The translations under genes were made by a program, and so were the position numbers. Below the pieces are notes generated by a model that saw only the letters and a list, made by a program, of their open reading frames with translations, was not told the DNA's origin and did not search any database. A stretch of 58,697 nt of DNA from Bacteroidota bacterium (GTDB lineage: Bacteria; Bacteroidota; Bacteroidia; Chitinophagales; Chitinophagaceae), in the NCBI GenBank assembly GCA_018268135.1, contig JAFDXD010000089.1, forward strand, positions 1 to 58,697, read 5' to 3'. Shown here piece by piece: positions 1 through 58,697 of this stretch (positions are counted from its first letter, which is position 1; each line of letters starts with the position of its first letter).

Positions 1-894
1 TATTGGAAAGAATTTACCAATGGAGGTTATTACTGGTACCAGGCTCCCATTGAAAGCCAGGCAATGATGATAGAAGCATTTTCGGATATTGATAAAAATA
101 ATCAAACCATTGACGACCTTAAAACATGGTTATTAAAACAAAAACAAACACAAAACTGGCAAACTACCAAAGCCACAGCAGAAGCTTGCTATGCACTTTT
201 GCTCAACGGAAGCAATTGGTTAGCAGAAGAAAAAGATGTAACTATTAAAATGGGGAATACTCTTATAAAAAGCACCGATGAAAAATTGGAAGCCGGCACG
301 GGTTATTTTAAAAAGACTTTTGATGGTGCCAATGTGCAACCGGATATGGGCAACATTACGGTATCAATAAAACCTACTGCTAACCCCACTAAAACTTCTA
401 CAAGCTGGGGTGCAGTGTATTGGCAATATTTTGAAGATATGGATAAAATCACTTCAGCCGAAACACCCTTAAAGTTGGTAAAAAAATTATTCATCGAAAA
501 AAATACAGACAAAGGTCCGGCATTGCAATTGCTAAAAGATGGTGATGAAATACAAATAGGTGATAAAATAAAAGTAAGGATAGAATTAAGAGCCGACAGG
601 GATATGGAATTTATTCACATGAAAGATATGCGTGCAAGCTGCATGGAGCCGGTAAATGTATTGAGCCAGTATAAATGGCAGGGTGGGCTCGGATATTATG
701 AAAGCACCAAAGATGCAAGTACTAATTTCTTTTTCGACTGGTTGCCAAAAGGTACTTATGTTTTTGAGTACCCAATGTTTGTAACACATGCCGGAAATTT
801 TAGCAACGGCATTACCACTATCCAATGTATGCATGCGCCTGAGTTTACCAGCCATAGCGAAGGAGTGAGAGTAAGTGTTGCAGAAAAAAAATAA
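1..894 (+). CDS. Alpha-2-macroglobulin family protein, C-terminal part (5' end outside window)
   Basis: The frame is open from the first base, so this is the last ~297 codons of a much longer gene. The in-frame ATG at 64 is internal. The text resembles the C-terminus of bacterial alpha-2-macroglobulin-like proteins of Bacteroidota: a helical segment with YYWYQAPIESQ and KTWLLKQKQTQNW (complement-like TED region), then a beta-rich end with QGGLGYYESTKD and WLPKGTYVFEYP (receptor-binding-like domain). Such proteins are large envelope-anchored protease traps or structural proteins. No thioester motif is visible in this part; it would lie upstream if present. The gene is followed by a hairpin terminator at 958-987 shared with the convergent gene. 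Confidence 0.8.
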   Translation, partial: YWKEFTNGGYYWYQAPIESQAMMIEAFSDIDKNNQTIDDLKTWLLKQKQTQNWQTTKATAEACYALLLNGSNWLAEEKDVTIKMGNTLIKSTDEKLEAGTGYFKKTFDGANVQPDMGNITVSIKPTANPTKTSTSWGAVYWQYFEDMDKITSAETPLKLVKKLFIEKNTDKGPALQLLKDGDEIQIGDKIKVRIELRADRDMEFIHMKDMRASCMEPVNVLSQYKWQGGLGYYESTKDASTNFFFDWLPKGTYVFEYPMFVTHAGNFSNGITTIQCMHAPEFTSHSEGVRVSVAEKK

Positions 895-932
895 TTTTAT
901 AGGATTATGCAGAATGAGTACAAAACAAAATA

Positions 933-962
933 GCGAGGCATGGGCTTGGGCCTCATAAAAAA
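933..962 (+). repeat. Small dispersed repeat with hairpin, copy 1
   Basis: The sequence begins GCGAGGC and ends GGGCCTCATAAAAAA. GAGGC (935-939) can pair with GCCTC (950-954). A second copy at 25703-25732 matches at about 25 of 30 positions and keeps the pairing potential with a changed stem (GC-GGC with GCC-GC). Both copies lie downstream of or between genes and run into an A-tract. Confidence 0.45.
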
Positions 963-987
963 AAACCGGGATATACCCGGTTTTTTT
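958..987. terminator. Bidirectional intrinsic terminator
   Basis: CCGGG (966-970) and CCCGG (976-980) form a stem around ATATA, flanked by an A-tract on the left and a T-tract on the right. It therefore works on both strands for the convergent genes ending at 894 and 991. Confidence 0.8.
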
Positions 988-990
988 CCA

Positions 991-2268
991 TTAATTACAC
1001 TGCCCCGCCTGTCTTGCAGCATTCATATAAATTCTCGATTTTTCGGCCATGGCCTGTGCCAGGTTAGATGAATAAGTTCTTTCAGCAGCCTGCATATCAG
1101 CTTCAGCTTGCATCAATATGCTTAAGCTTTGATTTAGGCAAGCGAGCCTTGCCTGGCCTGCGCCAGAATTTTCGGGATGTTCATCTATACCATGTTGAAC
1201 AGAACAAATAGAAGTTTTGGTAGATAAGATTGATGAATGCACTGAAATAAGAGGATCCGACATTTCTATCATTGCCCTTTGTGCCGTATTATTTTGCATT
1301 AAATTTCCTGACTGTGCTTTTCTAACATCTTCTTCTTCTCTATTTAATAACTCTCTTCTGTACGCAATTTCGGCCATTCGCTCTGCCTGGCAAGATCGCA
1401 TGTGCGACACATTGGCTTCATCCCGGTCAATCTTTTCTCTTTCTTCCTGCAATCTGGCATTTGATTTTGCATAAAAATCCGATTCTATCATTTTAAATCC
1501 AGTGGGATCAAAGCATACATTCCGCCTTTCAATACGCTTAATGGAAATATCTGTAGTACCCGATTTTAATTCCATTATTGTAAAAATTCCGGCATTGGTT
1601 CTTATAATTCCTATTCCAAAGAGGCCTAAATATTTTTCAACTTTAAATGTTTGCGGATAATTTGTTCCATTAATACTCCATTCAGTTTGCTGCCCATCCA
1701 CTTTATAAGTTACAGCACTTGCTTTGCCATCACAATATCTTCTTACCTGTCCTTTTTTAGTAAATAATGCGCCCACTATGGTATTATTTACCTGTAGTTC
1801 GTGGGTTTCGGAATTACTTGTAGTAACTAAATGATCAATCCCTTCTCCTCTCGATGCTTTTTCATTGTGATACATAAAAACATTGCCCAGTTTAAAACTT
1901 ACTACACTAAACCTAAAGGATTCCACTTCAGGCATAAGCTCTGTAATGGGGCCTCCGGCAGATGGCTGAGTATATCCCATATAACCATCTGTAGTATTTA
2001 TAAACAAAGTAGTTTGCCTACTGATTCTTCCTCCAAAATACATGTCAATATCAATGGTTAAATCAAAACAAAAATTTTGCCTTACCGGGTAAATTCTGGC
2101 GCCTTCACTATTTCCCCGTAAGATGGGTGCATGCGTGGCTTGTGACATAGCCTGGTTAAATCCAAAAACTGTAGTATCCCTGTGCAAAGTATCAGTACGG
2201 GGAGGTTGCGCTAATAAACTACTGCTTAGTAGCAATAAATTAAAAATGATAAGCGAAAAATATTTCAT
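991..2268 (-). CDS. Secreted protein of unknown function with a central coiled coil
   Basis: The 425-residue protein has a clear signal peptide (about residues 1-20, ending SSLLAQ). The first ~240 residues look beta-rich, with aromatic and glycine patches. Residues ~255-320 are strongly charged and helical (REEREKIDRDEANVSH and a later REEEDVRKA), suggesting a coiled coil. A second helical segment closes the protein. I recognise no family. It lies 22 bases downstream of the OmpA-like gene on the same strand and is probably co-transcribed with it. An envelope role is inferred only from the signal peptide and this neighbour. Confidence 0.7.
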   Translation of the reverse strand: MKYFSLIIFNLLLLSSSLLAQPPRTDTLHRDTTVFGFNQAMSQATHAPILRGNSEGARIYPVRQNFCFDLTIDIDMYFGGRISRQTTLFINTTDGYMGYTQPSAGGPITELMPEVESFRFSVVSFKLGNVFMYHNEKASRGEGIDHLVTTSNSETHELQVNNTIVGALFTKKGQVRRYCDGKASAVTYKVDGQQTEWSINGTNYPQTFKVEKYLGLFGIGIIRTNAGIFTIMELKSGTTDISIKRIERRNVCFDPTGFKMIESDFYAKSNARLQEEREKIDRDEANVSHMRSCQAERMAEIAYRRELLNREEEDVRKAQSGNLMQNNTAQRAMIEMSDPLISVHSSILSTKTSICSVQHGIDEHPENSGAGQARLACLNQSLSILMQAEADMQAAERTYSSNLAQAMAEKSRIYMNAARQAGQCN

Positions 2269-2290
2269 ACAGAGAAAAAATTTAGTTAGT

Positions 2291-3637
2291 TTATAATTTG
2301 ATAAATTCTACTCTTCGGTTTTTTGCTTTTCCTTCTGCAGTAGAATTATCAGCTACCGGTTGCGTTGCTCCTTTTCCATCTGTCTGAATTCTTACAGATG
2401 CTATACCATAATTTGCAACAAGATATTTTTTTACAGCATCAGCTCTTTTTTTAGATAATGTAATATTTTTACCGGCATTACCATCGCTGTCTGTATGGCC
2501 GTTAATTTTTATTTTTAAATCAGGATTAGCTTTTAAAGCATCGCCAAATTGGTTTACTACCGGGTAAGATTCACTTTTTATTACATCGCTATTTACATCA
2601 AACAAAATATCACTGGTAACAGCTTTGCCCTCATTCATCAATTGTTTTATCAGTAAGCTTCTGGCATCTGTTTCGGCTGATGCTATGCGTATATTACCAA
2701 CATACATATCAAGATCGGGTGGTGGTATTACTGTATTACTAAGTAAGAAAAAATTATTGCGCATGTTGGGAGTAATTGCCTGCGGAAGGTCCACCACTTT
2801 TGTCTGATCAAGATAAATACGTACCCTGGCTTTGTTTAATGCAATAGACACATGCAATATTTTGTTGGCATAAGAGGTAATTGGAAAATCACCTTTTGAG
2901 CCAAGTACATCATTTTGTAATCCATACTCTACCTGATGGCTGTCTTCTTCAGTATATCGGGCAATGTTCATAAAAAACCGGTCTTTATAATACATATCTT
3001 CTTTTAAAATATTTTTTACTTCTGTAAAACCAAATTTTATAAACGGGGTAGATTTAGCGCCTTGTGCATCAAGATACAAATCAAACTCAATAGTGCAATT
3101 TTCAGGTAAAGCCGTATTCAGCATTGGTGTAATGGCTGTGCTGGTTTTTAATTCCAGCCATCGGCCCGAAAGGTTGTTGAGTGTAATAATTTTTCCACTA
3201 CCATTAGAGTTCCATTTTGCAGGAAAATCTGACAATGCATCCTGCGAAAAATCATCCTGAAAAATAATATTTTGACCAGGTACAAAATCAGAAGTTGCAG
3301 CCCCGGCATTTACTGCTGAAGTATTGGTGGGAGTAGTACCATTATTTACCGGGGTATTGTTAGAATTATTTCCTGGTATTGCATCAGTATTGGTGGGGTT
3401 TGCAGGGTTGGCAGGATCAGAGCCCGTATTTTTCTTTTTTGATTTCTTTTTAAAAATATTACCAATGGCTTTACCTGTTTGATCAAAAGCGCCATTTACT
3501 GTTTTATCAATAGTAGTACCTGTATTATTGTTTACATCTGTAATTGCACGCTGCTTTGCCTGCTCTACGGTACTTTGTGCATTTGTTGCCAAAAAAAGCA
3601 ACAAACTAAATGTTAATCCGGCAATTATTTTTTTCAT
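2291..3637 (-). CDS. OmpA family outer-membrane / peptidoglycan-binding lipoprotein-like protein
   Basis: The 448-residue protein has a signal peptide (MKKIIAGLTFSLLLFLATNA), then a low-complexity linker rich in Asn, Thr and Pro (~residues 70-115). A beta-sandwich-like middle (~120-320) contains WNSNGSGKIITLNNLSGRW and resembles a lectin-like or jelly-roll domain. The C-terminal ~110 residues are an OmpA_C domain: DILFDVNSD, INGHTDSDGN, LSKKRADAVKKYL, ending KAKNRRVEF. In this family that domain binds diaminopimelate in peptidoglycan. It is upstream of the coiled-coil secreted gene on the minus strand, with 22 bases between, and downstream of the CARDB-like gene. Confidence 0.9.
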   Translation of the reverse strand: MKKIIAGLTFSLLLFLATNAQSTVEQAKQRAITDVNNNTGTTIDKTVNGAFDQTGKAIGNIFKKKSKKKNTGSDPANPANPTNTDAIPGNNSNNTPVNNGTTPTNTSAVNAGAATSDFVPGQNIIFQDDFSQDALSDFPAKWNSNGSGKIITLNNLSGRWLELKTSTAITPMLNTALPENCTIEFDLYLDAQGAKSTPFIKFGFTEVKNILKEDMYYKDRFFMNIARYTEEDSHQVEYGLQNDVLGSKGDFPITSYANKILHVSIALNKARVRIYLDQTKVVDLPQAITPNMRNNFFLLSNTVIPPPDLDMYVGNIRIASAETDARSLLIKQLMNEGKAVTSDILFDVNSDVIKSESYPVVNQFGDALKANPDLKIKINGHTDSDGNAGKNITLSKKRADAVKKYLVANYGIASVRIQTDGKGATQPVADNSTAEGKAKNRRVEFIKL

Positions 3638-3661
3638 AATCGTAATTTTTATTTTTTTTCT

Positions 3662-4186
3662 TTAGGGGATATCAACTGTAAATAGTGGTGAATTGTTGTT
3701 GGATTCATTACTCTCTGCAATTCCATTATTGCAATCCATACGGATTACGCACTCATGCCTTCCTCTGCCTAATGCTGTAATATCTTTTGCAAAAGTCCAT
3801 TGTTCTGTACGTTGTTCGCCGGGCTGCATCGTTTGCAGGTAGGCTGGTGAACCAATTATCATATACCTGTATCCTCCACCGGTAGTGCCGTACCTTGTTT
3901 GCATGTCTAAAAAAAATCGCTTATTTGTTGGCCCGTTGCCGGCGTTTTTATAAGTAATAGAAAGAGTAATTTCAAAAATATGCCTGGTATCATCTTCATG
4001 CACATTTACTACATTTTCACTCACAAACTGGAGGTCGGGCATAAGCTTAGGAATTTTTGGCGTTACTAATACATTGGGATGCAAGGGCAGGTTTTTGGGT
4101 ATTTGGGGTTGTACCTGTGCCATACCGGCATTTGCAAAAAAAGCAAGACTTACTAATAATAACCATTGTGTTTTCCTTTTCATCAT
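3662..4186 (-). CDS. Secreted CARDB-like domain protein
   Basis: I choose the ATG at 4186 (ATGATGAAAAGG) because it starts directly before a signal peptide (KTQWLLLVSLAFFANAGMAQ). The frame is open further upstream, to 4234, but that would put 16 non-signal-like residues in front. The mature part is one beta-sandwich: PDLQFVSENVV, then ITYKNAGNGPTNK, then a C-terminal GIAESNESNNNSP, the pattern of CARDB (cell-adhesion-related) domains with the N-E-S-N-N repeat near the end. It probably acts at the cell surface or in the periplasm. It precedes the OmpA-like gene by 24 bases and may head that three-gene unit. Confidence 0.75.
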   Translation of the reverse strand: MMKRKTQWLLLVSLAFFANAGMAQVQPQIPKNLPLHPNVLVTPKIPKLMPDLQFVSENVVNVHEDDTRHIFEITLSITYKNAGNGPTNKRFFLDMQTRYGTTGGGYRYMIIGSPAYLQTMQPGEQRTEQWTFAKDITALGRGRHECVIRMDCNNGIAESNESNNNSPLFTVDIP

Positions 4187-4546
4187 TATAAAATTTAGAA
4201 CTGTAAAATTCCAATGAAAAAGGTTGCCGGTCAATTACACATTAGGGGAATAAGGGAAATGTAACTATCCTATTTTAACTTAAATGAAAAATAAGTAAAG
4301 AAAATGCTATTCTGATAACAGGTTGTCAGTATCATTCATTAATATTTCGGCAAATCAGCTTTTGCTAAAAATAGTAAATGCCACTAAAACAGGCTGTTTT
4401 ATAGGCTAACAGGCTTATATTTGCAGCCCGATTATTTTAGATAATAAAGGGCAATATTTTTGCAAATCAATAAGATTGAAACCAAAAAAGCCACCATTTT
4501 AACCGGTGTGCAATAAAATTTAGTACAAATAACAGAATACAATAAA
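4187..4546. other. Intergenic region, divergent promoters for the CARDB-like gene and aspS
   Basis: About 360 bases without a gene. Two candidate -7 boxes on the plus strand fit TAnnTTTG (4416-4423 and 4455-4462). No good -33 box accompanies them and no riboswitch fold was recognised. An open frame crossing it on the minus strand is the shadow of aspS. Confidence 0.5.
4416..4423 (+). promoter_or_regulatory. Candidate -7 box upstream of aspS
   Basis: TATATTTG matches the Bacteroidota TAnnTTTG -7 consensus exactly and would give a leader of about 115 bases. A second exact match, TATTTTTG at 4455-4462, is an alternative. No convincing -33 TTG at the usual 19-21 base spacing was found. Confidence 0.35.
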
Positions 4547-6376
4547 ATGTTTAGAACACACACATGTGGCCAACTAAGGCTTGAAAATAAAAATGAAACG
4601 GTAACCCTTGCAGGCTGGGTGCAAACAGTACGAAAGTTTGGCAGCATCACTTTTGTAGATTTAAGAGACAGGTATGGTATTACACAATTACTTTTTGCCG
4701 AAAGTCTCAATGCCAGCCTTGAAGCAAACCCGCTGGGTAGAGAATATGTGTTGCAGGTAAGTGGTACAGTAAATGAGCGAAGCAATAAAAATACTAATAT
4801 CCCTACCGGCGAAATAGAGCTTGCTGTTTCGTCTTTTACCATTTTAAATAAATCGGCCGTACCGCCCTTTACCATTCAAGATGATACGGATGGTGGCGAT
4901 GACCTTAGGATGAAATACCGGTACCTGGATCTTCGCAGAAATGCAGTAAAGAAAAACTTAGAACTTCGCTATGCCGTTGGCAGAAGTACCCGAAATTATT
5001 TGCATGAAAATAATTTCATGGATATTGAAACACCTTTTCTCATAAAATCTACACCCGAAGGAGCAAGAGACTTTGTAGTGCCAAGCCGCATGAATGCAGG
5101 TCAATTTTATGCCTTGCCTCAAAGCCCGCAAACTTTTAAGCAATTATTAATGGTAAGTGGCTACGACAGGTATTATCAAATAGTAAAATGCTTTAGAGAT
5201 GAAGATTTGAGAGCAGACCGACAGCCGGAGTTTACACAAATAGATTGTGAAATGTGTTTTGTAGAGCAGGAAGATATTTTGCAAACATTTGAAGGCCTGG
5301 TAAAGCGCATTTTTAAAGATGTAAAAGGCATAGAATATACAGAGAAGGTAGAGCGTATGACCTGGGAAAATGCCATGTGGACTTATGGCAATGATAAGCC
5401 CGACATTAGGTTTGAAATAAAACTATGTAACCTTAAATTTCCGTCACATACTTTTCCTGACAGAAAAGATATATCCTCATTAGTTAGCGGCACTGGTTTT
5501 AATGTATTTGATGATGCAGAAAGTGTGATTGCAATAGCAGCGCCGGGATGCAGCGAGTACACCCGCAAACAAACCGACGAACTAACGGAATGGGTTAAAC
5601 GCCCACAAGTTGGCATGAAGGGCCTGGTATTTATTAAGTGCAATATAGATGGCACTTACAAAAGCAGCGTAGATAAATTTTACAATACAGAAAGATTAAA
5701 AGCCATTGCCGATGCTGCCAATGCTAAAGCTGGCGACCTTATATTAATAGTAGCCGGGCCAGAAGAGCGCACCCGCAAAGCTGCCAGCGACTTACGCATG
5801 TACATGGGTACTACACTTGGGCTGCGCAAGGCAGATGATTATAAATTACTGTGGGTACTTGATTTCCCTTTATTTGAATATGCAGAAGAAGAAAACAGGT
5901 GGGTAGCAAGGCACCATCCCTTTACATCGCCCAAGCCGGATGATATTGGCAACATGATAAACAATAACCCGGTTATTGAAAATGCTGCAGAATATTTAAA
6001 ACATCCTTATGCCAATATTAAAGCCAATGCCTATGATATGGTATTAAATGGCAATGAAATTGGCGGAGGCTCCATTCGTATTTATCAAAAAGAACTGCAG
6101 GAAAAAATGTTTGCCGCTTTGGGAATGGATGCCCGGGAGCAGCAACATAAATTTGGGTTTTTATTAGGAGCTTTTGAATATGGCGCTCCGCCACATGGGG
6201 GCATCGCTTTTGGTTTCGACAGGCTTTGCTCAATACTAGGTGGCAGCGAAAGCATTCGTGATTTTATTGCTTTCCCTAAAAATAATAGTGGCCGTGATGT
6301 AATGATAGATGCACCTTCAACCATTGATGAAAAACAGTTTGAAGAACTGCAAATAAAACTTAACCTGCATTCATAA
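4547..6376 (+). CDS. aspS: Aspartyl-tRNA synthetase
   Basis: The 609-residue length is typical of bacterial AspRS. It charges tRNA-Asp with aspartate in the cytoplasm. Seen: an N-terminal OB-fold anticodon-binding domain ([19 protein letters not shown]), class II motif 2 ([19 protein letters not shown] near residues 214-232), an inserted GAD-like domain (about 280-420) and motif 3 ([16 protein letters not shown] near 551-566). The long bacterial form with the insertion fits. The gene stands alone between an upstream 360-base spacer and a strong terminator at 6407-6434, so it is likely monocistronic. Confidence 0.98.
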
Positions 6377-6406
6377 AAATAATATTCAAATAAATAACTT
6401 GATTTC

Positions 6407-6434
6407 AAAAGCCTGTATTGCTACGGGCTTTTTT
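6407..6434 (+). terminator. Intrinsic terminator after aspS
   Basis: AAAAGCC (6407-6413) with TGTA pairs with TACGGGCTTTT, followed by a T-run. The stem-loop begins about 30 bases after the aspS stop. Confidence 0.8.
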
Positions 6435-6516
6435 ATTTTAAAATTTTGTTACAAAAAAAATAAATATCACTATCCTACCTGATTTTTTTATAATATTATA
6501 CTCTTAAAAAAATGGC

Positions 6517-7383
6517 ATGAAACAATTATTCTTACTTTCTTTTACAGCAATTGTATTTTTTTCTTGTAAAAAAGAGCAAGGCCCGCTACCCCCTGCAAAT
6601 ATTACAGACAGTACCCGGCTCAATGAATCTTACGGCTCTGATGCTGCCCAAAAAATGGATTTTTATTTACCCGCCAATCGTAGTACTACTGCTACCAAAG
6701 TGTTTATTCTGATACACGGCGGTGCATGGTCAGGAGGAGATAAAAATGATTTCAAACCATTTATAGATACTTTGAAACATCGTTTTCCGGACTTTGCTAT
6801 TTTTAATATCAACTATCGGTTGGCTGCTAATCCCTACAATTTATTTCCTACACAAGAGATGGATGTAAAAGCTGCTGTAGAATATATTTATAACCACCGT
6901 ACTAACTTTCTTATTTCAGATAAGTTTATTTTACTCGGCGCAAGCGCCGGTGCACACCTTGCAATGCTTCAAGCATACAAATACAATAGCCCGGTAAAAG
7001 CCAGGGCTGTAGTAGATTTTTTTGGCCCAAGCGACATGACAGAAATGTACAATAATCCTGTAGGAGGCAATATTTTATTATCGCTCTTAGTAGCACAGGT
7101 AGTAGGCTACATACCTACCCAAAACCCTACGATTTACAACAATTCAAGCCCTGTAAATTTTATTACTGCAAGCACAGCAATGCCCACCATTATGTTGCAT
7201 GGCGGCAACGATCCACTGGTAAATCCATCGCAATCTATTGCTGTACAAAACAAGCTTAATGCCGCCAACATCCCCAACCAATATGTATTTTACCCTTCGG
7301 GTGGCCATGGCGATTGGGATGCGCCCACTTATGCAGATGCCTTTAGTAAAATCCAGGCATTTATAAATACCAATGTTCCCTAA
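6517..7383 (+). CDS. Alpha/beta-hydrolase lipoprotein (esterase/lipase, HSL/BD-FAE-like)
   Basis: The 288-residue protein starts with a lipoprotein signal (MKQLFLLSFTAIVFFSC, lipobox Cys at residue 17), so it is envelope-anchored. The fold signatures are all present: oxyanion-hole HGG (LIHGGAWSGGDK), nucleophile elbow GASAG (LLGASAGAHLAM), acid in HGGNDPLV and catalytic His in SGGHGDWD. This order belongs to carboxylesterase/acetyl-hydrolase family proteins that cleave short-chain or feruloyl esters; the substrate cannot be read. It lies 34 bases before the next gene on the same strand, so they may be co-transcribed. Confidence 0.88.
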   Translation: MKQLFLLSFTAIVFFSCKKEQGPLPPANITDSTRLNESYGSDAAQKMDFYLPANRSTTATKVFILIHGGAWSGGDKNDFKPFIDTLKHRFPDFAIFNINYRLAANPYNLFPTQEMDVKAAVEYIYNHRTNFLISDKFILLGASAGAHLAMLQAYKYNSPVKARAVVDFFGPSDMTEMYNNPVGGNILLSLLVAQVVGYIPTQNPTIYNNSSPVNFITASTAMPTIMLHGGNDPLVNPSQSIAVQNKLNAANIPNQYVFYPSGGHGDWDAPTYADAFSKIQAFINTNVP

Positions 7384-7417
7384 ATAAATCATTTTTAGCT
7401 TCGCTTAAATTAGTAAA

Positions 7418-8671
7418 ATGAAAAAAGGGTTATTTATTTTTTTGGCAATATTCTCTTCACTTGCTGCAGTAGCGCAAAATTTATATTTTAAAGATATACT
7501 AAAACCCAACAGGGATGCGCTCTACCGCAATCTTGTACAAAACAGCATCAATAAAAATCTTTCTCTGCCCCTCACCGATTCTTCAGAAAACAATTGGCAG
7601 GATGCTTTTAATGCTTTAGAACTTTTAAAATACAAATCGCCCTTGGTAAACAGCCATATTACAAAAGCGATGAATGACTTAACCAACCGAAGCATCGATT
7701 TTAAAAGAGCAATCATTGAATTAATTTATAGCAACTACCCAAAAATATTTAAACACCAGGCCTACAATTTATTTGCACAAAGTACCGATGCTAAACTTTT
7801 AGCAATGTGTGCAAATTATATTTTGCAATGCCATGTATCGGCCGATACCATCCATACGCTTCTGCAAAAAACCCGGCAACAATTACAGCAAGATACCGGC
7901 AACCCCATTTTGGAGCAATTGCAATATCAATTGGTACACTACGCAAAGCCCGATGCAATACCGGATGTAAAAAGTTTTTTGCAAAAAAATTATTTGCCCG
8001 GCCAGGTGCTGCTCATAAGTTTTCAGAGAAAAAATCGCAATTATCCCGGCCTTGTAATAGTAAGAGATGGCAATGGAAATTTTGTAAAAGACGATAGTAC
8101 CAACCTGCTGTTTGCAGTGCCGCAGCTTGCACGCAGTATGAGCAATATGCCCGGCTATATCAGCAATGGCAATACTCCCGAAGGCATTTTTAAAATGGAT
8201 GGGTTTGATGTGAGCCGCAGCAGTTTTATTGGCCCTACTCCCAATATTCAATTAAGCATGCCATTTGAAACCAACGAAAAACATTTTTTTAATAACGATG
8301 CCATCACCGATACCAGTTGGAATATAAATCTGTACAAAAAATTATTACCCAAAAACTGGCAGGATTATTTCCCCATTTATCAAACCTATTATGCAGGCAA
8401 GGCAGGCCGTACAGAAATTATTGCACACGGCACCACCATTAACCCAGAGTATTATCGCACACAACCCTACTACCCCATTCCGCCCACACAAGGCTGCCTC
8501 TCCACAACAGAAATTTGGAATGAAAACACAGGGCATCAAACCAGGAGCGACCAGCGTGCCCTCATAAATGCCATGCTAAAAGCAGGCGGCTCACACGGCT
8601 ACACTATCGTTATAAATATTAATGATGAGCAAAGGCCCGTACTGCTTGCAGATGTTCTTCCTTATTTTTAA
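7418..8671 (+). CDS. Secreted protein, possible YkuD-like L,D-transpeptidase
   Basis: The 417-residue protein has a signal peptide (MKKGLFIFLAIFSSLAAVAQ) and is periplasmic. The N-terminal ~170 residues are helical and unrecognised. The C-terminal ~200 residues carry features reminiscent of L,D-transpeptidases: NTPEGIFKMDGF, IGPTPN, then IIAHGTT and, 20 residues later, TQGCLSTTEIWN. The Cys in QGC would be the nucleophile. The usual SHGC motif has His where this protein has Gln, so activity, or the family itself, is uncertain. If correct it would cross-link peptidoglycan or attach proteins to it. It could also be an unrelated carbohydrate-binding enzyme. Confidence 0.6.
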   Translation: MKKGLFIFLAIFSSLAAVAQNLYFKDILKPNRDALYRNLVQNSINKNLSLPLTDSSENNWQDAFNALELLKYKSPLVNSHITKAMNDLTNRSIDFKRAIIELIYSNYPKIFKHQAYNLFAQSTDAKLLAMCANYILQCHVSADTIHTLLQKTRQQLQQDTGNPILEQLQYQLVHYAKPDAIPDVKSFLQKNYLPGQVLLISFQRKNRNYPGLVIVRDGNGNFVKDDSTNLLFAVPQLARSMSNMPGYISNGNTPEGIFKMDGFDVSRSSFIGPTPNIQLSMPFETNEKHFFNNDAITDTSWNINLYKKLLPKNWQDYFPIYQTYYAGKAGRTEIIAHGTTINPEYYRTQPYYPIPPTQGCLSTTEIWNENTGHQTRSDQRALINAMLKAGGSHGYTIVININDEQRPVLLADVLPYF

Positions 8672-8689
8672 AATTCATTTTTTTTTGAT

Positions 8690-8738
8690 ACCGGCATTAG
8701 TTTTTCATGTCATCATCGTTGTGTCACAATCCTTTCAT
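8690..8738 (-). repeat. Dispersed intergenic repeat, copy A (diverged)
   Basis: ACCGGCA (8690-8696), a 24-nt middle (8697-8720), then GTGTCACAATCC. It is the most diverged of five copies in this window that share end blocks separated by 24 nt. The others are at 19448-19488, 23007-23054, 24877-24924 and 29537-29584. The strand given has the GTACAAG-type end first. Confidence 0.4.
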
Positions 8739-8788
8739 CGGCATACCTATGGGCATCAGGCATTATAAATGTTGCTATAAAAATCTAC

Positions 8789-8863
8789 CGCCGGGCCTTT
8801 AGCCCCGATAGTAGTGAAAAGCCCGCCGCAGGCGGCTTATAACGGATAGCGGGACCCAGGCCG
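8789..8863 (+). ncRNA. Structured RNA-like element upstream of rarA
   Basis: Three nested helices can be drawn. The outer one is GGCCT 8794-8798 with AGGCC 8858-8862. The middle one is CCCG 8804-8807 with CGGG 8850-8853, extended past an A-G mismatch by TA/TA. The inner one is a strong hairpin, AAGC plus CGCC (8819-8827) with GGCGGCTT (8831-8838), a GCA loop and one bulged C. The element is much richer in G+C than its surroundings. It ends 70 bases before a promoter that would start transcription at the rarA ATG, so it is not in the rarA leader. It may be a small RNA, a REP-like element or part of the upstream transcript's 3' end. Confidence 0.45.
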
Positions 8864-8932
8864 AATATAGAAATACTGCCCGGCTTCTCATTGTTTTTTT
8901 TTGCATAACTAAAAAAAATATAAGCACTGGCG

Positions 8933-8940
8933 TACCTTTA
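8933..8940 (+). promoter_or_regulatory. Candidate -7 box for a leaderless rarA transcript
   Basis: TACCTTTA fits TAnnTTT(G/A) and ends four bases before the ATG at 8945. In Bacteroidota promoters the start site is a few bases after this box, so transcription would begin at or next to the start codon. No clear -33 element was found. Confidence 0.4.
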
Positions 8941-8944
8941 TGCA

Positions 8945-10204
8945 ATGAACATACCACCACTTGCAGAGCGGCTTAGGCCTACCGTGTTAGAGCAACTTAC
9001 CGGGCAACAACATTTAACCGGGCAGGGTAGTATTTTACGCACTGCCATCGAAAACGGAAAAGTGCCTTCTATGATACTTTGGGGGCCGCCGGGTGTAGGC
9101 AAAACCACCCTTGCTAACGTGATAGCACAAACGCTTAAAATACCTTTTTACCAATTGAGCGCCATATCATCTGGTGTAAAAGAAATAAGAGAAGTAATAG
9201 AAATGGCCAGGTCTCAATCGGGTGTCATTTTATTTATTGATGAAATTCACCGGTTTAATAAAGGGCAGCAGGATGCCTTACTCGGCGCAGTAGAAAAAGG
9301 GATTATTACTTTAATAGGAGCCACTACAGAAAACCCTTCCTTTGAAGTAAACAGCGCTTTGCTTAGCCGCTGCCAGGTGTATGTACTAAAAGCTTTAGAT
9401 GAAAATGAATTACATACTCTGCTACAGCAGGCATTGGTAAACGACAGCATCTTAAGCAAAAAAAATATTACGCTTAAAGAAACAAATGCATTGATAATGA
9501 TTTCGGGCGGCGATGCCAGAAAACTATTGAACCTGCTGGAGTTGGTAACAGATGTAATGGGCAATAATGCTGTAATTACAGATGAAGATGTTATGAAAAT
9601 TGCCCAGCAACGAATAGCGCTGTACGATAAAAAAGGCGAACAGCATTACGATATTGTATCGGCATTTATAAAAAGTATGCGTGGCAGCGACCCTAACGGT
9701 GCCGTGTACTGGCTGGCACGTATGATAGAAGGCGGCGAAGATGTAAAATTTATTGCAAGGCGAATGCTCATTTTTGCCAGTGAAGATATTGGCAATGCTA
9801 ACCCCAATGCATTGCTGCTTGCCAACAGCACTTTTCAGGCGGTGAATGTAATTGGCTACCCCGAGAGTAATTTAATATTATCGCAATGTGCAATTTACCT
9901 GGCCTGCTCTGTAAAAAGCAATTCGGCTACAATGGCTATTGGCGCTGCATCTGCGGCGGTAAAGCTTCAACACGACCTGCCCGTACCTTTGCACCTAAGA
10001 AATGCTCCTACCAAAATGATGAAGCAAATGGACTACGGTAAAAATTATAAATATGCACATAACTACGATAATAATTTTGTGCTTCAACAGTTTTTGCCCG
10101 ATGCACTGGAGGGAAAGGTATTTTACTCTCCACAAAACAACTCAAGAGAAGAAGAGATTAGAAAATTTTTGAAAGAAAGATGGGGCAAAAAATATAATTA
10201 CTAA
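8945..10204 (+). CDS. rarA: Replication-associated recombination protein A (AAA+ ATPase)
   Basis: This 419-residue protein is of normal length for RarA/MgsA, a clamp-loader-like ATPase acting at stalled forks with SSB. Seen: the family N-terminus PLAERLRPTVLEQLTGQQHL, Walker A GPPGVGKT (residues 47-54), Walker B LFIDEIHRFN (about 96-105), sensor 1 GATTENPSF, and a C-terminal tetramerisation domain (GSDPNGAVYWLARMIEGGED; KNYKYAHNYDN). Start: the family begins within a few residues of this ATG, which supports it even though it leaves no room for a leader. elaA follows 19 bases later on the same strand. Confidence 0.96.
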   Translation: MNIPPLAERLRPTVLEQLTGQQHLTGQGSILRTAIENGKVPSMILWGPPGVGKTTLANVIAQTLKIPFYQLSAISSGVKEIREVIEMARSQSGVILFIDEIHRFNKGQQDALLGAVEKGIITLIGATTENPSFEVNSALLSRCQVYVLKALDENELHTLLQQALVNDSILSKKNITLKETNALIMISGGDARKLLNLLELVTDVMGNNAVITDEDVMKIAQQRIALYDKKGEQHYDIVSAFIKSMRGSDPNGAVYWLARMIEGGEDVKFIARRMLIFASEDIGNANPNALLLANSTFQAVNVIGYPESNLILSQCAIYLACSVKSNSATMAIGAASAAVKLQHDLPVPLHLRNAPTKMMKQMDYGKNYKYAHNYDNNFVLQQFLPDALEGKVFYSPQNNSREEEIRKFLKERWGKKYNY

Positions 10205-10223
10205 AAAGTACAGCCACTTTTTT

Positions 10224-10676
10224 ATGACAAACATAACATGGGATTGTAAAAGTTTTGAAAAACTTACTGCCACAGAACTATACGAAATATTAAAACTGCG
10301 AAACCAGATATTTGTAGTGGAGCAACAATGTGTGTACCTCGATACTGATGATAAAGATTTTGCTTCATATCATTTATGTGGCTGGCAGGATGGATTGCTT
10401 GTTGCCTATTTAAGAATTTTGCCACCTGGGCTTTCCTATACAGAGCCGAGCATTGGCAGGGTTTGCTGTAACCCTTCTGTAAGAAATAAGGGCATGGGTA
10501 AGGCCTTGATGACACAGGGCCTGGCATTTTGTTATCAATTATATGATGCAAAAAACATTAGAATAAGCGCCCAACTTTACCTGCTTGAGTTTTATAATAC
10601 TTTGGGTTTTAAGCAGGTAAGCGAGCTATACCTCGAAGATAATATACCCCATATAGAAATGCTGCACATTAAATAA
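10224..10676 (+). CDS. elaA: ElaA-like GNAT N-acetyltransferase
   Basis: The 150-residue protein matches the ElaA group of Gcn5-related acetyltransferases: the opening WDCKSFEKLTATELYEILKL then RNQIFVVEQQCVYLD, and later LRILPPG, IGRVCCNPSVRNKGMGKALM (acetyl-CoA pyrophosphate loop, R-x-x-G-x-G type) and YNTLGFKQVSE. The substrate of ElaA is not established. It is 19 bases downstream of rarA and likely shares its transcript. The start ATG follows a T-run and shows no Shine-Dalgarno, as is usual here. Confidence 0.88.
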   Translation: MTNITWDCKSFEKLTATELYEILKLRNQIFVVEQQCVYLDTDDKDFASYHLCGWQDGLLVAYLRILPPGLSYTEPSIGRVCCNPSVRNKGMGKALMTQGLAFCYQLYDAKNIRISAQLYLLEFYNTLGFKQVSELYLEDNIPHIEMLHIK

Positions 10677-10729
10677 CCAGCCTGTACAATAATTAAGAAA
10701 AACTTCCGTTTTAGTTGATAGCATACAAA

Positions 10730-10737
10730 TATGTTTA
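10730..10737 (+). promoter_or_regulatory. Candidate -7 box for the beta-barrel gene
   Basis: TATGTTTA fits TAnnTTT(G/A) and lies 35 bases before the ATG at 10773. The -33 element is not clear. Confidence 0.3.
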
Positions 10738-10772
10738 TCCAATTTCTGTAGAAATACTAAAACTGATTCCTC

Positions 10773-11762
10773 ATGAAATCAACTATACCCAACTTAGTTG
10801 GTAAAACCTTACTGGTAGTTTTGTGTACCTTTCTTTACACAAAATCTTTCTCACAGCATTTAATGTTTGGCGGCGATAAGCTTAAAATAGAAGCCGGGCT
10901 TAACTTTGGCCCTACATTCTTTTTGGGCGACCTTGGCGGGCATGCCGGCTATGGCACCAAGTTTATTAAAGATGTAAACCTTCCATTAACCAAATTAATG
11001 AAGGGCGCTTTTGTTTCAGTATATCCAAACGACTGGCTGGGTATAAGGGTAGCAGGGCAATACACTTATGTAGAAGGCCGTGATGATATTATTAATACCA
11101 AAGGAGTAAATGAGCTTTGGCGTAAGCAACGTAACCTCGATTTTAAAAGTAATATGTGGGAGGCTTATACAGCTGTAGAAATATACCCTACCATGCTTTT
11201 TAAAAAATATGATGATTATGACCCATTAATAAAACCTTATGTTTTTTTAGGTGTAGGAGTTTTTCATTTTGACCCGATGGGATCTCTTACAGATGCCAAT
11301 GGAAACACAACCTGGTATAAACTACAACCCTTGCATACCGAAGGGGAAGGTTTTCCGCAATACCCTGATAGAAAACCATATAAATTAACACAGGTAAATA
11401 TTCCGTTGGGTGGTGGTTTAAAAATAAGGTTGAGCGACAGGGTAAATACCGGTCTTGAATTATTATACCGTAAAACATTTACCGATTACATAGATGATGT
11501 TAGTACAAAATATATAGATCCAAATTATTTCTATACCAACTTAAGTCCTGCAGATGCGGCCATTGCAGCCAAAATTGCAGATAAAACTGTAGGGATTGTA
11601 ACACCGGGTGTAAACCGTTACCCTCCGGGTACACAAAGAGGAAACTCTAATAATATGGATGCTTACTTTTCATTTTTAGTAAAGCTAGGCGTACGATTTG
11701 GCTATAGCAGCAGCGAAGAAAGACGCTCTGCAAGACAAACAAGGTGCCCACATTTTTATTAA
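10773..11762 (+). CDS. Outer-membrane beta-barrel protein (DUF6089-like)
   Basis: The 329-residue protein has a signal peptide ending near SFSQ (about residue 28). A string of amphipathic beta strands follows: KIEAGLNFGPTFFLGDLGG, GIRVAGQYTYVEGRDD, KPYVFLGVGVFHFDP and GGGLKIRLSDRVNTGLELLY. The closing strand is AYFSFLVKLGVRFGY, after which the end is basic (SSSEERRSARQ). This is the layout of a Bacteroidota outer-membrane beta-barrel annotated as DUF6089. The function is not known. It looks monocistronic and is convergent with uvrA. Confidence 0.75.
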   Translation: MKSTIPNLVGKTLLVVLCTFLYTKSFSQHLMFGGDKLKIEAGLNFGPTFFLGDLGGHAGYGTKFIKDVNLPLTKLMKGAFVSVYPNDWLGIRVAGQYTYVEGRDDIINTKGVNELWRKQRNLDFKSNMWEAYTAVEIYPTMLFKKYDDYDPLIKPYVFLGVGVFHFDPMGSLTDANGNTTWYKLQPLHTEGEGFPQYPDRKPYKLTQVNIPLGGGLKIRLSDRVNTGLELLYRKTFTDYIDDVSTKYIDPNYFYTNLSPADAAIAAKIADKTVGIVTPGVNRYPPGTQRGNSNNMDAYFSFLVKLGVRFGYSSSEERRSARQTRCPHFY

Positions 11763-11991
11763 GAAATATAAAATGATTTAGTTTTGATTGATGATAAGGT
11801 AAGTGCATAGTATATAATAGAAGTTAAACCCCCGGGAAGTACAACGTATAATTTTATATGATGGTTATCCCTGAAACCACAAGAATAATTTCATTAATAT
11901 GCTGTGCCTTATTTTTAAAATGCCGTTGATGCATGCATTCATCAATAATTATTATACTCCTTTTTTTTAGTCGTATTTATAGAGCCGCCTA

Positions 11992-14871
11992 TTAATCTTT
12001 AGTATGCTTAAATTCTTCTTTTAAATATTTGGCAGTAAAGCTTTCTTTTACATTCAGCATATTTTTTGGCTCACCTTCATATAAAATAGTGCCACCACCG
12101 CTACCACCCTCAGGCCCAATATCAATAATATAATCTGCAGTTTTTATCATATCAAGGTTATGCTCTATTACCAATACGGTATTGCCTCTATCTACCAGCT
12201 TATTTAGTACATCCAATAAATGTTGTATATCCTGAAAATGCAAGCCGGTAGTTGGCTCATCTAAAATATAAAAAGTTTTACCGGTATCTCTTTTACTTAG
12301 TTCAGTTGCAAGTTTTACACGCTGCGCCTCGCCACCACTAAGTGTTACAGCGCTTTGCCCAAGTGTTATATAGCCCAATCCCACTTCTTGCAATACTTTT
12401 ATTTTTCTATAAATAAAAGGCACAGCATTAAAAAATTCAACGGCTTCATCTACCGTCATATTCAATACATCACTAATTGATTTTCCTTTGTATCTTATTT
12501 CAAGGGTTTCCCTGTTATACCGTTTACCATTGCATTTTTCGCAATGCACATATACATCCGGCAAAAAATTCATTTCTATTACACGCATACCTCCTCCTTC
12601 GCATACATCGCACCTGCCGCTTTTTACATTAAATGAAAAACGGCCTGCATTATAACCTCTTATTTTAGCCTCGGGCACTGCCGCAAACAAGGTTCTGATA
12701 TCAGTAAAAAATCCGCAATAGGTGGCCGGGTTGCTTCGGGGTGTACGCCCAATGGGGCTTTGGTCTATTTCTATTACTTTATCAATATTTTCTAATCCTT
12801 TTATTTGCTTATAAGGTAGTGGCTCCGTTTTTGAATGATAACAATATTTACTGAGCAAAGGATATAATGTTTCATTAATGAGGGTAGATTTTCCGCTACC
12901 ACTTACACCCGTTACCAATATTAATTTACCCAAAGGAAATTTTACATCTACAGCTTTGAGATTATTGCCGGTAGCGCCTTTTAGCTCAATAAATTTTCCA
13001 TTGCCTTTGCGGGTGCTTGCAGGTATGGCAATTTTTTTATTTCCGTTTAAATACAATGCTGTTTCTGAAGAAGTAGCAAGCACTTGTGCAGGAGTACCTG
13101 CACTTACTATTTTGCCACCGTGGCTACCTGCTTTGGGGCCAATATCTACCAGGTAATCGGCAGCAAGCATTATATCTTTATCATGCTCTACCACCAACAC
13201 ACTATTGCCTATATTTCGTAAATTTTGCAAAGCTGCTATCAGCCGTTGGTTATCTCTTTGGTGCAGGCCAATACTCGGCTCATCTAAAATATAAGTTATG
13301 CCCTGCAACTGTGAGCCTATTTGGGTAGCCAGCCTTATACGCTGATACTCGCCACCACTAAGGCTTTTAGAGGGGCGGTATAAAGTAAGATATGTAAGCC
13401 CTACATTCAGTAAAAACTGTAAGCGCTCTTTTATTTCTTTTAAAATATCCCTGGCTATTACATTTTGTTTATCACTTAATTTTTTATCGGCTGTTAAAAA
13501 CCAATTATACAATTTATCCAAATCCATCTCACTAAGCTCAGCTATATTTTTATCGGCTACCTTAAACCATAGGCTCTCTTTTTTTAACCTTGTGCCATTA
13601 CAATCATTACAGGTTTTTAACTCCATAAATTTTTCTGTCCACTCTCGTAGCCCTTCGGTACTTTGAGCCGACGAAAACCATCGCTTTAGCATGGGTATTA
13701 TGCCTTCATAACTTCCTGTATAAAATTCGGGAATGCTGTCTTCTGTACCTTCTATTTCCAGGGTGTTGGTAATACCCTTATCACCATACAATAGTAAATC
13801 TAACTGCTGCTGTGGTAAATCTTTTAAGGGCTTTGATAAATTTATTTTATTTTTTTTTGCAAACCCTTCTACCTGCTGATATACACTTGCATTGCGTTCT
13901 TCGCCCAGCGGCACAATGCCGCCTTCTTTTACACTGAGCGATTTATCTGGCATCAACAAATCAATATTAATGGTATAAATACTGCCAAGCCCTTTGCATA
14001 CCGGGCAGGCGCCATAAGGCGAGTTAAATGAAAATGCATTGGGTGATGGCTCTTCGTAACTAATGCCCGTATCTGTACACATTAGCTGCTTACTATACTG
14101 TGCTACACTATTATCGTCATTTATTAAAATAAATAAAAGATCTTTCCCCATTTGCAAAGCTTTCTGCACACTTTGGCTTAGCCTTAGCTTCATATCATCT
14201 GTTACCTGTAGCCGGTCTATCACTACTTCTATATCATGTATCTTGTAGCGATCCACCTGCATTCTTTCTTTTAGGTCAAGTACTTCGCCATCTACCCTTA
14301 CTTTTACAAATCCTTTTTTTCTAATGTCTTCAAACAGCTCCCGGTAATGCCCCTTGCGCCCACGTATCAATGGCGCCAGCAAATTAATTTTTTTGTTTTT
14401 ATACTTTTTAAAAATGGATTGTACAATTTCTTCTTCGCTAAATTTCACCATTTTTTTCCCCGTATTATAACTATAAGCATCGCTTGCCCTGGCATATAAT
14501 AAGCGCAAAAAATCGTAAATTTCTGTGATAGTACCCACGGTACTTCGGGGGTTTTTATTTGTAGTCTTTTGCTCAATAGAAATTACCGGCGACAGGCCTG
14601 TAATTTTATCAACATCAGGCCGCTCCATATCGCCCATAAATTGCCTTGCATAAGCGCTAAAACTTTCCATGTATCGCCGCTGCCCCTCATTATATAAAGT
14701 ATCAAATGCCAGCGACGATTTGCCGCTACCGCTTACCCCGGTAAACACTACCAGCTTATTTTTCGGAATCGAAATATCAATATTTTTAAGATTATGCTCC
14801 CGGGCGCCAAACACTTCTATACAATCATTTTCTTGTACTTTTTCAGCAGGCGCTGATTTTTTTGTAGCCAT
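11992..14871 (-). CDS. uvrA: Excinuclease ABC subunit A
   Basis: UvrA is the damage-sensing ATPase of nucleotide excision repair, working with UvrB and UvrC. Seen: two ABC ATPase halves with Walker A ([12 protein letters not shown] and [13 protein letters not shown]), two ABC signatures ([13 protein letters not shown] and [13 protein letters not shown]), and zinc-binding CPVCKG, CNDCNG, CDVCEG and CEKCNG. I choose the ATG at 14871 (959 residues) over the open frame to 14904 because a strong AAGGAGT lies seven bases before it, which is rare in this genome, and the longer version has an unlike-family extension. A -7 box TATCTTTA at 14889-14896 would start the mRNA near 14884. Confidence 0.97.
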
Positions 14872-14877
14872 TATTTT

Positions 14878-14896
14878 ACTCCTTGTGGTAAAGATA
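14878..14896 (-). promoter_or_regulatory. uvrA promoter -7 box and strong Shine-Dalgarno
   Basis: On the minus strand TATCTTTA (14889-14896) is followed by AAGGAGT (14878-14884) seven bases before the ATG at 14871. The site is notable because most starts in the window have no recognisable Shine-Dalgarno. It decides the start codon. Confidence 0.5.
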
Positions 14897-15074
14897 CGCA
14901 ACACATTTTGCTAAATAATTTATCATTACTCCTTTTTTAAAAAAAATTTGACTGGCCGGGCAATGCCTGATAAAATTTTGAAAAAAAATACTTCTGTAAT
15001 AAAGTTATAAAGCCCTCATCTACAATTAATTTACTGGCAAGGTGATTTTAAAATAAAAAAATCATAGAATATTA

Positions 15075-15107
15075 TTTGGAATTAACCCTTCACAGTTTAT
15101 AACTTTG
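15075..15107 (+). promoter_or_regulatory. Promoter of the SAM-riboswitch/hom transcript
   Basis: TTTG at 15075-15078, 21 bases, then TAACTTTG at 15100-15107. Both elements match the Bacteroidota sigma-70-type consensus (TTTG and TAnnTTTG) exactly. The predicted start near 15112 lies about 17 bases before the riboswitch P1 helix. Confidence 0.75.
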
Positions 15108-15127
15108 CAGCAGTTCTTTACAGCTTT

Positions 15128-15261
15128 ACTTATCAAGAAAGGTGGAGGGTTATGGCCCTACGATACCTTGGCAACCTGTTCAATATCCTTTTTAGTAACA
15201 AGGTGCCAATTCCATCCCGGTTTTATTTTTAATACAAATAAAGCCATGGGGACAGATAAGT
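15128..15261 (+). promoter_or_regulatory. SAM-I riboswitch (S-box) aptamer
   Basis: All conserved S-box blocks are present in order: P1 5' strand ACTTATC (15128-15134), AAGAAAGGTGGAGGG, TGGCCC, the GGCAACC block of P2/P4, AAGGTGCCAATTCC of P3/P4, and P1 3' strand GATAAGT (15255-15261). The class binds S-adenosylmethionine and usually represses methionine-pathway genes. Here it precedes homoserine dehydrogenase, whose product homoserine feeds methionine and threonine synthesis. Confidence 0.95.
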
Positions 15262-15327
15262 CAGATTCATCGCTTATAAATTATTAAAATATTAAAAGCC
15301 CATCTGATTTATCGGTTGGGCTTTTTC
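15255..15327 (+). terminator. Riboswitch expression platform: antiterminator and intrinsic terminator
   Basis: The terminator stem is AAAAGCCCA (15294-15302) with TGGGCTTTT (15317-15325) and a T-run. The P1 3' strand and its extension, GATAAGTCAGAT (15255-15266), can pair over 12 positions (one G-U) with ATCTGATTTATC (15302-15313), which is most of the terminator loop. That helix cannot coexist with the hairpin. SAM binding locks 15255-15261 into P1 and so favours termination: an OFF switch. Confidence 0.85.
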
Positions 15328-15402
15328 TTTGCCTGCCATCGCCCCTTTTTTTTAAGTAATACTGTAGTTAAAAAAATTAATCTATACAAAAAACTGTATT
15401 AC

Positions 15403-16686
15403 ATGTCAACGAAAAGTAAAGTACCCGTACTACCCGTATCAAAAAATTTAACCCTTGGACTATTTGGCTTTGGTGTGGTAGGCAAAGGATTGTATGATGT
15501 ATTACAATCTACCCCGGCATTGCAGGCAAGCATAAAAAAAATATGTATTAAAAATGAAGGCAAGCAAAGGGCAATTAGTAAAGATCATTTTACCACCCAT
15601 GCTTCTGAGCTCTTAAATGATGAGAGCATCAATGTAATTGTAGAATTGATAGATGATGCAGATGCTGCATTTGCCATAGTAAAAGAAGCTTTACAAAAAG
15701 GCAAAGCAGTAGTAAGCGCCAATAAAAAAATGATTGCAGCCCATTTTGAAGAATTGCTTTACCTGCAACATGAATATAATGCAACCTTCTTGTATGAAGG
15801 CTCCTGCTGCGCCAGCATCCCCATTATCCGAAACCTTGAGGAATACTATGATAATGATCTTTTATCATCTGTAAAAGGTATCATTAATGGCAGCACCAAT
15901 TATATCCTTACAAAAATTTTTGAAGATAATCTTTCATTTAAAGATGCCTTAATACAGGCTCAGCAACTGGGCTTTGCAGAGAGCAACCCTGCATTAGATA
16001 TTGAGGGGCACGATGCCGCCAACAAACTTTCTATTTTACTTGCCCATGCTTTTGGAAGCATTGCATCGCCTTCTAATTTTATTTACAATGGCATCACCGG
16101 CATTAAACAATCAGATGCTGAAGTGGCTAAACAAAAAAACCTGAAAGTAAAATTAGTAGCTACAGCTCAAAAAATAAATGACAATGAACTGGCTGCTTTT
16201 GTATTGCCACAATTTGTAAACAGTCAGGATGATTTGTACAACGTAATCAATGAATTTAACGGGCTGGTTACAGAAAGTAGTTTTGCTGATAAGCATTTTT
16301 TTAAAGGCAAAGGCGCTGGAGCTTACCCCACGGCTGCAGCGGTATTGAGCGATATTGCCGCCCTTAGATACAGTTACAAATATGAGTATAAAAAATACCT
16401 GCAGGAAAATAAATTAACCCTCTCTAATAATTATTATCTCAAAGTATTTGTAAGCGCAGATAACATAGATAAGATAAATAAAGATGCTTTTGAATGGATT
16501 GAAGAATGGCACAACGAACGGGGCAATTGCTGGGTGGTAGGCATTATTCATGCTGAAAAACTTATTCAAAGCGATTGGTGGAAAGCAGATGGCGTATCAT
16601 TAATTCTTTCGCAAAATGCTATCATTGAAAATGTAGAATATAAAAAAATTGGTAAAATGAGCCTGCAACTTGCGGGTATTTCATAA
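15403..16686 (+). CDS. hom: Homoserine dehydrogenase
   Basis: It reduces aspartate semialdehyde to homoserine, the branch point to methionine and threonine. Seen: NAD(P)-binding GLFGFGVVGKGLYDVL at the N-terminus, NKKMIAAHF, then catalytic-domain motifs GIINGSTNYILTKI, GFAESNPALDIEGHDAANKL (substrate and catalytic Asp/Lys region) and GKGAGAYPTAAAVLSDIA. The C-terminal ~90 residues resemble a diverged ACT-like domain. I use the ATG at 15403 (428 residues): the open frame from 15316 starts inside the terminator hairpin. A terminator at 16708-16740 closes the unit. Expression should drop when SAM is plentiful. Confidence 0.93.
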   Translation: MSTKSKVPVLPVSKNLTLGLFGFGVVGKGLYDVLQSTPALQASIKKICIKNEGKQRAISKDHFTTHASELLNDESINVIVELIDDADAAFAIVKEALQKGKAVVSANKKMIAAHFEELLYLQHEYNATFLYEGSCCASIPIIRNLEEYYDNDLLSSVKGIINGSTNYILTKIFEDNLSFKDALIQAQQLGFAESNPALDIEGHDAANKLSILLAHAFGSIASPSNFIYNGITGIKQSDAEVAKQKNLKVKLVATAQKINDNELAAFVLPQFVNSQDDLYNVINEFNGLVTESSFADKHFFKGKGAGAYPTAAAVLSDIAALRYSYKYEYKKYLQENKLTLSNNYYLKVFVSADNIDKINKDAFEWIEEWHNERGNCWVVGIIHAEKLIQSDWWKADGVSLILSQNAIIENVEYKKIGKMSLQLAGIS

Positions 16687-16707
16687 TCTTCTTTTTTGTT
16701 TTTATTG

Positions 16708-16740
16708 AAAAAAGGGCAGAAGTAATATTCTGCCTTTTTT
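16708..16740. terminator. Intrinsic terminator after hom
   Basis: GGCAGAA (16715-16721) and TTCTGCC (16728-16734) form a stem with A- and T-tracts on either side, 22 bases past the hom stop. Confidence 0.85.
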
Positions 16741-16856
16741 GTACTCAATATGGCTCTCACCCATTTTTAAATCCTTAAATCAATCATTATATTTTAGGAT
16801 TGTGTTAAATCCGGTAAAAATTTTGTCAATTTAATTGTTTCATAACATTAAAATTT

Positions 16857-16885
16857 TTTGTTATTAAAAGCATTTTTTAACTTAG
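16857..16885 (+). promoter_or_regulatory. Candidate promoter of the 66-residue membrane protein
   Basis: TTTG at 16857-16860 and TAACTTAG at 16878-16885 (one mismatch to TAnnTTTG), with a slightly short 17-base spacing. The ATG follows 17 bases downstream. Confidence 0.4.
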
Positions 16886-16901
16886 TATCAAAATATTAAC
16901 C

Positions 16902-17102
16902 ATGAGCAAAACAACCAAAATAGTATTAGGAGTAACAGCATTGGCCATAGTAGGAGCATTGATACATATCACAAGAAAACACAATAGGGAAAAGGTATTA
17001 AAAGCGGCATCAGATGAAGGGTACGAAACTGCTCAGGATGTATTGTTTCCCAAGCATACACGAAGCAAAGACTTGAAATACGGCCCGGTATATGCAGAAT
17101 AA
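16902..17102 (+). CDS. Small single-span membrane protein, function unknown
   Basis: The 66-residue protein has one hydrophobic segment (IVLGVTALAIVGALIHIT, residues ~7-24), then a charged cytoplasmic tail (RKHNREKVLKAASDEGYETA). Its own promoter-like sequence and a very strong terminator 20 bases after the stop support it as a real gene despite its length. It resembles YtxH-like small membrane proteins in layout only; I do not claim membership. Confidence 0.7.
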   Translation: MSKTTKIVLGVTALAIVGALIHITRKHNREKVLKAASDEGYETAQDVLFPKHTRSKDLKYGPVYAE

Positions 17103-17121
17103 TTTTACAGTTTGTTTTTAT

Positions 17122-17155
17122 AAAAAATGCGCCCTTAAAAAAGGGCGCATTTTTT
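17122..17155. terminator. Strong bidirectional terminator
   Basis: AAAAAATGCGCCCTT and AAGGGCGCATTTTTT form a 15-bp stem around AAAA. It serves the convergent genes ending at 17102 and 17170. Confidence 0.9.
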
Positions 17156-17169
17156 ATATCAGTCAATGA

Positions 17170-19350
17170 TCATTTTGCCCCCGGCGGGCAATTTTTTCTT
17201 AAAAAATTTGTGTACAAAGTACTTAGGTGCAGCCAGGTACCTTCTCCTTCGCTAATGCTATGCGTACGGTTAGGATACTCCATAAATTCAAACTGTTTAT
17301 TGTATTTTATCAATGCATTTAGTAATGATTCAGCATTATCATATTGCACATTATCATCGCCACTGCCGTGTATATAAAGCAGGTTGCCCTTTAGCCCCTG
17401 CGCATGAGAGATGGGAGAACCCTCTACAAAATCCTGCAGGTTCTCTTGTGGCAGCCCCATATAGCGTTCCTGGTAAATATTATCATAAAATAATTGATTG
17501 GCCACCGCAGCAATGGCAATACCGGTTTTAAAAATTTCAGGATAATTAAACATCAGGTTGAGTGTAGAAGAGCCTCCGCCACTCCATCCCCATACTGCTA
17601 CACGGTCTTTATCAATATAATTTCTTTCCAGTATTTTTTTAGCTCCCATTGCCATGTCCCTAATATTTATCCTGCCAATTTTGCGATAAATAGCTTTTCG
17701 CCAGGCCGCACCTTTTAATGATGGCGTGCCCCTGTTATCAATAGCAGCTTGTATATAACCATCGGCACTCATATTGCCTTTGTATAAAAAATTATTTTGG
17801 CCGCCGTACCTGTCATTTACAGTAGATGATGCAGGCTCGCCATACACATAAAAAACAATCGGGTACTTTTTGGTAGAATCAAAATTATCCGGTTTGCGTA
17901 TCCACGCATCTAATACTATATTATCATCAGTAGTAATTGTACAATATTCTACATTTACTGCAGGGTCAGTTTTAAGGTTATTGGCAATACTTTTTTGCTT
18001 ATTCACCGGGCGATTATCCGGCAGCGTTAGCCACTCACCAGCCGGCTCTGTATTATGGTTGCTAAAACTATGAAAAGCCATTTTAGCCGTAGGCGATATA
18101 TCATATTGATGCATTCCTTTTAAGTTGGCATCGCTTAGCAGCTCCGGTTCGTCTTTAGTATTATTAATGCGTACCCTGTATAAATAAAGCTGTGTAGCAT
18201 TATTAGGCGATGCAGTAAAATAAATATAATTATTTGCTTCATCTACAGCTTTAATAGCATCAATATCATAATTACCTTTTGTAATTAGCGTAGTGGTTTT
18301 TCCATCACTGCTTATTTTATAAATATGGCGCCATCCGTCTTTTTCACTTATCCATAAAAATTCTTTTCCTTTATTTATCCAATCCCATCCGCCGGGTTCA
18401 CCAAAAATATCAGAAGAATTTAAATCTACCCATGCATCATCATTGTCTGCCCAAAAGGTATAGCTGCTACCATTGGCGGCATTACAATATATCAGCCGGC
18501 TCTCCTGCTGCTTGCGGTCAAGCTGCTGCACTATCAATTCATTATTACCCACCCAATCCATGCGTGGAATGTAGTGCTGCTGCGGATCTCCCTCTATATT
18601 CATCCAGCGAACAAAGCCGCTGTTAAGGTTTGCCACACCTATTTTTGCAGGCGAAGGCGACTCTCCTACTTTTGGATATTCTACAGGAATTATTCTTGAG
18701 TAAGCAGAGTCAGTAGTATTCAGCATATAATAATCCCGTATTTTGGTTGCATCTATTTGCCAAAAAGCAATCTGCTTACTATCCGGGCTCCAGCGAAATC
18801 CATCGCGGCAGCCAAACTCTTCTTCATAAGCCCAGTCAAATGTGCCGTTAATTAATTTTCGTGTACCGTCTGTCGTTAGTTTCCTTATTTGCCCCGTAGC
18901 TATATTCTCTACAAAAAGATTATGCTCACTTACATAAGCAACCAACTTACTATCCGGCGAAAATTTAGCAAACATCAGCGATTGAGAAGGCAGTGTTTTT
19001 CCTAATTGTGTCAATTGGCCATTGGCAGTATTTAAAACCCAGTAATCGCCACGGGTTTTATAGCGCCACACTTTTACTGTATTTGCAAATAATAGTACAT
19101 GGCTCTTATCCATACTATATGCATAAGATTGTACATGCAGCGTAGGCTGCCCGGCAGGGGTAAGCTGTTCTGATTTTATCAATACAGTTTCAGCATCAGT
19201 TTTGGGGTCTATTTTCACTATCCCGCCATCTTTAAATTTGGTATACCCAAGCCCATCGGCCGTCCAATTAATACCTCCCCGCTGTGCAGAAGCATTTATA
19301 CAAAAAAGCAGAAATACAATAAGCCAGTTTTTCATTTTCCAATTTTTCAT
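17170..19350 (-). CDS. S9 family prolyl oligopeptidase / dipeptidyl-peptidase IV-like
   Basis: The 726-residue protein has a signal peptide (NWLIVFLLFCINASAQ). Two possible starts, 19350 and 19335, arise from a repeated MKNWK; I keep the longer. The N-terminal ~450 residues form a DPPIV_N beta-propeller (FDWAYEEEFGCRDGFRWSPD is the family's substrate-anchoring EE motif). The C-terminal ~250 residues are an alpha/beta-hydrolase with nucleophile GWSGGG, acid in GSGDDNVQ and His in NRTHSISE. It should cut X-Pro (or X-Ala) dipeptides from peptides in the periplasm. Odd: the classic GWSYGG elbow has Gly in place of Tyr. Confidence 0.92.
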   Translation of the reverse strand: MKNWKMKNWLIVFLLFCINASAQRGGINWTADGLGYTKFKDGGIVKIDPKTDAETVLIKSEQLTPAGQPTLHVQSYAYSMDKSHVLLFANTVKVWRYKTRGDYWVLNTANGQLTQLGKTLPSQSLMFAKFSPDSKLVAYVSEHNLFVENIATGQIRKLTTDGTRKLINGTFDWAYEEEFGCRDGFRWSPDSKQIAFWQIDATKIRDYYMLNTTDSAYSRIIPVEYPKVGESPSPAKIGVANLNSGFVRWMNIEGDPQQHYIPRMDWVGNNELIVQQLDRKQQESRLIYCNAANGSSYTFWADNDDAWVDLNSSDIFGEPGGWDWINKGKEFLWISEKDGWRHIYKISSDGKTTTLITKGNYDIDAIKAVDEANNYIYFTASPNNATQLYLYRVRINNTKDEPELLSDANLKGMHQYDISPTAKMAFHSFSNHNTEPAGEWLTLPDNRPVNKQKSIANNLKTDPAVNVEYCTITTDDNIVLDAWIRKPDNFDSTKKYPIVFYVYGEPASSTVNDRYGGQNNFLYKGNMSADGYIQAAIDNRGTPSLKGAAWRKAIYRKIGRINIRDMAMGAKKILERNYIDKDRVAVWGWSGGGSSTLNLMFNYPEIFKTGIAIAAVANQLFYDNIYQERYMGLPQENLQDFVEGSPISHAQGLKGNLLYIHGSGDDNVQYDNAESLLNALIKYNKQFEFMEYPNRTHSISEGEGTWLHLSTLYTNFLRKNCPPGAK

Positions 19351-19447
19351 TTTTATTTTTTTTTAAAATTAAGCAAATACCAGCTTACCGCATTACCATT
19401 AAAAAAAAGAATAATAATTTTGAATATTATTTTTTTTGGAAACAAGC

Positions 19448-19488
19448 AGAGAAGCATTGGGCAGCATCGTTGTGTCACTCACTTGTAC
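19448..19488 (-). repeat. Dispersed intergenic repeat, copy C (partial)
   Basis: The GTGTCACTCACTTGTAC block (19472-19488, as read on plus) matches the other copies, with CATCGTT just before it, as in copies A and B. The opposite CCGGCA end is not recognisable. It lies between the divergent S9 peptidase and S4 genes. Confidence 0.5.
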
Positions 19489-19521
19489 GGCATACCCTTT
19501 TTCGGCTTTAATAAGTGCAAA

Positions 19522-19905
19522 ATGCAAAAAGAAAAACTAAGGTTAGATAAATATTTATGGAGTATCCGCCTATACAAAACCCGTAGCCAGGCAGCCGAAG
19601 CTTGCGACAAAGGCAAGGTAAAATACAATGGCGTTTCTGCAAAAGCATCTAAAATTGTAAACATAGATGATGAATACGAAATAAAAACAGAAGGCAAAAA
19701 ATGGCGGATAAAAGTAACCGCCCTGCTTTATACCCGTGTACAATATTCAGAAGCCATCAAATATTATATAGATATCACACCGGCAGAAGAAATAGAACGC
19801 ATCCAGTTTCAGGCGGCAGTGTTTCATACCGGCAAGCGCTTAAGCAAGGTAGGCAGGCCTACTAAGAAAAATAAAAGAGACCTGGATGAATTTTTGGAAG
19901 GCTAA
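19522..19905 (+). CDS. S4-domain RNA-binding protein (HslR/Hsp15-like)
   Basis: I start at the ATG at 19522 (127 residues). The open frame to 19420 runs through a dispersed repeat and is not protein-like. The N-terminal S4 domain is clear: RLDKYLWSIRLYKTRSQAAE, then GKVKYNGVSAKASK. A basic C-terminal tail follows (GRPTKKNKRDLDEFL). The family includes Hsp15, which binds nascent-chain-bearing 50S subunits. A role in translation quality control is inferred. The gene stands alone ahead of trmD. Confidence 0.85.
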   Translation: MQKEKLRLDKYLWSIRLYKTRSQAAEACDKGKVKYNGVSAKASKIVNIDDEYEIKTEGKKWRIKVTALLYTRVQYSEAIKYYIDITPAEEIERIQFQAAVFHTGKRLSKVGRPTKKNKRDLDEFLEG

Positions 19906-19951
19906 AAACTCTTGTTGAAATAAAATCAATAATCCTGCTTTGTTTTTAGCC
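19900..19951 (+). repeat. 10-bp perfect inverted repeat over the S4 gene stop codon
   Basis: GGCTAAAAAC (19900-19909, containing the TAA stop) is exactly complementary to GTTTTTAGCC (19942-19951), with a 32-base loop. No T-run follows, so it is not a classic terminator. It may be an mRNA 3'-end structure. Confidence 0.4.
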
Positions 19952-20095
19952 CCATGCAAGGCTGCTACTTGCGTTAAATAAAAAGCGAATTAAAATTTGC
20001 AGCACACATCTATTTTATTTTATTAATAGAGTGCAGCATTCAATCCTGTTAAAATAAATGCTAATTAGCATAATTTGCAGCATAAAATTACCGGA

Positions 20096-20773
20096 ATGAA
20101 AATTGACATCATTAGCGTGGTTCCTGATTTACTTAATTCACCATTTGCACATTCAATCATGAAGAGAGCAAATGATAAAGGCCTGCTTACCGTAAATGTG
20201 ATAAACCTTCGGGAGTACACTACTTATGCCCGTGCACAGGTAGATGATTATCCTTTTGGCGGAGGAGCCGGTATGGTAATGATGATAGAACCTTTGGTAA
20301 ATGCCATAGAGGCGCTGCAACAAAAAACAAATTACGATGAAGTAATTTATCTTACTCCCGATGGAGAAACACTACAACAAAAAATGGCCAACACCCTTTC
20401 TCTCAAAAATAATTTACTCATGATATGCGGCCATTACAAAGGCATAGACCAAAGAGTAAGGGATCATTTTATTACCAAAGAAATATCTATTGGCGATTAT
20501 GTACTAAGTGGCGGGGAGCTTGCGGCAGCAGTACTTACCGATGCTATTGGGCGCCTATTGCCCGGGGTTTTAAATGATGAAAGCTCCGCCCTTACTGATT
20601 CTTTTCAGGATAATTTGCTGGCGCCACCCGTATATACCAGGCCCGAAGTATTTAGAGGATGGGAAATTCCGTCTATTTTAAAAAGCGGCAATCACAAACT
20701 CATAGATGCCTGGCGAATGGAGCAATCTTTAGAAAGAACCCGGCAGCGCAGGCCGGATTTATTGAACGATTAA
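20096..20773 (+). CDS. trmD: tRNA (guanine-N1)-methyltransferase
   Basis: TrmD methylates G37 next to the anticodon of several tRNAs and prevents frameshifting. Seen: N-terminal [28 protein letters not shown], trefoil-knot SAM-binding loops [12 protein letters not shown] and [13 protein letters not shown], and the C-terminal [14 protein letters not shown]. The family starts at MKID, so I use the ATG at 20096 (225 residues) rather than an in-frame ATG 21 bases earlier. A candidate -7 box TAATTTG lies at 20071-20077. ade follows 14 bases later. Confidence 0.97.
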
Positions 20774-20787
20774 AAATTAAATATACC

Positions 20788-22425
20788 ATGGCTACATTTA
20801 CGCTTAAAGGAAATATTGTACAAATAGAAGAGAAAACAATTTTTTATGGAGACATAGATATATCAGATGGTAAAATTATTGCTATCAAAAAAACAGGGGA
20901 GCTAAAGGAGGGAGAGAGATATATTTTACCCGGCTTTATTGATAGCCATGTACACGTAGAAAGCAGCATGCTGGTACCATCAGAGTTTGCAAAGCTTGCC
21001 GTAGTACATGGCACTACCGGCACCATCAGCGATCCGCATGAAATTGCCAATGTATGCGGCATGGCAGGCGTACAGTACATGATTGATAATGGAAACACGG
21101 TGCCTTTTAAATTTCATTTTGGTGCACCAAGCTGTGTGCCTGCTACCCATTTTGAAACCGCAGGCGCTTCCTTAAATGCTATTGAAGTAGAAAAATTATT
21201 AGCATCGCCGCAAATAAATTACCTGAGTGAAATGATGAATTTTCCGGGAGTGTTGCATGCAGATGAAGAAGTAATGAAAAAAATAGCAGCGGCTAAAAAA
21301 TACAATAAGCCCGTAGATGGCCATGCACCCGGCCTTAGAGGAGAGCTGGCTAAAAAATATATTGATGCCGGCATTAGTACCGACCACGAATGTTTTACTT
21401 ACGAAGAAGCTTTGGAAAAACTAACCTACGGAATGAAAGTGCTGATAAGGGAAGGCAGCGCCGCAAAAAATTTTGAAGCGCTGATTGATTTGATGCATGA
21501 GCATTATGCCAACATGATGTTTTGCAGCGATGACAAACATCCCGATAGCCTTGTATTGGGGCATATCAACCAGCTATGCGCCAGGGCTGTAGCAAAAGGT
21601 ATTGATGTATTTAAAGTATTACAGGCAGCCTGTATCAATCCGGTGCGGCATTATAATATGCACAATGGTACCCTAAGGCACGGCGATGCTGCCGATATGA
21701 TTTTTGTAAAAAACCTTCAAAACTTTGAAGTAACTGAAACATACATTGATGGCCAATTGGTAGCCCAAGAAGGCAAATCATTTATTACAACCAGTCCGGC
21801 AGCTATTATCAATTCATTTAACTGCGATAAAAAATCACCTGGCGATTTTGAAATGGCTGCAAAAAATAGTAATGAAAAAATTCCAGTAATTGAAGCATTG
21901 GAGGGGCAATTAATTACCAATAAACTCTATGCAATGCCTACCATTGAAAACGGAAAAATGGTAAGCAATACAGCAGATGACATTTTAAAAATAGTAGTTG
22001 TAAACCGCTACCACAATGCACCCATTGCAAAAGCATTTATCAAAAATTTTGGATTAAAAAAAGGAGCCATCGCATCTACTGTAGCACATGACAGCCACAA
22101 TATAGTAGCTGTAGGGGTAGATGATGAAAGTATTTGCAAAGCGGTAAATATATTGATAGCACAACGGGGAGGCATAAGCGCTGTATGCAATAATACCGAG
22201 ATGGCACTGCCGCTACCTGTGGCCGGATTAATGAGCAATGAAGATGGCTATAAAGTAGCGGCCAATTATACTGCCATTGATAACTTTGTAAAAGAAACGC
22301 TTGGAAGCAGGCTGGCAGCGGCTTTTATGACATTGTCGTTTATGGCGCTACTGGTAATACCGCATTTAAAACTAAGTGACAAAGGGTTGTTTGATGGCGA
22401 TAGCTTTAGCTTTATAGAAAGCTAA
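20788..22425 (+). CDS. ade: Adenine deaminase
   Basis: It deaminates adenine to hypoxanthine for purine salvage. The 545-residue protein is of normal length. Seen: metal-binding [51 protein letters not shown] and catalytic [10 protein letters not shown], then the C-terminal Ade domain with [17 protein letters not shown] start at the ATG at 20788; the frame is open back to 20659 but that would overlap trmD by 115 bases. It lies 14 bases after trmD, so the two are probably one transcript. Confidence 0.96.
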
Positions 22426-22443
22426 TGGCTCAAAAAAACAATA

Positions 22444-22860
22444 TCAATATTTTGCCCCTACTACCTGCATGGCTACGCTATCGGTACCTTTTGGTGCAAA
22501 ATATTTTGATTTAAAATGAGTAGTAGCGCCGGGGTTAATGCTTTCATACACTACATCGTGGTCTTCTTCTAACAGGGTACCCGTTTTACTAAAAAAAGAA
22601 AGTTTAATATCTACATCTTTATAAGTTACTACCGTAGCCTTATTTACAAGGGTGCCTTTTACCACCGTTTGCCCAAGCAGGTTACGCTTATTATTACCCG
22701 TTACTGTTATAAACCTCGATGGGTTTTTCTGCTCGGTTTCACCAAGGGTTTCTTTTGTTTGCTCGTATTTATCGGTGGTTTTTATATTGTACTTACTGCT
22801 ATTATTGCAGGCTGCAGCGCTAATAAGAATGGCGGTACATAAAAAAAATAATGGCTTCAT
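22444..22860 (-). CDS. Small lipoprotein with FxLYD-like domain
   Basis: The 138-residue protein has a lipoprotein signal (MKPLFFLCTAILISAAAC, Cys at 18). The mature part looks like one beta-sandwich: VKGTLVNKATVVTYKDVDIKL, then FFSKTGTLLEEDHDVVYESI and NPGATTHFKSKY. This pattern, covering the change of a covalent or charge partner in a secreted beta protein, is that of FxLYD domains. The function is unknown. It converges on ade, with 18 bases between the stops. Confidence 0.75.
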   Translation of the reverse strand: MKPLFFLCTAILISAAACNNSSKYNIKTTDKYEQTKETLGETEQKNPSRFITVTGNNKRNLLGQTVVKGTLVNKATVVTYKDVDIKLSFFSKTGTLLEEDHDVVYESINPGATTHFKSKYFAPKGTDSVAMQVVGAKY

Positions 22861-22996
22861 GCTAATATATTTTTAAAAAGGGCAACCAAAAATAAAGGAT
22901 ACTGAACGATTTTATTATAGATTTGTTGACCCAATATAATATTTAACGTATTATTGAAAGTACAATGGTATAATACGCTTAGATAATAGCTGCATA

Positions 22997-23004
22997 TAGA
23001 TTTG
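22997..23004 (+). promoter_or_regulatory. Candidate -7 box for upp
   Basis: TAGATTTG matches TAnnTTTG exactly. The transcript would start within or just before the GTACAAG end of the dispersed repeat at 23007-23054, placing the repeat at the mRNA 5' end. Confidence 0.5.
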
Positions 23005-23006
23005 CA

Positions 23007-23054
23007 GTACAAGAGTGCGACGCCAATGAAGGGGATTAGCGATACACTGCCGGG
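23007..23054 (+). repeat. Dispersed intergenic repeat, copy D (5' leader of upp)
   Basis: GTACAAGAGTGCGACGC (23007-23023), 24 nt, TGCCGGG (23048-23054). The 17-base block is identical to copy E at 29537-29553. The middle is unrelated in sequence but identical in length. Confidence 0.7.
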
Positions 23055-23086
23055 ACAAAAAAAATATTACAACGGTTTAAAAAAAT

Positions 23087-23740
23087 ATGATGGTACACAA
23101 TTTAAGTATAGACCACTCACTGGTAAGCAACTGGGTGGCAGAGTTAAGAAATGTGCAGGTGCAGCAAGACAGATTGCGCTTTAGGCGAAACCTGGAGAGG
23201 ATAGCAGAAGTAATGGGCTATGAAATTAGTAAAGGCCTGGCTACAGAAGTAGTTACCATTACCACGCCCATGGGCACGGCAGATTGTAAAATGCTAAAAG
23301 AGCAACCCGTATTGGCTACCATATTAAGAGCGGGCCTGGCCATGCACAATGGATTGCTTAGTTATTTTGACAGGGCAGACAATGCATTTTTAAGCGCTTA
23401 CCGCAAGCACCATGCAGATGGTACTTTTGAGATAAGCCTTGAGTACATGAGCTGCCCCCAAATAGAAGGCCGGGTAGTAATTTTAAGCGACCCAATGCTT
23501 GCTACCGGCTCATCACTGGTAAAAGCAATACAATATTTAAAAGAAGTGGGCAATATTAAAGAGCTTCATATAGTATGCGCTATTGCTTGTAGCGTAGGGA
23601 TAGATTTTGTACAAAAAGCCGAGCCAAATGCAATAATATGGTGCGGAGCCATAGATGAAGAGCTTACCGCCAAAGGCTATATAGTACCCGGCCTTGGCGA
23701 TGCCGGCGACCTGGCTTATGGCTCTAAAATGCAGCAGTAA
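23087..23740 (+). CDS. upp: Uracil phosphoribosyltransferase
   Basis: It makes UMP from uracil and PRPP in pyrimidine salvage. The 217-residue protein has the type I PRTase fold: TTPMGTADCKML, ILRAGLAMHNGLL, YMSCPQIEGRVVIL, the PRPP loop SDPMLATGSSLVKA, and C-terminal uracil-binding GYIVPGLGDAGDLAYG. The start is at one of two tandem ATGs (23087 or 23090). The leader of about 80 bases contains dispersed repeat copy D, immediately after a -7 box. Confidence 0.95.
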   Translation: MMVHNLSIDHSLVSNWVAELRNVQVQQDRLRFRRNLERIAEVMGYEISKGLATEVVTITTPMGTADCKMLKEQPVLATILRAGLAMHNGLLSYFDRADNAFLSAYRKHHADGTFEISLEYMSCPQIEGRVVILSDPMLATGSSLVKAIQYLKEVGNIKELHIVCAIACSVGIDFVQKAEPNAIIWCGAIDEELTAKGYIVPGLGDAGDLAYGSKMQQ

Positions 23741-23824
23741 TATTTTTTTAATATAAAGCTGTTAAAATAATTACCATTTAACAATATTGTTTGACTGGGA
23801 GTGCAGCATTCCTCTTCAAATTGC

Positions 23825-23832
23825 TATCTTTA
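23825..23832 (+). promoter_or_regulatory. Candidate -7 box for the PorP/SprF gene
   Basis: TATCTTTA, the same box as before uvrA, lies 20 bases before the ATG. A 13-base GAGTGCAGCATTC just upstream (23799-23811) recurs before trmD (20029-20041). Confidence 0.35.
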
Positions 23833-23852
23833 AATTTTACAAACTGATTTAG

Positions 23853-24863
23853 ATGAGAAAAATTTTATTGCTTATTTGCTGCATTTTTTGTGTATTAATT
23901 TCCAATGCACAAGACCCGCACTTTTCACAATTTTTCTCTTCACCACTTACACTCAATCCTGCTTTTACAGGCAAGTTCGACGGGCAGTGGAGGATAGCCG
24001 CCAATCATAGAGACCAATGGCCATCAATACCAAAAGCTTATGTAACCTCAAGTGCATCGATTGATTTTCCCATACTGCAATCAAAAATACCTGATGGAGA
24101 TGTGTTTGGTGTTGGTATTTCCGGCGTTACTGATGCCAGCGCCAACAACCAGTTAAAACTTAATTACGGCTCTTTATCCGTGTCATACCACAAAGCATTG
24201 GATGAAGATGGCTATAATACCATTGGCGCTGGTTTTCAGGGTACGTATAGCAGTATGGTGCTGGATATTTCAAAATTATTGTTTGAAGATAATCTTACAC
24301 AAAACGGATTTGACCCGGTTGCCAGGCCTACTTCCGAAACATTTGCAAATGGTACCAATCAAAATTATTTTGATGTAAATGCCGGCATTTTATACTCCGG
24401 CTCCAGCAATGGATACAATAATTATTACCTCGGAGTTTCTATGTATCATATCAACAAACCCAGGGTAAGTTTTAAGGATAAAAACTGGTATTTAAATGGC
24501 CGGTTCACCGTACATGGCGGTGTTACACTTCCACTGTCTGATGTAGTATCAGTTAATGCCTCTGCCATACAGCAAATTCAAAACAAGGCCAGCGAAACCA
24601 CTATTGGCGCTGCATTAGAGCTAAATGCCAATAATGATCAAAACAATCCAACCAATGTTTATATAGGCTCATGGCTTCGCATCAATGATGCCATTATACC
24701 CTACCTTGGGCTCGAATTTAACGGCCTTCGTATAGGCGCCAGCTACGATGTAAATGTTAGCAGCCTAAAAGCAGCTACCGGTAGCCGCGGCGGCTCTGAG
24801 TTTTCAATAATTTATATAAAACGACCCGCTCAAAGAAAAGGCATTCCCTGCCCTAAGTTTTAA
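23853..24863 (+). CDS. PorP/SprF family type IX secretion membrane protein
   Basis: The 336-residue protein has a signal peptide (MRKILLLICCIFCVLISNAQ) followed at once by the family hallmark DPHFSQFFSSPLTLNPAFTG. The rest is repeating beta strands, as expected for an outer-membrane barrel (GDVFGVGISGVTDAS, YHKALDEDGYNTIGAGFQG, YLGLEFNGLRIGASYDV). PorP/SprF proteins work in type IX secretion and gliding, often as partners of a large substrate such as SprB or a PKD-CHU protein. No such partner is adjacent, so this is one of the many orphan paralogues. It is probably monocistronic. Confidence 0.9.
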   Translation: MRKILLLICCIFCVLISNAQDPHFSQFFSSPLTLNPAFTGKFDGQWRIAANHRDQWPSIPKAYVTSSASIDFPILQSKIPDGDVFGVGISGVTDASANNQLKLNYGSLSVSYHKALDEDGYNTIGAGFQGTYSSMVLDISKLLFEDNLTQNGFDPVARPTSETFANGTNQNYFDVNAGILYSGSSNGYNNYYLGVSMYHINKPRVSFKDKNWYLNGRFTVHGGVTLPLSDVVSVNASAIQQIQNKASETTIGAALELNANNDQNNPTNVYIGSWLRINDAIIPYLGLEFNGLRIGASYDVNVSSLKAATGSRGGSEFSIIYIKRPAQRKGIPCPKF

Positions 24864-24876
24864 TTTTTTTTTTGAA

Positions 24877-24924
24877 CCCGGCATTTGTTTTTCATGGCAA
24901 CATCGTTGCGTCGCACACTTGTAC
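24877..24924 (-). repeat. Dispersed intergenic repeat, copy B
   Basis: As read on plus: CCCGGCA (24877-24883), 24 nt, GCGTCGCACACTTGTAC (24908-24924). It differs from copies D and E by one base in the long block. The middle contains GCAAC and GTTGC, which can form a 5-bp hairpin. It lies between convergent genes. Confidence 0.65.
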
Positions 24925-24965
24925 CGCATACCGGCATGGATCATTTTTTTTACTTATAATTTTTA

Positions 24966-25577
24966 CTACTTTACCGGTCTTGCACTTACAAATTTATTTC
25001 CCTTCAAATAAAAGCGATAAGGCAATAAACTATCCCGGCCGGCGCTTTCTACTCCAATCCGCTTGCTTACTCCAATACTTTCGGGGCTAATAATGGCAGA
25101 TGTATTTTCGTATATACTAATCACTTTGCCAGTTAGTAACAAGCCAGAGTGCAATTTTAAAATACCCAGCGCCTTACCTACATTGCCCGGGCCCTTGGTT
25201 ATACTGTAGTCTGTTAATTTTTTTCCGGTACGGGCAAGCATGGCACTACTGCCTTCTAAAGGCTCGATGGCTCTTATCAATACTGCATCGGGTATATTTT
25301 TTTTATTGGTAACCACGTTGAGCATATTGTGCATTCCATAGCAAATATATACATACACTGTGCCCGGTGCCGAATACATGTGCTCATTGCGTGCCGTACG
25401 CCTGCCCATGTAAGCATGTGAAGCCTTGTCAGTAAATGCTACATAAGCCTCTGTTTCTACAATTATGCCACTGCAAATAACATTGTCAATATGGGTAACA
25501 ATTATTTTACCCAGTAAATCTCTGGCTACCTGCTGCACATCCTCCCTGTCATAAAAAGCAAGAGGCAATTTTTTCAT
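24966..25577 (-). CDS. DNA-3-methyladenine glycosylase (AAG/MPG family)
   Basis: It removes alkylated and deaminated purines (3-methyladenine, hypoxanthine) to start base-excision repair. The 203 residues match the AAG family: YDREDVQQVARDLLGK, catalytic Glu region IVETEAYVAFTDKASHAYMG, GTVYVYICYGMHNMLNVV (intercalating and damage-binding region), VLIRAIEPLEG, TKGPGNVGKALGI and SKRIGVESAGRDSLLPYRF. No neighbour is functionally linked. The dispersed repeat copy B lies just beyond its stop. Confidence 0.95.
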   Translation of the reverse strand: MKKLPLAFYDREDVQQVARDLLGKIIVTHIDNVICSGIIVETEAYVAFTDKASHAYMGRRTARNEHMYSAPGTVYVYICYGMHNMLNVVTNKKNIPDAVLIRAIEPLEGSSAMLARTGKKLTDYSITKGPGNVGKALGILKLHSGLLLTGKVISIYENTSAIISPESIGVSKRIGVESAGRDSLLPYRFYLKGNKFVSARPVK

Positions 25578-25702
25578 TTAATTTTTTTATCAAATTTATT
25601 TTATTTAACCTGTACTGTTTGTACTCCTCTATTTTAAAATCAAGATAATTACTTCATACTTTTTCCATATTGGATTAAGTAGTATTAGTAAAAAATAAAT
25701 TT

Positions 25703-25732
25703 GCGAGGCTTGAGTATGGGCCGCATAAAAAA
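25703..25732 (+). repeat. Small dispersed repeat with hairpin, copy 2
   Basis: It starts GCGAGGC and ends GGGCCGCATAAAAAA, matching copy 1 (933-962) at about 25 of 30 positions. Confidence 0.45.
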
Positions 25733-25895
25733 GCGTTAAAAAAATTTGGATGACAGCCTGTAAGAAATAAAATGAATGCTGAAAAAGCTGAATATTGCAG
25801 TTGGCTGGTAAGTCGCACTTTAGCTGGGATATAATCTATTGTCCCAACTAATTTTATTTTGGCGGCATTCTAATTTTTAGCTTTTTTATGCAGCC
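25719..25895. repeat. Inverted repeat pair enclosing an ORF-less segment
   Basis: GGCCGCATAAAAAAGC (25719-25734) and its inverted partner GCTTTTTTATGCAGCC (25880-25895) match at 15 of 16 positions, 145 bases apart. This could be a decayed MITE or chance between A-rich repeats. No target duplication was identified. Confidence 0.3.
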
Positions 25896-26010
25896 TTTAT
25901 TTTTTTGTTACATTTTGTATCAAGACAAAAAGAAAATAAAGAAAATCCAAATAGGAATGAAGGTTTGATATTAAAATACCTTATCCTATTACTGTAAGCC
26001 ATATTATCTA

Positions 26011-26040
26011 TTGAATTGTGCCGCACTCTTTTTACCTTTA
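26011..26040 (+). promoter_or_regulatory. Promoter of the EI24-methyltransferase pair
   Basis: TTG at 26011-26013, 19 bases, then TACCTTTA at 26033-26040. The spacing and the -7 box fit the Bacteroidota consensus, giving a leader of roughly 25 bases before the ATG at 26069. Confidence 0.55.
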
Positions 26041-26068
26041 ACCCTCTTATTAAGCGCCTCTAATCATC

Positions 26069-26839
26069 ATGCTCAAAGAAATCATCATATCCATCCAATC
26101 TTTTTTTGATGCCCACCGGTTTATAGTAAAAAATAAATTGTGGAAATGGATAATAATCCCCGGCATTTTTTATTCTATTTTATTTATAGCGGGGGTATAT
26201 CTTTTTTGGGTATCAAGCAATAGCGCCATAGAGTTTATTTTGCTAAAAACCGGTGTACGCAACTGGTTAGATTCCATGCATGACAGTTGGCTTAGTTTCT
26301 TCTTTATAGTAGGCCAGGTAATATTAAGATTGGTACTATTGCTTTTTTATTTCTCTCTTTTCAAATTTATATTTTTAATAATCGGCTCGCCGGTATTTGC
26401 TTACCTAAGCGAAAAAACAGAAAGCATTATAGAAGGAAAAGACTTCCCATTTAATTTTAAGCAATTGATAAAAGATATTATGAGAGGTATTAGAATTGCT
26501 TTAAGAAATATTTTATGGCAAACGGTTTATATCATCACCATACTCATCCTGTCATTCTTTCCATTGGTAGGATGGGTAGCTCCGCTGGTTGCCCTGTTGG
26601 TAGAGTGTTATTATTTTGGTTTTTCCATGCTGGATTACAGTAGCGAAAGAAATAAATTATCTGCCGCACAAAGTATTCAACTAATTGGCCGGCACAAAGG
26701 GCTTGCTATTGGCAATGGGCTTGTTTTTTATTTGCTTAATCTTATTCCTGTTATTGGCTGGTTGTTTGCACCAAGCTATGCAGTAATTGCAGCTACCCTT
26801 AGCCTGATAAGTGCCAGAAAAAAAAATGTAATAATTTAA
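26069..26839 (+). CDS. EI24 domain membrane protein (CysZ-like fold)
   Basis: The 256-residue integral membrane protein starts with the family's amphipathic KEIIISIQSFFDAHRFIVKN. Hydrophobic segments lie at about residues 26-45, 75-110, 150-185 and 212-245. PLVGWVAPLVALLVECYYFG and the closing LNLIPVIGWLFAPSYAVIAATL are typical of EI24 proteins. CysZ in this superfamily transports sulfate, but the family is broad, so the substrate is not assigned. The methyltransferase gene follows four bases later, so they are one transcript. Confidence 0.82.
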   Translation: MLKEIIISIQSFFDAHRFIVKNKLWKWIIIPGIFYSILFIAGVYLFWVSSNSAIEFILLKTGVRNWLDSMHDSWLSFFFIVGQVILRLVLLLFYFSLFKFIFLIIGSPVFAYLSEKTESIIEGKDFPFNFKQLIKDIMRGIRIALRNILWQTVYIITILILSFFPLVGWVAPLVALLVECYYFGFSMLDYSSERNKLSAAQSIQLIGRHKGLAIGNGLVFYLLNLIPVIGWLFAPSYAVIAATLSLISARKKNVII

Positions 26840-26843
26840 AAGT

Positions 26844-27548
26844 ATGGCAAGCCTCTATTTAATTCCCTGTGTGCTGGCAGAAGATGCTACTGATACCATT
26901 GCTACTTACGTATTAGAAGCTGTAAAAAAATGCACGGTAATATTTGCAGAAAATGAACGCACTGCCAGGCGCTTTTTAAAAAGCATGGACAAAACCATTG
27001 TGATTGATGATTTTGAATGGTTTGCCATACACAAAGCAGAAGAAGAGCAATTGCAACATTTTATTGCTGCAATGAAAGCACAAAAAAACATTGCCATCAT
27101 AAGCGAGGCTGGCTGCCCGGGCATTGCAGACCCTGGCCAGTATTTAATAAAAGCTGCGCAGGATATGCATTACCCTGTAAAACCACTGGTAGGGCCAAGC
27201 TCTATTTTGCTGGCATTAATGGCCAGTGGTATGAATGGCCAGCAGTTTGAATTTGTAGGCTACCTGCCAATAGACAATGCTGAAAGAATAAAGAAAATTA
27301 AAGAACTTGAAATATCTTCTCAAAAAAACAATAGCACAAAAATTTTTATTGAAACCCCCTATCGCAATAACCAGCTTTTTGATGCTCTCATAAAAAGCTG
27401 CAATGCCAATACAAAGCTATGTATTGGCATTAATATTACTGCTGCTAATGAGCGCATCATTACCTGCAACATGGCACAATGGAAAAATAAAAAACCTGAT
27501 CTGCATAAGCAACCGGTTATTTTTTTATTGTATGCCGGAGGGTATTAA
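26844..27548 (+). CDS. SAM-dependent methyltransferase, tetrapyrrole methylase family (RsmI-like)
   Basis: The 234 residues show the two-domain tetrapyrrole-methylase fold: N-terminal LYLIPCVLAEDATDT, ENERTARRFLKS, the SAM-binding SEAGCPGIADPGQYLIKAA, VGPSSILLALMASGMNGQ, FVGYLPIDNAERIKKIKEL and IETPYRNNQLFDALI. RsmI 2'-O-methylates C1402 of 16S rRNA. This shorter Bacteroidota form lacks RsmI's C-terminal domain, so its substrate is uncertain. It is four bases after the EI24 gene and overlaps the convergent gene by four bases. Confidence 0.88.
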   Translation: MASLYLIPCVLAEDATDTIATYVLEAVKKCTVIFAENERTARRFLKSMDKTIVIDDFEWFAIHKAEEEQLQHFIAAMKAQKNIAIISEAGCPGIADPGQYLIKAAQDMHYPVKPLVGPSSILLALMASGMNGQQFEFVGYLPIDNAERIKKIKELEISSQKNNSTKIFIETPYRNNQLFDALIKSCNANTKLCIGINITAANERIITCNMAQWKNKKPDLHKQPVIFLLYAGGY

Positions 27549-27970
27549 TGATTTGCCGATGGCTTCATACTCCTTATTTCATCCACAATAAATTCGCTAT
27601 AACCACGCCAGGGCAATGCATGTTTGTATTCTTTGTAGTGAAGATCAAAATAGCTGCCGCTATTGTTCATCAATACATTGGCAATACTATCGTTTGCTAC
27701 CGAAAATTCAAATTCATAAGATTGTACCCCGCCGGTAGTTTGGGAGCGAAACCCAGACTGTATTAGTTTTCCCTCATAGGTTTTAAAAACGTTGCCTTTT
27801 TTTACCAGGTAATTCAATTCTCCGGACTTTACCCCCTCGCCAAATACATAGTAATAGCGCCACCAAATAAAAAATGAAAGAAAAACGATGAACAGAAATA
27901 AAGTCCAGCGCATAAATTTTTTGAACCCACTTGTTTTTTTAGGAGCCTCTACAGCTTTAAAATCTTCCAT
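27545..27970 (-). CDS. Small membrane-anchored protein, Bacteroidota-conserved type
   Basis: The 141-residue protein has one transmembrane helix (WTLFLFIVFLSFFIWWRYYYV, here at residues ~23-43) and a soluble domain with GNVFKTYEGKLIQSGF, YEFEFSV and YFDLHYKEYKHALPWRG. I recall proteins of this look being labelled 6-phosphogluconate dehydrogenase in Bacteroidota genomes, which nothing in the sequence supports. The domain looks like a small beta sandwich. Function unknown. Confidence 0.72.
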   Translation of the reverse strand: MEDFKAVEAPKKTSGFKKFMRWTLFLFIVFLSFFIWWRYYYVFGEGVKSGELNYLVKKGNVFKTYEGKLIQSGFRSQTTGGVQSYEFEFSVANDSIANVLMNNSGSYFDLHYKEYKHALPWRGYSEFIVDEIRSMKPSANH

Positions 27971-28012
27971 AACATGTATTTAAAAATAAAGTTAACAATT
28001 AAATATTTATCA

Positions 28013-29386
28013 TTACAAACCATGCTCACTCACCAGCCATACTAATGCGGCCATATTTACTGCACCCAGTTTTAGCTCACGCTCACTTACATTTTCAAAT
28101 ACATCAGTGGCAGCATGGTGAATATCAAAATAGCGCTGGCTATCGGGGCTTAGGCCGGCAAGTACAGCACCGGTTTTTCGTAGCGGCCCCACATCTGAGC
28201 CACTGCCACCTTTTGAAAAAAAGTACACACCATAATTATAAAACAGGGGTAGCCATTGCATCAATTTTTTTTCTTTGTCGGGTGTCATTTCAAAGGTAAA
28301 TCCTCTGGGGCTAAAACCACCGGCATCACTTTCTAATGCAAAAATATGGTGCTCTTTTTTTTGAAGAGCATTTTCCAAATAAGCATCTGCCCCTTTGCCC
28401 CCGTTTTCTTCATTCATAAACATTACTGCCCTAATAGTACGCAGAGGCTTTATTCCGGTGGCCTTTAGCGCTCTAATAATTTCTATACTTTGTGTAACGC
28501 CCGATCCATCATCATTTGCGCCTTCTGCAAGATCCCAGCTATCCAAATGGCCTCCCACTGTAATAATCTCATCCGGAAACTCTGTGCCTCTTATTTCGCC
28601 AATTACATTATAACTTGGCGCATCCGGCAACATTTTACAATTGGTTTTAAAATATGCAGAAACAACTTTTTTTGATTGTATCTGCTCACTTAGCCAATTA
28701 GCGTCTTTGGTACTGATGCATACTGCCGGTATTTTAGGATAAGCATCATCATACCTTGTAACACCGGTATGCGGATAGTCATTTACATTTATAGAAAGTG
28801 AGCGAACCATTGCCCCTACAGCTCCATACTTTGCTGCTTGTGCCGGGCCTGTAAACCTTCCTGCTCCAAAATCGCCATAGGCCTGAAAAGTATTGATATA
28901 AGTAGGATCCATTACTATATTAAAAAAAACAATTTTTCCTTTTATGGCGTCCACTCCTAGCTTTTGCAACTCTGCCATATTTTTTACCTCTATCACAGGC
29001 GCCCTTAGCCCTCCAACGGCCGTACCAACGGTGTTTCCAATGGCGCACAATTGTAAATTATATTTTGATTGGTCATCCAATTGTATGTACCCTGTTTCTT
29101 TTTTGCCCCGTATCCAATGAGGAACCATACAAGGTTGCAAATACACTGTATCTGCCCCGGCTTCTTTTAGCATTTTGGCTGTAGCCAACACTGCCTTTTG
29201 TGCATTGGCAGAGCCGCTAAGGCGAGGCCCGATTTTTTTGCAGAGGTATCGCAGGTTATCATAGAGCTTACCATTGGTAAGAATATCATCAGCCAGTTTT
29301 TTAATGGTAACGGAATCCTGGTTTTGGGCAGAAGTAGCAAAACTAAACAACACTAAAGCGGAAAATATGCAGTAAATTTTTTTCAT
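28013..29386 (-). CDS. Secreted M28 family metallopeptidase
   Basis: The 457-residue protein has a signal peptide (MKKIYCIFSALVLFSFATSAQ) and acts in the periplasm or outside. It carries a PA-like insert (VDAIKGKIVFFNIVMD) and the M28 zinc site: GGHLDSWDLAEGANDDGSG (His and bridging Asp), MNEENGGKGADAY (catalytic and metal Glu), ESDAGGF and the late His in DIHHAATDVFENV. M28 enzymes are aminopeptidases or carboxypeptidases; the substrate is not readable. A -7 box TAAGTTTG lies at 29406-29413 on this strand. Confidence 0.93.
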   Translation of the reverse strand: MKKIYCIFSALVLFSFATSAQNQDSVTIKKLADDILTNGKLYDNLRYLCKKIGPRLSGSANAQKAVLATAKMLKEAGADTVYLQPCMVPHWIRGKKETGYIQLDDQSKYNLQLCAIGNTVGTAVGGLRAPVIEVKNMAELQKLGVDAIKGKIVFFNIVMDPTYINTFQAYGDFGAGRFTGPAQAAKYGAVGAMVRSLSINVNDYPHTGVTRYDDAYPKIPAVCISTKDANWLSEQIQSKKVVSAYFKTNCKMLPDAPSYNVIGEIRGTEFPDEIITVGGHLDSWDLAEGANDDGSGVTQSIEIIRALKATGIKPLRTIRAVMFMNEENGGKGADAYLENALQKKEHHIFALESDAGGFSPRGFTFEMTPDKEKKLMQWLPLFYNYGVYFFSKGGSGSDVGPLRKTGAVLAGLSPDSQRYFDIHHAATDVFENVSERELKLGAVNMAALVWLVSEHGL

Positions 29387-29405
29387 GTATCAATGTTTGT
29401 ATAAA

Positions 29406-29413
29406 CAAACTTA
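29406..29413 (-). promoter_or_regulatory. Candidate -7 box for the M28 peptidase gene
   Basis: On the minus strand the sequence reads TAAGTTTG, an exact TAnnTTTG match, 19 bases before the ATG. Confidence 0.4.
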
Positions 29414-29536
29414 AACATTTACGAATTACAGTAATAATAAAATTTAAAGGCGGCAATTTTGTAAATTGCATTTTACTTCAAAAAAAATAATAAAAAATTA
29501 TCCGGGCAGATACTTTTTGTTGAGTGCAGAGATGAT

Positions 29537-29584
29537 GTACAAGAGTGCGACGCCACTGAAGCTGAAAATTGTTGTGCTGCCGGG
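29537..29584 (+). repeat. Dispersed intergenic repeat, copy E (5' leader of bshA)
   Basis: GTACAAGAGTGCGACGC (29537-29553), 24 nt, TGCCGGG (29578-29584). The long block is identical to copy D. A near-consensus -7 box (TACTTTTTG, 29511-29519) lies upstream, so the element is probably transcribed in the bshA leader. Confidence 0.7.
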
Positions 29585-29619
29585 TTCAATAAAATTAATA
29601 ATTCTTTCAAAAAATATTT

Positions 29620-30741
29620 ATGAATATAGCAATTGTGTGTTATCCAACCTTTGGCGGTAGCGGTGTATTGGCTACAGAGTTAGGTAAAGCGCTGAGTGAT
29701 AAAGGGCACAATATCCATTTTATTACCTATCAGCAGCCGGTAAGGCTTGGTGGTTTTCATGCCAATATTTTTTATCATGAAGTAAGGGTGCCCTCGTATC
29801 CTTTGTTTGATTTTGCGCCGTATGAAACAGCACTGGCAAGTACAATGGTAGATGTGGTAAATAATCACGATATTCATTTACTGCATGTACATTACGCCAT
29901 ACCTCATGCTTCTGCGGCTTATATGGCAAAGCAAATACTTGCAAAACAAAATAAAAAAATTCCGGTTATTACTACCCTGCATGGTACAGATATTACCCTG
30001 GTAGGCAGGGATAAAACGTATAGCCCGGTAGTAACGTTTTCAATGGAAGAAAGTGATATTTTAACCGCAGTATCTGAAAATTTAAGAGAAGAAACTTACA
30101 AAAATTTTAGCATTGACAAACCAATAGAAGTCATTTATAATTTTGTAGATGTGAGCCGGTTTAATAAAAGGCCGGTAGATGCTTTTAAAAAATTGATTGC
30201 TCCAAAAGGGGAGCGAATATTAGTACATGCCTCAAATTTTAGAAAAATAAAAAGGGTAGATGATGTATTAAAAACCTTTTTGCTGATTTATGAAAAAGTG
30301 CCTTGCAAGTTATTGATGATTGGCGATGGCCCCGAAAGGCCATATTTAGAATCGATGACTCGTGATTGTTCTCCCTGTGCTGAGGTAAAATTTTTGGGGC
30401 GACAGGATCAGATGGAAGATTTATTATCTATTGCAGATTTATTTATCTTGACCAGCGAATATGAAAGCTTTGGTCTTGCTGCTTTGGAAGCCATGGCGGC
30501 GCAGGTGCCTGTAATATCTACCAATGTAGGGGGCTTGCCCGAAATAAACATTAATGGTTTTTCGGGCTATATGAGCAATGTGGGCGATGTGGATGACATG
30601 GCTAAAAATGCAGTTTCAATTTTAAAGGATGATGAAACTTTAAAAGTATTTAAAAAAAATGCATTAGAGCAGGCAAAGAAATTTGATATTTCTAACATTG
30701 TACCCAAGTATGAAGCCCTGTACAATAAAGTAATCAGTTAG
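29620..30741 (+). CDS. bshA: N-acetyl-alpha-D-glucosaminyl L-malate synthase (bacillithiol pathway)
   Basis: BshA joins GlcNAc from UDP-GlcNAc to L-malate, the first step to bacillithiol. The 373 residues match closely: MNIAIVCYPTFGGSGVLATE, HFITYQQPVRL, HVHYAIPHASAAYMA, TTLHGTDITLVGRD, VIYNFVDVSRF, and the GT4 nucleotide-sugar motif TSEYESFGLAALEAMAAQ. No bshB or bshC is in the window. Its stop overlaps that of the convergent EnvC-like gene by four bases. Confidence 0.96.
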   Translation: MNIAIVCYPTFGGSGVLATELGKALSDKGHNIHFITYQQPVRLGGFHANIFYHEVRVPSYPLFDFAPYETALASTMVDVVNNHDIHLLHVHYAIPHASAAYMAKQILAKQNKKIPVITTLHGTDITLVGRDKTYSPVVTFSMEESDILTAVSENLREETYKNFSIDKPIEVIYNFVDVSRFNKRPVDAFKKLIAPKGERILVHASNFRKIKRVDDVLKTFLLIYEKVPCKLLMIGDGPERPYLESMTRDCSPCAEVKFLGRQDQMEDLLSIADLFILTSEYESFGLAALEAMAAQVPVISTNVGGLPEININGFSGYMSNVGDVDDMAKNAVSILKDDETLKVFKKNALEQAKKFDISNIVPKYEALYNKVIS

Positions 30742-32081
30742 CGATGCCTCAACCAGGATTCAGGATCAAACTCCCCTTTTTCATTGCTCATGTAAAAATC
30801 TATAGAGCCTACTCCGTCTAAATTGGCAGCTACTTTACCAATCACCTGGCCTGTTTTTACCTGTTCACCTTTTTGAACCGAAATGGAGTTTACATTATAG
30901 TATGAGCTAAAATATTTACCATGCTGTATGGTAATAACATAAGTATCTTCTACCTGTGTAATAGAAATAACTGTACCATCAAAAATAGATTTTACCGGGC
31001 TGCCAATATCTGCTGAAATGGTAGTACAAGCTAATATAATATCTCCCTCACTGGGTAATTTATTAAGGCCATAATGCATAAGTACATAGCCCTTATCTAC
31101 AGGCCAGGGCAGATTGTGCCTGTTTCTTTCAAAACTAGAATTCAGGGCTAAATTATCTGCATTTAATAATACGCTTTCTACTTTTTTGGCTGGTGCATTT
31201 ACTTTTGTTGTAGCTGCCACTGATTTTGTATTGGCAGGAGCATTATTTTCTGCATTATTATTTTTAGTAGCCTCGTTAGCATTAGCATTAGCTTTGGCCA
31301 GCGCTGCTTTCCTTTCTCGCTCTTCTCTAGCAGCTTTGGCAAGGGCCTCTTTTTTTGCAGCTTCCTGTGCTTTTCTAATGGCTGCTGCAATGGCATTGCT
31401 TACTTTTGCCATTTGCTTTTTCTTGGCTGCAATCTGGTTGTTGATAGATTTCCCTTGTTTTTTTAATTCTGTTACTACACGGTCTTGTTCTTTCTTCTGA
31501 TCTTCGAGCGTTTGCATTTCTTTACTTTGTACCTGCAGGGTGCTGTTTTTTTCTTTTTTTGAACTGCCAAGGTCTTGAATTCTTTGTCGTCTTAATTCCT
31601 GTGTACGCACTATATTTTGCCCCTGCATTTCTCTATAGCTTCTATAACTTTTTAAATAAGATAGTCGTTTAATGGCGTCATTAAAATTATCTGCCGAAAA
31701 AATGAAGTTTAAAAACTCATAATTACTCCGGTTTTTATACGCATATACCATGCTTTTTGCATACTCTTGTTTTAAAGTATCCAAAAGTTTGTCATACTTA
31801 TTAATATCTCGTTGTATTGAATAAATATTATTATTTAAAAGCCTTAAGTCATAATTAATATTATCAATCACCCTGTTTTGAAGGTTTACTTTATTGTTGA
31901 TAAGAGAAAGCTGGTAGAGGTTTTCTTTGGTTTGTGCTTTGTTTTTATTGAGTAGCTCTTCTGTTTGCTCAATTTCTTTTTTTAAATTTTGGCGCTGTTT
32001 TTCAAGCTCCTCACGGGTTTGGGCAAATAGGGTTGCAGATATAACGCAAAAAAAAGCCAGGGAAAAAATATATTTCAGCAT
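30738..32081 (-). CDS. EnvC-like murein hydrolase activator with degenerate LytM domain
   Basis: The 447-residue protein has a signal peptide (FSLAFFCVISATLFAQ) and a very long coiled coil (about residues 22-265: EELEKQRQNLKKEIEQTEEL and onward). An Ala/Asn-rich linker follows, then a C-terminal LytM/M23 domain (about 325-447: LPWPVDKGYVLMHYG, GTVISITQVEDTYVITIQHG). The M23 zinc ligands are missing: no H-x(n)-D after the HYG and IDFYMS where active enzymes have HLH. This is the EnvC pattern, in which the domain activates amidases rather than cutting peptidoglycan. It is the last gene of the ispF-dut-DUF4292 unit. Confidence 0.88.
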   Translation of the reverse strand: MLKYIFSLAFFCVISATLFAQTREELEKQRQNLKKEIEQTEELLNKNKAQTKENLYQLSLINNKVNLQNRVIDNINYDLRLLNNNIYSIQRDINKYDKLLDTLKQEYAKSMVYAYKNRSNYEFLNFIFSADNFNDAIKRLSYLKSYRSYREMQGQNIVRTQELRRQRIQDLGSSKKEKNSTLQVQSKEMQTLEDQKKEQDRVVTELKKQGKSINNQIAAKKKQMAKVSNAIAAAIRKAQEAAKKEALAKAAREERERKAALAKANANANEATKNNNAENNAPANTKSVAATTKVNAPAKKVESVLLNADNLALNSSFERNRHNLPWPVDKGYVLMHYGLNKLPSEGDIILACTTISADIGSPVKSIFDGTVISITQVEDTYVITIQHGKYFSSYYNVNSISVQKGEQVKTGQVIGKVAANLDGVGSIDFYMSNEKGEFDPESWLRHR

Positions 32082-32168
32082 TAATGTAATTTAAAAAATT
32101 TATGCAAAGATAAAATCTCTGCTCACTTATGAGCAGAATTGTACTAATGATGCCGTTAAAAATAACGA

Positions 32169-32984
32169 TTATTTCTTTTTATAATTTTTTGGAACAGAAA
32201 ATGAAACCGATAATTCTTTGTTAAACTCAAATTGTTTGAAGTTCATTCTCAGGTCGAGTTTGTTTTTTTCGGATACCACTATTTGCCTGTAGGTAGAGAA
32301 TGGCTTGCCATTTATATTGGTATAGGCATCATAAGTTATATCGGCAGTCCGGTTTCTTGCTAAATCTATATCGTCTAATTTACTATGAAGCACATTTTTA
32401 TTATCTAATGATAATGTAAGAAGGTTTTTAAAATCATTACCAACAGATGAGGCTAAAATATAATTTCCTATATTTTTAAAGGTAGCATTAGAAGAGTCAA
32501 AAAAAATAGGGTTACCTATCAATAAATTCTGAATGGTTTTAAAATCAAATGGTATTTGTGTTACTTCTTGCAAATAATCTAAAGACCGGTATTGAACTTC
32601 TTTTTTTTGTTTATTCAATACAATAACACTGTCTTTTGTAATGAGCACTCTGAATACTTCAAAATTTAAAAATGTAGCAGACAATGAAATCCAGATGGCA
32701 CTGTCTTTTACCATTCTTACCACGGCGGTTATATCTGGTTGTTTCCCTTCTGCGTCTTCTATATCTACTTTTATTTTTGCAGAAAAGGTATTAAAATCAA
32801 TAAAATTATCGGCCAGGTTTTTTTTAACATTGTCTGCAAATAAAATGGAATCTTCAGCAGTATGATTTATTACAACCATGGTAGTGTCTTTAGGTGCAAT
32901 AGCCTTGTTAATCTTTTTGGTTGTATGGCATGCTGTTGCCCCTATCATTAAAATTATTGGCAAAAAATATTTAATTGATTTCAT
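32169..32984 (-). CDS. DUF4292 lipoprotein (LolA/LolB-like fold)
   Basis: The 271-residue protein has a lipoprotein signal (FLPIILMIGATAC). The body fits DUF4292: FNTFSAKIKVDIEDAEGKQ, VRMVKDSAIWISLSATFLNF, EVFRVLITKDSVIVLNK, QIPFDFKTIQNLLIGNPIFF and LRMNFKQFEFN. The family resembles half-barrel lipoprotein carriers, so lipid or lipoprotein handling at the outer membrane is inferred only. It is 16 bases after dut and 87 before the EnvC-like gene. Confidence 0.88.
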   Translation of the reverse strand: MKSIKYFLPIILMIGATACHTTKKINKAIAPKDTTMVVINHTAEDSILFADNVKKNLADNFIDFNTFSAKIKVDIEDAEGKQPDITAVVRMVKDSAIWISLSATFLNFEVFRVLITKDSVIVLNKQKKEVQYRSLDYLQEVTQIPFDFKTIQNLLIGNPIFFDSSNATFKNIGNYILASSVGNDFKNLLTLSLDNKNVLHSKLDDIDLARNRTADITYDAYTNINGKPFSTYRQIVVSEKNKLDLRMNFKQFEFNKELSVSFSVPKNYKKK

Positions 32985-33000
32985 TCTTCTATTTAAAAAA

Positions 33001-33447
33001 TTAATTACTTACGCCTGTATGCCCAAAACCTCCTTCGGCTCTTACAGTATCATTTAATTGTTGTACACTAATTAATGCAGCCTGCTCTACTCTGGCTACT
33101 ATTAGTTGTGCTATGCGGTCTCCATTGTTTATTGTTTGTGCCTCATTGCTAAGGTTTATCAGCAGTACTTTTACCTCTCCCCTGTAATCACTATCAATGG
33201 TGCCGGGTGTATTAAGGCAGGTAATTCCATTTTTAAAAGCCAGCCCACTGCGGGGCCGTACCTGCACTTCAAAACCCTGTGGTATTTCCATAAAAATTCC
33301 GGTAGGTATTAGTTTTCTTTCTAAAGGAGCCAGTAGCATTGGTTGTGATAAGTCTGCTCTAATATCCATTCCGGCAGAGCCTTGTGTGGCATAATCAGGT
33401 AATTCGTTGTTAGATTTATTAATAACTTTTATGGCGATTGTTTCCAT
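33001..33447 (-). CDS. dut: dUTP diphosphatase
   Basis: It hydrolyses dUTP to dUMP, keeping uracil out of DNA and feeding dTMP synthesis. All five trimeric-dUTPase motifs are readable in 148 residues: [43 protein letters not shown] and the C-terminal [10 protein letters not shown]. It follows ispF by eight bases and precedes DUF4292. Confidence 0.97.
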
Positions 33448-33455
33448 TAATAATT

Positions 33456-33935
33456 TTATTTTTTGTTTAATAATACAGTAGCATAAGCTATCAGGCCTTC
33501 TTCTCTCCCGGCAAACCCCATTTTTTCTGTAGTAGTAGCTTTTATTGAAATATCATTTACAGAAATTTGTAAAATGGTTGCAATAGCCTCTTGCATTTGA
33601 GATACATAAGGCATTATTTTAGGTTTTTCCAGGCAAATTGTTGAGTCAATATTTACAATACCATACCCTCTTTTTTCAATAAGGTCAAATGTATTTTTTA
33701 GTAAAATTTTACTGTCTATATTTTTATAAGTTATATCAGTATCCGGAAAATGTTTACCGATATCACCTAAACATAAAGCGCCCAGCATAGCGTCGCATAT
33801 AGCATGTAGCAATACATCCGCATCACTATGGCCTAAAGCGCCTTTATAATGTGGAATTTTTACTCCTCCAATCCATAAATCTCTCCCTTCTGTTAACTGA
33901 TGAAAATCTATTCCGGAACCAATCCTGTAGCTCAT
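33456..33935 (-). CDS. ispF: 2-C-methyl-D-erythritol 2,4-cyclodiphosphate synthase
   Basis: It carries out the cyclisation step of the MEP isoprenoid pathway. The 159 residues match: [11 protein letters not shown] (metal Asp and His), [49 protein letters not shown], and [20 protein letters not shown]. It is the first gene of a four-gene minus-strand unit with dut, DUF4292 and the EnvC-like protein. The porV terminator at 33982-34013 separates it from porV. Confidence 0.97.
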
Positions 33936-33981
33936 TAAAATCTTTTATTAAATGTAAATATCTACAATTTATTTGATGCAA

Positions 33982-34013
33982 AAAAAGCGTTCCTTTTTAG
34001 TGGAACGCTTTTT
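33982..34013. terminator. Terminator between porV and ispF
   Basis: AAAAAGCGTTCC and GGAACGCTTTTT form a 12-bp stem with an 8-base loop. On the minus strand it ends porV transcription 18 bases after the stop. Confidence 0.85.
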
Positions 34014-34031
34014 CAAATATATGAATGATTT

Positions 34032-35171
34032 TTATTTCACATCAAAAATGAGGCTGAAACGCAATGTATTTGACAATGGATTGCGGTTAACACCAGTACC
34101 AGATGGAACTAAGTATGCAAAATTTAATCCAAAAGTATTGTACTTTAAGCCAGCGCCTACAGTAAAATACTGACGGTTTCCTTTGTCAGGATTTTCGTAA
34201 AAATATCCGGCACGGAAAGAAAATTGTTCTTTATACCAGTATTCTGCTCCGATAGAACCGGTAATTTCTTTAATTTCTTCACTGCCACCTCTTGGTGCAT
34301 CGCTAAATGAATTGATCCAGCTTTTTACTACACCCTGAGAGCGGTAGGCTGCAAGTGAAGCTGCGCTTGTATCGCCAGGAGTTGGTACTAATAATTTATT
34401 TAAATCAAAAGCGAAAGTAAGTTTATTATCAGCATCAAATGCCTTAGTATAAGCTATACCAGCGCCAAGATTTGCAGGGATATAATCTTTTTGAGTAGCA
34501 TTATCTGTATAAGAAATTTTACCGCCAAGGTTGCTTAATGTAATACCCCAGCTAAGGCCACTTCCATCTTCTTTTAATCCATTATGAAAATAGTGCAAAT
34601 CTCCTGCTACTGTAGTACCTTTTTTGTAAGTAACACCATTAATGGCTCCACTTGCAAGGTCAGAACTAATGTAGCGAACAGCGATACCCAAACCGTCTTT
34701 TGAACTTAATTTTCTTGAATAGCCTAAGTCAATAGCATATTCACGTGGGCGTTTGCTACCAATATTATTGCTGTTTGCATCTGTAAATTGTATATCTCCA
34801 AGGCTAAAATACCTTAACCCCAAAGAAATTGCTGAATTTTCGTCTGGTTTGTAATATCCTGCAGCAGATGCTAAAAAAACGTCTTTTAAATTAAGATCGC
34901 TCAACCAGGGAGTGTAGGTAACACCTATGCTCGATGTTTTAGCCGAAAAAGGAGTTTTAGCAATATTCCAAAATCCGGAATATGCATCTGGAGCTGTGGC
35001 TATGCCGGCATCTCCCATACCTGCACTACGGGCATCAGGCGATATTCTTAAAAAAGGTACAGCTGTGGTAACAGTATTAAGTTGAACATTACCAGAAGTT
35101 TGAGCAGTTGTAGCAGCCCCGGTACCGAGTAACATCACTAAGGCAGTAAGTTTCAATGTTGCTTTTTTCAT
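34032..35171 (-). CDS. porV: Type IX secretion outer-membrane protein PorV (LptO)
   Basis: PorV is the 14-strand FadL-like shuttle of the type IX system that hands cargo to the PorU attachment complex. The 379 residues begin with a signal peptide (ALVMLLGTGAATTAQ) and the hallmark VTTAVPFLRISPDARSAGMG, then GIATAPDAYSGFWNIAKTPF and SIGVTYTPWLSDLN. The C-terminal YFTVGAGLKYNTFGLNFAYL ends in the barrel strand LRFSLIFDVK. It is divergent from gldJ. In many Bacteroidota porU is next to porV, but it is not here. Confidence 0.94.
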   Translation of the reverse strand: MKKATLKLTALVMLLGTGAATTAQTSGNVQLNTVTTAVPFLRISPDARSAGMGDAGIATAPDAYSGFWNIAKTPFSAKTSSIGVTYTPWLSDLNLKDVFLASAAGYYKPDENSAISLGLRYFSLGDIQFTDANSNNIGSKRPREYAIDLGYSRKLSSKDGLGIAVRYISSDLASGAINGVTYKKGTTVAGDLHYFHNGLKEDGSGLSWGITLSNLGGKISYTDNATQKDYIPANLGAGIAYTKAFDADNKLTFAFDLNKLLVPTPGDTSAASLAAYRSQGVVKSWINSFSDAPRGGSEEIKEITGSIGAEYWYKEQFSFRAGYFYENPDKGNRQYFTVGAGLKYNTFGLNFAYLVPSGTGVNRNPLSNTLRFSLIFDVK

Positions 35172-35659
35172 GCGTTTTGTTTGTCTTGGTTAGGTAGACT
35201 TACCTCTATAAGCGTTTATTTAATGGTTTTATTATAAATAGGTTTCTATATACCGTAAAAATAATTGATTTCTTTAAATCAGCAATAAAATTATAATTTC
35301 TTGTTAAAATATTTTAAAAACAGGCTTCAAATATATAGCATTTAATTTTGAGCCTCCAAAAAATATTTTCTTTTTTTGATACTTTTTCTAAAACTGTACC
35401 AGATTTAACTCCCTAACGATATTTGAATAAAAAAATTATGTCTTCCTTTCAGTTTTTACTAAAAATTATGAGCTTCTTTATAAAAAAGCATTAGGAGGTA
35501 ACTTCTTTAAATTTATTTGAAAATTATATATTATTTTTTTTCAACTGTTACTATCAAAATCTTAACCAAATATTTTTCATTTAATGTACTATATTCGCAA
35601 CTGTATAACCTCCTATACAATATTAAAGAAAACCTTTCGTTAAATAATTTGCAAAACGA
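35172..35659. other. Intergenic region between divergent porV and gldJ
   Basis: This 488-base, very AT-rich gap holds a weak gldJ -7 box (TATATTCG at 35590-35597). No RNA fold, ORF or repeat of note was seen. Confidence 0.5.
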
Positions 35660-37231
35660 ATGCACATGCAAAAATTAATTTCAGGTAAAAATCTGATGCT
35701 GATAGCCGTCGCTGCTATCTCCCTAAGCGCTTGTAAAAATGGCGGCTTATTTGGTAAGAAAAAAGGAAAGTCTGATGTTACAGGCTGGAATTATGATGAC
35801 AAAAACATGGGTAACTTTCATGTTGCCAAAGTAAAATACCCAAAAGCCGGTCCGGGTCTTGTATTTGTACAGGGCGGGTCTTTTTTGATGGGTGCTAAAG
35901 ATGAGGATGTAATGGGCGACTGGAATAATATACCCAGGCGTGTAACAGTACCTTCTTTCTTTATTGATGAAACAGAAGTAGCCAATGTTCACTACCGTGA
36001 ATATCTCTATTGGCTTGAAAATACATTTAGCGGTGATACCTCTATTATATACAAAGCGCTTCCGGATACTCTTGTATGGAGAGAAGAGCTTGCTTATAAT
36101 GAGCCTTATGTAGAATATTATTTCCGCTACCCATCTTATAATTATTACCCTGTGGTAGGTGTAAGCTGGCAACAGGCACATGATTTTTGTACCTGGAGAA
36201 CCGACCGTGTAAATGAGCTTAAACTTATTAAAGCAGGTTATTTGAAAAAAGACGCTGCTAAAAGAGAGATGAAAGGCGCTGGAGCAGAAGGTTCTTTTAA
36301 TACAGAAGCATACCTGATGAACCCCGATTTAATTCAGGGCAGAAGCAAACCCAAAAAATCAGATATTAAAGATGTAAATGGCAGACCCCGTGCAAACGTA
36401 AGAATGGAAGACGGTATTTTAAATATGGGATACCGCCTGCCTACCGAAGCTGAGTGGGAATATGCCGCTTATGGATTACTTGACCAAAACCCATCTCCCA
36501 GAAAAAAAGAAAGTAAAAGTGGTGAAGAGTTAATCTCTAACCAACAAATATACTCATGGAGCAAAAACCCCAATGGCCTTAGAGATAACCGCAGGGGAAG
36601 TTGGCAAGGAAAATTTCTTGCAAACTTTAAACGTGGTGGTGGTGATAACATGGGTATCGCAGGTGGCTTAAACGACCGTGCTGCAATACCAGGAAATGTA
36701 AAATCATTTTATCCAAATGCATTTGGCTTATATAATATGAGTGGTAACGTAAGTGAGTGGGTAGCTGATGTGTACAGACCATTAACTCCCGAAGATGAGC
36801 AGGATTTTAACCCTTATCGTGGTAATAAATTTCAGAAATATTACAAAAACAGCAGTGGCGAATATGAAAGAGACAGTATGGGGCATTTAAAGAAAACAGA
36901 TATTTCGGATGAAGAAATTAAAAACCGTAGCAACTATCAGCACAATAATGTAATAGATTATTTAGATGGCGACTCTGCAAGTGGTGTTTATTATGGCTAT
37001 GGCGTAAGTTCATTAATCAATGATAAATCCAGGGTAATCAAAGGCGGTAGTTGGAATGACAGAGCATATTGGCTTTCTCCCGGTACCCGCAGGTTTATGC
37101 AGGAAGATCAGGGTGCTAGCACCGTTGGTTTCCGCTGTGCACAAACTTACCTAGGCCCTCCGGAAGGCCCCGGCTTTAAAGAAGGAAATATCTTCGGAAA
37201 AAGAAAACAAAATTCCCGTAAAAAGAAATAA
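35660..37231 (+). CDS. gldJ: Gliding-motility / type IX secretion lipoprotein GldJ
   Basis: GldJ is an outer-membrane lipoprotein with an FGE-sulfatase (SUMF1-like) fold needed for gliding and stability of GldK. The 523 residues begin with a lipoprotein signal (LIAVAAISLSAC). Seen: GPGLVFVQGGSFLMGA, DWNNIPRRVTVPSFFIDETE, YLYWLENTF, YPVVGVSWQQAHDFC, GYRLPTEAEWEYAAYG, NMSGNVSEWVADVYRP and VIKGGSWNDRAYWLSPGTRR. DWNNIPRRVTV separates GldJ from GldK. murF follows, as often in Bacteroidota, but after a terminator. Confidence 0.92.
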   Translation: MHMQKLISGKNLMLIAVAAISLSACKNGGLFGKKKGKSDVTGWNYDDKNMGNFHVAKVKYPKAGPGLVFVQGGSFLMGAKDEDVMGDWNNIPRRVTVPSFFIDETEVANVHYREYLYWLENTFSGDTSIIYKALPDTLVWREELAYNEPYVEYYFRYPSYNYYPVVGVSWQQAHDFCTWRTDRVNELKLIKAGYLKKDAAKREMKGAGAEGSFNTEAYLMNPDLIQGRSKPKKSDIKDVNGRPRANVRMEDGILNMGYRLPTEAEWEYAAYGLLDQNPSPRKKESKSGEELISNQQIYSWSKNPNGLRDNRRGSWQGKFLANFKRGGGDNMGIAGGLNDRAAIPGNVKSFYPNAFGLYNMSGNVSEWVADVYRPLTPEDEQDFNPYRGNKFQKYYKNSSGEYERDSMGHLKKTDISDEEIKNRSNYQHNNVIDYLDGDSASGVYYGYGVSSLINDKSRVIKGGSWNDRAYWLSPGTRRFMQEDQGASTVGFRCAQTYLGPPEGPGFKEGNIFGKRKQNSRKKK

Positions 37232-37232
37232 A

Positions 37233-37262
37233 CAAAAAGCCCCTGCAAAATGGGGCTTTTTT
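37233..37262 (+). terminator. Terminator between gldJ and murF
   Basis: AAAAAGCCCC and GGGGCTTTTTT pair across TGCAAAAT. It starts two bases after the gldJ stop, so murF needs its own promoter. Confidence 0.85.
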
Positions 37263-37288
37263 AATGCCCGTTTTTTATTTCATATTCT

Positions 37289-37296
37289 TATTTTTG
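37289..37296 (+). promoter_or_regulatory. Candidate -7 box for a leaderless murF transcript
   Basis: TATTTTTG matches TAnnTTTG and ends four bases before the murF ATG at 37301. It lies between the gldJ terminator and murF, where a promoter is needed. Confidence 0.45.
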
Positions 37297-37300
37297 AAAA

Positions 37301-38578
37301 ATGCAAGTAAATGATATTTATGCACTTTTTTTAGAAAACCCAAGTGTAGAAACCGATACCCGTAAATTAAAGAAAGGAGATATATTTTTTGCTCTAAAAG
37401 GGCCTAATTATAACGGCAACCATTACACGCAACAAGCCTTGCAGGCAGGCGCTTCGTATTGTATTGCAGATGAGCCTTCAGATAATAAAGACGATCGTAT
37501 CATTTTGGTAGAAAACTGCCTAAGCATGTTGCAGCAGTTGGCCAAAAAACACCGGCAGCAGTTTAATATCCCCTTTATTGCTATTACCGGCAGCAATGGA
37601 AAAACTACCACTAAAGAATTATTGCAACAGGTAATTTCAAGCAGTTATAAAAGTTATACCACCCTTGGCAACTTAAATAATCATATCGGGGTCCCACTTA
37701 CCATACTTCGTATAAAACAAGATGCAGAAATAGCTATAATTGAAATGGGCGCTAATCATCAAAAAGAAATTGAAGGGTATTGTGAATATACCATGCCTAC
37801 TCATGGCATTATCACTAATATTGGGAAAGCTCACCTGGAGGGTTTTGGCGGCGAAGAAGGTATTAAAAAAGGAAAAGGAGAACTATTTGAATATTTAAAA
37901 AAGAATGCAGGCACAGCATTCATAAATAATGATTCTGAAACCCTGATAGAGATAAGCAAAGGAATTAAAGAGGTAATTACATACGGTACAATCAATGCAG
38001 ATTATACCGGCATAGTACAAAACGATGAAAGTTATTTACAGGTAAAAATTACAAAAGGTGCCAACCTTCCTCTCATCAAATCTCAGCTCATTGGAAATTA
38101 TAATTTGCCCAATATATTAGCCGCAGTATGCGTAGGCAAATACTTTAATGTACCCGATAATAAAATTAAAGACGCTATAGAAAGTTATACTCCATCAAAC
38201 AGCCGCTCTCAATTAATAAAAAAAGATAGTAACGAAATTATCTTAGATGCATATAATGCCAACCCAAGCAGCATGAAGGCAGCAATTGAAAATTTTGCTA
38301 AAATGAAGGGAGATAAAAAAATATTAATACTGGGTAGTATGATGGAGCTTGGCGCAGACAGTGATAAAGAACATGAAGGCATTATCAGCCTCATAAAAAA
38401 ATACAATTGGGAAGATGTAGTGTTAACTGGTGATGGCTTTAAAGATATCCCCGATGGCTTTTTGCATTTTACTTTTTCTACAGAAGCTGCCAAATGGTTT
38501 AAACAAAAAAGAATTGAAAATACCCTCGTTTTAATTAAAGGCTCCAGAAGTATGCAAATGGAAAAAGTATTAGAATGA
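37301..38578 (+). CDS. murF: UDP-N-acetylmuramoyl-tripeptide--D-alanyl-D-alanine ligase
   Basis: It adds D-Ala-D-Ala to complete the peptidoglycan precursor. The 425 residues show the Mur ligase layout: N-terminal substrate domain ([19 protein letters not shown]), P-loop [60 protein letters not shown] and C-terminal [15 protein letters not shown] and [12 protein letters not shown]. It is slightly shorter than E. coli MurF. The start agrees with the family N-terminus and is directly at the predicted transcription start. Confidence 0.96.
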
Positions 38579-38605
38579 TTTTTTTACTAATAAAATATAT
38601 CCGCT

Positions 38606-38613
38606 TACATTTG
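38606..38613 (+). promoter_or_regulatory. Candidate -7 box of the tRNA-Ser gene
   Basis: TACATTTG matches TAnnTTTG exactly, 20 bases before the mature 5' end of the tRNA. Confidence 0.5.
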
Positions 38614-38633
38614 CAACCCTGAATATAATTAAT

Positions 38634-38720
38634 GGAGAGTTGTCCGAGTGGTTGAAGGAGCACGCCTGGAAAGTGTGTATACGGGAAACTGTATCAAGAG
38701 TTCGAATCTCTTACTCTCCG
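38634..38720 (+). tRNA. tRNA-Ser (anticodon GGA)
   Basis: The 87-nt class II tRNA has acceptor GGAGAGT/ACTCTCC with G73 and a D arm TCC/GGA. The anticodon stem is CACGC/GTGTG (38661-38665 with 38673-38677), with loop CTGGAAA and anticodon GGA at 38668-38670. A long variable arm (ATAC/GTAT) and T arm AAGAG-TTCGAAT-CTCTT follow. The 3' CCA is not encoded. The gene is intact even though an island is inserted: everything 3' of the anticodon belongs to the left copy of the island's direct repeat. Confidence 0.97.
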
Positions 38721-38757
38721 CAAAATACAGGTTATTATTTACGCAACTTTTTAATAG
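38671..38757 (+). repeat. Island attachment repeat, left (att with tRNA 3' part)
   Basis: These 87 bases match 56169-56255 at 84 positions. The first 57 (38671-38727) are identical, and differences are only at 38728, 38735 and 38747. The repeat starts exactly after the anticodon and covers the variable arm, T arm and acceptor. It also contains the last codons of the Sel1-repeat gene. Confidence 0.95.
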
Positions 38758-40103
38758 AATTCCTTTGTTCTACCAATCCCCATAGTCTTTAGATTTTCAG
38801 CAGCCAATTTATTACCTTTTTCTTTTGCTGCACGAAAATATTTAGCTGCTTTAAAATCATCTCGTTTGACATACAGCCCACGGTTATAGAATACCCCTAA
38901 ATTATTTAGTAAAAATCCATCACTATCCTTGTCTTCATACTTTTTTAAAAGATTAAACACTTTCTCATACTCATCTTTAAGTTGTTTATTAATAACTACT
39001 GCTGAATACAGTGCAGTAAGATTGGGTAAAATTATTTCGTCGTTGGTATTAAACCCTTTTTCTACTACATCTAAAAAAGATGTTTCAGAATAGTCCAGTT
39101 CATTGTAAGCCCATGCTAAATTGTTATATCCCCAATTTTCATTCATTGATATAGCTAATTTGGAATACTTAATAACAGAATCATAATTTTTAAAAGTTAA
39201 ATTATTACCATAAAAAAAAGCAAGTTCGTTTGCAGACCAGCCATCATTTTGGGACCCTTTTTGGTAATAGTATATTGCCGAATCAAAATTCTGGGTAACT
39301 CCTTGGCCTAATTCATACATTTGCCCAATCCTACCACTGGCTCTTCCTATACCTAAATTCGAAGCTATTTTATAGTAAAAGATACCTTTATTATAATCGA
39401 TAGAAGTTCCACGCCCCAAAGAATAGCAATGTCCTAAACCTAAGGCATAATTCTGCTTTACATCATTATAGGTTTCTCCATTTTTGAAATTATCAAATGC
39501 TTTCTGATAATCTTGCGGAACTCCATGCCCATTATAATTTAACCACCCGATATTTGTATAAGCTAATCCAAAGCCCAGAGAAGCACTTAAATTGTAAAAC
39601 TTTAAAGCAGTTTTGTAATCTTTCACATCCTGATAATAAATCCCTAAATTATTTTTAGCCCAGGCTTCCATATTTCCTCCTAAAGCAGCCCTCTCCAAAT
39701 ATTTCCTTGCTATATCGACATTTTTTTCAATTCCCAACCCTATTTGATACATACGGCCTAAATAGAAGCTACAATCATAACTGCCTTTATCGGCACAGTA
39801 TTGAAAGTAAGGAATAGCTTTTGAGTATGGGTTTGTTTTTAAATCAACATTATAATAGCCGGCATAGTATAGGCTGGTGGCATAATAGTAAAGAGTAGAG
39901 TCATCCATTTCGGAAGGGCTTTTGCCCTCAATCAAAGTTTCTAAATGTAAAAAATTTGTTTTAAATGCTTCGTAATCTTTCTTCTCCTTAGCAGTTATTA
40001 TTCTGCTATAGTAATATTTTGCATCAATACTCAACTGACCGAAAGAAGCATAAAATGAGTATTGTAAAATAATCAAAATAATAATATGTTTAGTGTAGGT
40101 CAT
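38751..40103 (-). CDS. Secreted Sel1-like repeat protein
   Basis: The 450-residue protein has a signal peptide (IIILIILQYSFYASFGQ). The rest is a run of helical Sel1/TPR repeats with the A-x-x-x-Y and G-x-G patterns: LGRMYQIGLGIEKNVDIARK, LGIYYQDVKDYKTALKFYNL, IGWLNYNGHGVPQDYQKAF, LGHCYSLGRGTSIDYNKGI and IGQMYELGQGVTQNFDSAIY. Such repeats are protein-binding scaffolds. It is the last gene of the kinase operon (54 bases after the kinase gene), so a periplasmic partner of the kinase's outer domain is a reasonable guess. Its stop lies inside the left att repeat. Confidence 0.88.
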   Translation of the reverse strand: MTYTKHIIILIILQYSFYASFGQLSIDAKYYYSRIITAKEKKDYEAFKTNFLHLETLIEGKSPSEMDDSTLYYYATSLYYAGYYNVDLKTNPYSKAIPYFQYCADKGSYDCSFYLGRMYQIGLGIEKNVDIARKYLERAALGGNMEAWAKNNLGIYYQDVKDYKTALKFYNLSASLGFGLAYTNIGWLNYNGHGVPQDYQKAFDNFKNGETYNDVKQNYALGLGHCYSLGRGTSIDYNKGIFYYKIASNLGIGRASGRIGQMYELGQGVTQNFDSAIYYYQKGSQNDGWSANELAFFYGNNLTFKNYDSVIKYSKLAISMNENWGYNNLAWAYNELDYSETSFLDVVEKGFNTNDEIILPNLTALYSAVVINKQLKDEYEKVFNLLKKYEDKDSDGFLLNNLGVFYNRGLYVKRDDFKAAKYFRAAKEKGNKLAAENLKTMGIGRTKEFY

Positions 40104-40157
40104 AATCAGTTATTTAAAGATTTAGCAATAATGTTATTTTGGCTTATCAGCTTCATG

Positions 40158-42758
40158 CTAATTGCATTTGTTTAATAAATTATTCACCTCACTAGTATTT
40201 TTTATTGATTTAGCTTCTCGTAATCTGTTAAGATATGGAGGTGCACATGGGTCAATTTTATCATAAAGTTCTTTAGCTTTTTCAAGAAATTTGTAATAGC
40301 CAACATCACCACTTCCTTGTACAATAGAATTTGCTTTGGAATATTTTTCTGCTGCAAGTTGATAGAGATTACTTTTAAAGGCATTGTTGGCATCATTTAC
40401 TAAAGATTGAGCTTGAGCCTCCATTCGACTTTTTCTTTCTGATTCAGCCAATTTGCTCTGGTCAATAAATTTACTTCCCCAGTAATCCATTTTTTGTTTC
40501 ACTTGCTCTTTTTCGTTTGCAGCACTTTTGGGGAGGCTACCATATAATCCTTGGTATAAATTAAATAACTCGTCTACAGAGGATGTAGATTCCTTATTTT
40601 TTATTTCATTAAACCTATTTTTAAATTCTGTTTTCCATTTATTATCATTCTTTAACGCATCAGTTTTGGAGATAGTAGATAATGAAGTACCTGTGTCATT
40701 TAATTTGCTTGGCGAAGTGTTTATTATAGAAGTATCTGCCACCATAGCTGGCAATGAATCTGTACTTACTATGATAGGCTGCTCTTTAACTGAATTGCTT
40801 TTTTCTCTGAAATACAGAAAGGCTAATGCCGCAACTATAGCAGCCAAAATGCCTCTGTAAATATATTTTTCCTTATTCCTTTTCGGTATTATTTTTTCTT
40901 GTTCTGATGGGATTAGTATTGTTTCACTTGTTGTGTTTTTTGAGGGTCTAATTACTACAGTAGCCTCTTGTTTTGTCTTTAGTGTCTTTTCAATTGTTAT
41001 TTTAAAAGTATTCAGTTTATTGTGTGGAAGATTTAACCTGTCTATTTTTTGAGAAAGGCTTTTGTAGTCATCTGCAATATTCTGGAGCTTAATATCAAAA
41101 TCCTCGTAATTGTAATTTAGCTTGTTTAATTGAGTATCTATTGTGTTTAACTCATTAGCTGCATTATTATACTGCAATACATTATCTTGATTGAGCAGAT
41201 AAATTATTGCCAAATCCTTTTTTGAAAGTGTCTGTAAGTTTATTGATTGTTTAAGCCCTATGGCTTTATGATAATCTTCATTGTTGAATGCAATAATCAA
41301 TTCAGCCAACGCCTTTGTATGTCTTTCCTGCTCTTTTTCTTGAATAGCCTTTAATAAACTAATAGCCTCAACATGATTTGGGTCTATTGAGAGTATGCTA
41401 TTGAAAGTATTTTTTGCAGCTTCGTAGTGATTATTAGAAATAAACGCTTTCCCTTCTATTAACAACCCATCAATTTCTTTTAGTTTATTTATTTCGGTAA
41501 GTTGCTGTGTGCAGTGGTTAAGATTTGTTTTGACCTCTACATTGTCGGGTTGTATTTCTAATGCTTTTTCAAATTCTCGTATAGCTTTGCTATACTCTTT
41601 GTTGTTTTGCCATTCAACCCCTTTTGAAAAATGGTTTTCAAATTCAATCTTTAATCTATCCTTATTTAGTTCTGTATTAGCAATCTTTTTATAATCGGCT
41701 AATGATTTTGTAGGCAGGTAATTGGTTTCAGTAGTTTCAATTTTATTAACTGCTAACTGAAAGTTTTTTGATGCTATTAGCTTCCCTATTTCGCTTACCT
41801 GTTTTATATATTCTGTTTCTTTTACCAAAGCACCTTCAAACTCTGCTGCAGATTTAAACCTTTCGTGAAACATAGGAGCCAATGACTTAGCCAATACTGC
41901 ATCTAAATAATCGCTTACTCCATTATTATTTACAAATGTAGAGGGAGGTATTAACTTTTCCCTGCCAGTACTTAAAAGGCTACTTAAAGGTGGTTTTTGC
42001 CCTGTTAATAAATGATAAAGGGTAGCACCTGCTGCATAGGTATCAAAAGTTGCATCAAAAGTCTTTAAATTATCAATATCTCCTTGTTCATTCGGAGCAT
42101 AGTACTTTTTCATTCCAATTATTAATTGGCTTGTTCTACCAATTATTTTACCAGTATCGTCATAGCTTTGTGATACTCCAAAGTCAATCAATATTGCTGC
42201 ATCTTTGTCTTTGCTTATTAAAACATTACTTGGCGTAATATCCAAGTGTAATTTTTTTCTATCGTGTATATGTATTAATGCAGATAATACTTGGTTAATA
42301 TATTTAAGTGCTTTAGGCTTTTCTATTTTCCCTGCTTTTATAAGCAACTCTTCCAAATCAGTACTTTCTACATAATCCATTACCATATATGCAGTTCCAT
42401 TCTCCTTAAAAATATCCCTCGTTCTTACAATATTTGGGTGGTTTAGGCTTCGCAATTTTTTTCCTTCATCCAATTGATTTTCTACCAATTTGCTAAACTC
42501 AATACGTTTTTCAGTATTTGAAATATTGACTAATCCAGTTTTTAAATCTCTTTGGCAATAGTCATTATAATAAAGTTCTTTTATTACAACAGTATCAGGT
42601 GCTTTAGCCTCTACATATTCAGGCTTATCACTATAGCCTGTTTGCCTGTAGTAGCCTATTTCTTCTGCTAAATAGGTGATGCCAAAACCACCCTGCCCAA
42701 TTACTTTTTTAATGCGATATTGCTTGTTATTTAATATGGTGTTTGCTGGCAGGTGCAT
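40158..42758 (-). CDS. Transmembrane Ser/Thr protein kinase with TPR segment
   Basis: The 866-residue Hanks-type kinase has glycine loop GQGGFGITY (21-29), a Lys in VVIKEL (K60), catalytic loop HLDITPSNVL (171-180; HLD in place of HRD), DFG at 192-194 and an APNE motif near 221. After residue ~310 come TPR-like helices (FSKGVEWQNNKEYSKAIREF and on) and coiled coil, a transmembrane helix (GILAAIVAALAFLYF, about 635-649) and a ~215-residue outer helical domain ending in a Cys. It should phosphorylate cytoplasmic targets, probably the two FHA proteins' partners, opposed by the PP2C gene in the same operon. Its ATG overlaps the preceding stop (TAATG). Confidence 0.93.
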   Translation of the reverse strand: MHLPANTILNNKQYRIKKVIGQGGFGITYLAEEIGYYRQTGYSDKPEYVEAKAPDTVVIKELYYNDYCQRDLKTGLVNISNTEKRIEFSKLVENQLDEGKKLRSLNHPNIVRTRDIFKENGTAYMVMDYVESTDLEELLIKAGKIEKPKALKYINQVLSALIHIHDRKKLHLDITPSNVLISKDKDAAILIDFGVSQSYDDTGKIIGRTSQLIIGMKKYYAPNEQGDIDNLKTFDATFDTYAAGATLYHLLTGQKPPLSSLLSTGREKLIPPSTFVNNNGVSDYLDAVLAKSLAPMFHERFKSAAEFEGALVKETEYIKQVSEIGKLIASKNFQLAVNKIETTETNYLPTKSLADYKKIANTELNKDRLKIEFENHFSKGVEWQNNKEYSKAIREFEKALEIQPDNVEVKTNLNHCTQQLTEINKLKEIDGLLIEGKAFISNNHYEAAKNTFNSILSIDPNHVEAISLLKAIQEKEQERHTKALAELIIAFNNEDYHKAIGLKQSINLQTLSKKDLAIIYLLNQDNVLQYNNAANELNTIDTQLNKLNYNYEDFDIKLQNIADDYKSLSQKIDRLNLPHNKLNTFKITIEKTLKTKQEATVVIRPSKNTTSETILIPSEQEKIIPKRNKEKYIYRGILAAIVAALAFLYFREKSNSVKEQPIIVSTDSLPAMVADTSIINTSPSKLNDTGTSLSTISKTDALKNDNKWKTEFKNRFNEIKNKESTSSVDELFNLYQGLYGSLPKSAANEKEQVKQKMDYWGSKFIDQSKLAESERKSRMEAQAQSLVNDANNAFKSNLYQLAAEKYSKANSIVQGSGDVGYYKFLEKAKELYDKIDPCAPPYLNRLREAKSIKNTSEVNNLLNKCN

Positions 42759-42964
42759 TAACTTGTTTTTTTATCCTCCTTTTTATCTTCTTTAAAGTTG
42801 TTGATATTTGGGAATGCTTTTTCTATCAATGTTGCAAGCAATCCTTTTGCAGGTTTTGATTTATCTTTATTTCCTTTTAAAAGGCGGAGTATTCCATTAG
42901 CTATTAATAAGCCTACTACAATGACCCCTATTTGCCATACCGGCGGAAGTTCTAATAATATCAT
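42758..42964 (-). CDS. 68-residue single-span membrane protein in the kinase operon
   Basis: One hydrophobic helix (IGVIVVGLLIANGILRLL, about 12-29) precedes a strongly basic then acidic tail (KGNKDKSKPAKG, KEDKKEDKKTS). It is coupled to the kinase by a TAATG overlap, which argues that it is translated and stoichiometrically linked to it. I recognise no family. Confidence 0.72.
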   Translation of the reverse strand: MILLELPPVWQIGVIVVGLLIANGILRLLKGNKDKSKPAKGLLATLIEKAFPNINNFKEDKKEDKKTS

Positions 42965-42995
42965 AAATAATTAAATTTTGGTAGTAAAACTATTA

Positions 42996-43478
42996 CTATG
43001 CGCTTGGCTGTTTGAAACTCCAGCCTTTTTTTATAATTTCAGCGAATAAAGGATGTTTATTCATAAGTTCGGGTTTGTAGGGATATACATTTGAATTTCT
43101 GCATTCCTCCTTATAAATATTTAGCCCAAGTATGTTTCCAAGAATGGTTAATAACATCCCTCCCAAAAGTGGAAACCAAAAGAAGCACCAATAAGAAGCA
43201 TCGTGTAAGAATATTGCAAAACAGGCTGCGGCTATTCCTGCTATTATGCCTGTTATTAAGTATTTAAATGCAATTTTTACCTGTTTTATTTCAGATGCTT
43301 TATGCGTTTCTTTGCATATAGAACAAATAGGAATTTCAAATTCTTTAACTTCATAAGCTACTTGTCTTGTACTCCCCGAGGTGCTTCTTTTTGTTACATG
43401 AAATATTTTTGCATCATACATTTCTGTACCCTCTCTTTTGGAGCAAAATATACATTTGGATGTTGTAATGTCAATCAT
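42996..43478 (-). CDS. Zinc-ribbon membrane protein in the kinase operon
   Basis: I start at the ATG at 43478 (160 residues); the longer frame would begin at TTG. The N-terminus carries CIFCSKREGTE and, 40 residues later, CSICKETHKA, a likely four-Cys zinc ribbon. Two transmembrane helices follow (FKYLITGIIAGIAAACFAIF and FFWFPLLGGMLLTILGNILG), then a basic tail. No known family. It lies between the PP2C phosphatase and the small membrane protein in the same operon. Confidence 0.75.
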   Translation of the reverse strand: MIDITTSKCIFCSKREGTEMYDAKIFHVTKRSTSGSTRQVAYEVKEFEIPICSICKETHKASEIKQVKIAFKYLITGIIAGIAAACFAIFLHDASYWCFFWFPLLGGMLLTILGNILGLNIYKEECRNSNVYPYKPELMNKHPLFAEIIKKGWSFKQPSA

Positions 43479-43512
43479 GTTTTTGGAGTTTAGCAATTAA
43501 TAAAAATCATCG

Positions 43513-44229
43513 TTATTCAATCACTTTAATAAATATTCCTGAATAGTTATCATTTGAATATATTGAGCACATTTTTTCAATGCCTGTACATATATCATTA
43601 AGCGTATTTTTAGATAAAAAATTGGCTTCCATATAAGCATTGTCAATTCCTTCTAAAATCCCATCGCTACATAGTATAAAAAAATCATTAGCCTGTATAT
43701 CTTCTATCACTTTTATATCTGCCTCTGTGTGTTCGCCAGTAGTTTGTATGGCACGGGTTATTACATTTTTTTTAGGATGGTTTTTTGCTTCTTCCTGGCT
43801 AATAAAGCCACTTGCGATATACTCATTTACCAAGCTATGGTCTTGTGTTTGAAAAATAACCTGCCCATCCCTTATATGATAAACCCTGCTATCTCCAATA
43901 TGTGCTATTGTAGCATTGTTGTTGCTTAAACTTAAAAGAGCAAGTGTAGTAGCCATCCCTTCGCTTTCAGGGTTTACTTCGATGAAGTTGGCTAACTCAT
44001 TTTCTGCAAGGCTAACGGCTTTTTTAATTTCAACTTCCCCTGGCGTTTCAATATTCCTGATGAATTCTGAAATTGTTTCACAAGCTAATTTGCTGGCTAC
44101 TTCTCCTTTGTTATTTCCTCCAACGCCATCACAAACTATAAATAAGCCTTGCTCCGGAAAACTTGATACAAAGTCTTCATTATTCTGCCTTTTACCAATT
44201 TGTGATATTTGTTGAATGTTAATTTGCAT
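43513..44229 (-). CDS. PP2C-family Ser/Thr protein phosphatase
   Basis: The 238-residue stand-alone phosphatase has the PPM metal motifs: RQNNEDF (E18, D19), FIVCDGVGG (D34, G35), GMATTLALL, AHIGDSRVYHIRDG, TQDHSLVNEYIASG, ITRAIQ, LCSDGILEG (D189) and NDNYSG (D227, N228). It should remove phosphate from targets of the operon kinase. Its start overlaps the WG-repeat gene's end by 11 bases, so the two are coupled. Confidence 0.95.
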   Translation of the reverse strand: MQINIQQISQIGKRQNNEDFVSSFPEQGLFIVCDGVGGNNKGEVASKLACETISEFIRNIETPGEVEIKKAVSLAENELANFIEVNPESEGMATTLALLSLSNNNATIAHIGDSRVYHIRDGQVIFQTQDHSLVNEYIASGFISQEEAKNHPKKNVITRAIQTTGEHTEADIKVIEDIQANDFFILCSDGILEGIDNAYMEANFLSKNTLNDICTGIEKMCSIYSNDNYSGIFIKVIE

Positions 44230-45178
44230 TTTTTATAATTTCATTCTTACTGTTAATGTAATACTCACTTTCTCCATACTTTACCAATGCCTTACCTTCA
44301 TAAAAATATCTTGCCCAATCATAAATCATAGGAATGACGATTTTGCCTTCTTTATTAATGAAGCCATATTTATTATCTTTAGATACTACTGCATAGCCTT
44401 CCGAAAAATCTTCGGCTATATCATAAATAAGAGGAACAATTTGATTGTTTTGCAAATCAATAAAACCGTACTTCTGTCCATCAGACACTATTGCTCTTCC
44501 CTCGCTAAAAGAGAAAAGGTATTTATAAATAAGTGGTATTTGAACGTTGCCCGACTTTGAAATACATCCAGTTTTGCCGTTTAGTCTTACAAGCGCATAG
44601 CCATTTTTGAAATCAGAAGCATCATCAAATTGGAGGGGAACTGTTATTGACCCAGACTCATTAATAAACCCATATTTATTATCTTTTGAAACCAATGCCA
44701 TTCCTTCGCAAAATTTTCGGGCTGTTGAGAATTGGAAATCTAAGAGCATTTTTCCAGTTGTTGCTGAAAAGAATCCATATAACCGATTCAATCCTTGAAC
44801 GAAACATAGATTTGTGTTATTAAATAGTCCAACACCTATACAGTCAAGTTTTTTTGTCCAATTGTAGTTACTATCAATAATCCCAATTTCACCATCCCCA
44901 TTTTGATTTCTTGCCCAACCATACTTCTTATTCTTTGCCAAACTCAAAACATCATAGTGTTCTAAGTTTTTTAATTTTAAAGTAGTAGCTGTAGAATTAT
45001 CTGTATTGATGCAAATCATATAACTTTTTAAATATAGTTTGGCATCTTCAACTTTATAAAATGAAATACTTAACAGACTATCGCTTTTAGTAAGATATTC
45101 ATCGCATTTATAACTCTGGCCTTCTGCCAAAATAGCAAGTATGACTATGCCAGTAAGCAACGTTAGTCTTTTCATCAT
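44219..45178 (-). CDS. Secreted WG-repeat protein
   Basis: I start at 45178, where ATGATGAAAAGA precedes a signal peptide (LTLLTGIVILAILAEGQ) two bases after the upstream stop. The mature protein has about six WG repeats: NKYGFINESGSITVPLQFD, KTGCISKSGNVQIPLIYK, QKYGFIDLQNNQIVPLIYD and NKYGFINKEGKIVIPMIYD are the clearest. WG repeats form beta structures of unknown function and are common in signalling and conflict loci. It is coupled to the PP2C gene by overlap. Confidence 0.9.
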   Translation of the reverse strand: MMKRLTLLTGIVILAILAEGQSYKCDEYLTKSDSLLSISFYKVEDAKLYLKSYMICINTDNSTATTLKLKNLEHYDVLSLAKNKKYGWARNQNGDGEIGIIDSNYNWTKKLDCIGVGLFNNTNLCFVQGLNRLYGFFSATTGKMLLDFQFSTARKFCEGMALVSKDNKYGFINESGSITVPLQFDDASDFKNGYALVRLNGKTGCISKSGNVQIPLIYKYLFSFSEGRAIVSDGQKYGFIDLQNNQIVPLIYDIAEDFSEGYAVVSKDNKYGFINKEGKIVIPMIYDWARYFYEGKALVKYGESEYYINSKNEIIKNAN

Positions 45179-45180
45179 TG

Positions 45181-45678
45181 TTATTGTTTTAAACAACCCG
45201 ATTTATACAATTGCGATATGCCATCTGCTGCAAACTTGTCTTTTGCTCTTACATAAGCGTCATTGTACCAGCTATATGCTACTTCACACATTTCTTTATC
45301 AGTTTTATCAGTAACTAATTTCAATTTTGCATCCTGCATTTGAAACATATACCCAAGCATGTTCAATTGTGTAACCGATAAAATATTGTTTATCCAAATA
45401 TCCCCTAACTCTCCATATTCATCTTGAAAGAGTATCAAGGCAGTTTGATGAGAAGTATAGGCGTCCATATAGTTGCCTTTCTTAAAGAAAGATTCCATTT
45501 TGGATAGCTCTGCATTAATTTCTTTAAATACCTTAGGCGAAGCATTTTTTAGAATAGCTTTTACAGTAGCCACTGGAACTGGCTTAAAAGGCTTATTAAA
45601 ATATGCTGGCGGTTTATTGATTTGTGCATAACTATTTAATGCTCCACTTAAAAAAAGGAATAAAATTATTTTTTTCAT
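45181..45678 (-). CDS. Small secreted helical protein, function unknown
   Basis: The 165-residue protein has a signal peptide (KIILFLFLSGALNSYAQ). The mature part is helical with two late Cys residues (EMCEVAYSWYNDAYVRAK and KSGCLKQ at the end), which may pair. No family recognised. It is ten bases after the zinc-ribbon FHA gene and two bases before the WG-repeat gene. Confidence 0.72.
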   Translation of the reverse strand: MKKIILFLFLSGALNSYAQINKPPAYFNKPFKPVPVATVKAILKNASPKVFKEINAELSKMESFFKKGNYMDAYTSHQTALILFQDEYGELGDIWINNILSVTQLNMLGYMFQMQDAKLKLVTDKTDKEMCEVAYSWYNDAYVRAKDKFAADGISQLYKSGCLKQ

Positions 45679-45688
45679 AATTACACTT

Positions 45689-46291
45689 TTATTTGTTTAG
45701 TAAGACGGTTTTAGCAAAGCCTTTTTGCGCTATTATTTTTGTTGCCTCCAAAGCAGAGTTCACAACCGATGATTTAATTTTAAATTCAACTTTAGTTTGC
45801 CCGGCTTGTATAACATCGCCATCTTTTAAGGAGTATTTTTCTTTGCCTATTGTAAGTACATCTTGCATTGATATTGTGTTTACAAACGTATGATTAGTGC
45901 TTTTGCAGTCAGATAATTTGTAAGAAGAAAAACCTTTCCCAGTCATTGCTTCAATAATAAAATGGTTTCTGCTCATAGTCATATCCTTCGTTTCCACCAT
46001 AATATCACAAGGCTTGCTATTGCTTTTCCGTCCAATAACATAGTTCCCTGCTATAATCTCAAATGTTTGCAGTGGTGCCTGTTCATCATGTACAATAAGC
46101 CAAGCTGTCGGTTCAATTTGCTGTTTTGTTAACACCACTGTTTTATCCAACATGCCATTCACTTTTTCAAATACAGGTACAAATGATACTTTGCACTTTG
46201 GACAAGTAATTTTAGGCAAGCCAACCTTAAAAGAAGCATCCGGCACTGGTAACATAGCTTCGCATTGTGGGCATTTTAGTATCATAATCAA
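45689..46291 (-). CDS. Zinc-ribbon plus FHA domain protein
   Basis: The 200-residue cytoplasmic protein has an N-terminal zinc ribbon (CPQCEAMLPVP, then CPKCKVSFVPVF; MJ0042-like) and an FHA domain (about 75-170: YVIGRKSNSKPCDIMV, MSRNHFIIEA, SDCKSTNHTFVN, LKDGDVIQAGQTKVEF). FHA domains bind phosphothreonine, so it should read phosphorylation made by the operon kinase. A second start (46285) is possible. Confidence 0.92.
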   Translation of the reverse strand: MIMILKCPQCEAMLPVPDASFKVGLPKITCPKCKVSFVPVFEKVNGMLDKTVVLTKQQIEPTAWLIVHDEQAPLQTFEIIAGNYVIGRKSNSKPCDIMVETKDMTMSRNHFIIEAMTGKGFSSYKLSDCKSTNHTFVNTISMQDVLTIGKEKYSLKDGDVIQAGQTKVEFKIKSSVVNSALEATKIIAQKGFAKTVLLNK

Positions 46292-46300
46292 TTTCTCTTT

Positions 46301-47434
46301 TTAATAGTCTTCCATGTTTGTTAAATGGGCATTGTGGTCGGTTTCCGGGGTGATATTATCGTCAGCAAAATTGTTGTTATCTGCTTCTCCCATTTGGTGC
46401 TGAAACCGCATCATATCTTCTTGTGATAAGTTCACCTCTTGTCCATCAGCACTTACCATATGTACACTACCATCTTCGTTTCGTGCCATGGATAAATCAA
46501 AATTTCCATCTCCATCTAGGTCAGTTTTCACAATGTGTTCGCCATTTACTAAAAAATGGGCAATGTGTACTTTATTTCCAGCCCCATCATCTACCCATTC
46601 CTCTTTCATCATGTGTTCGCCAGTTTGCGTTGTTTCTGTATCTGCAGTTGTCGTGGTTTCGCTTTCATTTGAAGTTGTAGGTATGGTGCTATTGCCGCCA
46701 TCAATCTTTACAATATCTACATCATTTGTGCTTATACTATGGTCTTCTATTTCTGTATCACCAACGGATGCAATGAAGTCATGTTTTTGCTCCACAGTCA
46801 TTGCGTTAGTTTCCTCCGATGTATAAGTATTGTAAGATTTTCCGTGCCATTCAAATACACCGCCAGGCCCCACTTCTTCTCTTGCAATTGCAAAAGCATC
46901 TTTAAAACTCATATCGTCTGTAATATTTGTAGCTACAGGTGCTTCATCATGAATGACAATTACGGGGCTATCAATATGGTGATGAGCTGTAGTGTGGTTT
47001 TCAGTATCTGAATGGGAAGTTTCATGATATTTCTCCATAACATTCACATACATAGTATGCTTTTCTTCGGGGCTTAATTTGTCCATCTCATCTTTGTAAA
47101 CAGTGCCAAATACTTTACCATGCCAGGTAAAATAGCCATTGGGGCCACCTGCCTCGTGCCTTGCATTTTTAAAGGCTTCACCAAAACTCATTTCATCATT
47201 CACGGATGTGATTTCTTTAGGTTCAATACCTACATCTGGCTTTTCATGAATTTTTCCTGTGTGCGTTTCGGGGGTGTTGGGAGACATACCCATAAATAAG
47301 GTTGATATTGCTACGCCGCCTGCAATACCTGCTACACCAAAGCCAGCTCTTGTAGCAATTTTTTGCAAAGCTTCTTTACTAAGGTGCAAAGGTTTTTTAT
47401 TGTTACCTACTATAACCGTTTCTTCGTTTGACAT
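46301..47434 (-). CDS. Membrane protein with two WHG repeats and an EF-hand-like loop
   Basis: The 377-residue protein has a glycine-rich transmembrane segment (AGFGVAGIAGGVAISTLFMG, about 30-49) and a large acidic, His-rich outer region. Two ~50-residue repeats are plain: MSFGEAFKNARHEAGG...YFTWHGKVFGTVYKDE...LSPEEKHTMY, and MSFKDAFAIAREEVGPGG...FEWHGKSYNTYTSEE...MTVEQKHDF. Near the C-terminus DLDGDGNFDLS fits a calcium-binding EF-hand loop. I recall similar F-x-W-H-G repeats in Bacteroidota proteins of unknown role. The order suggests a sensor or scaffold for the FHA/kinase module. Confidence 0.85.
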   Translation of the reverse strand: MSNEETVIVGNNKKPLHLSKEALQKIATRAGFGVAGIAGGVAISTLFMGMSPNTPETHTGKIHEKPDVGIEPKEITSVNDEMSFGEAFKNARHEAGGPNGYFTWHGKVFGTVYKDEMDKLSPEEKHTMYVNVMEKYHETSHSDTENHTTAHHHIDSPVIVIHDEAPVATNITDDMSFKDAFAIAREEVGPGGVFEWHGKSYNTYTSEETNAMTVEQKHDFIASVGDTEIEDHSISTNDVDIVKIDGGNSTIPTTSNESETTTTADTETTQTGEHMMKEEWVDDGAGNKVHIAHFLVNGEHIVKTDLDGDGNFDLSMARNEDGSVHMVSADGQEVNLSQEDMMRFQHQMGEADNNNFADDNITPETDHNAHLTNMEDY

Positions 47435-47464
47435 GATTGTATTTTTATTGTTTAAAAAATAATT

Positions 47465-47872
47465 TTATTGTTGTAAAGAACCGTATTTATTATTACCAGT
47501 ATCCCCTTTTTTAAATGTTAAAATGAAACTATAAAGTGGGATTAAAATATGCCAACCACTTTTATTAATATCATGCATACGGCGAATACCGAGAAATAAG
47601 ATTGGAATAAAAAAAATAATGACTGGTAAAATAAAGCTTATCAGTATTGTTATATAAAAATGAGAATGCCAAAAATAATTGGTGTAATAACACAGGAAGC
47701 GAATCCCCATGTTACATCCAATTGGAGCATCGATGATTACTGGAAGTGTAAGAAAAAAGAAATATGGAATAAAAAAAAGAAAATAAACAAAAACACAAAT
47801 GAAGTAATTTTTTCTGCTTGTTCTACCTTTATGTGTAAATTGTTTCTTTACAGTTTTAAGAAAGTTGCTCAT
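47465..47872 (-). CDS. DUF805 membrane protein
   Basis: The 135-residue protein has about four hydrophobic helices and the DUF805 ends: GRTSRKNYFICVFVYFLFF at the start, GIRRMHDINKSGWHILIPL and KKGDTGNNKYGSLQQ at the end. The function is unknown. It lies between the FHA-membrane gene (ten bases) and the WHG-repeat gene (30 bases). Confidence 0.9.
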   Translation of the reverse strand: MSNFLKTVKKQFTHKGRTSRKNYFICVFVYFLFFIPYFFFLTLPVIIDAPIGCNMGIRFLCYYTNYFWHSHFYITILISFILPVIIFFIPILFLGIRRMHDINKSGWHILIPLYSFILTFKKGDTGNNKYGSLQQ

Positions 47873-47882
47873 AATATATAAT

Positions 47883-48575
47883 TTATTGCTTACTGTATTT
47901 TACACCACATCTAAAACATTTTCCCTGGTTGTTATAACTTTGCCAGGGTACATTGCCAAGCTGTGTTCTACACTGATTATTCGGACAAACATATTTAACC
48001 CTAAACTCTTCGTCTAATTGCATTAGTTCTTCAATCGGGCTCATATTACCCGTAAATAACATTGCGATTGTACTGCCTAAAACAGAAAATACGATATAGT
48101 TAGACTTGATGACCTTACTTGCAGCCGAGTTTTCACTTACAATAAATTGTAAAACATACCATACTATCAGCGGCGCCAGTGTTATGCCTGACCTAACAAG
48201 AGTAGTACGTTTCTGATGTGCTTTTGTAATTGCTATCCTATCCTTTTGATATTTATCCCAAACCTGCTTTAGTGTATCAAACTCTTGCGTATAGTCTTTT
48301 GGGTCTGATTTAGGCTGTTGTGTATTATCCTTTTTTAACCCGAATATTTCTATAAGATTGACAATTTTGTATTGGGAAAGCCTTAATTCATCTTTTAAAG
48401 AAATGGTAGATCTATTTATTCTGTAACCGTTTACGAAAGTTCCATTTGTAGAATTCAAATCTTCAACTAAAAAATTTCCACTATCAATTAAAGTAACTCT
48501 TGCATGATGTCCGCTAATATCCCTTTCTGAATATTTTACATCATTATCATCCGCTCTCCCAAAAGTTTTTGTCAT
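47883..48575 (-). CDS. FHA domain protein with two membrane helices and a zinc ribbon
   Basis: The 230-residue protein begins directly with an FHA domain (FGRADDNDVKY, ISGHHARVTLI, VEDLNSTNGTFVNGYRI). A linker, two hydrophobic helices (SGITLAPLIVWYVLQFIV; NYIVFSVLGSTIAMLFTG) and a C-terminal four-Cys ribbon (CPNNQC and CFRCGVKY) follow. It may recruit phosphorylated proteins to the membrane. It is 14 bases after the CHAP-like gene. Confidence 0.92.
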   Translation of the reverse strand: MTKTFGRADDNDVKYSERDISGHHARVTLIDSGNFLVEDLNSTNGTFVNGYRINRSTISLKDELRLSQYKIVNLIEIFGLKKDNTQQPKSDPKDYTQEFDTLKQVWDKYQKDRIAITKAHQKRTTLVRSGITLAPLIVWYVLQFIVSENSAASKVIKSNYIVFSVLGSTIAMLFTGNMSPIEELMQLDEEFRVKYVCPNNQCRTQLGNVPWQSYNNQGKCFRCGVKYSKQ

Positions 48576-48589
48576 TTATAAAATATGTT

Positions 48590-49165
48590 TTAACAGTTTA
48601 GTGCTGGATTTAACTTTCGGTAAATTTCAACCCTTGTATCACCAGCATTTACAATTATTTCCCAAACACTTTCATTTGGGCATCCACATTTACTACTCCA
48701 CTTTGTTTTATCAGGGGTTTGGTTAGCCCCGATTAGCTGTATTGTTATTGTGCCATTAGCGTTTTTCCAGGCATTGCCTACAAACGCCACATGCCCATAT
48801 TGCCCAACTCCAAAATTGCCAGCCTTTATTACTATCACATCTTTGTTTTGAGGCAAACTTGATGCTGAAAAGTTTTTTAAACTGTAACCTTTATTAGGCA
48901 ACCATGATTTTCCCCAATCTTTCGCATTGGGGAAACCGGGAGCACTAGTAACACCTTGCCCGATTATCCTTATAGCAACATATTCTGTACACCAACATCC
49001 ACCCCAATCAGGTCTTCCTTTTGTTACCCAAAATGGCCCGTAATTTCCTGCTGCTCCAAAACCTAAATCCGCTTCACCTTCATTGGCTACAATACTCTTT
49101 TGGCAACTATACAAACCGACCGCTATTACTAAATAGCAAAAAACATAAACGATTGACTTTTTCAT
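48590..49165 (-). CDS. CHAP-like cysteine amidase/peptidase lipoprotein
   Basis: The 191-residue protein has a lipoprotein signal (YVFCYLVIAVGLYSC; Cys21). The mature part resembles a CHAP domain: candidate nucleophile in GGCWCTEYVAIRI (C57 or C59), GQYGHVAFVG with His125, and IQLIGANQT with a following polar residue (N148). CHAP enzymes cut peptidoglycan cross-bridges or glutathionyl-type amides. It is the first gene of the 12-gene operon, 29 bases after a predicted -7 box. It may be a cell-wall-remodelling output. Four Cys residues late in the protein may form disulfides. Confidence 0.75.
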   Translation of the reverse strand: MKKSIVYVFCYLVIAVGLYSCQKSIVANEGEADLGFGAAGNYGPFWVTKGRPDWGGCWCTEYVAIRIIGQGVTSAPGFPNAKDWGKSWLPNKGYSLKNFSASSLPQNKDVIVIKAGNFGVGQYGHVAFVGNAWKNANGTITIQLIGANQTPDKTKWSSKCGCPNESVWEIIVNAGDTRVEIYRKLNPALNC

Positions 49166-49194
49166 TTTGAAGTTTTTAATTTTAAATGATAAGT

Positions 49195-49202
49195 CAAATT
49201 TA
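49195..49202 (-). promoter_or_regulatory. Candidate -7 box of the 12-gene kinase/FHA operon
   Basis: On the minus strand TAAATTTG is an exact TAnnTTTG match, 29 bases upstream of the first gene's ATG. A matching -33 box was not found at the right distance. Confidence 0.4.
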
Positions 49203-49273
49203 GATTGCTATAGTAGCTATAAGTAAGAGCAATTATCAAACAGACGGATACATCAATATCCAAACTGTTTGAA

Positions 49274-49657
49274 TTATTTTTTAGCCTTTTTCTCCTGAAA
49301 GAAAAATAGCAAATCGTCTTTTTTGCTTTTTGATACTTTCAAGGTTTTACCAGTAAGAAGTATCACCCAACCATCATCGCCCCTTATATAACTTTTTACT
49401 TTATTCAGATTAACAATAGTGGAGTTATGAATTCTAATAAATGGTTCAGTTTTCAACTCATCTTCGTAGTAGCCAAGATTTTTGCTGGAGGTGATTTTTT
49501 TGTTTTTACTTAGATAAATATGGGTGTAGTTTATTTCAGCCTCTAAGTAATCAATATCGGTTGCATCTACAAACTCAAAGCCCTCCGTTGTAGGCACAGA
49601 AAGCCTATTAAGTTTTGATTTTTTTATTGCAATAATATCTGTATTCAATTTGCTCAT
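49274..49657 (-). CDS. Stand-alone LytTR DNA-binding regulator
   Basis: I start at the ATG at 49657 (127 residues); an open frame to 49687 exists. The protein is a single LytTR domain without receiver: RLSVPTTEGFEFVDATDIDY, YLEAEINYTHIYL, FIRIHNSTIVNLNKVKSYIR (the R-x-H-x-S/N-x-x-V-N pattern of LytTR) and WVILLTGKTLKVSKSKKDDL. It should bind paired direct repeats about one and a half to two turns apart. Such a pair lies upstream at 49790-49823. It is likely a local regulator. Confidence 0.9.
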   Translation of the reverse strand: MSKLNTDIIAIKKSKLNRLSVPTTEGFEFVDATDIDYLEAEINYTHIYLSKNKKITSSKNLGYYEDELKTEPFIRIHNSTIVNLNKVKSYIRGDDGWVILLTGKTLKVSKSKKDDLLFFFQEKKAKK

Positions 49658-49789
49658 TTGTAACAAACGAATGAAGTCAAAAAGCAATCTCTTTTGCTCA
49701 ATAACTATGTATTAGGTAGAAAAGAAATAGCGAGAAACTTCACCATTATACAAATATGTAAAATGGCGATAAGTTATTGGGGACAGGCC

Positions 49790-49823
49790 TTGCAATTCTG
49801 CATATATTATTTGCAATTCTGCA
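49790..49823. promoter_or_regulatory. Candidate LytTR operator: two TTGCAATTCTGCA repeats, 21-bp period
   Basis: The 13-mer occurs at 49790-49802 and 49811-49823, exactly 21 bases apart. It lies upstream of the stand-alone LytTR gene and after the frameshifted lipoprotein gene. Characterised LytTR regulators bind direct repeats with this kind of spacing. Each unit is also nearly palindromic (TTGCA-ATTC-TGCAA). Confidence 0.55.
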
Positions 49824-49866
49824 ATCTTTTTTTTGGGAAATTTTTTTTAGACTCTATCTGTACCAC

Positions 49867-50295
49867 TTAATAGGGGCTATAACTCTCAAACGAACATTCT
49901 AGGTGAGATTCAGTTCCCTCGTACGTAAAAGTATATCTGACTTGTGGCTTTTCATTTTTAGTAAAAGTTGTTTTGTAACAAGTAAGCCAATTGCAGTTGG
50001 ATTTAGCCAAATTTTTTTGAAATAACGTAAAATTTGCATCGTCAAAATTGTTAATATCTTGAATGTGTTTTTCCAAACAGATTTGTAGACGAACATCAAA
50101 AAAACTGGGATCTGGTAATCTTTTGTCGGATATATCAACTGCTCCCAATGAGTCAAGGTTTTGAATTCCAGCAGATTTAATACAATTACAAATTTTAGTT
50201 GTAACAGTTTCAAGGGGTTTCTTTTTTTGAAGAGCAGCTTGATAATACAATAGAAATGGTACTTATCACTACTAATAAAATAATATGTAATCTCA
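49867..50295 (-). pseudogene. Frameshifted small lipoprotein gene (extra A in an A7 run)
   Basis: Reading from the ATG at 50295 gives a lipoprotein signal (MRLHIILLVVISTISIVLSSC, then SSKKETP and a stop). The long downstream frame (ending at 49867) continues in another phase. Removing one A from the A7 run (50231-50237 region) joins them as SSCSSKKKPLETVTTKICNC, a coherent ~142-residue lipoprotein with several Cys residues. The frame without its signal would otherwise start inside. It is therefore a homopolymer frameshift: a mutation, a sequencing error, or slippage. I recognise no family. Confidence 0.65.
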
Positions 50296-50349
50296 TTTTT
50301 TTAGAAATGTAACAATATTTACAAATCATATAAAAGAGCGAGACCTAAA

Positions 50350-50378
50350 CTGCAAATATTCCCTACAATTCTGCAAAA
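50350..50378. promoter_or_regulatory. Second CTGCAAA direct-repeat pair, 21-bp period
   Basis: CTGCAAAT (50350-50357) and CTGCAAAA (50371-50378) are exactly 21 bases apart, 55-83 bases upstream of the lipoprotein start on the minus strand. The core and period are the same as the pair at 49790-49823 (CTGCA at 49798 and 49819). Confidence 0.5.
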
Positions 50379-50439
50379 TAGTTTTTAGTGAGATGTTTAT
50401 CCTACCATTTTTAGGGAATAAAATACGAATAGGTATTAT

Positions 50440-50652
50440 TTAATCATTATCGGTACTTTGTGGCTTAACCATAATCAACTGAGGGGAAAATGAGTGTTTG
50501 TATGTAACTGTGAACACAATATCATTTTTATATATTTTCTTTATGAAATAAATTTCTACAAAATTACCTGGACCTTCTACCAACTGAAATTTATTCGCAC
50601 CTGTAGTTGTAAACTTGTTTTGCAATAAATAATTTTCTCCATTTTTTTTCAT
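50440..50652 (-). CDS. Small hypothetical protein (second of an overlapping pair)
   Basis: The 70-residue frame (MKKNGENYLLQNKFTTTGAN and on) starts with an ATG that overlaps the previous stop as ATGA. It could be a translationally coupled gene or the second half of one gene split by an indel in the A8 run just after its ATG. No family or signal peptide. Confidence 0.45.
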   Translation of the reverse strand: MKKNGENYLLQNKFTTTGANKFQLVEGPGNFVEIYFIKKIYKNDIVFTVTYKHSFSPQLIMVKPQSTDND

Positions 50653-50837
50653 AAAGAATCTACAGGAGTATATGTAAATTCATTTACCCCTTGTTCTTCT
50701 TTACTTGAACGTTTTACTCGAATACTATAATTATTGTTTTTATAAAAATTAATAGAATCTCCAATCCTTCTATTAATGGAGAACTTAAAAGAAATTAACT
50801 TTTCTGATATATCTGCAAACGAAAGTGAAGTAGACAT
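50649..50837 (-). CDS. Small hypothetical protein (first of an overlapping pair)
   Basis: The 62-residue frame (MSTSLSFADISEKLISFKFS and on) ends in the ATGA overlap with the next frame. The composition of both is similar (aromatic, beta-rich), which fits a split single protein of about 130 residues. Confidence 0.45.
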   Translation of the reverse strand: MSTSLSFADISEKLISFKFSINRRIGDSINFYKNNNYSIRVKRSSKEEQGVNEFTYTPVDSL

Positions 50838-51035
50838 AATAACATTTATGTTTTCTAATTTTAACTCTTGTGCATTTATAAGTTATGGTGTGAAAAGGAA
50901 AGAAAAAAGCAAAAGAAATGTATTGCGTGGTATTTTATTATCCATAACTTTTTGATTGAAGTTATAAGAATACAACGGATTGTATACAAATTGATAGCTA
51001 ATCAACATGAGTTTCTTGCAATTCAACAAAATATT

Positions 51036-51791
51036 TTAAGAGGAGATAGTTACTTTATCCAAAAACTCCTTTTTAAAAGCTCGGCCTATTTCAAATATTT
51101 TACCATCATCCATAATGATAGTATTACTGGTGGAAGCAATCTTTTTTATCCTTTGCAGATTAACTGCCTTGCTTTGGCTAATGCGGGTAATAAAATTCGA
51201 TTTTAAGGAATTAACCAATTCAAGCAAACTTTTTGCTAATACGTAACTTTTTTCATCGGTGTAAAGCCGTACTAAGGGGCGTTCTGTCTCAATATATTTT
51301 ATAGCGTTTATTGCAATTCGGTCAAAGATTTGTTTTCCGTCTGTTTTTAAGAAAATATGACCTCGTAAAACAAAAGCATTTTTATAGCCATCAATTACTA
51401 AGTCGTTTTCCCTGGCAAAGTCATCTAACGCCATTTCAACAAAGTGCCAAAGTTGACCATCCGAAAAATTAGCTTTCGGTATGTAGTTAAACGGCTTGGT
51501 TTCTTTTGCATTAGTATAATATTCTTTATGGTTTGCGGCATTAAATTGTGAAAGAAAAATAAAAGGCACTCTATCTTTTTTCAAGATATAATTGGCAACG
51601 TCAATCCCTGTTTCTTTACCTTTTAATTCTATATCAATAAAAACAAGGTCTGGCTTTTTAGCTTTAAACAGATCAAGAGCATCTTGGGCGGTTTTGGCTA
51701 TACCAGTAATAGTACACCCATGCCTTTTAAGTGTATTAGCTAAATCTTTTGCAACTATTTGTTCATCCTCTACAATAAGTATTTTATACAT
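51036..51791 (-). CDS. LytTR-family response regulator
   Basis: The 251-residue protein has a receiver domain (ILIVEDEQ with acidic E8/D9, phosphoacceptor D53 in DLVFIDIEL, switch Lys in NYIPKANF) and a C-terminal LytTR domain (KYIETERPLVRLYTDEKSYV, FITRISQSKAVNLQRIKKI). It should act as a phosphorylation-controlled transcription factor. Its ATG overlaps the histidine-kinase stop by one base (TAATG), so the pair is one unit. Confidence 0.93.
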   Translation of the reverse strand: MYKILIVEDEQIVAKDLANTLKRHGCTITGIAKTAQDALDLFKAKKPDLVFIDIELKGKETGIDVANYILKKDRVPFIFLSQFNAANHKEYYTNAKETKPFNYIPKANFSDGQLWHFVEMALDDFARENDLVIDGYKNAFVLRGHIFLKTDGKQIFDRIAINAIKYIETERPLVRLYTDEKSYVLAKSLLELVNSLKSNFITRISQSKAVNLQRIKKIASTSNTIIMDDGKIFEIGRAFKKEFLDKVTISS

Positions 51792-53809
51792 TATGAAAGA
51801 TTAAGTATTATATCAAAGTTAGCTCCGTTATTATTATACGCCTTCAATTCGCCATCATATTGCTCTACAAGGTCATTTACATAATCTAACCCAAAAGATG
51901 TTTTGTATTCTTTTAGTATCACACTTTCAGGTAATCCAATACCAGTATCAATAACTTTCAAATGCAATTCGCCGTTCGGTTTCTCTGCAAATACATTGAT
52001 AGTTTTTTTTTCATTTCCCACAAAAGCATATTTTATAGCATTTGTTATCAATTCGTTTACGATTATTCCTACATCCTTTAATTGTTCTGCTTTTAACGGT
52101 ATTTCATTTATAACATTACAATTTATTACAACTTCATCTTGTGCAACTTTTGCCTCACATAGCTTTTCCAAATACTTTTTTAAGCTAAGAATGTTATCTT
52201 GTTTTTCATAAAGCAGAGCATGTAATAAGCTCATGGCAAAAACTCTTTCTTTATTAGTCTTTACATTTTCTTTTTGTAGCTCATTCTCCGCCTGCCTGTT
52301 GAACATACTATACAAAAGCTGGTTAGCATTTTTTTGAAAATGTAAAATTTCGCTTTTCTGCTTAGTAATAGTTTTATTACTTTCTTCAAGCAACTGGTTT
52401 TGTTTGCTAATTATGGCTTTTTGTTTCTTTGCTCTGCCGTAGAGCCATCCAAAGCCTAATGCAGCAGCCAGCACAATTAAGGCAATGGTGATAAGCCCGT
52501 TTTGCCGTTGTTTTTGCACCTTTAATTCCGATTGTTGCTTTGCAATTGTTGCTTCTTTTAGTGAGGTCTTGTATTTAACTTCTAAGTCTGCTAATGCATA
52601 TGGTCTTTCGTTGTTTATAATAGTGTCTCTTAAAACATCATAGGCTTGCAAAGTATTATAAGCACCTTCGTAATCTCCTGTCTTTACTTTAATCTGTGAA
52701 AGCGAAAGCATAACATCATTTATCTTACGGGGAAGATTTAATTGCCTGTAAATAGGCAATGCTTTATTGAAGTAAATATTTGCAGAGTCATATTTTTTTA
52801 GTTGCTGGAAAGCCTCACCCATAGTTCTGTAAAGATTGCCCAATTTTTCAATCTCGGAGCCTGATTTATAGATTGGCAAAACTTTTTTGTAATCCGCCAA
52901 AGCAGAGTCATAATCTGTATGTAAATAACTAATCCTTCCACGCAAAAAGGTTAAATAGGGATAGTCGGGCAAATTGTTTTTTTGTTGAACATCTCTTGCC
53001 AACTCCAAATACATTTTTGCACTATCATAATTCTTAAAACCAGTATAGAAGTCGGATAAATTATAAAACCCTTTTACTAAGTCCTTATTATTCTTTTCTG
53101 CTTTTGCACAGTTAATTGCTAAAAGAGCATTTTGTATTGCCAATTTTCTGTCGTCAATGGATTGATAAATCATGCCCAAGCCTTCATACACTAATCCTTT
53201 TAACTGCACCTTGCTATTGCTTTCCGAAATTTGTTTAGCTTTTATTAGTGCTTCAATTCCTTTTTCGTTTTGTCCCAAAAAATGATATGCTTCACCCAGC
53301 GAACAGTAAAGTTTATATTGCATATCATCAGAAATATTTTGAGTGCTTATATTCTTAGCTAAAACTAATCCTTGCAGCAAAGTATCAATACATGGTTTTG
53401 GGTTGCCTTGCTGGATATATATCCTGCCTATATTTGATAGTGAACTAACCGCCGTTCTGTAATCTTTTCTAGTAACAGCATCTGAATAGGAAAGGCGTAA
53501 AAATTGTTTCGCTTTTTCTTTTTCACCAGCCAACCAATATACATTTCCTAAATTCAAAATTGCTCTGGATAAATTAATGGTATCATTCTTTTCTTTACAA
53601 AGTTTGTAGCTTTTTTCAGCATATTTTTTTGATGCGTTAATATCCACTGAGGAATATAGCATAACAAGTCTCCCCAATGTAACAGGGTTTTCAGGGTCTT
53701 TTTTTAAGATATTTTCAAGGCTATCAATTTGCTTTGTTTGGGAATATAAAGAAGGACTAACTGATAATGCACAGGCAAGTAAACAGGGGAAAAAATAATA
53801 TCTTCTCAT
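51791..53809 (-). CDS. TPR-containing sensor histidine kinase (HisKA_2 type)
   Basis: The 672-residue protein has a signal peptide (YFFPCLLACALSVSPSLYSQ) and a periplasmic TPR array (about 40-400: AILNLGNVYWLAGEKEKAKQ, YCSLGEAYHFLGQNEKGI and more). One transmembrane helix follows (GLITIALIVLAAALGFGWLY, ~430-450), then a coiled coil, a dimerisation helix with the likely phospho-His in LHFQKNANQLL (H490), and an ATPase domain (N-box NELITNAIKYA near 585, DTGIGLP near 621, FGLDYV). HisKA_2 kinases usually have H-R-V-K-N-N-L-Q here; the match is loose but in register. It is the first of the island's signalling genes. Confidence 0.93.
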   Translation of the reverse strand: MRRYYFFPCLLACALSVSPSLYSQTKQIDSLENILKKDPENPVTLGRLVMLYSSVDINASKKYAEKSYKLCKEKNDTINLSRAILNLGNVYWLAGEKEKAKQFLRLSYSDAVTRKDYRTAVSSLSNIGRIYIQQGNPKPCIDTLLQGLVLAKNISTQNISDDMQYKLYCSLGEAYHFLGQNEKGIEALIKAKQISESNSKVQLKGLVYEGLGMIYQSIDDRKLAIQNALLAINCAKAEKNNKDLVKGFYNLSDFYTGFKNYDSAKMYLELARDVQQKNNLPDYPYLTFLRGRISYLHTDYDSALADYKKVLPIYKSGSEIEKLGNLYRTMGEAFQQLKKYDSANIYFNKALPIYRQLNLPRKINDVMLSLSQIKVKTGDYEGAYNTLQAYDVLRDTIINNERPYALADLEVKYKTSLKEATIAKQQSELKVQKQRQNGLITIALIVLAAALGFGWLYGRAKKQKAIISKQNQLLEESNKTITKQKSEILHFQKNANQLLYSMFNRQAENELQKENVKTNKERVFAMSLLHALLYEKQDNILSLKKYLEKLCEAKVAQDEVVINCNVINEIPLKAEQLKDVGIIVNELITNAIKYAFVGNEKKTINVFAEKPNGELHLKVIDTGIGLPESVILKEYKTSFGLDYVNDLVEQYDGELKAYNNNGANFDIILNLS

Positions 53810-54143
53810 AAAAGCAATTTACTAAAAGAAAATAAAAAGGGTGACTTTGACAGTTACCCGTATCTGAGGCTCCGTCAAGAAGCCTGTACAACAAGTAAAG
53901 CAAAGCCATCTTTGCGGTGGCGCATACCTACTATCTTGTCGCACTTTTTTATCTTACTGGATTTCAGATACAAAGAGTAGTAATCTACGCTAATTTTTTA
54001 TAGTTCTTCTATTTTGTAATATATCAAAAATATCAAAATCTTGCTAATTAAAATTATGAGAATTTGTTTGCAAAAATAGTTCGGTTTAGTAAATAAGAAT
54101 TGCTTGTAAACAAAACAAATAATTTTAGCCCACTAAAACAAAA
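53810..54143. other. Intergenic region between the histidine kinase and the recombinase relic
   Basis: About 330 bases without a coding frame. No clear promoter, repeat or RNA fold was recognised. Confidence 0.4.
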
Positions 54144-54290
54144 ATGAATGTTAGCGAAGCAAAGGAAACCCTTTGAACAGATTTTGCAGAATTTACAGAT
54201 ACGCAAATTGAAAGCATTATTATTTTACTGGATGCTTTTGCCATGCTTATAATAGATAAGCCAAATTTACTTGATACTAAGCCCCCTTAA
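54144..54290 (+). pseudogene. Relic of a small gene upstream of the recombinase
   Basis: ATG at 54144 opens a 49-codon frame (NVSEAKETL, then a TGA stop at codon 11, then TDFAEFTDTQIESIIILLD). The E-F-T-D-x-Q-I-E-x-I-I helix resembles small proteins I recall next to serine recombinases in Bacteroidota elements. One in-frame stop marks it as decayed. Confidence 0.5.
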
Positions 54291-54389
54291 ATATTGCCCT
54301 TAATTTTAGTATTGGAAAGAAAAGATTGATAGCCGAACTATTTACTTTTAATAAAAACAAAAGATGTTTTAAGCCTTATTGTTTTTATA

Positions 54390-55983
54390 ATGGAAATCAA
54401 AGCCCGTCAAAAGCAGGGCAAATCCTTAAACATAGATTTAAACACAGGTAAGGTTTTAAAGAAATCTGTTGTTGCCAATACATACGAAAAGCAAGCAATC
54501 ATATATTGCCATGCAAGCACTGTTAATCAAGTAACAGAAGGGCTTGGCTTAAAGTCCCAAGAGTGAATGTGCAGAAAACGATGTGAAACAAATAACGTTA
54601 AAGTTGTTGGAGTTTTTTTAGATGAATGAATATTTAGTGCTAAATTAGAACGTCCTGATATTGATGGAGCAATTGCATTTTTGGAAAAAGAAAACAAAAC
54701 ATTTGTAAAAGTCCTCTACTTTGTTTGTACAGAAGAAAGTAGTATATCAAGGGCTGATAATCTGATGGACACATTAATGCTGGACACTAAAATAAGAGAA
54801 ACAGGCGTAGATATTATTTACACATTTGGTAACGTAGATACTTCAACTGATGAAGGTAAACTGCTCAATCAATTTAAGTTTATTATTGCCAGTGAGGTAA
54901 GGTAGAAAGAATTAGGTTAGGGTACTGGCCTTTTCCGAGAATGCCATTGTGATACAAAAAGGTGAAATATGAGAATAAATCGTTAGTCGAAATTGACGAG
55001 GTGAAATGACCAATTATTAAGAAAGGGTTAGAGCTTTATGCTAACGATATTATTCAAACTCAAAGCCACTTGCTCCAATACCGAAAAGAATGTTGATTAA
55101 CCACAAGCGAAGCAAGGTATAATGGGGGACTTTACTTTTCATTCATAGGTAAAACACTTGATATACAAAGGTTGTATTTCTATGCAGGGTATATTCTTTT
55201 TCCAAAACGGGAAATTAACGAACCAATAGAAGCACAACACATGGCGTTGATAACTTTAGATATAGTTCAAAAGATTTTCAAAAAGGCATACAGCCCAAAA
55301 GCTAAGTTCAAAATGAAAACATCAAAGGAGAAGGAATGTTTTATTCTTAGATGATGTATAAAATGTTCTGATTGTTGATATACGATTTTGTGCCGACATA
55401 GTAAAAACTGGCAATGAAAACAATAAGCTTACTATGGTTGTTGCTCAAGAAAATGCCCAAACAGGGCTAATTTTCCACAGGAAAAATTTGAGAATGAGTT
55501 TAAAACATTCTTAGAGGATATTTCCTTACCTGCAAAAATTTTGACCGTAATTGAACGTATTATTTTAGGCAATATTGAAAACAAAAAACAGACGAAACAA
55601 AACAAAAAATGTTGAAGAAGGGCAGAATAGTGCAGATTGAAAACAGAATGAAAGAAATTGAGGACTTTTTGCCCAAAGCAAAAATTGCTAAACTGTACGA
55701 AACGTTAGAAAATGAATAGGCAAATCTTGACCAGGAGAAAATACAATTGCAAGAACAGTTACAAGATAATGACTATGGCGAAAAGAGTGTAAAAGATTTG
55801 CTGGAAAAGGTAAAGGGGATATTCATTAACCCACTTGCATTTTGGGAATCAGGCAACGAGGATATGAGGCAGCTTTTATTAATAGTTCGGTTCGGGGATA
55901 AATTATACCACACAAAAAAGCAGGGTTTCCGAACTAAAGAAAATGCTGGTATGCACCAGCATTTCAAAGGTATTTCAGAGTGA
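54390..55983 (+). pseudogene. Decayed large serine recombinase
   Basis: Fragments in shifting frames line up with a ~500-residue serine recombinase. The N-terminus is QAIIYCHASTVNQVTEGLGL, with the catalytic Ser kept but Arg of the usual Y-x-R-x-S replaced by His. FSAKLERPDIDGAIAFLEK, ETGVDIIYTFGNVDTSTDEG and GKLLNQFKFIIASEVR come next. A middle fragment (EPIEAQHMALITLDIVQKIF) and C-terminal fragments (NPLAFWESGNEDMRQLLL, FGDKLYHTKKQGFRTKENAG) follow. At least two in-frame stops (near 54565 and 54628) and several frame changes make it non-functional. It is on the plus strand, opposite to the signalling genes. Confidence 0.85.
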
Positions 55984-56168
55984 GTAGTTCCGTCAAAAGC
56001 GATAGACGGGAGTGTACCCGAATTATGAAATACCGACCTCTTTGATATGTTAGATGCCTTACTCTACCAAAGTATATGAAGATTTAATATTAAACATAGC
56101 TGAACAAAAGCAAATCGTAGCCCTATTTAATCTGCATCTATAAACTGGGTAAACTCATCGCACAAGAC

Positions 56169-56255
56169 AAGTGTGTATACGGGAAACTGTATCAAGAGTT
56201 CGAATCTCTTACTCTCCGCAAAATATAGGTTACTATTTACGCAATTTTTTAATAG
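56169..56255 (+). repeat. Island attachment repeat, right (tRNA-Ser 3' fragment)
   Basis: It matches 38671-38757 at 84 of 87 positions. The first part (56169-56218) is the tRNA 3' half (variable arm, T arm, acceptor) without the 5' half or promoter, so it is not a functional tRNA. It is the original 3' end displaced by integration, since it adjoins core gene tatD. Confidence 0.95.
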
Positions 56256-56274
56256 CTACTATTTTATTCTTTTG

Positions 56275-57036
56275 CTATGAATTTGTAAAAATTTCCGTAG
56301 CATTTTCACTTGTTATTTTGTTGACTAAGTCTAATGGCACCTGCTTAATCGCTGCTATTTTTTCCGCAATGATTGTCAGGTAACTGCTTTCGTTTCTTTT
56401 GCCCCTAAAGGGTACCGGGGCCAGGTAAGGGGCATCTGTTTCTAAAACAATATGTTGCAAATCAATATGGGGCAATACTTTATCCAGCCCTCCATTTTTA
56501 TAAGTAACTACTCCCCCAATGCCCAGATAAAAGCCCGTTTCAATGATTTGCCGGGCTTCATCCAAACTGCCACCAAAGCAATGAAATATCCCTTTTAACC
56601 CCCTATTTTTATTTTTCTTGACAACATCTATTGTTTCCTGCATGGCATTTCTTGTATGCAATACCAGGGGTAAATTGTACTGTAAAGCCCATTCAATATG
56701 CTGCTCAAGCGACTCGTACTGCTCCTTTATAAAAGTTTTATCCCAATAAAAATCAAGACCGGTTTCGCCAATGGCCGAAAATTTTCTTTTGATAAGCCAC
56801 TCACTTACAATGTTTAATTCTTCTTTATAATTGTCTTTTACCGAACAAGGGTGCAGCCCCATCATCGAGTGGCAGCATTTAAATTTATTTTCTACCTCTA
56901 TCATATCTGCATGTGTGCTCTGATCAATTGCGGGCATATAAAACGATGTAACACCTTGCTGTACCGCATTTTCTATGACCAATTGTATATCCTTATCAAA
57001 ATCTTTACTATAAAGATGGCAGTGGCTATCTATCAT
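56275..57036 (-). CDS. tatD: TatD family metal-dependent hydrolase
   Basis: The 253-residue TIM-barrel nuclease has the family residues: MIDSHCHL (metal His), MMGLHPCSV, FSAIGETGLDFYW, LPLVLHTRNA, GIFHCFGGS and VLETDAPYLAPVPFRGKRNE. TatD proteins are 3'-5' exonucleases or D-aminoacyl-tRNA deacylase-like. It is core sequence just outside the island's right repeat and would originally have been convergent with tRNA-Ser. Confidence 0.96.
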   Translation of the reverse strand: MIDSHCHLYSKDFDKDIQLVIENAVQQGVTSFYMPAIDQSTHADMIEVENKFKCCHSMMGLHPCSVKDNYKEELNIVSEWLIKRKFSAIGETGLDFYWDKTFIKEQYESLEQHIEWALQYNLPLVLHTRNAMQETIDVVKKNKNRGLKGIFHCFGGSLDEARQIIETGFYLGIGGVVTYKNGGLDKVLPHIDLQHIVLETDAPYLAPVPFRGKRNESSYLTIIAEKIAAIKQVPLDLVNKITSENATEIFTNS

Positions 57037-57201
57037 ATAACAAGTATGGGTGGTTAATAATTAGTATGGATGGTTTACAAATAATGTGTATTTAATACAT
57101 ATTTTGAAAATTATTGGTTAATAGTAAAAAAAATAAAAAAAAATTTTGCTTAATAAATTTCTCTGCCGTAACTTGACGCCAGTTTTCATAGGGTACGGAT
57201 T

Positions 57202-57240
57202 AAAAACGGGCCAGGGTTTCTACCCAGGCCCATTTTTTTT
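57202..57240. terminator. Bidirectional terminator after the deacetylase gene
   Basis: GGGCC-A-GGGT and ACCC-A-GGCCC pair across TTCT with A- and T-tracts outside. It overlaps the last bases of the gene ending at 57239. Confidence 0.8.
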
Positions 57241-57874
57241 AATCGGATTTCCATTCTATTTTTTTGAAACTAAACCCTTTTTCACTAAAAAATTTTAATA
57301 CTTCAGGCAAACAAAATAACACAGATTCTCTTGCCTTTTCACTATCATGAAATACTACAATACTTCCATTAGTGGTATGCAATAATACATTCTCGAGGCA
57401 ATGCTTAGGTTGCAACTTTTTATCAAAATCGCCGCTTAGCACACTCCACATTATTGTTTGCATTTGAAATTGATTTTTTTGCAAGAGCCTTTGCTGCTTT
57501 TGTGTCATACGCCCGTAGGGAGGTCTAAACAAATTGCTATCAATATAATTCTTTGCCATTGCAATATTTTCGAGATACGCTTTATTGCTGGTTTTCCAGC
57601 CGTTTAAATGATTGTGTGTATGGTTGCCTACTGCATGTCCTTCATCAATTATTCTTTTATATACATCGGGGTAGGCAACTACATTTTTACCAATACAAAA
57701 AAAAGTAACTTTTGCATTGTAAGCTTTTAAGATATTCAAAACTGAGCTGGTTACTTCAGGATGTGGGCCATCATCAAAAGTGAGATAAATATTTTTTTCG
57801 CAGTCATCCATCTTCCAAACCCTGCCTTTAAAAATTTTTTGCAGCCAGGCGGGAGATTTTACTAAATAAAGCAT
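57239..57874 (-). CDS. Polysaccharide deacetylase (NodB / CE4 family)
   Basis: The 211-residue protein has the CE4 motifs: LTFDDGPHPEV (catalytic and metal Asp), HTHNHLNGW (metal His pair), LFRPPYGRMT and IVVFHDSEKA. These enzymes remove N-acetyl groups from chitin, peptidoglycan or related polymers. The N-terminus begins MLYLVKSPAWLQKIFKGRVWKM with no clear signal peptide, so it may be cytoplasmic or anchored peripherally. It stands alone. Confidence 0.94.
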   Translation of the reverse strand: MLYLVKSPAWLQKIFKGRVWKMDDCEKNIYLTFDDGPHPEVTSSVLNILKAYNAKVTFFCIGKNVVAYPDVYKRIIDEGHAVGNHTHNHLNGWKTSNKAYLENIAMAKNYIDSNLFRPPYGRMTQKQQRLLQKNQFQMQTIMWSVLSGDFDKKLQPKHCLENVLLHTTNGSIVVFHDSEKARESVLFCLPEVLKFFSEKGFSFKKIEWKSD

Positions 57875-57923
57875 AAGGCAAAATTAGTTCATAACATTTG
57901 GAGTGGGATATTTATAAAATAAA

Positions 57924-57953
57924 AATGGTTGCTACAAAAAAATAGCAACCATT
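57924..57953. terminator. Terminator after the last, partial gene
   Basis: AATGGTTGCTA (57924-57934) and TAGCAACCATT (57943-57953) form an 11-bp stem. On the minus strand it lies 22 bases beyond the stop of the gene at 57975. Confidence 0.8.
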
Positions 57954-57974
57954 CTTATAAAAACACTCAATATT

Positions 57975-58697
57975 TTAATATGGTAATATGTATGTTTTTA
58001 CTATTCCGTTTACTCCTGTCCAAACTGCTTTAAAATAATACACTCCGGCAGGGCAGGTAGTGGGGTTACCGGCAGAGTCGAGGCCAAAGGTAACAACCAC
58101 AGTAGCAATAAGCCTTTGGTGTGTAACCTGGCCACTTACTAAGCGAAACATACAATCCTGACGAATAACAAGTGGTTGAGAAATGGCTGTTACAAAATCA
58201 TTACCAAAGCGGTTGGTACCCCAGTCGCAAATTCCGGAAACATTTCCATCAGTATGCATACCGGTAATGGTAATTACAATTCCATTGTCATAAGTAAATT
58301 CTTTCTTTTTGGCTACTTGCCATGTTCTTTGCGTGCCATTATCAAAAGTAAGGGTAATGCCATTGCTAGTAACTGTGTGGGTTATTTTTCCTAAAGATGA
58401 AAGATCTTTTAATAAACCTCCACTTACGTTTGTAATAACTTCAGAACCATTAATGGTAAGGCTTTTACCATCTGCTAATCTTGTAATTTTTAGATTTTGC
58501 ACATTTACCGTTACAGCAGCACCCGCATCTTTAAAATGCTGGCCTAAAGGCATTGATACTATTACTACACCAGTTCTGGTTCTGGTGCCGGAGCAATTGG
58601 TACCATTAAATGTAATCACCAATCTTTTAGTAGCATTTAAAGTATCTATTGCAATGCTGGCATCGCAAATATTTGCAATGATTCCAGTAGTACCCGA
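57975..58697 (-). CDS. Secreted hypothetical protein, partial (5' end outside window)
   Basis: The frame is open to the end of the window (241 codons). The codon at 58622 is an internal TTG, not a start. The text is beta-rich (VTVNVQNLKITRLADGKSL, GIVITITGMHTDGN, VYYFKAVWTGVNGIVKTYIL) with several Cys residues (GTNCSG, GICDWG, QDCMFRL, PTTCPAG), fitting an exported protein. I recognise no family. A terminator follows. Confidence 0.7.
   Translation of the reverse strand, partial: SGTTGIIANICDASIAIDTLNATKRLVITFNGTNCSGTRTRTGVVIVSMPLGQHFKDAGAAVTVNVQNLKITRLADGKSLTINGSEVITNVSGGLLKDLSSLGKITHTVTSNGITLTFDNGTQRTWQVAKKKEFTYDNGIVITITGMHTDGNVSGICDWGTNRFGNDFVTAISQPLVIRQDCMFRLVSGQVTHQRLIATVVVTFGLDSAGNPTTCPAGVYYFKAVWTGVNGIVKTYILPY

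Follow-up and report, generated by a model that had tools for sequence, protein, structure and literature searches.

Circuits that combine a kinase, a phosphatase and FHA proteins are well known, and we take the PknB/Stp-type kinase-phosphatase pairs and the FHA proteins GarA and OdhI to be suitable systems for comparison. In FHA docking of the GarA/OdhI type, the threonine motifs sit near the kinase or at the ends of proteins. In the TerY-P triad, a vWA protein accompanies a kinase and a PP2C phosphatase, and bacterial caspases have mostly been discussed as cytosolic death effectors. A threonine-phosphorylation pathway formed by PpkA, PppA and Fha operates in type VI secretion, as set out in PMC5813230. 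Furthermore, Kaur et al. 2020 (PMC7159879) mention a kinase-PP2C-vWA neighbourhood and caspase-bearing proteins in vWA/MoxR and GTPase-centred conflict systems.

The locus described here lies in a window of 58,697 nucleotides, the whole stretch of DNA that was analysed. As in the PknB/Stp and GarA/OdhI systems, its threonine motifs for presumed FHA docking are situated near the kinase or at the termini of proteins; unlike in PknB/Stp, the kinase has no PASTA domain match, scoring 127.3 bits with the PASTA kinase model NF033483 (cut-off 450). The phosphatase reaches 186.6 bits with the Stp1 model NF033484 (cut-off 230), and the best score with the OdhI model is 31 of 200 bits. No vWA match occurs among the twelve operon proteins, which separates them from the TerY-P triad, and one lies beside the copy in Runella rosea. 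The kinase-PP2C association and the caspase-bearing proteins recall the vWA/MoxR and GTPase-centred conflict systems (PMC7159879), but the operon proteins contain no MoxR or GAP1 match. With the type VI pathway (PMC5813230), the locus shares a membrane Ser/Thr kinase, a PP2C phosphatase and an FHA reader, and in both cases the likely target is a membrane complex. Unlike that pathway, the cassette has two FHA proteins with Cys pairs, a WHG protein, exported cysteine hydrolases and a LytTR regulator, in a genome where TssC was not detected.

The operon and its tRNA-Ser island

Domains were assigned by Pfam profile search of the translated ORFs of the window, and membrane segments (TM) by a hydropathy scan, with several export signals judged by eye. 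The features are as follows.

38634..38721, + strand: tRNA-Ser(gga), insertion site of the island (ARAGORN)
38671..38757, + strand: left direct repeat, 87 bases, att-like
38751..40103, - strand: Sel1-repeat protein, probably exported (PF08238, E 1.3e-31; N-terminus by eye, no segment marked by the hydropathy scan)
40158..42758, - strand: Ser/Thr kinase with TPRs, one TM (632-650) and an outer C-terminal domain (Pkinase, 2.1e-31)
42758..42964, - strand: 68-aa small membrane protein (hydrophobic segment 2-20)
42996..43496, - strand: 166-aa protein, two TM segments, CxxC close to the N-terminus
43513..44229, - strand: PP2C phosphatase, no TM predicted (PF13672, 9e-18)
44219..45196, - strand: WG-repeat protein, probably exported (PF14903, 9.7e-53; hydrophobic segment 5-23)
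45181..45678, - strand: 165-aa protein, signal-peptide-like N-terminus by eye
45689..46291, - strand: FHA1, zinc ribbon and FHA domain (PF00498, 3e-13)
46301..47434, - strand: WHG protein, with tail, TM 30-48, WHG domains 80-138 and 173-230, and DxDxDG-like tail
47465..47872, - strand: DUF805 membrane protein (PF05656, 1.5e-16)
47883..48575, - strand: FHA2, FHA domain, TM segment 129-147, C-terminal Cys pairs (PF00498, 2.6e-16)
48590..49165, - strand: CHAP-domain exported protein, lipoprotein-like signal by eye (PF05257, 7e-11; hydrophobic segment 4-22)
49274..49687, - strand: LytTR-only regulator, operon head (PF04397, 1.6e-18)
51036..51791, - strand: LytTR response regulator (syntenic homologue in L084)
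51791..53809, - strand: TPR histidine kinase (syntenic homologue in L084)
54681..54905, + strand: possible fragment of a decayed serine recombinase (PF00239, E 0.008, under cut-off)
56169..56255, + strand: right direct repeat, 87 bases, att-like

All twelve minus-strand ORFs that the initial annotation had placed at 38751-49165 are present and packed as it described, the start of the kinase at 42758 coinciding with the stop of the 68-aa ORF and the PP2C and WG genes sharing 11 bases (44219-44229). Some gene starts are uncertain, and the listed TTG start of the WG gene is probably too early. The operon does contain Pfam domains for the proposed writer (kinase), eraser (PP2C) and two readers (FHA), and, as had also been noted, there are no secretion genes among its twelve proteins. 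The zinc ribbons attributed to both FHA proteins fared less evenly: that of FHA1 is a sub-threshold Pfam match (2e-4, 21.5 bits against a cut-off of 29.3), and that of FHA2 consists of Cys pairs only. The 68-aa and 165-aa ORFs gave no Pfam match at E 1, and for the 166-aa ORF and the WHG protein the best matches fall under the Pfam cut-offs.

While the operon is real, the unit to which it belongs is larger than 38751-49165, extending to the LytTR and two-component genes. The gene at 49274-49687 belongs to it because its counterpart in Limnovirga soli (L075/L082) is syntenic, with 75% identity, and it heads the operon. The CHAP protein is 76% identical to its L. soli counterpart, the response regulator and histidine kinase at 51036-53809 have the same order in L084, and a homologue of the Sel1 protein occupies the same position in L084. 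In Bacteroides caecigallinarum (L094), DUF805 is joined to a kinase in one protein.

The suggested siting on an island is borne out by direct repeats of tRNA-Ser and by an empty site in relatives. The island occupies 38671-56255 (17.6 kb) and is integrated at tRNA-Ser; its 87-base repeats correspond to the 3' end of the tRNA, are 96.6% identical and lie 17,498 bases apart. MurF, tRNA-Ser and TatD are contiguous in L182, L183, L190, L201 and L207, with the tRNA in the window's orientation only in L182 and L183. In this genome, the cassette came as a single block of foreign DNA. The stretch from the last large ORF to the right repeat shows no working integrase, only short ORF fragments; four of these were searched, and one gave a weak Resolvase match (E 0.008). 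The initial annotation had missed the LytTR and two-component genes and the tRNA-Ser repeats, as well as the caspase of relatives and the common threonine motif described below.

A conserved cassette in Bacteroidota

A total of 78 public loci were gathered by means of the WHG domain alone. They reveal a conserved cassette of LytTR, FHA2, WHG, FHA1, PP2C and kinase genes, accompanied by variable exported proteins, in which the recurrent core is FHA2 - WHG - FHA1 - PP2C - kinase. At least three of FHA1, FHA2, PP2C and kinase are present in 67 of the 78 loci, and all four in 51. The possibility raised at the outset, that the genes are not conserved together elsewhere, is therefore not borne out by the search for gene order in other Bacteroidota, and a chance pile-up of twelve genes is rejected on these comparisons because other families show the core in the same order. 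LytTR is found in 47/78 loci and a caspase in 44/78, mostly with a signal-like N-terminus, whereas few loci contain a papain or a CHAP domain, the latter being present in the window.

Order and distance were counted in 75 loci, with L137, L147 and L154 left out as their WHG ORF was unlabelled; the ORF caller retains the longest ORF, so that some genes are hidden under opposite-strand ORFs, and for PP2C counts the profile was trimmed of a fused caspase. Among labelled ORFs, those within six ORFs of WHG and those farther away number 65 and 1 for FHA1, 65 and 1 for PP2C, 55 and 4 for FHA2, and 44 and 0 for caspase. PP2C directly follows FHA1 in 63 of 68 cases, and the order LytTR-FHA2-WHG-CASP-FHA1-PP2C occurs in 16 loci, with the identical order minus CASP in 11. 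This recurrence argues against the locus being a loose pile of generic signalling parts that serves no single function, an explanation that would accommodate the variable accessory genes (115 ORFs fall into 49 clusters, 39 of them singletons) and the three loci with WHG but none of the four core genes (L133, L152 and L157, of which L133 spans just 3 kb), but which we consider very improbable. Neither Sel1 nor WG shows enrichment near WHG (p 0.77 and 0.24, respectively), so both are treated as accessory; the WG, Sel1, DUF805 and CHAP proteins that had been counted as part of the system are indeed present, but as accessory rather than defining parts.

Host genomes include gut and environmental Bacteroidota, among them gut Prevotella/Segatella and Bacteroides. 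An independent annotation of a Runella rosea plasmid lists VWA, FHA, hypothetical (WHG), FHA, PP2C and caspase genes, followed by WG on the opposite strand. Plasmid and phage collections yielded a single Runella plasmid, together with an unverified scaffold of 5 kb that is labelled as phage. No description of the cassette was found in the literature.

The small WHG domain was not recognised by Pfam and PDB searches, and its structure model has a pLDDT of 78. Net charge is greater before the WHG TM than after it in 77/79 proteins, and the segment is weakly hydrophobic, 47 of 87 falling under the hydropathy threshold used. Compared with L. soli, the kinase is 80% identical in its catalytic part and 34% in its outer part. 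From their motifs, the active sites of caspase, PP2C and kinase look intact: the caspase His and Cys are kept in 45/45, PP2C has DGxGG and GDSR in 69/69, and HxD with DFG is found in 131/146 kinase ORFs, several of the others being contig-end fragments. The pattern for the late PP2C Asp was found in 2/69, but it is a poor one that also misses the window's own DNYSG. In FHA2 relatives, two Cys pairs are present in 60/62 and the TM is a hairpin of two segments in 33/62. The phospho-binding SxxH pattern is absent from 7/68 FHA1 and 18/62 FHA2 proteins, the N/S-G pattern is found in only 28/68 and 36/62, respectively, and a PDB sequence search with FHA1 gave no match at 1e-3.

An N-terminal hydrophobic, signal-like segment occurs in 40 of 43 stand-alone caspases; two PP2C-caspase fusions show no TM in the hydropathy scan and a signal-like stretch between the domains by eye only. 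Caspase and CHAP belong to different fold families, so that placing them in the same output slot is an argument from class, and the CHAP protein here could be an ordinary peptidoglycan hydrolase.

Type VI secretion and defence systems

The initial annotation had regarded the operon as stand-alone and not part of type VI secretion. For this genome, control of a T6SS in the plain sense is rejected: beyond the lack of secretion genes in the operon, TssC (PF17541) was not found in the genome, which is 100% complete by the tool's figure. Elsewhere the separation is less clean, as the cassette adjoins a T6SSiii cluster in two Spirosomaceae genomes and may therefore serve in T6SS control in some hosts. 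In one (G444:C18), 15.5 kb separate TssC from WHG, and ClpV-like, VgrG-like, PAAR, TssF and TssG genes lie between or beside them; in the other (G299:C45), the distance is 17.5 kb, and ClpV-like and VgrG-like genes are present as well. These neighbours, and the presence of TssC in 12 of 28 cassette-carrying genomes, would suit a Bacteroidota version of the PpkA/PppA/Fha pathway that evolved for T6SSiii assembly, the copy here being detached or acting on another machine. We regard this as unlikely, as TssC was found neither in this genome nor in 15 other carriers of the 28, including L. soli, Larkinella rosea, Larkinella terrae and Segatella copri, and the FHA proteins, at 22.4 and 35.9 bits, remain under the TagH (TIGR03354) cut-off of 120.25. 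PF17541 gave no match in 14 control genomes. It replaced VipB (PF05943), which scored 0/28, this genome and T6SSiii carriers included, with E. coli positive among the controls; since G444 has TssF and TssG genes yet no match, that model must miss T6SSiii and is uninformative for it.

A second alternative is an anti-phage or programmed-death system, in which the kinase would sense infection and a phospho-relay would free a caspase or CHAP executor. The cassette is island-borne and patchy, with WHG matches (own genome included, some weak) in 7/395 genomes of the class sample, 11/396 of the order sample and 6/395 of the phylum sample, and the caspase in 44 of 78 loci would fit such a role. In PADLOC-DB 2.0.0, moreover, individual models match two of the proteins: those of the PD-T4-6 defence kinase match the kinase domain, and PDC-M21C matches the PP2C. 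The matches of these two proteins may be generic to the folds, the other 8 of 10 scanned window proteins have none, and most caspases have the appearance of exported, not cytosolic, proteins, such that this explanation, too, appears rather improbable.

A threonine motif and the proposed phospho-switch

A strict motif, [DE]xT[IVQ][IVLYF], defined after some of the tails had been viewed, is concentrated, chiefly in Bacteroidales, in the WHG cytoplasmic tail and next to the membrane segment of the kinase. It occurs in the N-terminal 40 residues of 57/87 WHG ORFs, versus 4/653 unlabelled ORFs of at least 100 aa from the same loci. Between the kinase catalytic domain and the TM it is present in 43/131, against a mean of 3.4 and a maximum of 9 in 500 shuffles, with 2/131 in catalytic and 5/102 in outer parts. 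In the window, strict motifs are found at Thr6 of WHG (NEETVIV), T600 of the kinase and T51 of FHA1, and loose ones at kinase T613 and FHA1 T195; the loose scan additionally picks up T7 of the kinase and a single site per LytTR protein. Nine control kinases had 0 motifs versus 0.2 expected, a sample too small to discriminate.

By lineage, 51/67 Bacteroidales-like WHG tails carry the strict motif, compared with 7/30 in other lineages. Among L. soli, Larkinella rosea and Larkinella terrae, three cultured carriers in which TssC was not found, the WHG tail has the motif in L. soli only. Six fresh tails, which had played no earlier part in the analysis, come from five genomes or records, as one contig encodes the two WHG proteins L162 and L171; of these six, that of R. 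rosea alone has the motif, and L163 has three copies in the C-terminal half, which in the model should lie outside. The motif is likely a phospho-site read by FHA domains, but owing to its weakness outside Bacteroidales and its presence in one of six fresh tails, it is kept as a lineage-weighted proposal.

Together, these features suggest a mobile membrane phospho-switch of Bacteroidota, in which kinase, phosphatase and FHA proteins would assemble a membrane complex controlling a hydrolase in the periplasm; this is the reading we prefer, although we see the arguments for it as evenly balanced. The kinase would sense the envelope via its fast-diverging outer domain and phosphorylate ET(I/V)-type threonines of its juxtamembrane segment, of the WHG cytoplasmic tail and, in this window, of FHA1 as well. 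Both FHA1 and membrane-bound FHA2 could then dock on the phospho-sites to form a complex around the single-pass WHG protein, which PP2C would dismantle. The outer WHG domains may relay this state through the inner membrane, and in the periplasm an exported cysteine hydrolase would provide the output (here CHAP, in other loci caspase or papain), with the LytTR genes probably setting cassette expression. A more specific version, in which FHA readers on a WHG scaffold release or activate a periplasmic caspase-like protease, would constitute an undescribed class of transmembrane phospho-switch, and is offered more tentatively.

What we did not find reported is a kinase-phosphatase-FHA circuit coupled, in an ordered arrangement across Bacteroidota, with a domain unknown to Pfam and in many loci with an exported-looking caspase. 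The cassette offers concrete targets: a single threonine of the WHG tail, one or two threonines of the kinase, the two FHA domains and a hydrolase. If the proposal is true, phosphorylation of cytoplasmic threonines would drive regulated proteolysis outside the inner membrane, and an exported caspase under phospho-control would represent a new use of bacterial caspases.

Composition and conservation of the cassette

The twelve minus-strand genes at 38751..49165 have the strand, spacing and overlaps described in the initial annotation, as inspection of the open reading frames bears out, and Pfam supports its assignment of Sel1, a kinase with TPRs, PP2C, WG, two FHA proteins, DUF805 and CHAP. The WHG protein of the window, a membrane protein with a small domain, gave no Pfam match above the cut-off and no NCBIfam match at an E-value of 0.1. 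DUF805, a separate gene in the window, is fused to a kinase at locus L094 (3835-6003).

The same annotation had proposed looking for a shared gene order in other Bacteroidota, and the core order of FHA2 (FHA, transmembrane segment and Cys pairs), WHG, FHA1 (zinc ribbon and FHA), PP2C and kinase does recur, both in fetched regions and in the loci of a WHG census. In relatives, the WHG, FHA2 and kinase matches adjoin one another. A locus from the window's own genus (L052) reads FHA2-WHG-FHA1-kinase-PP2C, while Limnovirga soli (L075, NZ_WHPF01000011.1), of another genus in the same family, reads LytTR-CHAP-FHA2-WHG-FHA1-WG-WG-PP2C-kinase, with 55-76% identity to the window across CHAP, FHA2, WHG, FHA1 and PP2C, and 66% over 473 aligned residues of the kinase. 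Three of the four genomes fetched from the family of Runella keep FHA2-WHG-FHA1-PP2C, one of them with a second WHG; the fourth has WHG-FHA2-FHA1.

For the census, an alignment of four WHG sequences was run once against 84,980 species genomes; it confirmed 138 stretches, of which the 80 listed represent 78 loci. Record titles name Bacteroidota in 77 of these, the sole exception being a metagenome bin titled Clostridium sp. (L108). Within the 78 listed loci, kinase and PP2C are each present in 69, FHA1 in 67 and FHA2 in 61; 51 loci hold all four, 67 hold three or more of them, and 39 have at least two kinase ORFs. The other genes counted are LytTR (47 loci), caspase (44), Sel1 (9), WG (6) and CHAP (1). 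In the 75 listed loci where the WHG ORF is labelled, the order seen most often is LytTR-FHA2-WHG-CASP-FHA1-PP2C (16 loci), followed by the same order without caspase, LytTR-FHA2-WHG-FHA1-PP2C (11). The distribution is patchy: WHG matches, some of them weak, were obtained in 7/395, 11/396 and 6/395 sampled whole genomes at class, order and phylum level, in overlapping samples that include the window's genome.

Several further loci deserve mention. The WHG proteins of L152 (9566-10567) and L157 (9290-10480), where no FHA, PP2C or kinase is labelled, combine a TM-like segment with an acidic DxDxDG-like tail. A recurrent group of accessory proteins comprises 28 ORFs at 23 loci (for example L094 8102-9166, L118 8039-9094 and L107 2577-3635, the last with a signal-like N-terminus by eye), and the two members scanned carry BspA-type LRRs. 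A Runella rosea plasmid (NZ_CP030851.1; L211 1-7864) bears a copy annotated as VWA, FHA, hypothetical (WHG), FHA, PP2C and caspase, with WG on the opposite strand. LytTR-FHA2-WHG-FHA1-PP2C is also found on an unverified 5-kb scaffold from human faeces named Bacteriophage sp. (L212, MT838606.1), which may be bacterial DNA, since its WHG N-terminus nearly equals that of Segatella copri (L151).

A threonine motif and the likely membrane arrangement

The WHG tail carries the motif N-E-x-T-(I/V/Q)-(Y/L/I/F), with the threonine mostly at residue 5-8. The pattern was defined after inspection of example tails. Its loose form occurs in 51 of 79 non-redundant tails (1000 shuffles: mean 4.8, maximum 12), and the strict form [DE]xT[IVQ][IVLYF] lies within the first 40 residues of 57/87 WHG ORFs versus 4/653 unlabelled ORFs of the same loci. 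The strict motif also occurs between the catalytic domain and TM segment of the kinase (43/131; shuffle maximum 9), as against 2/131 in the catalytic and 5/102 in the outer part, and the motif is found in the FHA1 linker (9/68; shuffle maximum 6). It is weak outside Bacteroidales-like loci (7/30) and held in one of six previously unused WHG tails; the WHG protein at L163 (1144-2343) has three copies (ETEETVV) in its C-terminal half rather than in the N-terminal tail. Strict matches in the window are WHG T6, kinase T600 and FHA1 T51; loose ones are kinase T613, FHA1 T195, kinase T7 and one site per LytTR protein, the last two not being counted towards the model.

Of the FHA proteins, 61/68 FHA1 and 44/62 FHA2 have the SxxH pattern of phospho-binding, so that binding may be lost or altered in some readers. 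The Gly-rich segment of WHG is preceded by a positive and followed by a negative stretch (mean +2.1 and -2.2; same direction in 77/79), a charge change that points to an outside location of the WHG domains; in 47/87 the segment itself falls under the TM threshold of the hydropathy scan. That scan marked no C-terminal TM on the window's PP2C, and 54/67 relatives have one. The outer part of the kinase diverges faster than the catalytic part (34% and 80% identity between window and Limnovirga).

Caspase (PF00656) was verified with Pfam in four stand-alone proteins and one fusion, and papain at L057. Each of the 45 ORFs with a caspase domain in the 78 listed loci keeps the His and Cys motifs, and 40/43 stand-alone caspases begin with a signal-peptide-like hydrophobic segment. 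Two Runella proteins are PP2C-caspase fusions with an inter-domain stretch that looks signal-like by eye; the hydropathy scan marked no TM there. In the window, an exported CHAP-domain protein, 76% identical in Limnovirga, takes part instead.

The island, the T6SS link and a proposed mechanism

The 3' part of tRNA-Ser is repeated directly 17,498 bases away (87 bases, 96.6%). Among the 29 same-genus MurF loci (L182-L210), MurF is followed immediately on its 3' side by TatD in 8 (L182, L183, L190, L197, L200, L201, L207 and L209), while TatD is 5' of MurF in five and beyond the fetched stretch in 16; all five of the eight that were scanned have tRNA-Ser in between, two in the window's orientation. 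The block 38671-56255 is thus an insertion, and the entire system lies on it, including the LytTR gene and the genes for the response regulator and the histidine kinase. Short plus-strand ORF fragments at 54390-55983 may be a decayed serine recombinase, as judged by eye and from a weak Resolvase match (E 0.008) in one of four searched.

T6SS control of the threonine-phosphorylation type would offer a different role for the cassette. TssC was found in 12 of the 28 cassette-carrying genomes searched, the window's own not among them, and lies 15.5 kb from the cassette in G444:C18 and 17.5 kb in Runella aurantiaca (G299:C45), with further T6SS genes alongside. In these two Spirosomaceae genomes the cassette stands beside T6SSiii clusters (L177 with L077, L178 with L079); at L177 with L077, a PAAR gene also encodes an Ntox46 domain. 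A branch of the cassette linked to T6SS therefore exists, but such linkage is not a general feature.

A search of open-access full text, excluding subscription papers and preprints, turned up no account of a cassette of this kind, and its novelty is accordingly provisional. What can be read from sequence is co-conservation, active-site motifs, a likely membrane arrangement, motif placement and the island. In the mechanism that we propose, the kinase would act as a sensor and phosphorylate the threonine motif, on which the FHA domains would dock, WHG would transmit the state, and the hydrolase would come under the control of this switch. This model as stated, from sensing to hydrolase control, has an even chance of being correct, with most of the remaining weight falling jointly on T6SS-type control and anti-phage defence.
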